The position numbers and the translations under genes are program-made. 64,000 bases of DNA, taken from the NCBI GenBank assembly GCA_017562135.1, contig QEYB01000936.1:682001-746000 (forward strand). The letters are read 5' to 3'. Shown here piece by piece: positions 1-64,000 of the stretch (position 1 is the stretch's first letter; every line of letters starts with the position of its first letter). Source of the DNA: Dipylidium caninum (lineage: Eukaryota; Platyhelminthes; Cestoda; Cyclophyllidea; Dipylidiidae). The notes under the pieces are model-generated. The model made no database searches. It saw only the letters and a program-made list of their open reading frames with translations, and was not told the DNA's origin.

Positions 1-514
1 GTTTGATCGTCTGCGTCACATGCCTGAAGGTGGTCATTATCCCACCAAATGTGGTCGATTCAAGGTGATAGGAGTGCGAGATCTCACTGTTGACTATGAC
101 AGTTCCTATCCGGACAAGAAAGCTGTGAGTTCTCCAACCTTTTGTTAGGATACTTCACAATTTACTGCAATTTTCAACTTACTTCTTTCCCTATTCTAGC
201 GACTTCCGGTCAGCGCTTCAAGCCAAATGATAACTTTCACTTTTGACAATGGAGTGATTTTGACCCTGCGTACTAGTGGAACAGAGCCCAAAATTAAGTA
301 TTACTCAGAGCTCTGTGCCAAACCGGAGGATAAGTGAGTTCTCATCATCTGTACTCGAGATTCTCGGGCACTCTTAACCATTTTTAATTGTTTCCGTGCA
401 CTTATCAGACGATCGGCTGCAGAGTTACAAGCTGAGTTGGGTGAATTGATTGAATCGATGGTGGAGGAGTTCTATCAACCACAAGAGAACGGATTTGCAG
501 CGAGATCGGATTAG
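1..514 (+). CDS. PGM2: Phosphoglucomutase-2 / phosphopentomutase, C-terminal exons (partial)
   Basis: The 3' end of a gene that starts before the window. Three exons are visible: about 1-124, 200-333 and 409-514 (TAG). Splice sites are gtgagt/ctag and gtgagt/tcag, with phases 0 and 2 that join cleanly. The translation contains the [15 protein letters not shown] and [12 protein letters not shown] segments. The latter is the phosphate-binding loop of the last domain of alpha-D-phosphohexomutases. The DLT..YD.S.PDKKA context matches PGM2/PGM2L1 rather than PGM1. The family interconverts ribose- or glucose-1-phosphate and the 6- or 5-phosphates in the cytosol. The protein ends with a short helix rich in Glu, then [12 protein letters not shown]. 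Nothing looks broken. PGM2L1 (glucose-1,6-bisphosphate synthase) cannot be excluded from this fragment. Confidence 0.9.
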
Positions 515-3500
515 GGTCCAGGTCCATTCTACCTCCCCTTTTTCCCCTCTCGGACACTCTTCCCTCCCCACTATTTTTCCTCTTTCATGTAGCCTTTTGC
601 TTCTTCTGTGCCCGGATATTTGCGGGTCGATTCTTAATACCGGCGATTGTAATGAAAATCTAAGCTGATTTTTCGTCTCGGATAAAATTTTCTGGTGGGA
701 TGGTGACCGAAAAGGAAAGTATTCATTGTGTTGGGCGAAATTTTGTTAAATTCGCCTTCACTTGTACTTCAATTTTCGAAACTTTGACCTCCATTAAGTT
801 CCATCCACAATTGAGCAGGTATACGTGGTCTCAATTGTCACGGTTCTTAAATGGCCCGGGAGGAAAGGATGGCTGTAGGGACTGTAGGCAATTTTTGCCT
901 CAAAGACTCACGGTTTTACCGCTCTTTGCACGGGGATACCAGGTACGGCTCATGCAGTGAAACTATTTGGATCTTTGGTCGTCTGGCATTTGCGTATTAA
1001 TCACCTCGTCTGCTGAGTTTAAGTAGTCACAAAGTGGCGCTCTAATTTCGAGTTTTCATGCCACGCCCTTACCGCTAGCCCAGTTGCCGTCAGACATACG
1101 TCAGCACATCAAATCCACCACCTTAATGACATAATTCGAGCAAAAAGCACCGTCCTACTGATATTTTTAAGTAACAGATCGTGCGACCAGGATTGGAGAG
1201 CGCATTGAAGGAAAAATCTCAAATTTTGCAGTCGAAATGGGGAGAAAGCAGTTAGATAACTGGAGACACTAGTAATTTTACCAGTTGCTGACTTCTCCAA
1301 AGGCTAAACAGTCTACAAAATTCTTGTATCGTCATGTAACCAGCCGCCTCGAGCAAGTTTTTAAGGCGTTCGGTGGAAGCGGAAAAGGCCCCCAAATTAA
1401 CTTACATAATCCATTTTATTTCATTTCTACACCGAGATTAATAGCCCATGCAGGCGTTTCTAGTGCGATCATGGTCACTTTTCTGCCTGGTGATTGGTTA
1501 ATGTAGATAACGAAACTAAATCTCCTCCCCTGTGGCCATAAAATTCCTCCTCCCCTCAAAGTACATTAACAAAATTAAGTTGGAGAATGGCAAAATGAGG
1601 ATTATTGAGACTTCATTCACACTTTAAAAACTCAGTTCAGGTTGAGAATCTGTCCAGCCCATCCCAGCCTTCCAAATGTCCTTTCTCACCAATAAAAGTG
1701 ATGGAAATTATATCCAACGGTTCCGTAACCAAACATAACGCTTGTGGTGGGATGAATGAACCGCTCCGGGAAGGCAGTCACGTACGCAGAGGGGGAATTG
1801 AGGGAAACTAATGGTTAGGGATAAACTTGCATTGAGAAACACCATCTGGAATGGCCCTTTGTCCGGGCCCCCACAATAGCTCATACAATTCGGGTGGTTA
1901 AAAGGACATTAGCTTCTCCATGAACTACACCATTTCGTTACCGACACTCACGATTGTCCTGACTTAAAAATCACAGACCATTTCACATTGGCCATTGCAA
2001 GGCTACTCACCTGACTGACTACCGAAGACGGCGGCGGTGAAACGTCGGTGGTGGCATGACGTGCCTGTCAGACGTCCAACTGTTCCACTTAGCATTCTGC
2101 GGCATTTGTACGTTTAGAGCACAGCGCATTCACCGCCACATGGGCAGAGACAATGGCATCGCCAACCCCAGTCCTAATAATTAATGTCTGTGCTCTTGAC
2201 ACACTGACTGAACCGAAGACGGGGAAGGGTGCGTGGCTCGGCAGAATACCATTTTCCATGAATCTTTATTTCACCCGGTACTTTCGACACCGTCAAGTGA
2301 TTTGAGGGGGCATATTGAAGTTGTATATGGCCTCATTTCTCGTTCGCCGCTTCAACACACACCACATGATAACCCTTTTTGCGTTCATCGGTGTTCATGC
2401 GACTCTATGTCTTGTCAAGCTGATAATGCTGATAGTTGTGGAGGCGATTACTTTTCAGACAATTCAGCACCTGATCACCTTCAAATCCGATGTCCCAGAG
2501 ATTCGCTTGTGTATCTGCGGATTCTACGATAATATAATGAAAGATAAATTGAATGAAGTGGAAGTAGAACAGCCGGTACTCGATCGCGGATGCTAAATTA
2601 CGCATGTTAATTGGGATTGAGGTGAAAATTGGGACAATGCCCTAGGGAAATCGGCGAGTACCCTTCATGATTAAGCTCTCAGATTAAAACGACTATCGTA
2701 TTAGTACACGGCTTTATCGCCGCGCAAGTTATAACTCCTCGTCCTCACTGGGTGTTAGTCAACGCCATATCACCTTCTTTAGATGCTGCCTTCATGAATC
2801 TGTGTTAGAAGTGGGGCCGGTGTGAAGCATCCTTTCCAATTCCAAATCTTCTATATCTGCATGCTACCAAGCACTTTCGATAGAATCTCCCAAAGCTCTC
2901 CAAGCTTCAAGGCATTGCAAAGTCCGCGGTTTTCAATCTCCTTCCTGCAGGTCAGCATGAATATGGTTTTGAGGACCACACGTCCCCCGAGTAGCCTATC
3001 GTGCCTTCGCCTCTCACACAATTTTTCACGCAATTCTTATCCGTACATGAGGCAGCTTTCTCATTATGGCGGATTCATTCTTGCCTAATAAAGTTAATGT
3101 AATCAAAACGTGGTACAGCATGCTGTGATGTGAGGCGGTCGGAGTGGGTAAACATTGATTACTTCAGCAGCTCAATGGTGCCCGCATGGAGCCTGATGCT
3201 TGTATCACTTTTGCAAACTCTAACCACAATCGGGCACTCATTTATGCTTCCACCATTGCCTTCTCAAAAAACGACGTTGTCAGTTTACGATAAAAGGTAG
3301 AAGATTTACGTGTTACGTATAAGGAACACCTATTGACGCTAGACAGCTGAAAGCTGATAGGAGACACGTTGGTCGTATAAAGTGGCGAGAGTTAGTCAAG
3401 TTGAGGGAGAAAAAGACGATGAGAGTGTTGATGCTGCCAAAATTGGGAGGAAAGTGAATAGTTGGCTCAGTCGCGAGAGGCAATGAAAATTATCTACACG

Positions 3501-5345
3501 TTTCAGGGGCGCATGCAATAAAATATCCGAAGACTATTAAACTAAAGTAGATTTTGGAAATTAGTCATTTCAGCAACCATCTGCTTGGAGTCAACAAGCG
3601 GATTTAACATTTTGCTAACACCTGATTGGTTCTCCTGGAAGCCAATCAAAAAAAGGTTCCACTTTATTTGATTTTTTTTTAACAACGCCAATATGGACTA
3701 CGGTTGACGTTACAGGAGAAAATTAAGCTAACGCATTCAGAAGCATTTGCATCCTGTCACGATGTTCGTGTTCCGGCTGGATCAAGAGCGGTTATGTAAT
3801 CTAAGCTCTTGCAGGACATATCAAAGATGGTGGGGGTTTTAAAGCCTCCCCTAAAGGTGCCAAGCGGTAAATATTTGCCATCCTCGTGCCCCACATCTGT
3901 TGCGCCTGTTCGCGTCATAACAAAGTTGTTGGAGAGCAGCCTCTCACCTCAATGGTTTACCTCCTCCTCCTCCTCCTTCGCCCAGCCGAAGAAGGCCTTA
4001 GCTACAACCCTTTCCGTGGCGCGTTTTAGTTGGAGAACTATAGAGAATACAGCTATAAGGATAGGGTAAATAGGATGAATTTCACGAGCCGAAGGAGTGA
4101 AACCTTTTCAAGGGCGCACCCAAACCAAAATAAAGTCGAATTTGGCAGTAGAGGGGGAGAAAGAAAGCGGGCGAAGAATAATAACTAAGGCATAGTGTAA
4201 CTTTCCATTCGGAGTGACAGTGAATGAGGCAAAGCTTTCAAGAAAAGGGCCTCATCGACTACTGATGTAGTGAAAAGAATTTCCCAGTTCTCAGCGTTTC
4301 GCCCTATGCTCTACCAAACCGCAAACCTGCCCAGAGGGTGGGAACAAAAGTTACGTGATTTGGAGAGGACGAGACAAAAGAGACCATCACACACACACAC
4401 ACACACACACACTAGGCTGGAGGTGGGGAGAATTCTTGCCCAGGCTGAAGATTTTTAAGCAAGCGGAGAGTTCTGAAAGAATTCAAGTAAAAACTTTGCA
4501 GTTGAAACCAACTCGTCTCCACCGCAACAACATCTTGACTATTTCAGTCATGCCAAGACAAATTTCCCCAATTGAAAATACAGAACATTGGTTGGGACGC
4601 ACCTTGGCCAGGAAGTAGGGAAGAAGAAAAGACGATTTTCCTTGCATTCCAGACAAATGTGTTGGCGTTGGTATTTGGAGGAAGGAGGTAGAAGCACACA
4701 AATTGAGGGAACAGATATGTGGACAAGCATTTTCGCCATAAACTTATCCTTTTTAGTGCTACTATGTGCGCATAAATATTATCTGTTTGGGTTTGAAAAG
4801 TATGCCTTTAATGAAGATGTAGAACGTAAAGTGAAGCGGTAAGATAGGAGGGAAAGGAATGAAGTTGGCCTGAGACGATCAGGGAGCTGGTGAAGGCACC
4901 TTTAAAGGCGTGTCTGAAAAAGTTGGAAGGATAAGAGACTAAATCTCTAGCGAAGACTGTTCCCAGCAAACAGAGAGAGAGAGAGATCAGAAAAGGTGAA
5001 ATAGACAGATGAACAGAAATAAAGTCAGGGGAGTTCTGGTGTCCATTGGCAGGTAGACGGAGACGGCAGATGAGATTTGGGACTGCAGTGGGACTTTGGG
5101 ACCTGCTAACGCGTTGCGTCAGTGACAATGAATGGGTAGAAAAGTTGGAAATCAGACCTCAATCATTTAGCAATTCCTAAAAACACCACCCCAAAGGCCA
5201 AATTGCTTACGAGATTTATGGAAAAAGGACATCTGTGGATACTTATTCTTGGCATTTATAAATAATCACATACGGAGCAGGCGGTGGAACAAAAATAGGT
5301 TGTTGTGAGGGCTTCACTGATTAGTAGATGCATACGAATAATGAA
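515..5345. other. Intergenic region without recognisable genes
   Basis: No open frame here has coding character or recognisable family motifs on either strand. The only clear structure is a (CA)n microsatellite near 4387-4412. The short frames present lack splice-supported continuations. Confidence 0.6.
4387..4412. repeat. (CA)n microsatellite
   Basis: About thirteen uninterrupted CA dinucleotides directly visible. Two overlapping short open frames read through it as a Thr-His run, which is an artefact of the repeat. Confidence 0.95.
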
Positions 5346-7128
5346 AGCCCGCCATTTCGCTCCAAAAGTGGTGTGATGGAAAATTTTCTACCGCTCCTAC
5401 TCAAAAGCCATCTTCCACCAAGTCAGCGCTCCCTTCCTCAATCCCAACACCCACACGATTCACCACGCTGCAGGTCACAAACACACAGGTCGCAGGCGTT
5501 CCCACTCACCACGTGGTGACTGACCAAATGACTGATTTAGACAAGTTCCTACCCCACGTGCCAACACAACACCGGCAAGTGTAAGGATGTCCGCAGTACA
5601 TCGGTGAGGCTCACCTATCCAACCGCCGATGAGACTGAGCTCTCACCCCGAAGGGGAGGGGGGAGGAAAGGCAGGGGGCGGAGTTGTCCACCACAGCCCA
5701 AATAAATGCTCGAAATGACCCAATCAGTTTGTGTCACTGCGACTTATCAGGTCAGGTCAGTTGGGCTGACAGACGAAGATGGGGTTAATGCGGTCACACA
5801 CACACACACGCTCATGCACACGCGATGCCGTAGCAATTCGCCGTGACATGATGTGTTATGGGTGTGGAGAAGACTTGTGCCTGCAGAAGGGTTGGTGAAT
5901 TGTTTGCAGTTCGGGGGGGGGGTCGGAGACTTGGCGAGGAGTGGTGTGTTGGGCGATGGGGTTGGTTGTCGGGTGTCGTTTCGAGTGTCGGGTCGTTCGA
6001 GCAGATTAAGACGGCGCCTGGGAAGTGAGTTAATTGTTACGCCTGCATTTATGGATGGGCGGAACGAGGAGAAGAGGGAAATGAAGGAAGAAAGGCAGGA
6101 AGGCAGGGAAAAGGAAGGAAGGAAGGAAGGGAAGGAGGAAAGAAGAAAGGAAAGGATGGGGGAGGAAAGGAGGGAGGGTGAGAGGGGGGAAGGAGGCAAA
6201 GTGAAACTGTTCCATTTCGTTTCATTTGGGAAGTGCAGCAGAAGGAGAATGTGTAGAAGAGGTTCTGAGTCTCCGCCACTCACTCCACCCTCCTTCCCTC
6301 ACCTCCACAACTCAGTCCAAGTCAATCTCACCTCCACCCCACTCCATCCCACCCCACCCCATCCACAAGTCACAAGGTCCTTTCTCTGTCTTTGCACCTT
6401 CTTCCATTCATCCACCACTCTTCTCTCCTTCTCTTCTTCTTCTTCTCCTTCTCCTCCTCCTCCTCCTCCTTCTCTCTACTTCATTGTCTCCTCCACTCCG
6501 TGATTGCCTCTCTCACTCCACACCACCATCACCGCTCTCCTCCCACACCATCTCCTCAAGACATCACCACCACTCACGTCTACCACGACTAACAGCAACA
6601 TCGACACTGCATCTGTCCCCCTCATAACCCACTCACTCGCAGGCCCGCACACCTCATTTCCCTCCAGGGTGCAGTCCCTGAGCATTTCCCCCACGGCCCC
6701 TCCGCCCCCCCCCCAACCCCACCCACCCCACCCCACCCCACCTCACATTCGCCATGCCGCCTCCCCACGCTCATCCCCGGCCACCGCCGGGACTCCACGA
6801 CACGCTCGTAGTTGACCTTGTTCGGTGTGGGGTCAGTTATTGCCCCTAACCGCACCAGAATCAGGCGTCCACATGAACACTGGTGTGGCATTCAGACGGA
6901 CAGGAGGGGACTTACCTGCGGCCCCTACTGTCCACCAATTGCGCTTCCATTCGACAAGTCTTCCTTCCTCCTGCCATGAAATGGGGACAGGTGTGTGATT
7001 TGTCTTGAAGAAGATGTGAAATATAAAGGAGGGGGGAGGGGGAGGGGAGGGGGGGGGATAGGGGGAGGGGGGAGGGAAGAAATATTGTGTGCGGTTCAAG
7101 GTGTCAACCGTTGTCAACAGTCAAGTTC
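5346..7128 (+). repeat. Left arm of large inverted repeat A
   Basis: This stretch reappears in reverse complement at about 15420-17127. Landmarks shared by both arms are the block coding for RSKSGVMENFLPLLLKSH (5350-5520 plus strand; 16958-17125 minus strand), a (CA)n/(TG)n run, a GGAA-rich tract, a CTC/CTT tract, a CCCCAC tract and a G-rich tract, all in mirrored order. Identity is high over long blocks, with small indels in the simple repeats. The other end lies at about 7128, in the motif caacagtcaagt. The arm is low-complexity and the open frames in it are repetitive, so no gene is called. It lies upstream of the TRP channel start codon at 7784 and may include its promoter. Confidence 0.9.
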
Positions 7129-7783
7129 AATTGTCAATCACCTTCTTTAATGTTGTCGCCAGATCACGCATTTCCAGTCGTTTTGGCGGCTTATCAAATC
7201 CCACCAAAATTCTAACTAGCCTAAGTGCTTCTAAACAAGTAATCGCCTCATCTCAATTACTTAACCAGTTCGTCTACGTATATTGTGAACTCCCTTGACT
7301 TGGAGGCAAGATCCTCTGCGCCAAATAATGACATTTGGGTGACATTTCGAAAGTACACACACACTAGGATGTAATGAAAGTGACCCTCGTGTACTTAACT
7401 ACTCCGCATACCTCCCAATACAGTAGGTGTGGCGATTTACACCCGAGATAAACTCACGCGTTCAGCATTCATAAATACTGCTTTTCGCCAATCTTGATTA
7501 ATACGAGCATTCTATTCACGCTATGGATCTCAGCGCAATGCCAACAATTACGGTTTACAAGGCAGGTCTGTTTGTGATCGTCTATGTGCATTTTGGAGGC
7601 GTTCTATTCGGTCCCATTTATCTCCTCTCTTTCGCAAATGCCAATTACGCGAAGCGTGCATGCATTCGCGGCGCTGATTGGCTCGCCTGTCGCGCGCTCG
7701 CGCATACATCCGCAATTCGCGCACGCACGCACGTGAACGAGTTTTAACATCGTTCATCAGTGAAGTGGCGATTCGGTTGCAGG
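7129..7783 (+). promoter_or_regulatory. Upstream region of the ankyrin-TRPM channel gene
   Basis: The segment between the end of inverted-repeat arm A and the first codon of the channel gene. It is the presumed 5' UTR and proximal promoter. A CpG-rich stretch with gcgc/cgcg motifs lies at about 7650-7740, just before the start codon, as is common near animal transcription starts. No clear TATA box was found. The assignment rests on position and base composition. Confidence 0.35.
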
Positions 7784-10700
7784 ATGAGCAACAGTAACAT
7801 AGCCACCACCTCCGGGGGAGGCGGCGCCTCCAGCAATGGGGACGAGAGCGAACTGTCTCATTCCCACCAAGCTAGCAGCGCAGACAAGAGGAAGGTGGGA
7901 ATAGCGCTGACAGTCAGTTCAGATCCGTCCCAAACGTCGACCATCTCTCTGCCTAACACACTGGATCTTAAAGACGCGAAGAAGGTTTTCGCATTGAAGA
8001 TTGCGGGAGCATTGCCGAGTGGTGGCTCCTCGCCGGCTAAAATCATTCACGCGTTCATTCATGTGAAGGACTATAAAGGATTGGATCGATATCTCAGCAA
8101 GCACCATGTGGATAGAGAAGTGTTGGATTTTGCCCTTCAAAAGGCCTGTATCGCCTCAAACGCTGAAGCTGTGGACGTCCTGGCCAGTCGCGGTGCGAAC
8201 GTCGACTTTGTCGACCAGTTCGGCACCACGTTGTTACATTTCGCAATGCGTGGAGGAGGAAACCCGGATGTTCTTCTGGCCCTCCTTCAGCACGGAATGC
8301 ATTATCGGGATTGGAGGAATGAGGGTCAAAATCTCCTCATTTGGGCTTGTCAATGGGGCCATTTGGCGATTGTTAGGTATGTATTCGATTTTCGAACTTT
8401 ATTTCTTTGCTCTTTGGTTTATCGATTTTTTTGGGCGAAGCGCGGGCACTGAATGGCACTGGTGTACTCGGCGAGATAATCGATAACCCCCCTGCACGCA
8501 CAAGTGCAGTTACAATTATTACAAATCGATAAATGTGGCAGGCGGAAAATTGGAACCTACCAGATTAGATAAAGCGTGAGAAGTGACATTTTTATGAGAT
8601 TAGAATAGCTTAAACGATGTGCAATATTTTCATTGCGATTGACAAGTTTCAATTTTGTTCAGAATCTTGTTCATTTGCCACCCGTCTCACGAGGTAGATT
8701 TCCAAAAGAGTTCAGGCGAAAGTATTTAATTTGAGTTTTCTAAACTAAAACAAATATTTGAATGAGCGGCTAGTGTCCCCGTTATGAATAAAATATGGGT
8801 GGCGATTGAGAGTCTAATTTGGAATAGAATGTGAGGGATTTAAAATAAAATTGCAGCCGTAAATTAGAATAAAAATAAAATCTTGGCGCCGTAGCTTTTA
8901 TTTCCACCGACAAAGTGAACTTGCCAAGAGCAACTGTCGTAGTTGCCTGATGGACGGAGAGACAGTGAGGGCGTTTGTTGTGTTCATTTAAAAGGTATCC
9001 GGGTTTCGACTTTCTTGAAATCTACCTGCAGAACTAACACAAGGTGTAGAGTTGAATCAGTCTTACCAATTAGCATTGCAAATAGATTCTATTTTCTCTT
9101 CTGTCAGTTTTACTTCTAATACCCTTTCCCACCGTTAAAATGGGATTTTGTTTAAAAAGCAAGACGGCATACCTAGTTGGATCACCCAGAGGCAGTGTGC
9201 TTTTCTGCCTTACAAAACTTTTAATTAAAATAGGCTCCCACGTTACAAAGGCGATGAATCTCACACTGAAATGAGGTAAACTGTATAGTTGGAGTGAAGG
9301 GAGTTCACACGCAAACAGTTTAAACTGTTGAAATTACACCGCCAAGGGAGCGGTAAAAAGAGATTTCCCACTACATGCAGAGAATCACTTCAGTCCTTGT
9401 TTATCTTTTCGTCACACCATGAAATGAATCCTTCCTCCCAAATACCATAACAACCGGTATTGATGAGTCACGTGTAGAAAGGATCATTAAGTGAAGTGTG
9501 CTGCTGCCAACCAATTAAATTGACGGCGATTTTTGATTGGATGGGTCCAAAGCGGGTAATAATGGATGGAACCTTAACTCCAAATGTCAAGTTGAGGATC
9601 AACTCTTGCAAAAACGACCCAGCAAGAAACCAGTATTTCATTCTCCCCATACTTGCTTTCACTCTTTCATCTTCAACCCAATTAAAAGGAGAAATCCCCT
9701 TTCGCGTGTACCATTTAAGTGGCTTATTTAACTGTCAGCCACCTAAATCCTACTACCGTGGCTAAGTTAATGCCTTCGGAGGGGTCATTAAGGAGGCTAA
9801 TGTGGTCACACAACAGCCGATTCATCACTTGGGAAATAAACATCATGTTCCGCGAAGTTTCCCCGGGTATCTCGAGGTCAAAAGAACGCAGGAGCAGAAA
9901 ATCGCATGATAAAAAGTGCGGCCTTTGGAGACGAATATGAACCTAGACCAGTGTGATGTCATTAACTGGATTTCAAACGAATATGTCGTGCGTATGTTGT
10001 CACCGTGACCCGGCCCACCAGTCTTCAGTCCCCGAGATGGTTATAACATCGTGTTAAATAGAAACATTATTGTCAACACGCAAATTCAGGTCATGACATT
10101 ACATTTAATGGCTTAGTTAGCTTGCTAGTTTGAATAATAAGAGATTCGCGACCACATTTCAATACATTTATGACCGAATCAGTTCCACCTGTCTCTTCTG
10201 GGATTTGGGGCCAAGCCTAGTACAATCCGACGTATTCGGATGTTTCGGCATGGAAACCACCCGCGAAACCGGAGGAGGCCATTAGAGAGGAATTTTAGTG
10301 AGGCGGTGAAATTCTCTGCTTGCACGAAATTTCCTCTTTCGTACTTTCCGGAACTGCGTAAGCTTAGTGATGGAGGAATTGTGAAGATTCCCACAAGGCG
10401 AGAGTGGACGGTCGTCTCCAATCAGGTTACTTCCATATCTCAACAGGGCTCCTGTTGTCTCATTTTTTACCATGAAGAAATCCTGCCGTTGGTCTGGTCG
10501 CGATCTCCTTCTCCGCCTAAGGCAAAATCGTCGGTCTTACCTCTCTTCACTCATATCAGCCTTCAGTGGTGTTTTCTTCCCATGTATTAAGGAAAGGAGA
10601 TAGTAGCCGCCATTTCGATGGAAAGGAAGATGCTCCTTCCGTCCGATATCTTCTTCCCGGCCAACATTCGTACAAATACGACACAAGGAAAAGTGCTTGA

Positions 10701-13700
10701 ATGGGAAATCGGTGATACACTCGCAGTGGTGTGACGCTTTCACTAATTTTCACTCCATAGTCGATGCAAAGTCCACGAAGCCGCCATCCTATTGTCAGCG
10801 TCCTATCATGTCTGCGAGGCAGAGATGTCGCACTCTGAAGAAATAAATATCTCTTAACCTAGGTCTGTCTATGCCTGTTATAGTCGTGAAAGCATGTTTC
10901 CTCCGAAGTCCTTCACACTCTGATTTCTCCAGGTTATTCGATGGGATTCTATGTCGTGTCCAACTACTCTTTCAGGTGTCCTGACTTTTCGCCTCCATCC
11001 ATTTTTAACAGTCTAACGGGTGTTTCTCAGGTTTAATTTTTGACATTTACTAAGGCAAATGGCAAATGTTGCAGTACTCCCAATCCCTTTGCCCTGCCCT
11101 CAAAGAGAAATTTCGGCCCGATTTACCATTAGCCTCCACTGAATTGCTATTACTCGGCAGAATAACAATTTTTACCGCAATTTACGCACCTCTGCTGTAA
11201 ATGCCATTCTGTCGGGGCCATAAAATGCCTCTTTTATTAGCAAAGGCGTTAAAGATGGTATCCTGTTGGGGCATTGCATGATTGGATGGCGAGTGACCAA
11301 TCAACTTCGTCCCAAAATCGTGTAATCACAAATGGTGTCGAGGTTTTGTCAGGCTCGTCTGGAGTACGCGTTCCCGGAACTGGGTGAGAAAGACGATTCC
11401 ATGAGGCAAAAAAAAAAATTATTTAGGCGAGGAGGGGCATGGGGAATGTAGGGAATTTGAACGACCACCACTCTAAGACTCGGGGACGTGAAAGGTAGAC
11501 AGAGTTGGTTGATAGAGTGGCGAGGGGACTCGAAGCCCGCAGGAGGATGGATTGACCACATTGCAACCCAACCGACACCTTAGGGAAATAGTACTCTGCA
11601 TCAGCAGTGCTGCTGCCCTCTGCCGAATGTGACACTCAGTGTTGTGGCCTCTGCTACGCGCAGCTGTTGCCCCAGGCAAGAAATTCCCCTGTTACTCGGA
11701 TCAGCAATTATGGCACATAAAGTGGTTTTTCATTTGTGCATCTATTTCAACATCTATTCCAGAACTGACTTCAGCTTCTTTTTCCCATTTCCACCTCGTT
11801 CTTTATACTTGTGGCGTGAGTAATAAAAAATGGTGAGAAATGGATGGAGAGACCGCTCAGACGATCGTTTCTGGCGGTTTCCCCCTTTATACCGTGGCTT
11901 GGGTAATCAAACGTTGGTCAGTCTTGCGTACTCCAGTCGCGTAGGTGATAGACAAAATGAAAGAAGCATCGACGACCGAGTAAAGTCAGTCCACTCGTCT
12001 GTCCGCCTGCCGGGGAGGCAGGGGAAAGTGGCTTTCCCCAGGTGCCATCAGGCAAGAGAGAAATGGTTGGGAAGTGATAATTAGCCATTCTCCCACCCCC
12101 GCCCCAAACCGAAGTGGTAATGGCACTTCCTGACTTTGTTCTAATTGGCCAATTTTCTAGACTACCCCATAAAATGCGAATCAGACACAGTTAAAGGGGA
12201 GGATAAAATTTTTCACACGGTCACTCAAGTTTCCGCCTTTATCTGATGTCTGAATCAAAACACGAACCCCGTCACACACGCCGCCGCGTCCCCAGGTGGG
12301 AATTTTTAATGTGGTGCTCTTCATTCCCCTGACAAGGTCCTATTCGTTGCCTTAGAGACGCACTATTATTTTCACCAGGACAGCATCAGCATGTTGAGAC
12401 ACAGGAAGTGGGGAGGTGCACACGGATCTGCGATGTCGTGAAACATCGCCATTTGGAGTGACGTTGACGCGACTCCGGGTCAGGTGGGAAACGAAAATGC
12501 GGGGGTGGATGTAGTGCTCTAATAAACCCTTTTAATGAATCTGACGCTAGGGAGAAGTAAACTCATTCTCGTGCTCTAGGAAATTTATCTACCCACACCG
12601 AATAGGTAAGCGGATATTGGTGGAAATGAAATCAACGAATGAGAGGCTACGGCAGCTGATATCCGTGGCTTTCCGAAAATTTCCGAAAAGCAAAACCTCC
12701 TGAGGAGGAGGAGAGAATGATTCAAGGCCGTGAATAGGTTCCCAATGCATTATCGGTGAAGATTTCCATCAGTAGTCTAACCTCTTCAATCCGAGAAATC
12801 GCTGTGATATGGAAGTTCCGCGCTGGAGGATTGGAGAGCCTTTTACAATCGAGGTCGTCAAATGAGGCGTGGATAGGGAAGAAGTCGCAGACGCATTGTG
12901 AGGGTGAAGTTTATCGAAAGTGAAAGGAGTGTATTCGTTCAGATGACGGTGACCATAAGTCCGTAACCGCCTTTCTAGCATCAAATCGGTGCGATTAGAT
13001 GTTATTTTCTTACTTTCCGACCGTAGTGTTGGCCTCCATTCCCCCAACCCTTGGGCAAGAATAAATGCCTCCAGGTTGTTTACAGTAAATCGGGAGCCTA
13101 TTTCCCATGTGTCGACCCAAGAGTGTCCCATTTATGTCATACCACTTTCTGTCCATAATCTTTTCCCTGGAATCGTTCGCGCGGCTTGCGAGTGTAAGAT
13201 GTCCGAAAAAGACTGGTGCATTCGCAGCACCCCACAGACCGGATGATCTGGCAAGCTGATGAGGCTACCTTAGCACTTTCCTACATTGACACTGACTTGG
13301 GGCGTGGATGCCCGATTTTATGGCCTGAACTTTAGAGAGCTTTTTTTCCACAGTTCCACGTCATGTCACGGGGCGAAGCAACCCACCTCGCCGTTGAATG
13401 TTCTCCATGCTTGCAAATGGTGTTTCTATTACCACATATCATATTTCTGTAACTGTTCTGATTACAAAATGCCCTACGAGTGGAATTATAACGTGATGCC
13501 ACCAAGTTGTGAGGGAATGCAGCGCTCTAATCGCACTTCCGGCCACTTTTTCAGCGATCTCATCGAGAATCGTGGCGCTGACATTCATGAGGACGACAAA
13601 AACGGCAGGCTGCCCATCCATGTGGCTGCCACCTACGGTCGTCCCTCCGTTCTCTCTTACCTTATCGAGGCATACTCCCGTCGGCTGCGACCCTTTTCCA

Positions 13701-16700
13701 TTCCCAAAGTCTTTCTCGATGCCATAGCCGAGTTGAACGAATCCGATGGGGACAGAGAATCGTTGACCATGGAGACGGTCAATGTAGCCAGTGATGGTAA
13801 CAATGATAATCCTCGAGAATTTGCAAAAATTGCTGCTGCTGCAAATTACCTCGACGGTCTGCATCGAACGCCCCTTCATTGTGCTAGTTCGGAAGAGGCT
13901 GTCAATAATTACGCAGAATGCATTGCAATCCTCCTTGAGTCCGGTGGCGACCCTATGCTACGAACATTGCAGGGCAAAACAGCATTGGATTTGGCCTATG
14001 AGGCGGGACGGGCAAAGATTCTAATTGACATTATGCCTACCGATATGATGGTGGAGCTTTTGATGCGAATTAACGATGTGGTTCCCCGGTGTGTTCGACA
14101 AAAGTATACGGAGAATTTGGCCGCAAAACGGGGACGCGAATCTCCGAGTGGTTCTAACCAACAGGTTTCCCAGAGGGCTAGTGTCAGTGCCCCCGGAAGC
14201 TCCCTCATTCGACGTCAAACTAATATCGGTCAGCCGGAGAAGAAGGAGGAGAAGGTGAATTTTGTAGCGACTTGGCGGAAGATTCTCCTCAACGATGACG
14301 TGGAATTGTTGGAAACTTGGAGGGACTCCTTGGTGTGGTGTCAGGAGGATCCAGGCTACTTGAAGAAGCGAAAGGAGATCCGAGGAAGGGCGTTGAAGAA
14401 GAGTCCTTTGATGAACAAGTCCTCACCCATGGATTTTGAGACGTCACAAGGTTTGACTGCTTTTCAAAGATCTGAACTCTTTTTCGACTGCTATGAGAAC
14501 GGAACCGGTGTCTACTCCTACATCCAATCAAACTTCGCTCTTAATATAAAGGCTCACGATTTTCTCACTGTTCTGAGATCACTTACAGGCCTGGTGGTGT
14601 TCGAACAGTTGACTGTAGATGGTGTAGTGGTTCTTTCACCTCTGCACACGTCAATACTTTTCCTGGCCCTACTTTGTGGACGTTTCCGAGTTGCTGAACA
14701 GCTTCTACGAATGCGACAATTTGATCTCATTCCAGCAAGTATCTTAGTAGTTCTCATTCTGCATCGGTTGTACCAAGAACCCACCTTCCCTGAACAGGTA
14801 TGATTCCTCATTTGCCATTGAATAGAATACGATTAATACATTAGCCAATCAGATCAGGGAAAAATATTCTCATCACTAGGCAATTTCGATATACCAAAAC
14901 CATGAAGTTTCCTTTGTCCACTTTTTTTTCGTACTTCTTAGAACTTCCTTGTCTGCCCAAGTGAACCGTGTAAGTCCTTTCTTTGGAGAATCTCTTGGTT
15001 TAACCGCTTCCGTTTCCTAACCGGAATAACTAAACTGACGGTGCCAATTAGAGCTTCCTCACATCATTATAAGGTCTGTTTGAATCCGAGATATCATATT
15101 TAAAGGACAAAAATTACTTTCTGGCATTTGAAACTGAATGATCGGGAGAATGCCTCGGGGAATTTTCATGGCAAGTACTTTGTAGAGCTGTAAATAGATT
15201 TTGAGGAGAGATATGAGATGTTGCAAGCAGCTTTAGGTGCATATGCTATTGGAATTTCGAAAAAATTAACAAACGAGTGATAAAACAAGGAAAGTTAAGT
15301 GCGCGAAGTGGTAAGTTCAGCTCCGCTACATTTGTTCAAATCACCGGACAGGTGCGCCTTGTCCATACTACACCACTAAAAGGCTAGATTAGATAATAAC
15401 ATTTTGTGAGGCAATTAACACTTGGACTTGACTGTTGACAACGGTTGACACCTTGAACCGCACACCGTATTTCTTCCCTCTCCCCCCTCCCCCTTCCCTC
15501 CCCCTCCCCCTCCCCCTCCTCCATATTTCACATCTTCTTCAAGACAAATCACACATACCTGTCCCCATTTCATGGCAGGAGGAAGGAAGAGTTGTTGAAT
15601 GGAAGCGCAATTGGTGGATAGTAGGGGCCGCGGTAAGTCCCCTCCTGTCCGTCTGAATGCCGTACCAGTGTTCATGTGGACGCCTGATTCTGGTGCGGTA
15701 GGGGAAATAACTGACCCCCCACATCGAACAAGGTCAACTACGAGCGTGTCGTGGAGTCCGGCGGGCCGGAGGATGAGCGTGGCGAGGCGGCATGGCGAAT
15801 GTGAGGTGGGGTGGGGTGGGGTGGGTGGGGGGGGGAGGAGGGGCCGTGGGGAAATGCTCGGGACTGCACCCTGGAGGGAAATGAGGTGTGCGGGGCCTGC
15901 GAGTGAGTGGGTTATGAGTGGGACAGGTTGCAGTGTTGGAGTTGCTGTTAGTGTGGTAGACGTGAGTGGTGGTGATTCTGGTGAAGATGTGCAGGGAGAG
16001 AGCGGTGATGGTGGTGTGGAGTGAGAGAGGCAATCAGGAGTGGAGGAGACAATGAAGTAGAGAGGAGGAGAAGGAGGGGAAGGAGAAGGAGAAGGAGGAG
16101 AGTGGTGATGTGGTGGGTGGGGTGGGGTGGGGTGGGATGGGGTGGGGTGGAGGTGAGATTGACTTGGACTGAGTTGTGGAGGTGAGGGAAGGCGGGTAGA
16201 GTGACGGAGACTCAGAACCTCTTCTACACATTCTCCTTCTGCTGCACTTCCAAATGAAACGAAATGGAACAGTTTCACTTTGCCTCCTTCCCCCCTCTCG
16301 CCTTCCCTCCCTTCCTCCCTTCCTCCCTTCCTCCATCCCTTCTTTCCTTCTTTTCTTCCTTCCTTCCTTCCTTCCTTCCTTCCTTCCTTCATTTCCCTCT
16401 TTCTCCTCGTTCCGCCCATCGATAAATGCAGGCGTAACAATTAACTCACTTCCCAGGCGCCGTCTTAATCTCTCGAACGACCCGACACTCGAAACCCGAC
16501 ACCCGACAACCAACCCCCATCGCCCAACACTCAACGCCCCTCTCCTCGCCAAGTCTCCGACCCCCCCAACTGCAAACAATTCACCAACCCTTCTGCAGGC
16601 ACAAGTCTTCTCCACACCCATAACACATCATGTCACGGCGAATTGCTACGGCATCGCGTGTGCATGAGCGTGTGTGTGTGTGTGACCGCATTAACCCCAT

Positions 16701-19700
16701 CTTCGTCTGTCAGCCCAACTGACCTGACCTGATAAGTCGCAGTGACACAAACTGATTGGGTCATTTCGAGCATTTATTTGGGCTGTGGTGGACAACTCCG
16801 CCCCCTGCCTTTCCTCCCCCCTCCCCTTCGGGGTGAGAGCTCAGTCTCATCGGCGGTTGGATAGGTGAGCCTCACCGATGTAGTGGGATATCCTCACACT
16901 TGCCGGTGTTGTGTTGCACGTGGGGTAGGAACTTGTCTAAATCAGTCATTTGGTCAGTCACCACGTGGTGAGTGGGAACGCCTGCGACCTGTGTGTTTGT
17001 GACCTGCAGCGTGGTGAATCGTGTGGGTGTTGGGATTGAGGAAGGGAGCGCTGACTTGGTGGAAGATGGCTTTTGAGTAGGAGCGGTAGAAAATTTTCCA
17101 TCACACCACTTTTGGAGCGAAATAGCCGGCTTACTTCAAACATAATCTTCCATTCCGTTTTTATTTTGGACTCTCCTTTCATCCCCTTCCCATTTTATCC
17201 ACTCGCCAATGCTCTAGAATTATCATTTTTCATTTTTTACTTTTCCCTCTCTCATTTATGTGTTAACGCTTTCATTCAATACTTTTTGACATTCTCTTCA
17301 TTTTACAGAAGTTGCATCCACTACTGTAATTTCGAGTCAACTTCGAGAAGCACACGTTTTATTGCGACTATCATCAACTTTCTCCATCAAATTCGATGTA
17401 CGATTTAGTTTGTAAAACCATATCTTCACTTCTCTCGGTTATTTCACACTCTTTTGACCATTTTCCCGCACATAAACACTCTAAGCCTGAGATGGTTGCT
17501 ACAGCAACCGTTAATCTTAGGTCGACCTTTATGGGCATTAATCACGGCGCTACATGTTCGCCTCACGCGCAAATAACCACGGAGCTACAAAATACGGGTT
17601 TGTTGAAGGTGAGGAACATCGGTGGACAATCTAAGAACTTCTAATGTCTACGCCCCCACCCCATCACCGGGGGAGAAGACTCTTTCCACTCATCCGCCCT
17701 GTTACTTTCAGGTTCGATGTGAACTTCAACAGATAGCCAGTCTGGTGGAGGCGATCGCCGTCGACGTGTTGACGTTGGTCTCGCTGAAAGACAACACCCC
17801 GGAGAAGGAGATTTGTAGAGGAATTCTCAACGCGCCTCTTCGCATCTGCGGTGATCTCTCACTCATCGACCTCTGCGCCCAGGCGAATTGCACCAACCTC
17901 CTCAGCCTTCCCATCTGCCAACGTGTGCTAGACGAACGTTGGCGCGGTGTAATGATCCACCTGCCAAATTGGATTGGTTTTTTCTCCAGATTTCTTCCCT
18001 TTATGGCAATAATCTTTTTGGAGCGTCGAGCACGCAGAGAACGGGCTAAAGCTCTGGCCGACTTTATCGCCGATGCTGCTAATTATATCGCTCCCACCGT
18101 CACCATTGCCAACAACACAAATTCCCCGTCTGAACCGAATTATTTTGGTCCTTTCCCCAAGGATCTCGACCCCTGGAAGCCTGTCACGAATACTCCCTCG
18201 CCTCAGAAGGGATGGAGTCTCTCGAAAGACCACTTCACCTCCATCCTGCCGATGAAACGGAGCAAGAGTTCAGTGCCCACCCCGCTAACCATCTACGACC
18301 GTCTTTCGAGGCAGTATGGCTGGCAGGGCTCACCACGTCTTTCCTTCGTGAAGGCTATTTACACCTCACCGGAGGTGAAATTCTTTTTTCATTCCATTTT
18401 CCATGTCATCTTCCTCGTCACCTTCACCGTAGTGCTCGTCAATTCTCTACACTTCAAAATTCGCCTCACAGAATGCAGTGCAGTTGCGTATGTGCTTGGC
18501 TATGCAGTGGAGGAGATACGTCAAATGATAATCGAGTCACTGCGTGGGCAGTTTAGCAATTATCTAAAGGACAGTTGGAACACTCTAGAACTCTTTGCCA
18601 TTGGATTCACTCTGACAGGATTTTGGGCAAGAGTTGGAAAAATCAACCAGCGGGCACCGCCAGAAAGTGAGGCCTATGACATGTCATTTTACATTGCTCG
18701 AGTCTGTTACCTCTTTGGGCTTCACCTCTTCTGCATGCGAACCCTTTTCATCACATCCATCTCGCCGATAATCGGTCCCCGGTTAAAAATGATGGCTGAC
18801 ATGTTGAGAAAGGATCTGGTCCCCCTACTCATCGTCTTCGCCATCTTCCTCTTCTCCTACGGAGTGTCATTTCAAGGTCTCATGTACCCTAACTCCTACA
18901 TGCAGCAAACATTGCCGAATGGCACGAAGGTGTATGAGAAGTTGCCATTCCTCTCTGCCCTCGAGAGGTTGATATCACGCGCCTTTTACTCCATGTTTGA
19001 GGTTAGTGTTGCCCTCGAGGAGGCCGAGTGTAAAGCGGATGATCAGTGTGGAAGTCAATTTGGCAATAAATTGGTCATCCTCTTTGTTCTCATCGCCTAC
19101 ACTGTCATCGTGAATCTCATTTTAATTAACCTCCTCATCGCTTTATTCAGTAACACCGTCTCGCGTATTGGAATGCAGTCTACAGCCCATTGGTTGGCCG
19201 ATCGGTATCAAATGGTTAAAGAGTATCAAGACAAGTCCATGTTCCCACCGCCACTCAATCTCTTCTCTATTATGATGGAAATTTGCTTCTGGTCCAGTCG
19301 CCTTTGTCGTTGTTGCCGTCGCAGACGAAGGGAGAAGAGTCGAGCCAAGTCCTCCACCACTACAAGCAGTAATGCTCGACGGCGTTGGCAGGTTAGCGCC
19401 TCGGAGAGTCGCACTTCTGACGATTTAGGAGAAGTCGAGAGTCAGCATAATACAGTGGAGAGTTCTCATGTTAGTGTCGACAAAGAGGAGCTGGAAGTCT
19501 ATCGTTCCATTGCAAAACGCAAGTGGAACAAGAAGTTACGCAACTCTCGAAGAGTTCAACAACTCACGCATAACCTACGCAGTGCCCTGTGGGATCGTAG
19601 AACGGAGACAGAAGCTGTGCTACAGTTTATCCTTGTTCAGAGTTTCGCGTTGAAAGATAGACGTTACACCCTTGGCACTACAAATACGGCGTTAACTTCG

Positions 19701-20012
19701 GGCGTTTCCACTATTGCCACAGCGACAGGAACAATTGAACATCGTCTTCAGGCACTAGAGAAGAGGTTAGACGACTGGCTTCCACGTCTGATGGAGGAGT
19801 TGAAGAATTTAAAAAATGCCTATCGCTATCCTCTCAGTCCACCCGATTTCCAGATGTCACAGACCTTGGAGCCTGGGGAGGGCTGCGAGAGATTCCAATT
19901 GAATATGGATGGCCAAGGGCAATCGGAGAGTTCAGAACGGGTATCAGGCATCTCACTGCGAATTCGTCAACCGCAAGACCTTTTGTACAGACGACCTGTG
20001 TCAAAATTGTGA
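7784..20012 (+). CDS. TRPM-like cation channel with N-terminal ankyrin repeats
   Basis: Three coding exons: 7784-8376, 13555-14797 and 17712-20012 (TGA). The junction phases (2, then 0) give one 1378-residue frame. The start is the first ATG, after a gcagg context. Residues about 112-370 form ankyrin repeats, with signatures such as GTTLLHFA, GRLPIHVAATYG, RTPLHCASS and GKTALDLAYEAG. The exon 1/2 junction falls exactly inside a repeat (GHLAIV-SDLIENRGADI), which supports the splice. Residues about 480-830 resemble the TRPM pre-membrane region. Six membrane segments follow: S1 about 833, S2 869, S3 901, S4 938, S5 980 and S6 1064-1091. The TRP helix (WLADRYQMVKEY, then PPPLNLFS) and a C-terminal coiled coil near 1290-1310 are typical of TRPM. 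The protein is probably a plasma-membrane, calcium-permeable or nonselective channel. The usual TRPM N-terminal SLOG domain is not seen. The 5.2 kb and 2.9 kb introns hold no other genes, but the second contains repeat arm A. Confidence 0.85.
8377..13554 (+). other. Intron 1 of the TRPM-like gene (5.2 kb)
   Basis: Donor ag/gtatgt at 8376/8377 and acceptor tttttcag ending at 13554. No gene-like frame was found. A 120-codon minus-strand frame near 12769-13131 has no family resemblance and is treated as chance. Confidence 0.8.
14798..17711 (+). other. Intron 2 of the TRPM-like gene, carrying repeat arm A'
   Basis: Donor cag/gtatga at 14797/14798 and acceptor tttcag ending at 17711. About 60 percent of the intron is the right arm of inverted repeat A. 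The rest shows no gene. Confidence 0.85.
15420..17127 (-). repeat. Right arm of large inverted repeat A
   Basis: Reverse complement of 5346-7128, about 8.3 kb away. The mirrored order of the simple-sequence tracts is kept, with length differences in the GGAA/TTCC tract (about 16345-16390) and the G-rich tracts. Long open frames here, for example 15415-16440 on the minus strand, are compositional (Lys-Glu-Gly and Pro-Ser runs), not genes. Confidence 0.9.
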
Positions 20013-22267
20013 AGGTTCACTGGGGTTTTTATGAAAATTCCATGATTGTTCTTCCACGCAATGTTTCTCTATGTCGCCAAATCCCCTCCTCCCTTCTTCT
20101 TCAATCCCTCTTCCTTCACGCCTTGCTTGAGATTCACTTCTCCAATCTAAAATCTACATTTCGCAAATACTACTGCCTTACAAGAATTGGGGTTTAATAT
20201 TTTTTTTTTTAATATTTGCACGGAAATATTATTTGGGTAAATGTTGATGTGGACGGGAGGATCGGGCAAGGGCATGTGCTGCCATTATTTTTAGCCTTTT
20301 TATATAGACTAACAGGCTAATTGTTTACTTAAGGGGCTCGGTATTTCTTATTCACCAACTTGTAGGCTTGACCAAAGACAATTTAATAAAATTCAGACAC
20401 ATTGGAAAGATATTTTAGTGAGTTAAAAGTCAATACACTAGGATATTGAGAAGGGTAGAAAAAGTGACGAATAGGACAGTTATAACAAGGAGAACAATTT
20501 CGGGTGTGTCGAGGCTGAGGATAAAGTCTACTATACTTAGTAAGTAGCAACATCTTACCTATACCTTCTAGTCTTAGTTACGAACTTGGCGGAATATGCG
20601 AAAAATGAAAGCACATCAAATTTGACAGACAGATCTGCGAGTTGAGAAGGTGGATCGTGAGGGTGAGACGATCTACCCCCAGAACATTTGCGAAATTTCA
20701 GCAGTAGAAAAATAAAATGGCTAGCCCGTTCTTAGTAGCAAAAGCCAAGATTTAACAAATTCCACTGACCAGATTACGTATAGAGAACATAAGGGATCAA
20801 TTCTAGTTTATAAAGCGTCAAAGTTTCAACTTAACGTCTTTTATTTGCTGAAGGTGAATTCAGAGACATCATTGTTAGCCTGAACAAATAATTGCCAAGC
20901 GTTTATATAAATTTAGACTCTATTGTTTGCAAAAAATTTTGGCGATCATAAAGAAGCAGATGATCAGAACATGTGAAGTCGGCATAAAACACGCAGCGCC
21001 ACAACTGTTCAGATGACGAGCAGTATCCAGCGGAATAAAAGAAAATACAAAAATCGCGACAATTTATTTAAACGCAAATCTGTCAAACGCTCGTGTCCGT
21101 TAAGGATATGTTAAACAGTAGGCTATGAAAACACCTCAAGTTGTATTTACATGTCCCCGAAGTGTGGAGATCTGGTGGTACGTCTTCTATCCCCCTCCGC
21201 ATCTAACAAACAAGGAGAAAGTTATTTCGACCGCCCTGAGCCTTAAGCACTTGATAGATCTCCACTGTCGACTTACAGTAACATAAAACGGCTAAACCAT
21301 ATTATTAATAGTCCAAATGTAGCTACCACAATCTACTATCAACCAGTCGGTTTGAAACGAGATTCCGACTGCATTTTCATCCTCACAAGGAACCCAAAAT
21401 TGTAAGAATCAAGAGGCAACAGAGAGGTTACACACTTGACCTAAAAAATAATTTTCTCTTGCGCATTTAATTTTTTTCACAGTAACACGTAAAGATGAAT
21501 GGAAAACCGAGGTTTAAGAAAGGATGAACGCTTGTTTTAAGGAAGCATTAAACATCAACGAGAATGAAGCATACTAACGCAGCACAATAAACTTGTCTGG
21601 ACAAAAAACCACACTCGACTCCTCAGCATGAAACAGTCGATTTGTTGTGTGTAGACGGGAAGTTACAATCTCCGCATCGCCTGAGCCAAGAGGAAATGGC
21701 AGATCGGATTGGGGTGATACTACCGAACCAATACGCATAACAAAATACCAAAACACAGCAACTATTCCTCACCCAAGCGGATGCACCTTTGTCTGGATCT
21801 TTGCCTATTGTCTGATCGGATAAGTGTTTTCCATTATTACATCAATAAAGTGAATTGAAAAAAAGCGAAATGGGAACCTGTCTCCATGCTGAAACCTTTC
21901 AGTAAAATATCAACCAATTTGGAAAGAATTATACCGCCATATATTCTTACCTAATGCATCAAAGAATGCAGGGAAGTTCTACGCGATATCGAAAAGACAG
22001 TAAGAGCTGCAAACCAATAAACACCATGGCAATTTCAAACCATAAAATGCAGCAGCAGCCTATTCTGTCAACTTAGAGATCCACAATCGCTTTTCGTGGG
22101 AGCTGATAAAGCAAAAGTAGGCTGCAAAGTCCCGCGCTTATATGATATATGGGGAAAAAAATCGGTGAGACCCCATCGAGTAACGGCTCATTACCTATAC
22201 AATGAGTCCCAATGTCAGAAAACATATTGAAGAAGGAGACCAAGGACCATGTTAAAAACACCCAACT
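20013..22267. other. Gene-free stretch between the TRP gene and ABITRAM
   Basis: AT-rich and without supported genes. A candidate poly(A) signal AATAAA at 20385-20390 could end the channel transcript. The region also holds the 3' flank of the minus-strand ABITRAM gene. Confidence 0.5.
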
Positions 22268-23050
22268 TTACAAGTTTCGCAGTTTTTTGTACTCTCCCCA
22301 CGTCAGGCCTCCAGTCAAGAAACCATCTTTCGTTAAAAACGAGATAGAAGGCTGAACACATTCTGCGGCTTCGAGATCATCATCACAGCCATCACCGTGG
22401 TCATTGTTAGCGCGGGCTCGGAAGGGCATAATTATGGCCAAGAAGGCTTCATTACTGCCCTCATAACCGATGGGTGCTAGAGGTACACGATCTTTCACGG
22501 CGACATCCACAGACAGCCGAGAATTGGACTCGTACAGACGTCCAGGCAGCCCGCCGCCCGTCAGTAAGGCGTGACGCTCACCGCGGTCACAAATCGCATA
22601 ACCGAGACATTGATTAAAGTTGCCCTGTTTCAGTCGATGACTGCCACGTTTGCGACGGCCGCTCACCTTACTCTTCAGAAGGTTGAAAGAGTCAGAGAGC
22701 TGAAAGTCAACACCGAGAATAACGTGATTCACGAGGGGTTTTTTCTTATCGTTGATCTCGGTTTGTGAGGAACGGCTTAAACAGCCATGAAAAAGATGGT
22801 GACCCGGAGCCAGACCCAAGACGCAAATACGGTTGGAATGTTGCAATATGCATAAATCATCACCGCTACCTTCACCGCAAACGTCTGCGAAATAACGTAT
22901 TGTGAAATAACGAGAGAGATAGGTTTGAGGAGAGAAAGTGTCTACTTGGGTGGATGAAGCACATGACGAAGTCGGCGTGGATTCGGGTAAAGGATGTTCG
23001 TCAAGGAGTTTTTTAATCCAACGATTATCTGCGTAGTCAAGTTCCGTTGG
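22268..23050 (-). CDS. ABITRAM: ABITRAM (FAM206A / Simiate) homolog, main exon
   Basis: Minus-strand exon of 261 codons including the stop. It begins right after a tttcacag acceptor, so the first codon lies in an upstream exon. The frame has no ATG at its own start. The core matches the ABITRAM family: RYFTIRYF, then the hallmark DDLCILQHSNRICVLGLAPGH, NLLKSKVSGRRKRG, CDRGERHAL, GRLYESN, EAFLAIIMP and a C-terminal LTGGLTWGEYKKLR. Human ABITRAM is an actin-binding protein of nuclear speckles and growing neurites. This copy is longer because of an acidic N-terminal extension and a linker before the last strand. A possible first exon is 23395-23397 (ATG) down to 23371. Its phase-0 donor gtaccg would give a nine-residue start, but the evidence is thin. 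It is divergent with the synergin gene starting at 24043. Confidence 0.88.
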   Translation of the reverse strand, partial: PTELDYADNRWIKKLLDEHPLPESTPTSSCASSTQVDTFSPQTYLSRYFTIRYFADVCGEGSGDDLCILQHSNRICVLGLAPGHHLFHGCLSRSSQTEINDKKKPLVNHVILGVDFQLSDSFNLLKSKVSGRRKRGSHRLKQGNFNQCLGYAICDRGERHALLTGGGLPGRLYESNSRLSVDVAVKDRVPLAPIGYEGSNEAFLAIIMPFRARANNDHGDGCDDDLEAAECVQPSISFLTKDGFLTGGLTWGEYKKLRNL

Positions 23051-24042
23051 CTGTGAAAGCAAATGTGATAATGAAGTAGTAGGAACTTAAGAACTGGATG
23101 GTTTAAAAATAACAACCTTTCGATACGAAAGCTGCTAAAAAGGTATGAAAAGTCGGAAGGTATTGGCGAAATACGTTTAGAACAATCATAGTAAATTGAG
23201 ATGAATAAGGAATGTGCGACCAAAATATAGAAAACCCCGACAAATTTATAAGTCGACAATGAAATAAGTTATCATAACAATAATCCTCTAATTCAAGAGC
23301 AAGCATGCTAAAAGAAAGCTACGCAGGGATCACGCGTGGCACGCAAAACGGAGACTTCGTACCGCGGTACCCATGTGAAGCCCGGGGCTGATAGCATGTC
23401 CCGCTTAGCCTACACATTGTTCAAAATAAGTGAGCAGAGGGGGTGAGGTACTAATTTTAATCTCATACAGTGAGTAAGCTTTCATTTTCGGACGACATAT
23501 CACTTTAACATACCAAATGCAAGGGCCTTAACTACATTGCTGCGAGTAAGGCAAAGCTCAGTTGCTCGAGATCGCAAGAATCGTGACGGAATTTGGTGAA
23601 CGCAGTGCCAAGGTAAAAGGGCGTTGTTTCGAGCTGACAATTGTTAAATCATATATACATATTTACAAAACGGAAAATGCTTCAATTTAGTCGTAATCTA
23701 GGCTGGATCATAGGTGGGCCCATTCATAAGTAAATCTCTCCACGTGGTTACGCGACTTAGAGACATTTGCAACAATAAAAACGTTTGTTTGTGTCTAAAT
23801 GCCCCACAAATTTATGCATCAAAATCCGGTTTAAGCTTCCACTGCCCTATCATGCGCGATCCGTAATTAATCATCCAAAGCGGATGGATTTCAATCTATC
23901 GTACTGACACGACGAGTTTCCGATTAAGTGCTCTTTTCCATTTATTTCCCCTTTGGAAACCCCATTCGTTATTATACTTCTGCGGGTGGCGCGCCCCTTG
24001 GTTGCAGCGTAACTGTGTTTACTTGATAAAGTAGCCCAGGCC
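23051..24042. promoter_or_regulatory. Divergent intergenic region between ABITRAM and synergin
   Basis: Head-to-head arrangement: the ABITRAM upstream exon must lie here on the minus strand, and the synergin gene starts on the plus strand at 24043. The region may act as a shared promoter. No TATA box or other site could be fixed. Confidence 0.3.
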
Positions 24043-26671
24043 ATGAACACCGGACAATGGGAAGAACAACGACGAAATTTCGCTATCACCAAATCAAGAT
24101 TGCAACACATGAAACCCGATCCTTTGGTCTCTATTGACGATTTTATTTCGAAAATGATATTTTCGCCTACAGAAAAAGCCATCAATCCTTCAAATCTAGA
24201 ACTCCACCAAACGACCCCTGTTGTAGAGGTACATGAATTTTCCCCAACGCCATTACTTGTTCTCCACGCCACCTTGTTTTGGTTGTGTTATAGGACCAAT
24301 CGGTCGGCGAAGGACTATGTTTTCCTAATACGAACCTTACATCTCACACTGACTCTGATGTTTCATGGAATGACTTTAAGTCTTTGGAGAATGTAGACAA
24401 GTACGAGATCTTGATCATTTTCTTCTGGTCTGGTGTTGCATTTTGTAATAGACTGCAGTTGTAAGTTCTTGGCGCTTGCCCATTTATAAATGCCCTCCAT
24501 ACCCCTTTTTAGTGCTTCGCAAACTTCCATCACGCACAACGTTGAAGGTGTTGAAAGTACAGATGATTTTGATAAATTTACCTCTTATGAATCCGCTTTC
24601 CACCCGCAAAAGCCGCAGTTATCCACAAATTTTTTTTTAAAATCCTCTGGCCAGAATGGCTGTGATGTGAGTTCTATTATGAGTTTAAGAACCCCTCTTT
24701 ATTGGATTATAATTTTACCGCTAATCACATTTCTCAGTCCCCCTCTTTAAGTTTCTGCACCTCCTCTGAGGCTACTCGGAATGATGCGCCAAAGATTTTC
24801 GATGAGGTTTGTTGGTTGCATTTTACCATTCAGTTAAATCTTTTTACTGCTAGTCAATCTCACTGTATTTCACATAAATCAATTTCATTGTATACTAATG
24901 GGTAAAAACCTTAACACCCTACTTTTAATTTGGCATCTACCGCCTCCAATTTGTTGTTTAATTATTTTTCGCGTCTTAGTGTCTCAATCGATTTTTCTTT
25001 CTGTTAACGGTTAAGTTTTCCGACTTCATCGGTTCCCGTCTTCCAGGCACATCATCTGTTTCAAATGAATTTTCTCACCCATCGCATGTATGGTGATTTT
25101 TTTGCATTGAGACTCCGTTTTTACAAATGAAATATTTAACCTAATTGTCTATTCGTTTTCAGGTAGCTAAGGCAGATGAATTACACAAAACACAGATTCC
25201 CTCAGTAGAACATGACGAGGTGGTTTATATCTCTTCAACGTCTTACATTTTCATATGAAAGAGAATTAAATCGAATCTGGCAAATGTTATCTGAAAGTTA
25301 ATAGTTCAATTTTAATTTTTTTGTAAGGGTACTGGGTTTCCCACTGTGTAGGCAGATTTAAACCTCTATATTTATTGCGTCTTTCTCTTGTCGCACTTAG
25401 TTCTGTCCTGTATACGTATTGGGAAATTTGTTATTGTATTAGATGAATTACAGCACAGACTTCTTTGGATTACAATATATTTTGAAATTAGCTGATATAA
25501 TTTGGCGATCTTTTAGACACCTTTGCGCGAACCGGCATTTGAGTCAAATAATACCGAAGACGCATTCGAAGAGTAAGTTGTAATGAGTATTGACGTTGAT
25601 CCTTTGCTTTCAGTTTCCAAGCTTGTGCTTACGAAGCCTCACCTGCCATCGAACAGTCTGTGCGTTGATCTATTCAACTCATCAGATCCCCCTTCACAGG
25701 CCTAACAGTTTAAACTCCACCTGTTAATCCCTTTTTGTAGCCGAAAAACTTACTTACGGAAGGTTGGTTAAAGTGTCTCTCAGAGTGTCGCAGTATGTTG
25801 GCAGAATCGGCTTCTGTTTTGTCATCGCTTGAGTTGGAATCTGATGTCAATTCATTTCTGACGACTCTTCGTGGCGATAACTTTGTCTTCGGTTAGCTTT
25901 AACTCAACCCATCCGCTTAGTAACACGTACATTTTCTACTCACTTTTCTAACAACTTAGAATTGATCGAAATCTACGGAATTATTCAAAGAATTCGTCTT
26001 TCAGCCTCCATTAACGGTAATTAATAAGTGCGTATAACATTTATTCCGTCTTTTTTAGTCAAACCTAAGACTCGACGTTTTTTGGTTATTAGGTATACTG
26101 GACACGCAATTGCTTACACTATTTAATCAAATTGACCAAACTTGGGGTGATTTGGCTAGATTCATAAAGAAAAATGATCACAAGGTGAGTTGTCGTATCA
26201 CACAAGACCTGAGATTTCCTGCTTTTTCAACCGTGTTATTTTAGGGCAATTGGATCGTTTCGCTCCTTTGAACCCTGACTCCTCGTAGTGCTCTGAGTAG
26301 TCCTATAGTAAATGAAAGATCCATATTAGTGGCAGTCGGTAGAATATTTACCACCTCTCACATTAGGAAAACAAGTCTATTAGTGAATCTCTCAGCACGT
26401 CGTATGCCAATGGACCTGTCGATATTGACTTTCAGATGACGCTGAAACGTCGTCTTGTCCAGTCAGCGAGGGCCACAACTGTGATGGATCCTCTCGCTGT
26501 GGAGCCAAATTGTGGTGTCTGTGTGACTCCAGTCCCTTCTACCTTAACTGGAGATGAGATGGAGCCCGGCACCCGGTGATTTCTCTTGCTGGTCGGGTAT
26601 ATCATGCTTCCTGTGCCAATCTCTGGGTCAATCGCGTAGAACTTTCACTTCCAGCTCTCCGAGTTGGCTGA
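24043..26671 (+). CDS. SYNRG: Synergin gamma-like protein (AP-1 accessory factor), reduced form with C-terminal frame break
   Basis: Twelve exons fit in phase: 24043-24228, 24294-24400, 24513-24666, 24738-24806, 25163-25219, 25517-25572, 25614-25659, 25741-25891, 25960-26016, 26093-26184, then 26367 onward, giving 395 codons to a TGA at 26577. The C-terminal part (LTEGWLKCLSECRSMLAES; YGIIQRIRLSASI; LFNQIDQTWGDLARF; CGVC) matches the conserved end of synergin gamma and aftiphilin-type proteins, which bind AP-1 at the trans-Golgi network and endosomes. Upstream are acidic-Phe motifs (SWNDFKSL, DDFDKF, EDFQAC) of the kind that bind adaptor ear domains. The EH domain and long linker of the vertebrate protein are absent. 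The family's final YHASCANLWVN block is present at 26610-26640 but one base out of frame. An upstream non-coding or short coding exon is possible. Confidence 0.82.
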
Positions 26672-26963
26672 ATGAGTTGTGCTGTGAAGCAGTATAAACG
26701 TTTCTAAAAAGCAATACGTCTTTTTTGGCTGTTTGCTGTATCTGTTAGGCCCCTCATCTTTTCTTGTTCACTGATTAACATCGTTTGCTTGTCGAAATTA
26801 ACGCGCAACTCTCGTAGTGAGGGGATCATTGATACATGTTAGATTGTTTTTCGTGGTAGTGTTGTATCAAAGAGTACCCTGTTAATACCAATCAGATCAT
26901 TTACAGCAACAATGTTGCCTTTTCACCGAACCAAGGTTCTAGGTTTCTTTCCTTCCAGTTGCA

Positions 26964-27894
26964 ATGTTGGCCGATGAGGAGAAGGAGATGCCTGCCAGGT
27001 CGATGCCTACGCCACGAAGTGTCGAAATGTTGGATGGTTTCGTGAAACGTTTAACATTAGCCAATGAAACGCTGGCCCTCTCTGTCGCTCAGCTATCAGT
27101 TCTAGTTGATTTGGAGTTGCAGGATTTGAGACGCATCTACGCCGAATTAGGTATGCCTCAGGTGCCGGCCGACATATCAGCAGATGATTGGCTTCTGGCC
27201 ATTCGCGGTTCTTCATTTCCCTCTTCCCCTCCGACGTCTGAATGAAGACGCAAATCATTCCTTCCAAATAGACAATGTAAAGAAGGAAGTAAAGTCGGAG
27301 GAGGAGGAGGTCAAGGTGGAAAATATATCAGAAGTGAGGCGGTTATGTCATGTTTCAAAGCCTTGTCCTGAAAGTTGATATATGGTTCTGTGTAGATTAC
27401 TAATACCACTTTTTGTTAGGCATGAAAGTGGATTTTGGTAGCACCATCACTTGCGTGATTGTGCTTTTCTCGCTATTTTGTTGGGGGCCCTTGAGTAGTT
27501 CTTTCCGATTGATTTATTTACTTGAAACTGGGTAAGGCTTGGAGAAGATACCTAGGTTTAACTGTGTAAAACTTAAGACTTCCTTCGTTTCAACCTAATT
27601 CCCATGACTTTTTTTCGTACATAGTTCCCTGCACTCGACACTCCAGTCTCCCATTTCCCTCCTTCATCACAACCGTCGCAGAAGCCTCCTAAGGCGGAGG
27701 AGATCGACGCCTTCGCTTTCTTTGTACGGCATGTCGGGGCGACGCTTCGACGCGAGCACAAGTCGGCTCTGCGTGGTGGTGACTTCTCGGAGGCCTGGCT
27801 AGAGGCAAAACTCGCCTCCAAGTGGGCCTCCCTCAGCCCTGACGAAAAGTTCGCATGGCAACGTGCTGCAGAGAGCGCTTCTCACGTTACATAA
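26964..27894 (+). CDS. Small protein with C-terminal HMG box
   Basis: Exons 26964-27150, 27272-27333 and 27625-27894 (TAA) join with phases 1 and 0 to give 172 residues. A second in-phase donor at 27207/27208 would add 19 residues (191 in total). Without splicing, exon 1 ends at a TGA near 27243. Residues 20-60 are a predicted amphipathic helix rich in Leu and Ala. A short KKEVKSEEEEVKVE linker contains two matches to the sumoylation consensus. The last 65 residues (DAFAFFVRHV; LRREHK; EAWLEAKLASKWASLSPDEK) have the three-helix HMG-box pattern with the expected aromatic and Trp residues. HMG boxes bind or bend DNA, so a nuclear role is inferred. No specific ortholog was recognised. The gene begins only about 290 bp after the synergin stop, on the same strand. 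Confidence 0.6.
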
Positions 27895-28324
27895 ACAATT
27901 TTCTCAATAGTGTTATTTATTGTAAATATATTCACGCTCTATTCAAGCCCATTTTTTTATCGCCTTCCACTTTGTTTTTGTTTTCACCAAATGGTCCACC
28001 AACCGACCACCGCACTCCCATTTTAACTGTTGTTTGTTCCTTTGACACCATTTCTACCATGGTAAGACAGTAGAACAAGAAGCGTGAAATCTCGGCATTC
28101 ATCTGTTAGTGCGGTAAATGACTATTTACTAGGCTGATAATAGACAGATTACATTAACAAATTCTGAATTGTAAACGAGTGCAACCCATCTAACTTGGGA
28201 GGTTCATTTAAATGGTAAATGAGTTGGATACAACAGTGGTAGCGATGGTAGAGGACAGGTGAGAAATGTGAACAGTAGAGGAAGCGGTCTGTCCGCTCAT
28301 CACTTGTCTTTCTTACTCGAGATA

Positions 28325-29619
28325 ATGGAATCCGGCCACTTAAAATCCATGGGTCTGAGCATTGACGCGTTAGAGATGGAATTACAGCGTTCCGTAAGGA
28401 AGGAGCAGCGTCATTGGCATGAAAATGACGCGAAGTTGAGAGCAATTGAACAGAGAGTTGCCACCTACGAAGAGTTTCGGTAAGTGTTACTATCCACTTA
28501 AAGGATTACCCTAATTATCAAAAGGGGCCTTGTCGACGGTTGTGAGCTACGTCCATTGAAGTTCAAGGAGGTGAAAACAGCAACTAAACGCTATGCGGGC
28601 TGGGCTCCGGCTCTGTCGTCTACTTCTTGTGTGTACACCGGTCAGAACAATCTTTCACCTACCAATGACCTACCCGTAAGTTCGGGTTTGGCCTAACCTT
28701 ATTTTACCCAATCTAAATCGGGACGTGACCTCGAACATGTTTCAGGCCGACATCACGGGTTTCGTCGTTTACCACCTGCCCTATCCTCCCATTCCAATCT
28801 ATCTCCCACACGCATTCCTGCCCCAAGCTGTGCAAAAAATACACAAGGCAGCATAAGGTCTAATTTACTACTTTATAAAGCAATCTCACTTTGAGGAAAA
28901 CATTGAGGTTGGAGAAGTAATTCTACTCATTTCTGAGTTCTGGCGCATTTACATCGTTCGTCGAGGGGAACATCTTTCAGCGCCACTTCAATATGCTTCC
29001 CACAGCCTATCACGGTGTAAACAAATAAACATTCCTCTACTACTATTTACCTTCCCATGTTGCTTTGCCACAGGTTTTACAGGTTACCTTGTAACACATC
29101 CTCACCTACGCCGTAAAGCTTTGTCACCACATGCATAATTATATATTTGTCCAACCAATCAGCCAGAGATCTTACCTCGCGCTTGAATTTTGATTTGTTA
29201 ATTATACTAATTTCTTATTGGTTGACTGCATTCTAGTACTTTCACATGTGTAGGGGCAGTTTGACAATATCGACAACTTCATCAGATGCTGGAATGACCT
29301 CGAAAGGCGCCAATCCGAAGTCCAACTAGCGAGTCTATTGGCAGAGCAGCCGGAGCTGCTTCAAGAAGTTTTCGCTTCAAGTGCCGGTCTCCATATACTG
29401 CCGCGACTCCTGAAAAGCCTTTTAGCAGCGTCTGCAGACGCTCCAGAGTGTGTTATTCGTACCTTACAGGCAATCGGTTCAAGTAAAAATTTCGAATTAA
29501 CTGCCATGTTCATGTCCGACGAGGAGAAGACCCTGATAGGTGGCATACTTGAAACCTTAAGAAACACCACGGGCCAACAAATTACCGATGCGTTGAAAAG
29601 ACTATGGCTTCCTACGTAA
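28325..29619 (+). CDS. CCDC103: CCDC103 / DNAAF19, ciliary dynein-arm assembly factor
   Basis: Exons 28325-28479, 28525-28675 and 29254-29619 (TAA) give 223 residues (human 242). The N-terminal coiled coil (IDALEMELQRSVRKEQRHWHE, then NDAKLRAIEQRVATYEEFRG, then LRPLKFKE) is the diagnostic CCDC103 signature, with the AVEQRVASYEEFRG-type motif split by intron 1. The C-terminal helical domain (FIRCWNDLERR; LLEQ-like region; GGILETLRNT) matches the RPAP3-C-like fold of the family. CCDC103 stabilises outer and inner dynein arms on axonemal microtubules. Flatworms need it for flame cells, sensory cilia and sperm. An alternative last exon of 36 codons (28746-28856) follows a good tttcag acceptor in the correct phase. 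It would truncate the C-terminal domain. Confidence 0.9.
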
Positions 29620-29941
29620 CTGCCTCCCCGTCTATTCATCATTTTATTCGAATCCGTATAAAAAACGGTTTAAATAATTCACATTGATTGTTAAGTGCTA
29701 TTAGTGATGGGATTAAATCAACAGTGCACATAGGCATCTCCTTCAAAACCACAAAAAGAGCACATTGTTTCGTAGATACACTTGTTTTATCCTGCTTGTG
29801 TCTATATTACGGTCAGCTTAAAAGAAATCTAGTGGATTAACTTTAAACTCAGGAATTTACTAATGACTTTTCACACGCGTGACACTCGGAGGCATTTTCA
29901 TTTAACGGTTAGACAATACTCACGAATGGAAGTCGAAGAAC

Positions 29942-30194
29942 TGTGAAAAGGAGATTCATTACTTAAAACCATTATCTCCTGATAATCAGATTTATAACTT
30001 CTCAAGTGATAAGTACTCGTGGTAACATGCAGTACGATATAATGTACATTTCGGCAGTATCAACTATGAATTTGTGAAAAAGGCGATCCATTACTAAAAC
30101 CATTGTCAGATTTATAACTTCTCAAGTGATAAGTACTCATGGTAACATGCAGTACGATATAATGTACATTTCGGCAGTATCAACTATGAATTTG
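29942..30194. repeat. Two-unit tandem repeat of about 120-130 bp
   Basis: The lines from about 29987 to 30073 recur exactly 120 bases later (30107-30193), with one substitution in the 60-base core. The flanking part of the unit (tgtgaaaa..attactaaaacc) repeats with small indels. It lies in the 3' flank of the minus-strand ubiquitin-like gene. Confidence 0.9.
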
Positions 30195-30259
30195 AGCACA
30201 TTCGTAGAAGAAAGTACTTCCATGGAATTAGCAAAAGTAAGAATAACCGGGGTTATAAA

Positions 30260-31279
30260 TCAACTTAATAATGACACCTGAATTGCACTTCCATCTGTGA
30301 TGCCGTAGTCTTTGAGGTGTTTATGCGGTTGCAATTGATAATTGTTGAAGTAGAGGTCAGCTCTTCGACAATTGATTGCTAGAGTATTTTTGACAATTCT
30401 TTGAACTTCCTCCACCGTACAGTTAGCTGGAACTGTCACAGTAACGGTTCTTCTACCAAATTCACAGAGGAGATTAATTTCTTTCTCCTGAAATCTTGAG
30501 GGATTACCTTCTCGAACTCGCGTGTCTTGTAAGTAGAAGCTCTCATCGCCCCCGATCGTCAGCATATCTGGTGTCTTTTCAGAATCCAGCCTTCTCCCCG
30601 ATAAAATAAATTCCTGATATTCGGCAGGAATGCCAGTTTTACTTTCCACGTCTTTGCAGATCTCTTTCAATGGTCTATATGCATCTACATACAAGCTGAA
30701 GGGATCTCCGGTAGCTGTCAAGACGTGGACTTTAATCCTGCGTTGACGAGTTAGGGATGAGTTCTCCGGAAAGTCGTCACAGTATTCGTGGTGTTCAGAT
30801 GAGGATTGCTGCCCCTGATCTAGACGTCTTGCCACTACGATGCAAGCATTCGCCTTCATCTCATAATCCTCCAGTCGGCGGGAATCCTCCAAGACCCAAT
30901 TAGCGTAGACAAGGAATGCTTGCTTGATGTTGAAAGTCGGACGAATTTTGTGATTGATTTTCTCACGTAACTCACCTACTGTAGCATTCAAATGAATCGC
31001 AATGGAATGCACCTCCGTGGGTGAAATAGTCAGCCTGATTGGGACGATACTTTTGTAGTTTAGGGGCAGGTGCAATTCGAGAGAACAGGGGTCCGTGATT
31101 CCATACTCCTCCAGACTTCGTCCATTTTCGAGGTAGACACTTCTATGCGTGAGGACTTGATCATTCTGAGGAATCCCAAGGGCCATGGTAATATCGTGCT
31201 TCACGTTCATGACAATGTCATTGGCTTTTACCGATAGAGTTAGCAGTTCACTGCCTTGGTGAATTATTCGAAGGTGCAT
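30260..31279 (-). CDS. Single-exon protein of four tandem ubiquitin-like domains
   Basis: An intron-free frame of 339 residues from ATG at 31279. It divides into four ubiquitin-like folds: about 1-75 (MHLRIIHQGSELLTLSVKAND..VKHDITMALGIP..YGI.D), 80-152, 182-255 (IKVHVLTATGDPFSLYVDAYRPLKEICKDVE..TGIP..QEFILSGRRLD) and 265-339 (INLLCEFGRRTVTVTVPANCTVEEVQRIV..LQPHKHLKDYGI.DGS). Each has the beta-turn-beta, helix and [L/Y]xxYGI.[D]xx[T/S/C]. endings typical of ubiquitin. None ends in the Gly-Gly needed for conjugation or processing, so this is an integral UBL protein and not a polyubiquitin precursor. Lys residues at ubiquitin chain positions are poorly kept. The domains are strongly diverged from one another. 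No named family was recognised. The lack of introns in an intron-rich neighbourhood suggests retroposition or a fast-evolving lineage-specific gene. Confidence 0.8.
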   Translation of the reverse strand: MHLRIIHQGSELLTLSVKANDIVMNVKHDITMALGIPQNDQVLTHRSVYLENGRSLEEYGITDPCSLELHLPLNYKSIVPIRLTISPTEVHSIAIHLNATVGELREKINHKIRPTFNIKQAFLVYANWVLEDSRRLEDYEMKANACIVVARRLDQGQQSSSEHHEYCDDFPENSSLTRQRRIKVHVLTATGDPFSLYVDAYRPLKEICKDVESKTGIPAEYQEFILSGRRLDSEKTPDMLTIGGDESFYLQDTRVREGNPSRFQEKEINLLCEFGRRTVTVTVPANCTVEEVQRIVKNTLAINCRRADLYFNNYQLQPHKHLKDYGITDGSAIQVSLLS

Positions 31280-31300
31280 AATGCGACAGTACGCACACTA

Positions 31301-31530
31301 CTAGGGGGGAATTGTATTTGCTAAGGCGCGGGGCATAAGGCAGCACGTATACGTATTCATTAGCTTCAACTGAGACCTTCGCATTGGCTCACCACTCGCC
31401 ATATCTGGTGTGGGTGCGTACGTTTGTGCGGATTTCAATACATTGACAAGCGCCTCCTCACATTTTACGCCATTAATATCACGAAGAGCACAACTTCTCC
31501 AAAGTAGCACGTCTCCATTATTGACAAGAA
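31301..31530 (-). CDS. Possible PDZ-like terminal exon (low confidence)
   Basis: A minus-strand frame ending 22 bases before the ubiquitin-like ORF begins. Translation upstream of the first ATG gives FLVNNGDVLLWRSCALRD, then EEALVNVLKSAQ. This resembles the GD-xL-xxNG-xxL..EEA...LK half of a PDZ domain. The N-terminal half of such a domain, including the GLGF loop, would have to come from an upstream exon that was not found. A ctaag acceptor precedes it. The tail after the putative domain (APTPDMASGEPMRRSQ) is unremarkable. It could be a last exon of an undetected gene or chance similarity. Confidence 0.3.
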
Positions 31531-33022
31531 ATACTTAGAAATTTATAAATTAGCGGAATCCACGTCACATCGACAAGGATGAACTACTAATGCATGCATT
31601 GCAAATGTCAAATCTGGCACCCAATCTTGTCATTATTACCCGCGAAATTTACAGATGGGTGCAGTTTCAGACAGAATTGCTCAAACAGATTCAAACAGGA
31701 GTTGGCATTGAGGAATTAATTTTTGGTGAAATCGCCTTTCCCACCGGATAAAAAGATATACCAAATTCGAGCTGCCTTAATTACTTTTCAACTTTGCGGA
31801 GTTAGGGAGGGGCGAATATCCTCATTTTTGGAAAGGCGACAGAAAAATTGGCAACCATTTTCACAGCTATTACCACCAAATGGTCGTTTTATCATAAGTC
31901 AAAACGCAATGAGGTAGACATTAATTAAAAGCAATAGAAAAACCAAATTAAAGGACTCCTCAAATCATGGCACATATGTCTATGTCGCAACAGAATATAT
32001 AATATCCACATACTTACAACTACAAAGGACCCTTGTAGTAGTGAATTCAGGACTGATAACAGATCACTTAACTATTGAACAACTCGATTCACCCCAAGTC
32101 AGCTTTTGGATCTATGCCGAAGGCGATTGATTTGGCCCTACATATTAGCCTAGACGTTGGACTGTTAAAAATAGTTTCGGCTTTCTGGCTTTACATGTAA
32201 TAAGAAGTCGCTGGTCAGAAATAATTAGACGGAATTGATGCAGATGGTACTACGCACAGATAGTTAACTATAAAAGCATTCATACGAAGACATGGGGGAA
32301 AGGTACTGGCCGCTAAGTAGCAGAGTTGAGTTCGTAAAATTTGAGGAAAAATTTACACGAAACTTTTTGGAAATAATAAAATGCTGGGTCTTGTAGTCGT
32401 CGTTGCACACATATGACGAGTATGTATCTAAATAACAGGATCACGGCTTGACTTATCTAACTTTTAACTGACAAGCCTTATCACCCCAATTGTCCGCCAA
32501 ATTTAAAGGGGCAAGAAATTGTTCTGCAGACCGCAGAATATGTGTCTTCATGAAAGCGTAATAACCTTGTATTCAGGGCCAAGCAAACAACCTATCGACA
32601 TTCTGATTAGAGAATGAATGAAATTTAAAGCCATGGTTCCTTTTTTCTGTTAAACGTAAGACATGGGTCTCCAAAAATCCCTTCTGGCTGACGGCACGTT
32701 CCGGCCAGTTAAGGTCTGAAATACGTGGTTCACATGTGACACATGTTCCTTGCCTGAAATCGTTTCGGACGGGAACTACTATATTCATCATTTTAGCACT
32801 TAGCAGGACGTGGTTACCAATTTGCGCTAGCTGCTCTAAATAAAAGGCTAGTTTTCGTAATTATGTGCTGTAAATATTCGCGGAAACATGAGTTTGTCTG
32901 AAACCGATGGGTTACAAGAAAGTTTTCACGCAAATCATCTCACGCGGGTAAATGCACCAATAACCTGCGAGAAATTGTTTTCTACTTGTGCCGAACTCAC
33001 ATAAAATCCGCTTTTCGTGAGT
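31531..33022. other. Gene-free stretch before HGH1
   Basis: AT-rich, with only short frames that lack splice support or family motifs. It includes the presumed HGH1 promoter; no TATA box was assigned. Confidence 0.5.
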
Positions 33023-34252
33023 ATGAATGTTTGGGAGTCTCTTCTCCAGATATCGGCCGACCAGAAATCTATTGGGCAGCTGGGAGACGACCTCTGTCAC
33101 TATTTCAACCTTTTGACGAAAACTGTCATAGAGTCGGCGAAATTATTGTCCCCTCATGATTTAGGTAAACGGTTTTTAAGTAAACGCCATTTTAGCTTCG
33201 AATAAATTGTTTCAACTCTCGGTGAAGTGTTTAATTAATTTCTCTGCAAATGAAGATTTGGCGAGGCAATTGTATCAATGTGTCGAACCAAAACAGAGGG
33301 AAACATTATTGTCTACCCTTGCTTCCTTCGCCTTTTCTGAAGCCGAAGAAGATGCTAGAGACCTAACAGCTTTCGTACTTATTAATCTAGCCACTTTACC
33401 CGAATGGGCGAGTGAATTTTGTGATGCTCCCTATGCGAAAACAATTTGCAGGAAAATCGCCTCTAAAAAAGAACCGTCTAATACGGAACTGAAAGTTCGA
33501 TTATATTGTTTTCTTTAGTACTCATTTTAAGCTCCTTCTTCATCTTACCAGTGCTCAAAAAATGCGTCTGTTCATGTGTGAGGAGGGTCTTTGTTTGTCT
33601 ACCCTCGTCTCCCTTCTACCCGAACTACAAGAAACCTCCTCTAGGTTATCAATTGCCGGGATCCTGAAAAATTGTTGCTTCGAAGAAGGTATTAAATTCG
33701 GTACCATAAAAAAGTCACAGCTTGCCATAGCGCAATGTGCTCTTCTTCATACGATCTGTTGTCCGGTGCCCTTTTTATCTTATGTGATGCTGCCGATGAT
33801 ATTGCGATGGATGACCTTAGCAAACTCCCCTCACTAATTCGCGAATCCTACGGGTCTAAAACAATGGAAAGGGAACCAAATAAGCTCGTAAAAATCACAG
33901 TATGTGAAGCTCTACTCATGGTAATTGACGGATTTATTAATTTCAAATTCTTTATAGCTTTGTTCCACTAAGTCAGGACGTTGTTATCTGCGGAGTCTTG
34001 GGACTTATTTCATACTACGCGAGATGCATCGCCAAGAGTGTGACGTTGATCGGAAATTAGAGAAGGTTGGTGCACTGGCGGATCAACGACTTCAAAGGCA
34101 GCTAATTTTCGTCATCGAGAGTTGTTGATCAGCTAATTTGCGAGGAGAGTGAACGTCCGACTGATTATCCCAGTCTTCGACAAGTACCAATTGATGAAGA
34201 ATTACAGAAAAACTTGAACAAAGCCAAGGATGAATACTTAAATCCAAACTAA
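33023..34252 (+). CDS. HGH1: HGH1 homolog (chaperone for eEF2 folding)
   Basis: Six exons: 33023-33164, 33196-33517, 33552-33688, 33721-33920, 33958-34069 and 34122-34252 (TAA), about 347 residues (human about 390). Intron 3 (33689-33720) is only 32 nt. It is supported because it restores the frame between LKNCCFEE and the ILCDAADDIAMDDLSKLP block. Family signatures are GILKNCCFE (vertebrate TLRNCCFE), the D-E/D..LP..L..., REPNKLVKITVCEALLM (REPD..IR..LVEA..LL), YLRSLGTYFILREMH and a C-terminal VPIDEELQKNL (VPEDVEQQL). The fold is armadillo-like. In yeast and human, HGH1 brings TRiC/CCT and Hsp90 to nascent elongation factor 2 in the cytosol. The exon 5/6 boundary is the least certain. An upstream first exon is possible because the N-terminus is short. 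Confidence 0.85.
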
Positions 34253-35318
34253 TTATCGTTTCGCTGTTGGAATCTCGTATGTGATGTAGATTGCTCTGAC
34301 TGGCTCTGTCACAAATTATCATGCTACTTACGTGAACTAAGTAGCATTTTGCCATTTCTCTTGTCCTAGTCTTTTTGTACACGATGCTGCTTATATTTTT
34401 TGTATTTCACTGTTTTTCTCTTATTTCACACGGTCACCGGGATACCTACTGCTTAGACTTCCGGTGCCACCGGAATATCAAGAAGCTGGGAGAACTTTGT
34501 GCAAGTGTAACCATGTTTTCTCAATTTCTCTCGACAAGGTATCCTGTGGACGGGTGATAAATCATCGCGTGATGGACTAGCAGAAATGAAGTTGACTTTG
34601 TGGAAGGGGGAATTTTGCACGCAGACCCGGTGTAATTGGTGTAGGTCAACCCATGCCTATCTCCAAGACCTAATGACGTGTTTCTACAGTCGTTACCCTG
34701 GACAGTGGCATAGATGGGGTTTAGGTCTCCGCCAACTATAGGTACAATGATTGCGTTCGAGTGAACATTGTTGGGTCCATCAAGGATTATGAGGGCTTTT
34801 CCCCCGTCAAATTTTGTGAGTAGAAGGGGGGTACAGTGGTCTATCTACGCCTCTTTTCTTTCCCCTCGTCTGCAGTACGTGTCTTGAATCTCCGAGGCTA
34901 CCAGCAACTGACCGGCTATCCCTTATCGAGTAAATGGTGAATTGGTTTATTTGAACCATCACCTAAGGCTTGCTTTTCTCTCTTTTCAGTTTGTTCGGAC
35001 GTGAAAAATGTCCTACAATAAAGGCCCCCGGGAATGCGTGTCTATCCGTTAGGGAAACCTTGAAATTTTGCTAATTTTTGCACAGCGCAAGAGAATCTAA
35101 CTCCATTGATCTCACTTATGCTTATCTTTGGCTTGAAAGCTGGTTAATGAACGGTCGATCTCCCCCTTCGGCTTAAAACGGTACATCGTAAAGAACTTTA
35201 GCTTTACTGATAATTTCAACTTAACTAAAACGATACGAGTCATCAGAATGTCACAACCACGCGCTCTCTTTCATCCACCCCCACTTACAATTACAAAATT
35301 TGAGCTCTTAGATAATAA
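34253..35318. other. Gene-free spacer between HGH1 and the lysine-rich gene cluster
   Basis: No coding signal was seen. The short open frames here are AT-rich and not spliced to anything recognisable. Confidence 0.5.
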
Positions 35319-35375
35319 CCAATGAATAAAGTTGATGCCCAGCCAATCGAAGGTAAAGTATACTAATCTATAAAA
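35319..35375 (+). promoter_or_regulatory. CCAAT-TATA promoter of cluster copy 1
   Basis: CCAAT at 35319-35323 (a second at 35343) and TATAAAA at 35369-35375. The coding ATG is 48 bases after the TATA start. An ATG that overlaps the TATA box (35375) must lie upstream of the transcription start, so it is not the translation start. Confidence 0.7.
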
Positions 35376-35416
35376 TGGGGCGATTCGTCTTGTGCAGGTT
35401 AGAGTCCATTTTTTTG

Positions 35417-36271
35417 ATGGCGAAGAAAGAGAAGAAGCCTAAGGAGAAGAAGGAGAAAAAGTCCAAGGAAAAGAAGGCGAAAAAGGAAAAAAAATCTAAA
35501 AAGAATAAGGATGGCAAGTCTGGTCGGACTTCGATATGGGAGTCATTTCATGTGGAAGTTTTGGTATATGGTCGTAAGGATGTCGTAGATTTGTACTTAC
35601 TTAAGGTAAGTCCGTGTTCTCAGTGCTTCTAATCCTCTAATCTGTGTCCCTGTAGAAGGACTCTTTGAATACTACTGCAAACAAGTACAATGTAACTATC
35701 GATGCCAAATCAGGCGTCGATATGGATGGCAATATTGTGAATCGTAAGGGTGACCTCCTTCTTTGTGTCTACGACGTTCGTCAAAGGGAAACCCTTAAAT
35801 TCCTCCAGGAAAAAGTGAGGTCCACCTACTCACTTTACAAAATTCATTCCAGATTATACCAGAACTTAAAGACCAGCAAAATATGATGGCGATTGGTGGA
35901 TTGGGCTTGGAGTATAGAACTGGAGGAGGCATCTGTGAGACTGATGTGAGGAACATCCCCTCTTTGAAAAGTCAGTACAACTGCCCAGTCACTGAACTCA
36001 TCACATGTGATGCAGTAAGTGTCACTCTTACCGATGTCATCACCCTACTTCTTGTACTTAACCTTTTGGTTTCGCCTTCCAGAGTCAGTTAGGGGCGGCC
36101 ACCTTCGCTTTCTACATGGCCATGCACCCGGAGAAGTTCACCAAAGCCGGTGATAAACACAAGGATAGAGAGGATGAAGAAGAGAGTAAGAAGAAAAAGA
36201 AGACGTGCAAGTGCAAGAGAGACAAGAAGGACAAGAAAGAAAAAAAGGAAAAGAATAAGAAAAAGAAGTAA
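35417..36271 (+). CDS. Lysine-rich pseudo-GTPase family, copy 1
   Basis: Exons 35417-35605, 35656-35814, 35853-36014 and 36083-36271 (TAA), all joined in phase 0: 232 residues. The first 35 residues are almost entirely Lys and Glu (MAKKEKKPKEKKEKKSKEKK...), and the last 35 are again Lys-rich. The core resembles a Rho/Ras GTPase: a first strand (FHVEVLVYGRKDVVDLYLLK) where the P-loop should be, a LLLCVYDVRQRETLKFL strand-helix equal to the GTPase [A/S]D..LLVYDVT..ESF..L, AIGGLGLEYRTGG at the position of the NKxD strand, and ELITCDA at the SAL/SAK site, followed by the last helix (GAATFAFYMAMHPEKF). All guanine-binding residues are missing: no GKS/T, no DxxG and no NKxD. The GTPase relation is inference. 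The Lys tails suggest nucleic-acid or nucleolar binding. No ortholog was recognised. Confidence 0.75.
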
Positions 36272-37202
36272 CGACCGCGCATTTTCCAATACTTCCAACC
36301 TCTCAAATACCCAAACTCTCGCCGATTTACCAGATTTTCACACTCTGGCTCTTCCCATCGTCTACACCTTGTCATATTTTCCATCCCATCAACATATGTA
36401 TCCGGTCATATTAAGAAAGTCCTTCATGTCTGCTGACGCTCGCCGTCTTTTTCTGCCTCCTTCAATGAGCAAAGAGCGATTCTTTTTAGGAAACCGCTTC
36501 AGGCTTCCTTTCTACCAAGTTATATACATATTTGGACACAAATATTTATATGTATCTGTATTATTGATATCTGACGTTGACAATATATAATCTCGGTTTC
36601 GATGGAAATCTCTCTGCTCGCTAAAAGGGGCTGGCGTTAGTTGAGACATCTCAGTCTCATCACCTGTCAAGAGGCCCCACTTGTGCACCTTCCCCATTCT
36701 TCACTATAATTGGAAGTGGGTTTATCGGTAATTTTCGGGATGTATAGTCGCTCAGAAGACCAGGTTACCATTTTAACTACGGGGAGGGATGATTATGAGA
36801 TTGCCTCTCGACACGATGGGAGTAATTCACACGAAATTTTTGACAAACCAAGGATGGGTTGGAGGAAAAAAAAAGACATAAGAAGCGTATACGGGTTTGG
36901 GAAGCCGATACTACTGAAATGGAGAAATAAGGAAAATTGATGGAAGTGAAACGCAATGGCTCCCAATGCGAAATTGAGGAAAGTAGTAGAGACGAGAAGG
37001 CAGGAATAAGCCAAGAAAAAGAAACAACAATTGAAGGGGTTGAAAAAACTTAAAATTTAATCGATGAACATTCAACTAATTGGCAGTAAAAATGGAAATA
37101 AATTATTCCCGGAGTGAGAAGTATAAACTGCCTTTGAAGTGATAGGTACCTCGAGGAAAAAATCTGCCAATAGCATTTATCAAAGAGTTGCACGAGAGGG
37201 CC
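36272..37202. other. Spacer between cluster copy 1 and inverted repeat B
   Basis: Includes the copy 1 3' UTR. No gene was found; the frames on both strands are short and unsupported. Confidence 0.5.
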
Positions 37203-37933
37203 AAATTATTTCTAGTGGAGGGAAAATAAACGTGGGGAAGAGAGGATGGCTCAGAAGGCGACCACCACAACACACCACGTTCTCGAAACTGATTACAGCA
37301 CAACGACCATTCATAGAAGCAGTCTCTGCTCTCTCACCATGAGAACCCTCATCAGAGGACACAGACGACTCGAGGTTGTGCCGTCCCCTGCCCGACGCGA
37401 GGCAGAAGACTTGAGTCGTCGTCGAGTAAACGCATCCTCATACTAAGTGGCCAAACGCTCGGGCACCAGACAGTAAGAGAGAGGATGGAAGCGACCGTTT
37501 GGACAGAGCAGATAGGAGAGGGTGCAGTTGAACCGTCAGCCCCACAAATACACGCGCATCCACGTGGATCTGCCTTTCGACCGTCCAGGCGTCCACCCAC
37601 CTCCATGCAGCGATGACCACACGAGTGCTCAGATCCGCGTTCTGAGGAGAGGGTGTTGAAAGAGTGCGACACACCGCGCCGCACATACTTTCACACATGT
37701 GCAAACACTTTTCTACCGTCTGACTGTGCAGAATTGAGAGGGAGAGAGAGAGACGAGGCGTCAAGGTGTGAAGTCGAGAATGAGCAGCTTTTTTCCCACT
37801 TACACACACACACACATAGAGAGAGAGAGAGAGAGAGCGAGAAAGAGAGACAGAGAGTCGCGGACGTGTACGTATACGTAGAGGTGGAGGTGCAGGAATA
37901 TGGCGGTGGAAGTGGTGGTGGAGGAGGAGAGAG

Positions 37934-37968
<35 letters not shown>

Positions 37969-38537
37969 GATGGGGATGAGAATGGGGAAGAAGAGGGTGA
38001 AGGTGTTGGATCGAAGGTGAGAAGAAAACATCATCGAACATGAAGGGCGCTACGAGAAAGGAATGCTGGTGACGGGAGAGTCGGTCCAATTGCCTGAACT
38101 GCTTCAAGATGGACGATGCAGTAGATGGAAGGAGAGAATTGACAACAAGCAGGAACAGAGTGAATGGGTTGACGGACTGGAGGGATGAGGAGGAGGAGGG
38201 AGGGAGGGAGGGAATGAGAGGAGTGGGAAGGGGGTGTGAGGAAGGAGAATGAGAGGTAAAACTGGTGACAGAAGCTGCCACTAAAATTGAACGCCTTCGA
38301 TATCCACTCCCCCAACTCTTCCGACTCTTCCGGCTCCTCCGACACCTGCGACTCTTCTTCCTCCACCGCCTTCTCCCCTCTCTTCCACACATCGTCTTGG
38401 GGTCATTCACAACACCGAGCCTATTTATAGACCACCTCAATTACTCTGAATGACGTGCATCTACCCTCTTTCATTCTATCCACCATCACCAAAATCACCA
38501 CCACCACCACCACCACCACCACCACCATCTACAGCCT

Positions 38538-38576
<39 letters not shown>

Positions 38577-39711
38577 AATCCTCCTCCTCCACTTCCACTT
38601 CCACTTCCACTTCCCCTGCGATCCACACTCCTGCTCTCCCCGACACGTCTTGTCTCTCCACTTGTCCGTCGGATGCTCTCTCACCCCACAATCGCCTCCA
38701 TCGCGTCTGCCAGTTTATTTATTTACCACTGAGCGACATCCTCACTGCGTGAATGTTCTCCAAAGCTCCCATTTCCCGACCACCAACCTCCGCTTGTCCT
38801 CCCGTCACCAGAGCAATTGCATGATGCAATCGGTAATGATCTGAGGCATTGTCGTCGAATCCATCTGACACATGGTCTCTCCTAACCTCTGTCGCGACGA
38901 AGGAGGTTGCCTGACAGTTTGCATGTCCTTGTCTGTCCATCAGGAGACCGCGTCCCGACCCCTCAACCACTCTTCTATGTTGACAGGACAAATCCCTTAC
39001 TCGACCCTGTCTCCTCTGTCCGTACCTCGTCCGTCCGTCTGCCCGTCCGTCCGTCTGTCTCAACTCAGTCGCCTTGCTGTAGGTGGAGTGATGACTTGAA
39101 CGCGTGGGTTTGCTCACGCCTGTGTGTCACTGGTCTCCATGAGGCAGGAACGACAAGCTGATTGGTCCAGGTGCCAGCCGACCAGTTAAATCGGTGTAGC
39201 CGTTTTGACTGAAGAGCTGCCTTCTTTTCGCAATGGAAAAGCAAACCACCGTTCTGACAATATTGTCAACTTTCCCTTTCCTTCCTTTCTCACTTTCCCT
39301 CCCCTTTTGCATCACTGACCACGTTGTTCGGCAAAATACTCACCCTTCTCTCAAAGTTAATCCTTTGTTTGACTTTGTATCTTATGTAATCAAGTCTGCT
39401 AAGTAGTTTTCTGGTTGCCTTCCTACTTGCAATGTCGTAGGTCCTCTGCGCCATTGTCCGTCCCCTTCACTGTTTCTCTTCAGTATCACCTGTTCGGCAC
39501 ATTGAAATTTTAATTCGCTCATGTTGTGGCGCATGTCGGTGGATGGTTCCACGTCAGTGCAATCTCCCGACTGTCGAAGCACCATCTATAATTTGCAATA
39601 TTTCTATACTTCATCTACCTTTTGTCGTTGCAATTTCACCAAGTTGACACTTTGGTCAGTTTTAATGCAAAAGAATACGGCTTGACATCTTGCGATAAGT
39701 TAATGTTCCCG
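37203..39711 (+). repeat. Left arm of large inverted repeat B
   Basis: About 2.5 kb that recurs as its reverse complement at 42515-44994. Shared mirrored landmarks are aaattatttctagtgg at the outer edge (37203 / 44994), the QKATTTTHHVLETDYSTTT frame, the (GA)n/(CA)n/(GGA)n block at 37740-37975, the (CCA)n and CTCCTG tracts at 38490-38576, the RPLNHSSMLTGQIPYSTL frame, the MVLRQSGDC frame (39382-39585 minus; 42643-42828 plus), and the inner edge gttaatgttcccg (39711 / 42515). The repeated frames differ by few residues, so the arms are recent or kept alike by gene conversion. Indels concentrate in the microsatellites. Confidence 0.93.
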
Positions 39712-40320
39712 TCTAGACTCCTTGAGTCTGCCGGATTTATCTAAACTTCACTGGTGGAGAGACGTGATGGCCGTCGATTTATGAATGGGTACGGCGAATA
39801 TTTTCACGTTAATCTGCTGATCCACGGTTCTCTACCACTTGGCTTCCTATGCAGCCTCATGGAACGAGAACCTCATCTGTCCACTTATGTTAGGATATCA
39901 TTCAACGCGTCCATAACCCCGCTGCCCGCACCTGATTGGCCCACATTTCAGCCAATCACATGACTCTCTTTAGCCACTTCGGCACCGATAGGCTGTCATG
40001 CACCAAGCACAATAATCGGCTTTAATACGTCTAAAATAAATACTAAGTCCATTTTCTTCCTTTCCATATCCGACCCACCTTATTCATAGCCATAATCACT
40101 TGCCACTTTTTATCATCTCTCCCTACAATTCAATTCCTCTGGATGACCATGTCCCTTTTTAAAGTGAGAGGAATGACATCTTTTCTAGCACATACTCAGG
40201 TGTCATTACCGAAAGTCGAAACTTAATTAGCACTCAACTTTTATGAGGACTGGTTATTTCGACATCCATCCAATAAGAATTTGACATTTGTGCAGTACAG
40301 TGAGCACCATGCGGGGATCA

Positions 40321-40376
40321 CCAATGAGGAAGTTGTAGCTACTTGTCAATCACCCTGTAAATGATAGGTTATAAAA
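40321..40376 (+). promoter_or_regulatory. CCAAT-TATA promoter of cluster copy 2
   Basis: accaatgagg with CCAAT at 40321-40325, and TATAAAA starting at 40370. The ATG at 40420 is 50 bases after the TATA start. Same spacing as in the other copies. Confidence 0.7.
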
Positions 40377-40419
40377 AAGGGCTGCATAGTCAAGTGAAGG
40401 TTAAACACATTGGAGTTTG

Positions 40420-41283
40420 ATGGCAAAGAAGGAGAAGAAGCCAAAGGAGAAGAAGGAGAAGAAGTCGAAGAAGGAGAAGAAGTCAAAGAAAGACAAAGGC
40501 GACAAACATGCCCATGATAAGGGGAGTAAGAAGACGAACACGGAGACCTTGCGCTTAGATGTCAGTGTATGCGGCGATCCTCGAGTCATTGAAATGTACA
40601 TGAAGGCGGTAAGTCATGTAAAGACGCAGCGATAATAGGTCATCTTTTCCCTTAGAATGGTGAAATGGAGGCACTAGTGCGTAATTATGAAGTCGAAATT
40701 TCGCCCGTAGTTGGTAATGACTCTTATGGGAAAGTCGAAGATCGTGATGCCCATTTATTCCTCTGCGTCTACGATGTTCGTAATCCCGAGACTGTTGGTT
40801 TTCTGAGGACGAAAGTGAGTTAACGGCCTTAGCGAAGATCTTATTATTTACGTGTACTAGGTAATGTCAGAAGTGAAGAAATTGAATAAACCGTTGGCTA
40901 TAGCTGGTCTCGGTGTGGAGTACCGAACGGGAGGTGGTAAAGACGAGACGAACATTAGGACCGCCTCTTCACTTGGTAGGGATTATGGATGCCCAAGTAC
41001 CGAGTTGGTTAGCTGCGATGGTGTAAGTCATCCTCCTCCACCTTAGTCGATCATCCCTGGTCTACTCAACAGCCTAACCTCGCTCCCATTTCAGCACCAA
41101 TTGGCGGCAGGGACGTTTGCATTATACGCGGCCGCGAAACCGGATAGATTCGAGGAAAAACGCCAGTCCGCGGAGGCCGAAGGGGACGGTGATAAGAAGA
41201 AAAAGAAGAAGAAGAAGGATAAGAAAGAGAAGAAGGCAAAGAAGGATAAGAAGGAGAAGAAGGAAAAGAAGAAGAAGAAGTAG
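40420..41283 (+). CDS. Lysine-rich pseudo-GTPase family, copy 2
   Basis: Exons 40420-40608, 40656-40814, 40861-41022 and 41095-41283 (TAG): 232 residues. Exon lengths are 189/159/162/189, identical to copy 1. N-terminal Lys/Glu tract (residues 1-30), core residues 40-190 and Lys-rich tail about 200-232. The core is the clearest for the GTPase resemblance: LRLDVSVCGDPRVIEMYM (P-loop site without GK[S/T]), HLFLCVYDVRNPETVGFL, KLNKPLAIAGLGVEYRTGG (NKxD site reads GLGV), YGCPSTELVSCDG and QLAAGTFALYAAAKP. The tail ends KKEKKKKK with no CAAX prenylation box, unlike polybasic Rho/Ras tails. The gene sits alone in the loop of inverted repeat B, in the same orientation as the other copies. Function unknown. 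Confidence 0.78.
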
Positions 41284-42514
41284 ACAGATAGGACTTATTT
41301 ACATACACCAGGCCCGTCCCCCGCCCCCCACCCCCAATTGGAATCGGACACCAGGACAGCCGACCCCAAGTCCTCAGCATCAGTCTCGCATATTCCAACT
41401 ATCCCCATTCTCTATCCCCGCACGAGGATGTGTATCATTCATTCAGGGGACCTACAACCTTGTTCCACTTGTATACTTTTTTGCAAGAGGCATCATTTTC
41501 GCTGATTTCCACATCGCCATAACTACTTGAATTTGTTAGGTGTGTTTGGTGTCCAGGTCAAGTTAACAATGGGACTGGCAGGTTAATGTTAACTTTGGCC
41601 ACGATGTAGGGGGAATCAAGATGAGGTGTGGGAAAAATTAAAGTCAGTAGAAGCGAGAGAGGGGAGAAACTAGCTCGCAGTGTTGGCTATGACAGCATCT
41701 GATCGGTAAAGATGCAATTACTGGAGGACAATGAGAAGAGAGTTGCTCTGGATGTTCGACGTGTGATCTGCGGTGACAGGGTAACGAGCAGGCTGCTTGT
41801 CACCTATCAGTCATTTGGACTGTAAGAAAGGCGGAAAATTCGCCAATGGACCAGTTGAACGAGAGATGGTAAAGCACTTAACAGGAGGCCCCGAAAGTAT
41901 GGAAATTGAGCTCACCACATGAGGAACAATTTCTAATTTCGTTAAAAGGAATGTGGGTCATCGAGATGCTGGTAAAACGCGTAGTCCACAACGCCAGCCA
42001 CACTCTTCGGCATCTCCAGCCCGTTTGTGGGAACTTTTCGTCATGTCGATCCATAAAATAGGCCTTCTTTAAACTGCCATGGGACCCGAAATAGCCAACG
42101 TTAACTACAAGTGCTGAAAGACTGCAGGTTAAGAAAGTACCTTTCTAGTTCAACTTCCTGACCGTTAATTCGTCCCATTGGAAATAAAATCTTTGGATCT
42201 TTGGGATAAACTTAGGAGGAGAGGACAAGCAGCTGGAATTAGTGACAAAATGTGAATGGTCGAGGCATTGTCTTCCACAGAACGGTGGCGAATGCGATAA
42301 CAAGGCAAAGATTATGATGGCCAGATGAATAGAAAGTTGGTGGCGAGGATTGCCAAGGAGTGGAGGAGTGAAGGGGGAGGTGGAGAAAGAGAACGAGTAA
42401 GATGACGTCAGTACGATGGTTTGCTTCCCCATTTCGAAATAAAGCAGTTCTTCAGCCTGATCGGCTGACACCTGGACCAATCAGCTTGACGTTCTAGCCT
42501 CATTTAAATCAGGT
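41284..42514. other. Spacer between copy 2 and the right arm of inverted repeat B
   Basis: No gene was found. Its end (about 42380-42514) is a diverged duplicate of 42900-43070 in the arm. Confidence 0.5.
42380..42500 (+). repeat. Diverged direct repeat, unit 1
   Basis: Shares ggtttgcttccccatttcg (42418) and ctgacacctggaccaatcag (42466) in the same order and orientation as unit 2 at about 42900-43070. The spacing is longer in unit 2, which has an insertion of about 30 bases between the two blocks. Confidence 0.8.
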
Positions 42515-44994
42515 GGCGGGAACATTAACTTATCGCAAGATGTCAAGCCGTATTCTTTTGCATTAAAACTGACCAAAGTGTCAACTTGGTGAAATTGCAA
42601 CGACAAAAGGTAGAAGAAGTATAGAAATATTGCAAATTATAGATGGTGCTTCGACAGTCGGGAGATTGCAGTGACGTGGAACCATCCACCGACATGCGCC
42701 ACAACATGAGCGAATTAAAATTTCAATGTGCCGAACAGGTGATACTGAAGAGAAACAGTGAAGGGGACGGACAATGGCGCAGAGGACCTACGACATTGCA
42801 AGTAGGAAGGCAACCAGAAAACTACTGAGGATTAACTTTGGGGGAGAGGTGAGTATTTTGCCGAACAAAGTGGTCAGTGATATAAAGGGGAAGGAAGGTG
42901 GAGAAAGGAAGGAAAGGCGAAAGTTGACAATATTGCCAGAACGGTGGTTTGCTTCCCCATTTCGAAATGAGGCAATTCGTCGGCCAAAACGGCTACACCG
43001 ATTTAACTGATCGGCTGACACCTGGACCAATCAGCTTGTCGTTCCTGCCTCATGGGACCAGGTGACACACAAGGCGTGAGCAAACCCACCCGTTCAAGTC
43101 CTCACTCCCACCTACTGCAAGGCGTTCTGAGTTGAGACAGACGGACGGACGGGCAGACGGACGGACGGACAGAGGAGACAGGGTCGAGTAAGGGATTTGT
43201 CCTGTCAACATAGAAGAGTGGTTGAGGGGTCGGGACGCGGTCTCCTGATGGACAGACAAGGACATGCAAACTGTCAGGCAACCTCCTTCGTCGCAACAGA
43301 GGTTAGGAGAGACCATGTGTCAGATGGATTCGACGACAATGCCTCAGATCATTACCGATTGCATCATGCAATTGCTCTGGTGACGGGAGGCCGGGAGCTT
43401 TGGAGACGAGCATGGTGACCTGTGGCAGCACGGGAGAAGGTTGGGGCTGTGTTGGAGTATTTAGCAGGTAGGGAATCCTCTTTAGCATTCACGCAGTGAA
43501 GATGTCGCTCGGTGGTGAATAAACTTAACTGGCAGATGCGATGGAGCGATTGTGGAGCGAGAGAGCATTCGACGGACAAGGGGAGAGACAAGACGTGTCG
43601 AGGAGAGCAGGAGTGTGGCTCGCAGTGGAAGTGGAAGTGGAAGTGGAAGTGGAAGTGGAAGGAGGAGGAGGAGGAGGAGGAGGAGGAGGAGGAGGAGGCG
43701 GTAGATGTGGTGGTGGTGGTTGGTGGTGGTGGTGATGGTGGTGGAGAGAATGAAAGAGGGTAGATGCACGTCATTCAGAGTAATTGAGGTGGTCTATAAA
43801 GGGGCTCGGTGTTTTGAATGACCCCAAGACGATGCGTGGGAAGAGAGGGGAGAGGAGCGGAAGAGTCGGAAAGAGTGGGAGGGGAAGGCGTTCAATTTAG
43901 TGGCAGCTTCTGTCTTTCGACCAGTTTTACCTCTCATTGGAACTCCACCCCCCTTCCCACTCCTCTCATTCGTTCCTCCCTCCCTCCTCCCTGCCTCCCT
44001 TCATCCCCCATCCGTCCGTCATTCACTCTTTATCCCATCTCCTCCCACCAGTTCCTCTTTGCTTGTTGCCAATTCTCTCCTTCTCTCTACTGCGACATCC
44101 ATCTTGAAAGCAGTTTCCCCTCACCAGCATTCCTTTTCTCGTAGCGCCCTTCATGTTCGAGACAGTGTTTTCTTCTCACCTTCGATGCAACACCTTCACC
44201 CTTCTTCTTCCCCATTCTCTCCCCATCTCCTCCTCCTCCTCCTCTCCTCCTCCTCCTCCACCACCACTTCCACCGCCATATACCTGCACCTCCACCGTAT
44301 ACGTACAAGTCCGCGACTCTCTGTCTTCTCTCTCTCCTCTATCTGTGTGTGCGTAAGTGGGAAAAAAGACGCTCATTCTCCACTTCACACCCTTACACCT
44401 CGTCTCTCTCTCTCTCTCTCTCTCTCTCTCGCGATTTCTGCACAGTCAGACGGGCGCAAAAGTGTTTTGCGCATGCGTGAGAGCATGTGCGCGATGTGTG
44501 TGGCATCTCTTCAACACCCTCTCCTCAGAACGCGGATCTGAGCACTCGTGTGGTCATCGCTGCATGGAGGTGGGTGGACGCCTGGACGGTCGAAAGGCGA
44601 TGGCTACTGCCACGTGGATCTGTCAGATCGAGTGGATGCGCGTGTATTTGTGGGGCTGACGGTTCAACTGCACCCTCTCCTATCTGCTCTGTCCAAACGG
44701 TCCTTTCCATCCTCTCTCTTACTGTCTGGTGCCCGAGCGTTTGGCCACTTAGTATGAGGATGCGTTTACTCGACGACGACTCAAGTCTTCTGCCTCGCGT
44801 CGGGCAGGGGACGGCACAACCTCGAGTCGTCTGTGTCCTCTGATTGAGGGTGCTCATGGTGAGAGAGCAGAGACTGCTTCTATGAATGGTCGTTGTGCTG
44901 TAATCAGTTTCGAGAACGTGGTGTGTTGTGGTGGTCGCCTTCTGAGCCATCCTCTCTTCCCCACGTTTATTTTCCCTCCACTAGAAATAATTTT
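42515..44994 (-). repeat. Right arm of large inverted repeat B
   Basis: Reverse complement of 37203-39711. The loop between the arms is about 2.8 kb (39712-42514) and contains copy 2. The microsatellite tracts differ in length from the left arm: a GGAAGT/GGA tract at 43620-43700 and a (CT)n at 44400-44430. Open frames within it are compositional or mirror those of the left arm and are not called as genes. Confidence 0.93.
42900..43070 (+). repeat. Diverged direct repeat, unit 2
   Basis: Second unit of the direct repeat described at 42380-42500, located inside repeat arm B'. Its inverted counterpart is at about 39135-39260 in the left arm. Confidence 0.8.
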
Positions 44995-45157
44995 GTCCGT
45001 CTACGCGGTTAAAGTAGTTTCCAAACTGTGAAGTCCCTTTCAGCTGTCTGTTGAATGTTGTGGGCAAATTGTACGGTTCTCGGCACAACTAAGTTTTCAC
45101 CTCTCCACACTCTGATACGTGGACATGTGCGTGCCATCCATGCTCCGCTCGGTTGCG

Positions 45158-45213
45158 CCAATCAGATATCTCACACTCACAACAATTAGGTTACCTCTGT
45201 CGGTCTATAAAAA
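45158..45213 (+). promoter_or_regulatory. CCAAT-TATA promoter of cluster copy 3
   Basis: CCAAT at 45158-45162 (gcgccaatcag) and TATAAAAA at 45206-45213. The ATG at 45255 is 49 bases after the TATA start. This spacing selects 45255 over the earlier in-frame ATG at 45219. Confidence 0.7.
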
Positions 45214-45254
45214 TACTAATGAATCGCATTAGTGGCTATGCAGTTAAAATTGCC

Positions 45255-46089
45255 ATGGGGAGAAAGTTAAAGGCCTCGGGATTGCAGAAGGCGAAGGGGA
45301 AGAAAGACAAGCCGGAGAAGAGTGAAACACCAGAGCACGTGGAGAAAATTTCAGGTCTTAAGAATCTCAACATAGATGTTGGAGTGTGTGGTGATCCGGA
45401 CGTGATTGCATTGTTTATGGAGAAGGTGAGTTCGACCTCTTTCAATACCTTTCCTCTCCCACCCTCGCCAAGCCATCCCGAGGCTTACAGTCCCTCCATT
45501 CACAGAAAGAAGACATAGAAACCCCAGTAGACCGATATCAAGTCAAAATTTACGCTCAACCGGGCAATGACGAAAATGGCAGAATGATGAACAGCACAGC
45601 CCCCTTCCTCCTCTGCGTCTACGACGTTCGTAATGTGAAAAGTGTCGGCTACCTCCGAAACAGGGTAAGATGTTGCGTGAACGGGTTGGGAATTTCCTAG
45701 ATCCTTCCTGAGGTTAAACGCCTCAATAAGAAGTTCGCCGTGGCTGGATTGGGCTTGGAGTATCGCAGCGGTATGTGCCGAGGTGAAACGTCAATTGAGA
45801 CTGCCGCCAACTTAAATTATTCCTTCGGATGTCGATGTAACGAAATCATCAGTTGCGATGGAGTAGGCAATTCTTCCTTGGCCTACCCACTTCTCTGCCT
45901 TTTAATTAATTTTCCGTTCTAATTATTCGTTGGTGTCTTATCATCCAGGCACAAATGGCCGCGGGCATATTTGCGCTTTACGTGTCCACGTGTCCGGAGT
46001 TGTTTGACCAAGGGCACAAAGTAGCCGGAGGGAGGAGGCCCGGCTGGTTTAGGGCGAAGGAGACCAAGGACAAGGAGCTGATGTACTGA
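45255..46089 (+). CDS. Pseudo-GTPase family, copy 3 (short tail)
   Basis: Exons 45255-45425, 45506-45664, 45701-45862 and 45949-46089 (TGA): 210 residues. The middle exons keep the exact lengths 159 and 162 and phase 0. The core is conserved (LNIDVGVCGDPDVIALFMEK; PFLLCVYDVRNVKSVGYL; FAVAGLGLEYRSG; GCRCNEIISCDG; AQMAAGIFALYVSTCPELF). The N-terminus is less Lys-dense (MGRKLKASGLQKAKGKKDK), and the C-terminal Lys run of copies 1 and 2 is replaced by GGRRPGWFRAKETKDKELMY. As in the other copies, there is no P-loop, NKxD or SAK motif. It begins about 260 bp outside the right arm of inverted repeat B. Probably functional, since the frame and splice sites are intact. Confidence 0.75.
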
Positions 46090-46650
46090 CACTGGTTACC
46101 TCCACCTCTTAACGTGTTATCAAGGTCCCTAAATTTGGAATTTCCTCTCCTCCACCTTTCTTGAGACCTTCTTAATGTCGGCCACTTCATGGACCACGGA
46201 GGCTGTCATTTTCACCACCCTTTTCCATCCCCCTATAAATCGCCTTTTCGTCTTCTTCCGTACCCATCACTCGGCTTGGGCTTTTCTTGGAGTTAAATTC
46301 TTTAAATCTGTTGAAAGGGAGATTGGTGTAGGATATGCGAGCTCAGAACACCGAGGGAAAGTCTGCGATAGCTTTTAAAAGTCCACAGGGGCATCCGGCT
46401 CGTGTACTCCGCCTAGTAGATGTCGAAAATAAAATGAACGCATCTTCTGTCAAGAGGCGACACGGTCAACTTATCCATCATTATTCCCTCAAGCGCATAT
46501 TTTACCCATCACCAAAAAGGTTCACGTATTTCAGGTGTCATCTGAAGTCTTTCCTTTGAGGTGCTCCCTTAATTCAGGACGTCCACTTACAACATTCCGA
46601 TCGCTGAGCACGGACAGAGTGAAGGGAGTTGAATGGCAGAGAGGAAGGAA

Positions 46651-46711
46651 CCAATGAGGGTCTTTGATGACCTGTCACTCGCAGGTGGATGATGGAAAGA
46701 TCTCTATAAAA
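46651..46711 (+). promoter_or_regulatory. CCAAT-TATA promoter of cluster copy 4
   Basis: ccaatgaggg at 46651 (same ten-base context as copy 2) and TATAAAA at 46705-46711. The ATG at 46755 is 50 bases after the TATA start. Confidence 0.68.
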
Positions 46712-46754
46712 CGGCTGCGTTATTCACGCAAGATTGACAGATAAGAAGTCTTTT

Positions 46755-47555
46755 ATGTTAAGGAAGGATAAAAGAGACGAAAAAGGCGAGAGATCATCCA
46801 GAAGGGGAATGGCAGATCGAAATAAGGGTGATAAGGGTAAGAAGTCCAAAAAACCGGAGCGCGAGACCCTACATTTACATGTTAGTGTGTGCGGTCTCCC
46901 GAGAGTGATAGATTTGTACATGCGACAGGTAAGTCTGTGCCAACTTCCCCATCCTTGTTTCCCGTCCCGCCCGTCCCCTCTCGTCTGGTCTCCTCTCGTC
47001 CGGCTCACTTATCTCGCAGATATACAATGCGAATTGCTTTAGGTTAATAATTTGTACTGTGAGACGGAGAGATTTGTGGTGTACATCGATCCAAGTCGTG
47101 GCAATGACACAATGACGGTAGGGTGAACAGTGGAGGCGCCGATCTCGCCCTCTGCGTCTACGATGTCCGAGATCGTCTCTCAGTGGCCTTCCTCAAGGAT
47201 TATGTGAGTTGGCATCGGCTTCACTAACCTCCAGATTCTGCCGCATATGAGAGGACGGAACGAGAATATGGCCATAGCCGGCTTGGGATTGGAATGGAGG
47301 ACGGGAGGTCAGGACGAGACAGACATTGGCACAGTCAATCGATTGGCTAGACAGTGCGGATGTCGTGGTTCTGAACTCATCTGCTGTGACGGGGTAGGCG
47401 AGTCTTTCCTGCAATTTACTACAGTGTTAATCGTCTTCTAGCATCAAATGGCCGCCGGTACATTCGCGCTGTACGCACAAGTGCATCCGGATGATTTTGA
47501 TAGCGAAGAAGAAAGTGGCAAGGACAAAAAGTCCGGCCGGGGAAGTAAGAAGTGA
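46755..47555 (+). pseudogene. Pseudo-GTPase family, copy 4, frameshifted in exon 2
   Basis: Exons 46755-46928, 47043-47203, 47235-47393 and 47442-47555 (TGA). The family blocks are all present: LHLHVSVCGLPRVIDLYM, ADLALCVYDVRDRLSVAFL, MAIAGLGLEWRTGG, GCRGSELICCDG and QMAAGTFALYAQVHPDDF, then a short tail ending GKDKKSGRGSKK. Exon 2 is 161 nt where all siblings have 159. Its first half reads in the expected frame (FVVYIDPSRGNDTMTVG) and then hits TGA at 47124. The LCVYDVR half continues two bases out of phase. No GT-AG intron inside the exon restores the frame. Either the copy is a recent pseudogene or the assembly has an indel here. The promoter and other exons are intact, so decay, if real, is young. 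A later in-frame ATG exists at 46809. Confidence 0.6.
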
Positions 47556-50500
47556 GGAGGAGAGAGGCGAGAGTACGAAATGGTGTAACTCCAATTTTTC
47601 ATCGCCTCATCACCATTACTACCAGGCCTCCCATGCCCCTCAACACCAACTTCCCCTTCACAATCAATCAGGCCGATTCTCTACTTTCTCAAAATCTATT
47701 TTTTCCTCATGTTAAACAAAATATCATAGAATTTTGAGCTTTTAACTTCTTTTTGGATGAATTACTGTTACCTCTTCATCCCATTCCGCCTGCTAGAGAG
47801 GCGGAGACGTGGGTAGCACCGCCGTTCTACCACAATTGCCTAGGCACACAAATGAAGAATTTCGAGTCCACCACCGAATTTCTTAGTCACCAATAAATCA
47901 CCAACGCCACAAACTTAAATTTAATCAAGCTACCCTAAGGGCCACCCAATTAAGAAGAATGTAGCGCCACACGTAATTTGCTGCCTACTGAGTTGATTCA
48001 CTCATCATCACCCTCGTAAAGCGTTAAGAGGCGGCAATCGTGTGTTGTAGAAAAGGCTTCATAGAAGGCAGCCCAATCCCAACGGTCCTCCTCCCTTTCC
48101 TCCCTCCCTCCCTCCGTGTCTAGGCCAGGTGGCGGAAGAGTGACACGCGATCTCGCGATAATAAATCGGAGTGTGAGTGAGTGGCAGACAAAGAGAAAGG
48201 GAATAGCCCATGTAACTAACATAAAAATGCAATTTTTAGAGGTGTGTATGTGGGTGTATGTGACTAACGAGACTACCCCAGTTTAATACACCTCGCTTTG
48301 CCACTTAAAACCCTTTGTCGTAGAAATGAGGGGAAGAAAGAAACAAACAAACACGAAAAAAGTGTAAAGAAGCAAGAAGGAAATACTCGCGACACGAGAA
48401 TGAGGCAGGCTAAGATGAAGGAGAGGCGAGAGATGGGTGCGTAGAAGATATGGCCATGTTGGGGGCGGAAATTCAGCACCACATTCTCTGACCCACGCTC
48501 TTTTGAGTAGAAAACTCATCGCTTTTTTTCATATAAGATTAAATACCCGCCATCCTAGAGAAGGTGAGCGAGTACAGACACGGGTTGAGTCGGTTCAGGC
48601 CTCTTAATCGACAATATTAGGGTATGATGGAGAATACATTGCGTCACGGGGCGTAGTTCGTTGGCGATTACCAGTTGGCATAAGGGAAGGCAGCAAATTC
48701 AATTGATGGTAGTGTGATGATCTGCTCTAATCTAATCTAATCAACCAGACCAAATTTTGATTACTCCTGACGCTTCTAACTTTATAATTGTAACCTGAAT
48801 GGAGAATGTCACCTCGAATTGCTTGGCGAAGGCCTAAACCCTGTGATTTAAGGTCATATCCATCCGGTGGAACGGAGGATGCGTTAACACAATGTTTTAT
48901 TAACCAGAAGTGGGGGAATGGGGGGGGGGGCGGATAAGAGAGACCGAGTACACGTTGAGTTTTAAACTGTGAATTTATCCGTCTGCAAAATCCCGTTCTT
49001 TCGTGTTACGCAGGCGTCCCCCGTCACCCAAAATATCCCCATCTAACATTAACAACTAATTTACTAAATTCATTTGTCATGATCTACCATCACTTCCGTG
49101 ACAGAATAATTGACAGGTGGGGATTAGACGCTCAGAGTTGCGGGTGGGGGACGTGTGATAAGACCTTTCTTCATCACCCACCTACTTTCGCCCGCTTAAT
49201 TCTCCTTCGAGTTTGCTCTTCCCATCCTCCAATGGGGCAGAGTAACACATTACGACGATGCAATGGAGAGGGATGATTTACGCCACATCAAAAATTCACA
49301 CACTGACTGCCTGAGAAAGTACTACTGCCAAGGGGTTCAATGCGACCCCTCTCCAACTCTCAGTGTGAAAACGCGATGCAGAGGCGTGAGGAATTGATTT
49401 TAAAATCCCGCCGTGTAAAGAGAGAAGGATGGTAGTGGAGTACTGAGGCACCTTTATTTTTAGTGTCGCTCGTGAAAGCTCTAATGCTCAAATGAGTCTG
49501 AGATGGAGGGACTAGTCGGTGGGTGATGGTTAATATGACAGCGCACACAGAGTGAAGGCTTACACTCTGACGTGAGTATCAACGTCAAATGCGAGTTTTA
49601 AAAAGCCTGTTTACGCAGTATTTGTAGAAATTCCTGTATATTTCATTCATACTTCTCGTTATAATTCTGCCATGCCCCACATTTGATTAATTTTAATTCT
49701 CTCACATAAAATTCATGCCAAATTAGTGAATCATGCACACACACACATAGATGCACAGAAGCACACCGAAACATTAGAGTCGTCTGCTCACTCCTTCACT
49801 TGCCGAGTAGGGTAGGTAGTCGATGTGGTGCAAGAGTTCACCATTCTAGATTTACTGCGACAAAAATTATTTTCTCCTACAAATCAGCAGAGACCGCCTA
49901 GCAAGACGTAAAGGTGGCATCAAAGAAGGAAGTACAATCAGCACAGGTTTATTTTAAGGAGATTTTAATTTCTTAAGAATTAAGTAAATTTTTCACTAAT
50001 CCATTGTCGTGCCAGAAATATTTGGACACTTCCGTCGAGAGAGACGACAAAAATATAAACACACCACTGGTTGTCTAGTAGGATAGAAGCAGAGTTTATC
50101 AGTATTCAAGTAAATGTAGTTTTACCTTGGAGGAATGTGCCGTTATGTAAAACTTTGATACATTCTCAAAGCTCTGCATTAAACAGACACATCAACATTT
50201 AAAGAGCCCTAAGTAGACGGATTTAATATTTTAAATATACACGACCGGGTTTGCAGTAGTTACATAGTCCAGTTCAAAAAAGGGGAATTAACGTTAATTT
50301 AGTTACATCAACAATTATCCAAGAAAATGACGCAGATAGTCTGCCAAAAATGTATTTCGAAGAATGAGGGAAAGTTAGCCGGCACCAGCATATTGCATTA
50401 AATCCAAAGGAAATGCATTATGATGTTTTAGTCGATTTTCTAAGTTAAAGTGATTCGCATGATTGTGCTAACCTCCAGTCATCTGAGAATTATACAAGCA

Positions 50501-52489
50501 AATAGTATTTAAATAGAACATTACTCTAAGCCACTTGTACACCTTAGTGAGAACCATTTAGCACTTTGACAAATTTTTTCTCCAACTAAAGTCAAGTTGC
50601 TCTCCATGGCGTGCATGTACTAAAATTAACGGAGACGCTGTCCTCAGAAGTTTACAACCTTTACTTGAGTTTAATAAGCCAACCTAAATAGACTAAGGTT
50701 CCCTCTATCCTCCCCAGATAAGAAATTCCAACTTTACACACATGCCAACAGGAACTGCTTTACTTGATCATGTACAACTTAGATTTTACACGCCTTAAAG
50801 ATGCTACATTAGCTTTAGCGCTTTAGACATTAGCCTCCAGCTTATTACTCTACGCATATGAGTGCACGAGCAAGCCCGATTGCGCGTTTGCATCAGATGT
50901 TGGCTCGAGGCTTACTCATGACGTGATTAACGAAATGGCGTCACTTCTTAAAGCCTATTGATGTGACAGAACTCCGACATTATACTCCCCATCAAGATGA
51001 TCTAAGCAGTATATCAGTACTCAATGAATTGAGTCCTTTCATGATAGCACTCCCTTTACCTAAATCTATTTGCAGTATTTTAGCAAGAGATAGCAAGGGC
51101 TATTTTGCACAGGAGGATGCTCTATCAGGGACAATTGCAAATGGAATTAGTAAAAAATTTTTCGTAATCAAGCCCGGATATCTGAGTATAATTGAGTAAT
51201 TCGTAGAAGATAGTGTACACAGTAAGGAAATTGTGGTACAGAATAAAATGCGGTTCAGGGTAAATTCGGATGGTCGGGTGAGTAACGGAGTAAAATGGGA
51301 TTCCAGGAGGAAACTGTATTGGAGAAATATGTTAGTGCATAGGTATGAGTCATCCGCATAAAATCAAAATAAATTGTACAATAACCTATGCGACAGCATC
51401 AAATAATTTGAAATGAGGCCTATTTGGATTTCCGTGAGGGAATATAACAAAACGCACAATAAAAGTCGCATTTATGACCGCAACCTTGACATAAGGACAA
51501 AAAGCGTTTTTCACTTTCAAAGCAAAATTTTGCCAAAATCATAAAAGTTGAGCGGAGAAAATTTTTCTGTAATCGGATAGCAGAGGGAATCGTCGATATC
51601 TCTACCATGGGGAGTTAAATATACCTCGTTTATAATAACTTACGATTTCATGCAAAATTGCCTCTTCGTGTCAAAAATTTTTTGCAATGGGCCCCCCCTT
51701 AACCTATATGGTTCGAAAGGGTAACCCTATTCCCCAAAATTGATTTTCACTATCGTCGTTGCAATTTGCTGTCCTTTTGGGGACAAAACTTTTAATGAAC
51801 AAGTATTAGGGGTTGCGGGAACGGAACACAAATAGAGAGAAAAAAAAATTAGGATTCGATTATATAGAAAAATGTTCATTTTTGCGCAATATGCTGACAT
51901 TCTCGTGGCTTAATGAGGGCTGCCTCCAAATGTTTTTTGGTCATATTTGTCATTGTTTATATTTATAAGTTATATAATGAAATTGACCAAATCATAACTC
52001 CGCTTTCGTTTCCATCTTTCGGGACCCGGCGAAGGTTGAAATGGGGAGCCGAGGTGTGGTTCCAAACCTTCGTCAACCCAACGTTGGCAATCTATTCCTA
52101 CTGCGGTGAAGCTTGCATTGTTGTACATCGAATTATCACAGTCTACTGCTGTATCATCAAAGGTGATAGCACATTTTTCCTGTCATATTTCTTGCTTTAG
52201 TTAGTTCGCATTTAAAGCATATTGTTAGTATATTTACGCAACTGCCAGCTTCAGTCTTAAGTTTCTAATGTTTATTTCCCATCAATTTGACGCCATAAAA
52301 TCTGTACAATTAGAACAAATGATGTATGCTTTCGCGAAAAAGGGGTTTTAACTACCACATACGGGTTTATCCATTTTTTGACCTTGCATTAGACAGGTTT
52401 CTGCCCATGATTGGTCCATCTCGCCTTTTTTTCTAATTGGCGGGTCATTACGATCTGATTCTGATTATTGGTACTGTCAGGCGCAGACG
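47556..52489. other. Long gene-free interval (about 4.9 kb)
   Basis: No supported coding, tRNA or rRNA feature. There is a G-rich run near 48920 and small CA runs near 49738. Frames such as 50963-51199 have no family resemblance and no splice partners. The last few hundred bases are the presumed GMPPA promoter. Confidence 0.5.
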
Positions 52490-54960
52490 ATGGTGGCAAA
52501 CAAAATAATTAAAGCTGCAATCCTCATTGGAGGCCCTGCCAAGGGAACTAGGTTTAGACCCCTCTCACTGGAGTTGCCAAAGCCGCTTTTTCCAATCGCT
52601 GGTTACCCAATGGTTTATCATCACATCGAAGCCTTTTCCAAGGTATACTAATAAAATCCCCTAATTCCCGTAGGTACCCAACATGAAGGAAATTATTCTT
52701 ATTGGGTTCTATCAACCAAATGAAATCCTATCTCGGTTGATAAGCGAAGCTGCTAACCAGTTGGGCATTAACATTCGGTAATTTCATTCCTTTTTCCCAT
52801 CAGATCTTTAATTTCCACTCTTTTTATGCAAACGATTTGTGTGTAGGTATCTTCAGGAATACACCTCTCTTGGAACGGCTGGTGGGATATTCCAGTTTCG
52901 TGATCAAATAAGCGCCGGTGGCTTGGATCTCCTCTTCGTGATGAACGCTGACGTGTGTTGCGATGCGCCATTACAAGAAATGGTTGAGTTTCATGGCAAT
53001 CTCGGTTCTGGTGATAAATTTGTTGTCCTTTCAACGGAGGTTTGTTTTTCAATGTGTTTTTTTGAGAATCCTTGAATTGTCGAATACGTTGGCCTAATTC
53101 TTCTCCAGGCAACTCGAGAACAATCTATGGAATTCGGGTGCATTGTGGAAAACCCAGAAACTAACGAGGTATGCTTCAATGACTGAGGTATCGCATTTTG
53201 GCCCGAATTCTTATTTATTCTTCGTTGTAGATTACTCATTATGTGGAGAAACCTGACACATTTGTTAGCGTTCGTATTAATTGTGGCATCTATCTTTTCT
53301 CCCCGAGCATCTTCAAGTTCATTCGTGTTGCGTTTCTTGACCATCAACATCAACAGAAGTAATTCTTTTTCGTCCTAATTCATATTTTAGCACTCGGTTT
53401 CGGGGAATGTGCAAGGAAAGCATTCAGCTAGAGACGGAAATATTTCAACCACTTGCCGGTAGTGGAACTCTCTATAATTTTCATACGGAGAGGTTTTGGA
53501 GTCAACTAAAACATCCCGGGTGAGATTGCCTATTTTCACACTTTATACCCTTTTCACAGCTCCAGAATCTTGGGAGCTACTAGTAAACTGTTCCAAAATT
53601 TGCATCATGTTCTCGCATCTTAACATGTTTGAACATTTCAAGAAAAACAACTACTTAAAACATTTCCAAATTTTGGCTTGTTTTAACGCTCCATTTTAGC
53701 ATTCGATGCAAAACTTGTTTTATGCAAAATTTCATCCAATTCACAGCGTTTCAAAGTCGTTGAAAATGTGGATGTGCTGGCTTTCGCCCTAGGCTGTAAT
53801 TTCTACCGCCTTCCATGTGCGTGTGGTTTTTGTGTAACTTGACGATTGGTGCGACGCGTGGGAAAAGTTAGAACACCACGAGTAGTTTTATTATATCTTT
53901 AGTCCCCTTTAATCAAGAGCAATTTACTATTCGTTCTCTTTGATAGTTGTTTCTTTTTTCTGAAAACTTGCGGCCTTATTGTCAGTAATACATTTTTACT
54001 CCAATGGCCTTGAAGACGTTCTTGCCTCTCCTTGTTGAGGACATCTTTGTCTGATGGTACTTTTACTCCAACTCTTTAGGTATCTTTTTATAAAAAATGG
54101 TCCGTGTAAAAGGGGATATTTCGGTTTGTCATCCTATCAAACCATTTCCGTTGGAAAGTTTAGATTTCAGACGTCACTGAGGTCTATATTCTTCCTTTCT
54201 TTCTTTAAGAGCGGTCATTTACGCAAATCGTCAAATGCTGGCGCTCTACCATCGCACTCATCCCCATCGTCTGGCAGTCCATAGGGCTTCTGTCGGCAGT
54301 GACCAGTACATCAATGACACCACTGACCTGTCTGCTGAGGCATCGGGAGATTGTCAGGCGACGACCACTTCAAGTGCTCGGATCATCGGTGATGTCTACC
54401 TACACGCGACAGCACGAGTACATCCCACCGCGGTGCTCGGTCCTAATGTCAGTATCGGTGCTGGTGCCATAATCGGGGCGGGTGTGCGTCTGCGCGACGT
54501 TATCGTGCTACGTAATGCCGAGATTCACGCGCACGCCTGTTGCCTCAATTGTGTAATTGGCTGGAACACCGTTATTGGTCAGTGGGCTCGTGTTGAGGGG
54601 ACCGCGGCCTTTGGACCCAATCCTAATACACCCTTCACGAAACTGAAGGTGATGCCGGTGTTCAATGCCAATGGACAACTGAATCCGTCAATCACGGTTA
54701 TTGGTAGGCGGTGCGGACGGAGACTAGAATAGTAATACGGAAGGAGTCTTTGTGGGCCAATAGGCATTATTTTGATATGAAAAGCCTGGAATTTTATGTA
54801 AACCTCTTTGTAGAAGACAGGAATCTAATGTTTGCTATTTAACTCTTTCCTCTCCATAGGTTCGAATGTTGACGTGCCTCCAGAAGTGATTGTTCTAAAT
54901 TCGATTGTGCTGCCGCACAAGGAGCTAACACGTAGTGTCAAAAACCAGATTATTCTCTAA
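52490..54960 (+). CDS. GMPPA: GMPPA, regulatory alpha subunit of GDP-mannose pyrophosphorylase
   Basis: Eight exons: 52490-52642, 52674-52777, 52847-53039, 53109-53168, 53231-53358, 53391-53519, 54210-54703 and 54860-54960 (TAA). All phases match. The N-terminal nucleotidyltransferase domain shows [18 protein letters not shown] and [14 protein letters not shown]; the [12 protein letters not shown] form identifies GMPPA rather than GMPPB. The middle has [13 protein letters not shown] and the VMNADVCCD strand. The C-terminal left-handed beta-helix has hexapeptide repeats ([40 protein letters not shown]) and the family end [13 protein letters not shown]...NQIIL. GMPPA binds GDP-mannose and inhibits the catalytic GMPPB subunit, which controls mannose supply for N-glycans and GPI anchors. 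Introns 1 and 5 are 31 and 32 nt; intron 6 is 690 nt. A linker insertion (about 50 residues, Ser/Thr/Ala rich) precedes the beta-helix. Confidence 0.93.
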
Positions 54961-56982
54961 GTGATCTACTCTCGGTGCTGTCAATGGTGCGGTCTTTTAT
55001 TCTTCCGCGTCTCATTCCATTCCATCGGGATATTCTTCCACCCATAATGCGATAGTTTTATAGTACAAAATGCAGTGTACTGAGATTCGACCTCTATCTC
55101 ATCGGAATACACTTGTCTCTTCAAACACTTCGTAAATTTGTGTGCCTTATAACTTCCTGTATCTCCGGCATCCGATGCTAATACCGTTTTCTTGACTCCA
55201 TATAATAATTCGCCGGGTAGGTTTCCTTCTCTTCTCTGACTCTTAGTTAAACATCTTTCCCGTTGCCGAACTCGACTTTATCCATCCAATCGAAACATGC
55301 CTCAGGGTGATTGGTGAGTAAATTATATGAGTTCGCGCCTTCATTGGACAAAAAATGTGTTTCACCAATCAGGAATCAAAACTTCGTCAAATAGGAGTGG
55401 CTGACACTCAGAATATGTAGTGTCTGGCAGGAGGCGATTGGCGTGAGATCAAACGATAATCAATGTTTCAAGTCAAATTTTGCGTAATCGTATATTTGTC
55501 AGTGAAGACTACGAGAGCACATTTCAAAGATATCTCATTTTGGTGTCAGCTCGGGAATATTACTATGTTGGAACAGACTTGACTGGCGGGATAATGGGAA
55601 AGGGATAGGAGAATCAGCAAGCACATGCCCACTGCCCAGTTTGTTTGGTGGGCACAATTGTATAGTCCCTCATTGTTTCCTATTTCACCGGGACATTTGT
55701 GATTCAAACTGATTATTTGTTGCGAAATAGCTTAATGATACAACATCGATAACATTTGTTACGTCAATAAATAAAACTCATTTGCGAGAGGCATTTTTTA
55801 CCACCCCTTAGTGAACTGATGTGGGGACGGCCTGGATTTCGTTGTGGTACCGAAGTCGGCTTCGGGTGTTACCATATTCGAATTAATTATTGTCGCTCAG
55901 ACGAATTCCCGGTAGGTATGGTTTACTTTCATGGTTCGCAGCATGATGAGTCGTGTTTGCTCTAGAAAGATAATCTTCAAGCATAACAAACGAACGGGAT
56001 TCCGCTCCTCTACCGTCCACAACTGTTATTTGGCTTCATAAGGAATCCACAATTCGAACAGTTCAAAATCACACTCAATTTTTCAAAGGTAATTGGGTTC
56101 TAATAACCTCTGAATAATGCAATCGAACCGACTTATTCAACCTGCAGCTCAATGGCATTAATCTACAGACACTAGGGTAAAGCATCAAGGGTTCAAATGG
56201 AAACATTCAACCCCTGGTGTAGTAAGGCGTAACGTACGATTCTCGCTGGTCTAGATCTGAGTCGCGGGACGTCGAAAAACAAAAATCACTGACTATTTCA
56301 GCAATTGTGAGCCATGACATGGATACGTTGATAACAGCTGAACGGGAGGAAGATGGCGAGAATAATATCTTTACAGCTGGACAAAGTGGGATGAAAGCTG
56401 AATGAAATGATGAAAAGTAAATAGGATAAAGGCTATGCAAAGATGAAATCAAAGGTTTCCTATTCCTCAAAGATAAAGAGACCTTTAACTACCTTATACT
56501 TGCACTTCTATGGCCTCGGGAAAAGGGATACGTGAATAAGCCTGGCATTAATGCCGTAAAAAGATTATAAGCAAATAAATGTGTTTTTCATTGCGATCAA
56601 TAAAAGCTTATATTAACCGCTGTAGAATGAAGGGTGTTCCAATACTTATATAGTTTGCCTTAAATCAGTGATAGTTAAATTGGGCCAGGCTAATACATTT
56701 ACTTTTTATTGTAATACTAAAGAGGGTATCAGGAACCAACAATGGCATATCTGTATAAACGGCAACTTGAATAGTACTGCCATAAACGCAAGAAGTATGG
56801 TAAGTTTTAATAATATTCCTGATATTAGCGTAAACGACCAGATTGCTCACATTAAAATATCTTTAATATACTGTCACTGATGAATCCCCTTTATTTCTTA
56901 ATTGGTCCAAATAGATGAGTCTGCAAATTGTCTGTCCTCCGCCGTCGAATCCTTTGTTGTTGGTGTCTTATTTTTATGGAAC
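54961..56982. other. Intergenic region between GMPPA and RSF1
   Basis: No supported gene. An AATAAA poly(A) signal lies near 55768, probably too far to serve GMPPA. The remaining frames are short and AT-rich. Confidence 0.5.
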
Positions 56983-59900
56983 ATGTACAGCCCGGAACCA
57001 GAGACTATCGTGGCTAAAGTTGAAGAGGAGCAGAAGCCGTATGCATATCTTTGCTAATAAGAATTTGTACTTCTTAACCGTATCATTATTCCCTCAGTAT
57101 GATATCAAAAGCGCTTCCGTGTGTTAAGACAAACTACGCATGGCGCCATTGGTGTCAAAATCTCGCATTATGTGCTGTTCTAGTTCTAAATAGTTGATCT
57201 AAGGTAGACTGAATATATGTAATTGAGACAACTGTGCTTACTTTTACTGGGGTTTATTTTTGCCGCGAACATCCGCGACCGCACTGGAAATTTTTGGGAT
57301 TGTCTTTGCTTATACCTATATATAAATTGAATGCTTGCACTAGCCTCTCGCATTTCTTTTCAATTTTTAGATTTACGAAAATATATGAATTTTCGGAGTT
57401 CGCGGAGATTTGTTCCTTCATATACCACTTCGGTGAGAAACTCGGTGTACCTTTCACGTTCCCTCGAATCGCCCGTCTTTTATCATGCGAGACAGATGGT
57501 GTGTTTCAGTTTTTGATAACCTCATCTTATGATTACGGTCTATCGTCCTTTTCCATTATCCAGTTGATTTGCAATCCCTTACAACCTTGTTGGTCAAACT
57601 GCTTAATAAGATGCGTCTTCGAACTCAACTTAATCGATGGCAACCAGCGTTGGGTCGATTTCTCCAACGACACGCATACAACTGCGACGAACTCCGAACC
57701 ATCGGGGATGCTCTTGACAATGGTGGCCCCCCCACGCTCTTTTTTTCACTTCCTCCACAGAGACGTTTGCGCGTCATCCTTTTTTGCCTGGAGACCCAAT
57801 TTCATCTAAATCCCCTTTTTAAGGAGAAGGTGAAAACTTTAGATTCTTGCATCCTTCGTACTCCACCATTAGGTGTGGACATTTTCGGTAACTCTTATTG
57901 GCTCTTCGTCGATATGGAGTGCAATTTTCTTCTTTATCGCTCCGCAGCGGAAGATATGACATTAGAAGTTCGTGTTGTTTCTTTTAATTTCTAAATTGTT
58001 GAAGTTCTTACTTTTGGGAGCGTATCTTTTATCTGATTACCCTATCTGCTTATCTATTTCTAATATTTTATTAATACCTAACGGCGACCAAAGTAGAAAT
58101 CGATCTAAAGATGCATTTATACTTCGTCATGCAAATTCCTCACTGAGTAACTCGAATGCTTTACTTTTTTAAATCTACCGAATTTGTCCTGGAATCTTAA
58201 CTAAAAAGGCGACCATTTAACCTATCAAATCTTCAAACTAATGGGCGTTCATTTTTGCGGTGATGTTAATGGGGATCTCAGTAGCTAATACTTTCCACTC
58301 CCTAATCTATACTACCGTAATGGCGTCAATTATTGACCCAATACGACAGCTCGTGTCCTGATGTTATCCTTGAAAGCTTATCACACTTGCCTGCACCTTG
58401 ACATTTCTATTTAACAATTAACAGGTACTGATCGTTAGACGATCGCTGCATGTGCTATAGTTGTGTACAACCGAATCAGACAGCCAATTTCGGTCGAATG
58501 TAAAGGGGAACTCTTAACTTTATTCGTGCGGTCAGATCTTAGATTTACTAATCATTTGTGTCGCTAAATAATATTAATGTCTTTGGTATCCCATTCCCTC
58601 TCAGCTACTCAGTGACTCATTTCCTACTTTGGAGGCTGTGATTGCCAGTCTGAAGGATGAAAAATATGAGAAAACACCCATATCGGAGCTATATTTAGTC
58701 TTTCGACTCTCTACGAAGCCGGAGTCTCCGGAGCCTGTCAATTTTCCGTCTCCCCCAACTCTTCCGGAAATTGGGTCTTCTGCAAAACTGGAAGTAGACA
58801 AACTGGAGCCTTCAGTGAAGGTAGAGCCTACGGCATCCCCAGAGGAAGAGCCGATTGAAGAAGTACGGAATGAGGAATCGGTTGCAGAGACATTGTATGT
58901 GGCCCATACTTACAACTGACTATAATGTCCTTACTTCTTATTCCCTATTTCAGTAGTATAATATTATTTGTTTTACAGCCCTGACCAGCCGATTAAAATA
59001 CCGGTGAAAAATACCACTCCTGAATCGCAAGTCAGGTGCGTCACTCGTCATCTGAGCCTCACTAACTTAAAATATATTTCTTACGCTTGACACTTTACTT
59101 GTTCAGCCATGGAACCACTTGCGAAAACATTGTTCAATCCCAGGAAATCGAACAAAACAGGTTGAAACGCTAATCTTTTCATTAGGTTAACTTAATCTCT
59201 TTTTGGCTTAAACCCTTATTTATTTTACAAATATTAGGGTAGAGGTGTCAGGAGAGGTACCAGGTTTACGTCGAAGCGGTCGGAAACGCAAACAGGTGGA
59301 GTTCCTCGCAATGGAGACCTTCAGAAAGAACTCCAAATCGCGAGGTAAGAAGTCGGTCTCAAATCCAACCTCGAAAAAGGCGAAGGGGACAGGAGAGAAG
59401 GTAGGAGGTAAGAAAACGCGCAGGGAAAAGACGTCTACTAGGCGTCGGAAGCGAGGTGGCAAGAAATACCGCAACGGTCATAACACCAGTAGCAGCTGTT
59501 TGTGGACTCGTTCTCCTGGGGACTCAGAATCTGACAATGACGATGGTGAGGGGGATGATATGTGGAATGACTTTGACTCGAACGACGGTGAGAATAGCAG
59601 TTCATCCCTCTTGGAAGCAGAAAAACAGTCACCTCGTGATTGGTTGGAAGAACTCGAAAGTGACTTTGACTTAGACGCAGAAGATGGCGACGACTTCGGT
59701 GTAGTTGCTGGACGCAATCTTCAACGTCAGAAGGCACAAGTTTTGGATGAGGCACCATGCCAAATTTGTACGATGTCAAATTACCCGGAATGGCTCTTGC
59801 TCTGCGATTCTTGTGACCTCGGGTTCCATGCCCAATGTCTTCGTCCGGCTCTTCATCTTATTCCTGAAGGTGACTGGTTCTGTCCTCGTTGTTTGCATAT

Positions 59901-61369
59901 TCGTTTGGTGACGGACCTCACAGAACAACTAACGAGTCTTCAGGCTCGTAGTAGAAAATTGGATAGTGCCGCACGTATGCAGGAACGCTTGAACTTCGTA
60001 AACATTAGTGTTACCAATATTTTACGTGATGAGCGAACACGACGAACAGTTGTAGACAGTGGATCTTCGACCACCGGAAGCGAGGAAACTTCTAGCCGAG
60101 CTAAACGCAAACGTTCACGGTACTATGACAGTAGCGGCTCTACATCAGATAGTGCTCCGTCTTCTGAAAGCGATGGAGATGAAGAGGATGAGGACGATGA
60201 GGAAGAGGAGGAATATAATCCACCTGCTCGTTCTACCCGCCACCGCAATGTACATTACAACGTGAACGCTGCCTTCCAGGAATTGGATGAAGTGTTGGTT
60301 GAGGACGAGAAGTACGCGCAAGAGCGGTTGGAGCGCAGCAAAGCTAAGAGCCAACATGGTGATAATGAGGCAGATGAAGAGGGAAATGTTGAGTCCGGAG
60401 GGCCTCCGATGCCTGGCTTTATGGTAGTAAAAACCGCACTAAGGAAGAAGCTTTCATCCTCCTCCGACTCTTCCTCTATGTCAATTGACTCAACCAGTCG
60501 GAGGCGTGGCAAGCGCCGTAAACGTGCATCATCGGGCAGCGAGGAATTCCGACCCTCAGAGGAGAGTGGAAATGATGATGAAGACGATGATGATGAGTAC
60601 ATCGAGGAAGAGATGGAGCCCAACTCCTCAGCGGAGGAGTCGTTTTCGTCAGATCAGAGTTGGGAAGTTGGACATAAACGACGGAACCGACGTTGCCGTG
60701 GAGGTGTCCGAAAACTCAGGCATCGTCGTCGGGATGGAAGATCGAAGAAGAAGGGACGAAGCAGGCGTCTAATTCCTCGTTTCGAAGGTCCATCTAGTGA
60801 TGAAGATAACAGCCTTCCAACTAGGTAGGCTGATTCACCGCTAGTAGTATTGAGTGCATCTTTTCCTTTTCTACATGATTCCTACTTTTATAGACGCAGT
60901 GCAAGGTCTCGTGTAAACTACCGGGAGATAGATAGTTCCGAGGAACAGGAAGAGCGTGAAAGTGAAAAGATACGTAGCGAGAAACACTTTTACCGCAAGG
61001 CGAGCCATTTCTGACTCCGGTAGTGAGTACGCTCCCAGCGAAGACGCAGAGGCCGTTGAGGAAGAAGATGAAGTGGCGGTAGACGAAGATGATGAAAAAA
61101 ATGATGGCCAATCTTCCGCAGTGATTACACAAGTACGAAAAATCGTGACCACGGAGGGGAGCGAACCAACGCAGACCTCCAATTTCATGGTCGCCTCACC
61201 CGAGTTGGAGGAGGAAGATAATTACAGTGAGCCACCACTTGTGGTGGATTCGATGGGCTTAAAAGATGATGCCCTCTTCCAAGACCTCGTAATAGAGGAG
61301 GTTTCTTCTCCCCTTCGTGAGACGGGGAGGAGTACGTCGGACCTGCGGCCGACTAGTCCGTCACTCTGA
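56983..61369 (+). CDS. RSF1: RSF1 homolog (remodeling and spacing factor 1)
   Basis: Exons 56983-57038, 57371-57498, 57564-57967, 58605-58894, 58979-59035, 59107-59160, 59238-60824 and 60894-61369. The small first exon (MYSPEPETIVAKVEEEQKP) is chosen because its phase-2 donor fits the next acceptor exactly. Residues 20-196 match the RSF1 N-terminal WHIM/DDT-like region (FAEICSFIYHFGEKLG; LNRWQPALGRFLQRH; LRVILFCLETQF; PLGVDIFGNSYWLF). A PHD finger starts near residue 503: CQIC...CDSC...H..C...W-CPRC, followed by LTEQLTSLQARSRKL and ERLNFVNISVTNIL as in RSF1. Acidic and Lys/Arg-rich tracts surround it. RSF1 partners the ISWI ATPase SNF2H to assemble regularly spaced nucleosomes in the nucleus. 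In the last exon the frame seems to shift near 61000: the continuation from the splice stops at about 61012, while the acidic tail to 61369 is in the next frame. Confidence 0.88.
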
Positions 61370-61865
61370 CTGTGTATGTGTGCATACCCGCCCTGTGTAT
61401 GTACTCATATGTGTGTGTAAATATTTCATTCTGTGTATATTTTGAGAAGAATTGTTGAGTATTGGTGACTTGTTCACTTTTTCTTACAATTATTTGTGTT
61501 TGGTTTTGTCAAAATTGTAATTTTTGTCAATTCTACCATCATTGCTACCACCAAGGGGCCCCGCAACCGTGACGGCTAATGAAGTGAGGCGGGGTTAACG
61601 CGACTTGTCAGCTTTTGGAGTTGAGGACGCGCGCCTTGCAAAGTCCTCTGTGGATTACTGAGCGGTCAGTCCCCAGGGTCGGTGTTCTGGTCATTGTGTA
61701 AATTGAAGACAAACGATTTGGGGTGTGTGCCGGTGCCTCGCCCCATTGAAGGCGTTAGTCGCTAGGCGTTCTCCGAATGGTGGCTCCAACAATCGAAGAA
61801 TTCGAATTTCTTCGCCCTCGTAATCACAGCCAGATAGTCAGCTGAGCAGGCGGTGTTGTCGAGTC
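61370..61865. other. Intergenic region, GC-richer
   Basis: RSF1 3' UTR (TG-rich near 61370-61440), then a GC-rich stretch that is probably the promoter of the next gene. No TATA box was assigned. Confidence 0.45.
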
Positions 61866-62382
61866 ATGTCACGGCGTACGAGGAAACTGCGTCACCGCGC
61901 AAAAAGCGTCCACAGAGTCACCAACTTTATTGTTCCGGATGGGGAGCGTTGGAGTGAAAGGAGTTTCAAAAAGTTCACACATTTCCAGCCAGAAGATTGG
62001 CATATTAGCAAGTCGAGCAGGACAGAGAGTGAAAGCTCCAAATCAGTTAATGCGTACGCCGTGGCAAATATGCGCGATGAATTGGCCAGCCTACATTCCC
62101 TCTCAGTCCACTCGACCCCCCCTGACAGTTATCGCAGTTTCAGCACAATAACCTCCAGAGAATCGGGGCTTCAAATGCGGTCCAGTGAATACAGACGGCT
62201 GAACCAGAGACGGATACATGGTATTTTATTTTAAAGTTGTGTGATGCGCTAACCCCGCAGGCATCTCAGCCACGGGACCCCGTGCGAGTAAAAGTGGCAC
62301 TGACTTGGGTGTCTTCACTCCCTCGCAGCCGAAAGGCCTTCGACGCGGACGCCACAGCGTTGGACAACTATCCTCAGCTTAA
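61866..62382 (+). CDS. Unrecognised two-exon basic protein
   Basis: Exons 61866-62220 and 62261-62382 (TAA) with a 40-nt intron; phase 1 matches. 158 residues. The N-terminus is strongly basic (MSRRTRKLRHRAKSVHR), followed by a mixed segment NFIVPDGERWSERSFKKFTHFQ with several aromatic residues, a Ser-rich middle and a basic C-terminus (SQPKGLRRGRHS). There is no signal peptide or membrane segment. The arrangement suggests a nuclear or cytoskeletal protein, but no family was recognised. An alternative frame through exon 2 (to about 62470) has no matching phase and is not favoured. Coding status rests on the spliced frame and composition, so confidence is moderate. Confidence 0.5.
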
Positions 62383-63360
62383 ATGCCCTAAGACAAGACG
62401 CCGGTCGAGACCCCAGCAAATGGGAAATGGTGAACGATGTGAGTTTACTCCATTAGTCCTATCTCACTAGCTGACTTGCCCTTGCCTCCTCATTCCAGCC
62501 GCCGGGGAGTGTAGAAAAAGCCCTTCATCTAAATTTCCGTAAAATGTTTAATATGCGAGCGTCATCTCATTCGCTTTCTACTTCTGACCTCTTTAAAATA
62601 CATCGCGGGTTTTGGTGACTTCGACACCAGCGACCGCTCACGACACCCCGAACAGCGAACGAGGTCAGTAGGTGTTTTGTTTGACCCACTTTCACACTGG
62701 CTTCTCGCGAAGAGTCCGCGTGCAGTGGACTATCAGCAAGTGATATCGTAAAATTCAATGCTCCGGACTCCAAATTACTCTACCTGATCTTCTACCCGCA
62801 TTTACTTGCGAATGTTGCCGATGCAGGTGCAGACTGATTGGAACCGCGACAATGAGTTGAGGGAGGTTAACTGACTGCCAATAAAGGGTTTCTCAACTAT
62901 CATTTTTGTTGGCAGCTGACTTGAGAGGGAAGGCACAAATCTACGAAGCTTCTCACTCCTGCTTAACTACCTCATGTTCAGACTGATTAGTGCTTTAAGA
63001 AGGCTGTGCAGTGTGAAAAATTTCCTCCGCAAATATGAGCGGTAAGAACAGTAAACATGGCGGCTTCGAAAGGTCTCTGCACCAGTTCCGAAGAGCGTCT
63101 GGCAGTTCCCGCGGAGTCTAGGCAGCAGGAAGTCGTACTCCGTTGCGTGGTTTCGTCACGTTAGCCAGAGGCTCCTGAGTTTATGCGAAGACGGCTACAC
63201 TTTCTTCCAGGCTTATAGGAGCTTCCAAACGAGTTACACATTTATAGACAGAAGTGGAGTTGTCCTTGTCTTGTATGGACCCATTTTTGGCTAGATGCGC
63301 CAACTAAATACGTAATTAAACTTCATACGCGTATGCCAACGAGTTTTCCTAACGCTAAAA
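62383..63360. other. Intergenic region
   Basis: No supported gene. Possible continuation of an alternative transcript of the upstream gene (donor-like gtgagt near 62439). Otherwise nothing is seen. Confidence 0.4.
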
Positions 63361-63614
63361 ATGTCTACCAGCAGTCTGTCTAAAATACAACAAGGTGATG
63401 ACGTTGTGGAGCGTATTTTGAACCTATCGCAGGTAGAGGCCCTACACCTAGGGGCGGAGTACATGACAAACAAGTTTGGCCACAGTCCAGGGGTCTACGA
63501 AAAGTGGCGCCGGTGGTTCCTCCCCGCCTGTGATGCCGATCAACGTCGACAGAACATTTCCAGACGATTTGAAATTGACTATCGCATAAATGTCAACGAC
63601 TATGAACGTTCGGA
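63361..63614 (+). CDS. First visible exon of an unrecognised gene (partial)
   Basis: Starts with ATG (MSTSSLSKIQQGDDVVERIL) and is open for 84 codons plus two bases before a consensus gtgagt donor at 63615. The peptide is amphipathic and helix-like, with VEALHLGAEYMTNKFGHSPGVYEKWRRWF and NISRRFEIDYRINVNDYERSE. It has the look of real coding sequence (few rare residues, mixed charge) but no family was recognised. No downstream exon was identified in the last 380 bases of the window, so the rest lies beyond it or after a long intron. Confidence 0.45.
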
Positions 63615-64000
63615 GTGAGTTGTTATTGGCATTTGCGCACAGGCCTCCATTCCGCTTACATTAAGCACATGAAACCGAGAAGCTTTGGTGGTACTCTCAA
63701 AGGGGTGATCTCCGGCCTAAGCGAAAGGGCGACAGGCATTGGGACAAAAGCTAACTCATCAGATAAATAACCTTTTAAATATTCCCTTCTGCGCCGTCCA
63801 TCGTAGATGTGCTGGCGGAGCAGACCGTACACGGGAGGGCAACTTTTAATTAACCTGAGGGCACTCGGTCGGAAAATCAGTGTGACTCCGGGGCCCCCAT
63901 ACCGAAATTACAAAAACCTAACAGTGCGTGAAAAAAAACCGCACATTTGCGTGTATAAATAAATGAAACGCGGGAGTGCGCACGAGCAGCTACTACAGAC
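63615..64000. other. End of window, probable intron
   Basis: Starts with a gtgagt donor. A TATAAAT at 63954-63960 may be chance or a promoter for something further right. No gene is seen. Confidence 0.35.

Follow-up and report, generated by a model that had tools for sequence, protein, structure and literature searches.

The 64,000-nt stretch of Dipylidium caninum DNA analysed here (the window) holds four neighbouring, related genes, which raise the question of whether a Ras-type G domain can lose its nucleotide-binding motifs and still be kept as a protein family of its own. The original prediction of four neighbouring paralogs carrying a set of named motifs in fixed order was confirmed by the gene models and by their tandem arrangement (Table 1), and its interpretation of them as a GTPase fold was partly supported. 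We consider it likely that the array encodes a free-standing pseudoGTPase family, that is, a Ras-superfamily G domain of ~150 residues without P-loop, NKxD, SAK or lipid anchor and with at most a displaced DxxG, which is flanked by charged tails and serves as a class i scaffold.

Table 1. Exons and TATA boxes of the four-copy array (positions within the window).
Feature	Position	Strand	Remarks
TATA box, copy 1	35369..35374	+	ATG 48 nt downstream
Copy 1 exon 1	35417..35605	+	lysine-rich N-tail, strand 1, helix 1
Copy 1 exon 2	35656..35814	+	strands 2-4, LLCVYDVR, helix 3
Copy 1 exon 3	35853..36014	+	GLGLEYRTG, helix 4, ELITCDA
Copy 1 exon 4	36083..36271	+	last helix, lysine-rich C-tail, stop
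TATA box, copy 2	40370..40375	+	ATG 50 nt downstream
Copy 2 exon 1	40420..40608	+	
Copy 2 exon 2	40656..40814	+	
Copy 2 exon 3	40861..41022	+	
Copy 2 exon 4	41095..41283	+	
TATA box, copy 3	45206..45211	+	ATG 49 nt downstream
Copy 3 exon 1	45255..45425	+	
Copy 3 exon 2	45506..45664	+	
Copy 3 exon 3	45701..45862	+	
Copy 3 exon 4	45949..46089	+	
TATA box, copy 4	46705..46710	+	50 nt upstream of in-frame ATG at 46755
Copy 4 exon 1	46755..46928	+	second in-frame ATG at 46809
Copy 4 exon 2	47043..47203	+	frame broken in this assembly
Copy 4 exon 3	47235..47393	+	
Copy 4 exon 4	47442..47555	+	

The exon lengths expected for copies 1 and 2 (189/159/162/189 nt) were recovered, and copy 3 was modelled with exons of 171/159/162/141 nt. 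Every exon length in copies 1-3 is divisible by 3, giving the phase 0 introns that had been proposed for the array; in copy 4, exon 2 lacks a single open frame. The copy 4 exons measure 174/161/159/114 nt, the first being reduced to 120 nt if the later ATG is used. All 12 introns across the array, which range from 31 to 114 nt, begin with GT and end with AG. The strand names assigned to the copy 1 exons were transferred from the model of a relative, P0011. A TATAAA sequence lies at comparable spacing upstream of the ATG in each of the four copies, while TATAAA 30-75 nt upstream is found for 1.9% of window positions as background. Rfam returned 0 matches at the gathering score across the window. 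Interpretation of the inverted-repeat arms as a dispersed transposon was unsupported; the two pieces tested matched only the two arms in a search that skips simple repeats.

A pattern scan of the copies and 17 relatives upheld the predicted loss of the P-loop, NKxD and SAK from the G domain. The P-loop pattern GxxxxGK[ST] was found in 0 of the 17 relatives, 13 of which include strand 1, and in neither copies 1-3 nor exons 1, 3 and 4 of copy 4. Likewise, [NT]KxD and SAK were each absent from all 17 relatives and from copies 1-3; the single NKGD string of copy 4 lies in the N-tail, outside the domain. The DxxG motif had also been called absent, but copies 1-3 all contain it as a literal string, as do 15 of the 17 relatives, and in copies 1-3 and 13 relatives it falls within a GxDxxG stretch. 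In the hhalign register, the Asp position of DxxG is occupied by another residue, and a canonical placing is in doubt. The proteins also lack a CAAX box, as had been stated for copies 1 and 2, with none in the 17 relatives (P0007, P0008 and P0017 being without a true end); the copies terminate in KKKK (copies 1 and 2), ELMY (copy 3) and GSKK (copy 4).

The proposed Ras/Rho-type fold was supported on models of relatives by AF2, Foldseek and VIA-align. The AF2 model of P0011, from E. granulosus, has the strand and helix order of a Ras-superfamily GTPase, and the Foldseek and VIA-align rows shown were G domains, as judged by their titles. TM-scores for this relative's model, rather than for the array copies, were moderate (0.46-0.54 by query), and an earlier AF2 model from 8 sequences had a pLDDT of 52.8, too poor for use alone. 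At the profile level, hhalign aligned the family with the GTPase profile over 86 columns that run in register between strand 3 and strand 6, with a score well above shuffles. P0007 and P0008, which contain intron read-through, were left out of the family profile and of alignments A4 and A6, and copy 4 was left out of the profile and A4.

Might the resemblance instead have arisen by convergence in a Rossmann-like protein unrelated to GTPases? Matches of single sequences to Ras proteins are indeed weak. In hhalign, HRas scored 28.8 and Ran, Rap1A and Arf1 scored 12-13, the latter three no better than reversed sequences (9-18). The best Pfam Ras E value was 0.007, for a member shown without bits, and rows with bits fell below the cut-off of 21.6; full-length copies 1-3 were not among the Ras matches listed. 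A six-frame Pfam Ras search of the genome gave 126 matches at E <= 1, of which 0 were inside the array, and the PDB profile search gave E values of 0.12 or worse, with 7 unrelated rows among the matches. No single-sequence match was significant, which counts against the G-domain reading itself. Against convergence stand the profile match in register and the G domains returned by both structure searches, and single CheY, flavodoxin and adenylate kinase sequences scored 9.6-12.8, values that as single-sequence scores are not equivalent to a profile comparison. We therefore regard convergence as extremely unlikely. Cake repeat proteins, from a single-sequence PDB search, were a chance match with no stretch passing on its own, and a weak match to a bacterial cell-cycle effector (E 0.14) was also taken as chance. 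It is very doubtful that the family is a divergent form of CENP-M, a pseudoGTPase of the kinetochore that holds CENP-I there, even though CENP-M has been described as belonging to class i (PMC4080450, PMC5593906), the stretch from helix 4 to strand 6 appears similar by eye, and hhalign places CENP-M there. The hhalign score of 15.8, obtained with a mammal-only profile, was within the null (11 of 100 shuffles scored as high, and the reversed profile reached 17.1); the profile held 14 mammals drawn from 120 listed of 509 matches, making the test weak, and CENP-M itself scored 13.7 against Ras. Pfam CENP-M (PF11111) was not among the matches listed at a maximum E of 10 for copies 1-3, 9 cores and 10 relatives, in a program (HMMER) that drops most matches above ~E 0.1. 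Orthology suggested by the likeness to the eye was thus unsupported by either Pfam or this weak profile test. The genome search for CENP-M was blank, as were its 14 controls; CENP-M was absent among the best 50 rows of each VIA list, which excludes nothing; and a literature search for CENP-M with Schistosoma found no match.

The broken exon 2 of copy 4 and the long branches of copies 1 and 3 (0.96 and 0.82) could be read as an array that is decaying and non-functional, which we find hardly credible. The reading frames of copies 1-3 are open, their splice sites and TATA boxes are intact, and changes favour third codon positions, which differ most in 6 of 6 comparisons of exons 2 and 3 among these copies. 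A comparison of the first 16 codons between copies 1 and 2 shows 5 synonymous differences and no non-synonymous one, indicating that the tail is constrained. Copy 4 has a branch of only 0.11 and is 68% identical to a T. crassiceps protein over 107 columns, and its frame break is therefore either recent or a base-call error. It is rather less improbable, yet still unlikely, that the degenerate pocket is remodelled rather than dead, in which case the invariant motifs that are new to the family (a G following strand 3, GLG[LV]ExR replacing NKxD and C[DE] replacing SAK) would bind another small molecule, ion or peptide. Eight of the 17 invariant positions in alignment A6 lie in the four former motif loops, where 3.0 were expected (hypergeometric 0.003), and the loops between strand 5 and helix 4 (3.29) and strand 6 and helix 5 (3.46) outscore the strand 3-4 region (2.51). 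However, the loops were chosen after the data had been seen, the measure weighs Cys and Tyr heavily, and the top-scoring loop lies outside the motif loops, between helix 4 and strand 6 (YGC, 4.27), with strand 4 at 3.83. We know of no ligand-bound relative of the family. A broader proposal, which we consider rather unlikely, is that a Ras-type G domain lost its nucleotide motifs in a family specific to tapeworms, that the former pocket on the base side was rebuilt there into another conserved site for binding (GLG[LV]ExR, C[DE]), and that the family is deployed as old tandem TATA-driven paralogs with conserved charged tails; if true, such a family would be a new cellular module made from a dead switch.

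Returning to the proposed class i scaffold, its tails qualify the earlier description of a basic protein. Among 16 proteins measured, the net charge of the folded core ranges from -7 to +1, and the positive charge sits in the tails. Strongly lysine-rich tails (49-60% K) were found in copies 1-2, as had been proposed, and in P0001-P0006; those of copy 3 (26% and 15%) are weaker, as are the remaining ones measured, the table of tails omitting P0007, P0008, P0016, P0017 and copy 4. The N-tail is basic in every copy measured, while the C-tail has a net charge of -1 to -3 in the three copy-4-type proteins. Pfam RPA34.5 matched copy 2 at its lysine tail with E 6e-5, a chance match that lay below the cut-off, and in the part of the literature reached by a search for lysine-rich KEKE motifs only dehydrin papers were found.

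A class i pseudoGTPase is described as keeping the G-domain fold while at least one of the G motifs is gone and no nucleotide is bound (PMC5593906). The predicted structures of relatives combine that fold with such losses. Beyond what was computed (the relatives' fold, the lost motifs, the gene structure, a promoter layout common to the copies, an old duplication and named relatives confined to tapeworms), the proteins most likely bind no guanine nucleotide and do not switch, in keeping with class i. The G-domain fold would then probably act as a constant protein-binding scaffold inside the cell, and the N-tail would probably anchor it to something acidic, for example RNA, chromatin, a membrane or another protein. 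Compared with Ras, Rho and Rab GTPases, the modelled relative P0011 shares the predicted fold and the order of strands and helices, with the profile match running from strand 3 to strand 6, whereas the array family lacks the P-loop, NKxD, SAK and lipid anchor, has a mostly displaced DxxG string and no helix predicted between strands 3 and 4, and bears charged tails at both ends. G domains without one or more G motifs are described in p190RhoGAP (pG1/pG2), fungal dynein LIC and EhRabX3 (PMC5593906). EhRabX3 topped the PDB profile search; its chain has 391 residues, and the match covers 287-378. The fold is described as a domain inside a larger protein in p190RhoGAP and dynein LIC, in contrast to the free-standing array family. 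CENP-M (180 residues in human) is likewise reported as a free-standing small G-protein fold unable to bind GTP (PMC4080450), an inability that is predicted for the array family; the latter differs in its charged tails and tandem copies, and the weak test detected no sequence kinship.

The 2017 table of class i, as given in PMC5593906, has few members (p190RhoGAP domains, CENP-M and fungal dynein LIC), to which the array would add a free-standing, multi-paralog family. As had been supposed, no described family was found, either as a Pfam family above cut-off where bits were shown or as a published description in the portion of the literature searched; gene labels of the family gave no literature match. 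The proposed expansion in this lineage was not sustained. Copy 4 groups with four taeniid proteins and P0008 (98/100 support), opposite copies 1-3, and the duplication is therefore older than the species. Named relatives were tapeworms only in the searches made, with no other animals, and include the medically weighty parasites Echinococcus and Taenia. The family offers a test case for the change from switch to scaffold and gives a name to unannotated tapeworm genes, whose database labels read "expressed protein" or "hypothetical protein" or carry domain names unsupported by Pfam.

The four GTPase-like genes of the array each comprise four exons and three introns of 31-114 nt with GT...AG borders, and in copies 1-3 the exon models bore out the phase-0 introns that had been read from the sequence. 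TATAAA lies 48, 50, and 49 nt upstream of the start codons of copies 1, 2, and 3, respectively, and, counted likewise, 50 nt upstream of the in-frame ATG of copy 4; such a motif is found 30-75 nt upstream of just 1.9% of window positions. As the four copies are paralogs, the common spacing reflects shared descent rather than four independent events. When the entire genome (106 Mb, 920 contigs) was searched in six frames with copy 2, all 10 matches at E ≤ 0.001 fell within the four array sites, although the search was run exon by exon and distant copies could therefore be missed. Copy 2 is flanked by a large inverted repeat whose pieces are 84-99% identical. Two tested pieces matched only its two arms in the genome, and the repeat therefore looks like a local inverted duplication and not a dispersed element.

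Coordinates of the array and of neighboring features in the window
Feature	Position	Strand	Remark
Copy 1	35417-36271	+	
Copy 2	40420-41283	+	
Copy 3	45255-46089	+	
Copy 4	46755-47555	+	counted from the in-frame ATG at 46755
Inverted repeat around copy 2	37203-39711 and 42457-44993		
Second inverted repeat	5345-7138 and 15414-17132		
Ankyrin repeats then ion-channel domain	7748-8449, 13274-14800, 17613-20009		
Ubiquitin-like stretches	30263-31297	-	long open frame
RPAP3_C domain	29254-29616		open frame
GMPPB-type hexapeptide C-terminus	54181-54729		open frame
PHD finger	59212-60825		open frame

Third codon positions differed most in all six comparisons made among copies 1-3 over exons 2 and 3. 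The low-complexity tail too is under constraint, since copies 1 and 2 show five synonymous and no non-synonymous differences in their first 16 codons, and the relatives P0001 (E. multilocularis) and P0002 (T. solium) have identical first 15 residues. Exon 2 of copy 4 (47043-47203) has no single open frame in this assembly. The break is probably recent or a base-call error, because intact relatives are found in taeniids (P0013-P0015, plus P0016, in which the first strand is missing) and the copy 4 branch, at 0.11, is the shortest among the four copies in the tree.

Protein searches (5.8 billion proteins, E ≤ 10) gave 8 and 16 matches, together 17 different proteins, the weakest being P0008 at E 5.7e-9; the method needs exact shared words, and relatives in flukes or other tapeworm orders could escape it. 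Fourteen carry an organism name (Echinococcus, 3; Taenia, 3; Hydatigera, 1; Hymenolepis, 4; Rodentolepis, 2; Anoplocephala, 1), and P0007, P0008, and P0017 carry none. Taxonomy look-up confirmed Cyclophyllidea for three of the species, and we take the remaining named species to belong there as well. In a tree of 21 rows, copy 4 grouped with four taeniid proteins and P0008 (support 98/100), and copies 1-3 fell in the other part alongside members from those same taeniids. Nine of the 18 inner branches were drawn open, and P0008, copy 1, and copy 3 (win1 and win3) had long branches. Because both parts hold Dipylidium copies and the same taeniids, at least one duplication is, judging from the tree, older than the species, contrary to the expansion in this lineage first proposed. 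Four species each have a pair of proteins from separate subgroups whose contigs are equal in length (P0001/P0013 in E. multilocularis, P0002/P0015 in T. solium, P0005/P0009 in R. nana, and P0004/P0012 in H. diminuta), which suggests that each pair lies on one contig and that the array is old.

The P-loop pattern GxxxxGK[ST] was found in none of the 17 relatives (first strand present in 13), nor were [NT]KxD, a SAK pattern, or a CAAX end (true end present in 14), and none of these four was found in copies 1-3, as first noted (for the CAAX box, in copies 1 and 2). Copy 4 has an NKGD string in its N-tail, outside the domain. Because the first strand passes by way of CGDP or a similar stretch into a helix, the P-loop looks reduced to a few residues. 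In the alignment, GLG[LV]E takes the place of NKxD and C[DE] that of SAK, a correspondence read from hhalign and the predicted model. The absence first noted for DxxG is in doubt: the literal string occurs in copies 1-3 and 15/17 relatives, and in copies 1-3 and 13/17 relatives it sits at a GxDxxG stretch. The hhalign register puts another residue on the Asp position.

In the predicted model of the close relative P0011 (E. granulosus), a G domain was the top structural match, as the proposed nucleotide-free GTPase fold had anticipated. Aligned by hhalign with a profile of 11 small GTPases, among which RhoA and Rac1 were database-confirmed, 18 family cores scored 42.6 over 86 columns, spanning strand 3 to strand 6; the best of 100 column-shuffled GTPase profiles scored 20.7, and the reversed profile scored 15.5. 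Single GTPases scored weakly (HRas, 28.8; six others, 17.4-20.6; Rab5A, 16.2; Ran, Rap1A, and Arf1, 12-13), and their reversed sequences, as controls, scored 9-18. Pfam Ras matched four of nine cores (best E 0.007) and two of 10 further proteins (E 0.041 and 0.12), with no match in the full-length window copies, and the array held none of the 126 Ras matches of the genome search. The PDB profile search gave no significant match; small GTPases made up 53 of the 60 matches listed, many being variants of one protein. Because the single-sequence, Pfam, and PDB matches are weak, the probable descent from the Ras superfamily is argued from structure and profile comparison jointly.

Class i pseudoGTPases keep the fold and lose the nucleotide-contacting motifs (PMC5593906); the likeness here lies in the loss of phosphate- and base-contacting motifs with the fold retained. 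The class i member CENP-M works by stabilizing CENP-I (PMC4080450), and by analogy the array protein would act as a constant scaffold that its charged tails would tether. A likeness seen by eye in the helix 4-strand 6 region led us to test kinship to CENP-M itself, which was not supported: hhalign gave 15.8, with 11 of 100 shuffles as high and the reversed profile at 17.1, and Pfam CENP-M was listed for none of the proteins scanned. CENP-M against Ras scores only 13.7 in the same test, so that true kinship can escape it.

Of the 17 invariant positions, eight lie in the loops that correspond to the four lost or displaced motifs, where 3.0 were expected (hypergeometric, 0.003); these loops make up 26 of 148 core residues and were chosen after inspection of the data. 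A role in binding may have been retained or acquired on the pocket side; against this, the highest-scoring loop is helix 4-strand 6 (YGC), outside the motif loops. The protein had been called basic, which fits the N-tail (16/16 proteins measured) and not the core, whose net charge is -7 to +1 (16 proteins measured). The C-tail is basic in 13/16, with a net charge of -1 to -3 in the three proteins of the copy 4 type. Strongly lysine-rich tails (49-60% K) occur only in copies 1-2, where poly-Lys had been noted, and in P0001-P0006.

PseudoGTPases are an already known kind of protein, to which the array would add a family that is new within the scope of the searches. In Pfam, no family was above cut-off, where bits were given, in the proteins scanned, and no publication on the family was among the literature matches listed. 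Database labels of the relatives read "expressed protein," "hypothetical protein," or "unnamed protein product," and others are domain names, e.g., Methyltransf_11, RPF2, and Ribosomal_L7Ae.

Elsewhere in the window, the second large inverted repeat has arms of ~1.8 kb that are 90-95% identical and ~8.3 kb apart. The stretches of ankyrin repeats followed by an ion-channel domain are presumably TRP-like in layout, and the open frame on the minus strand encodes four consecutive ubiquitin-like stretches.
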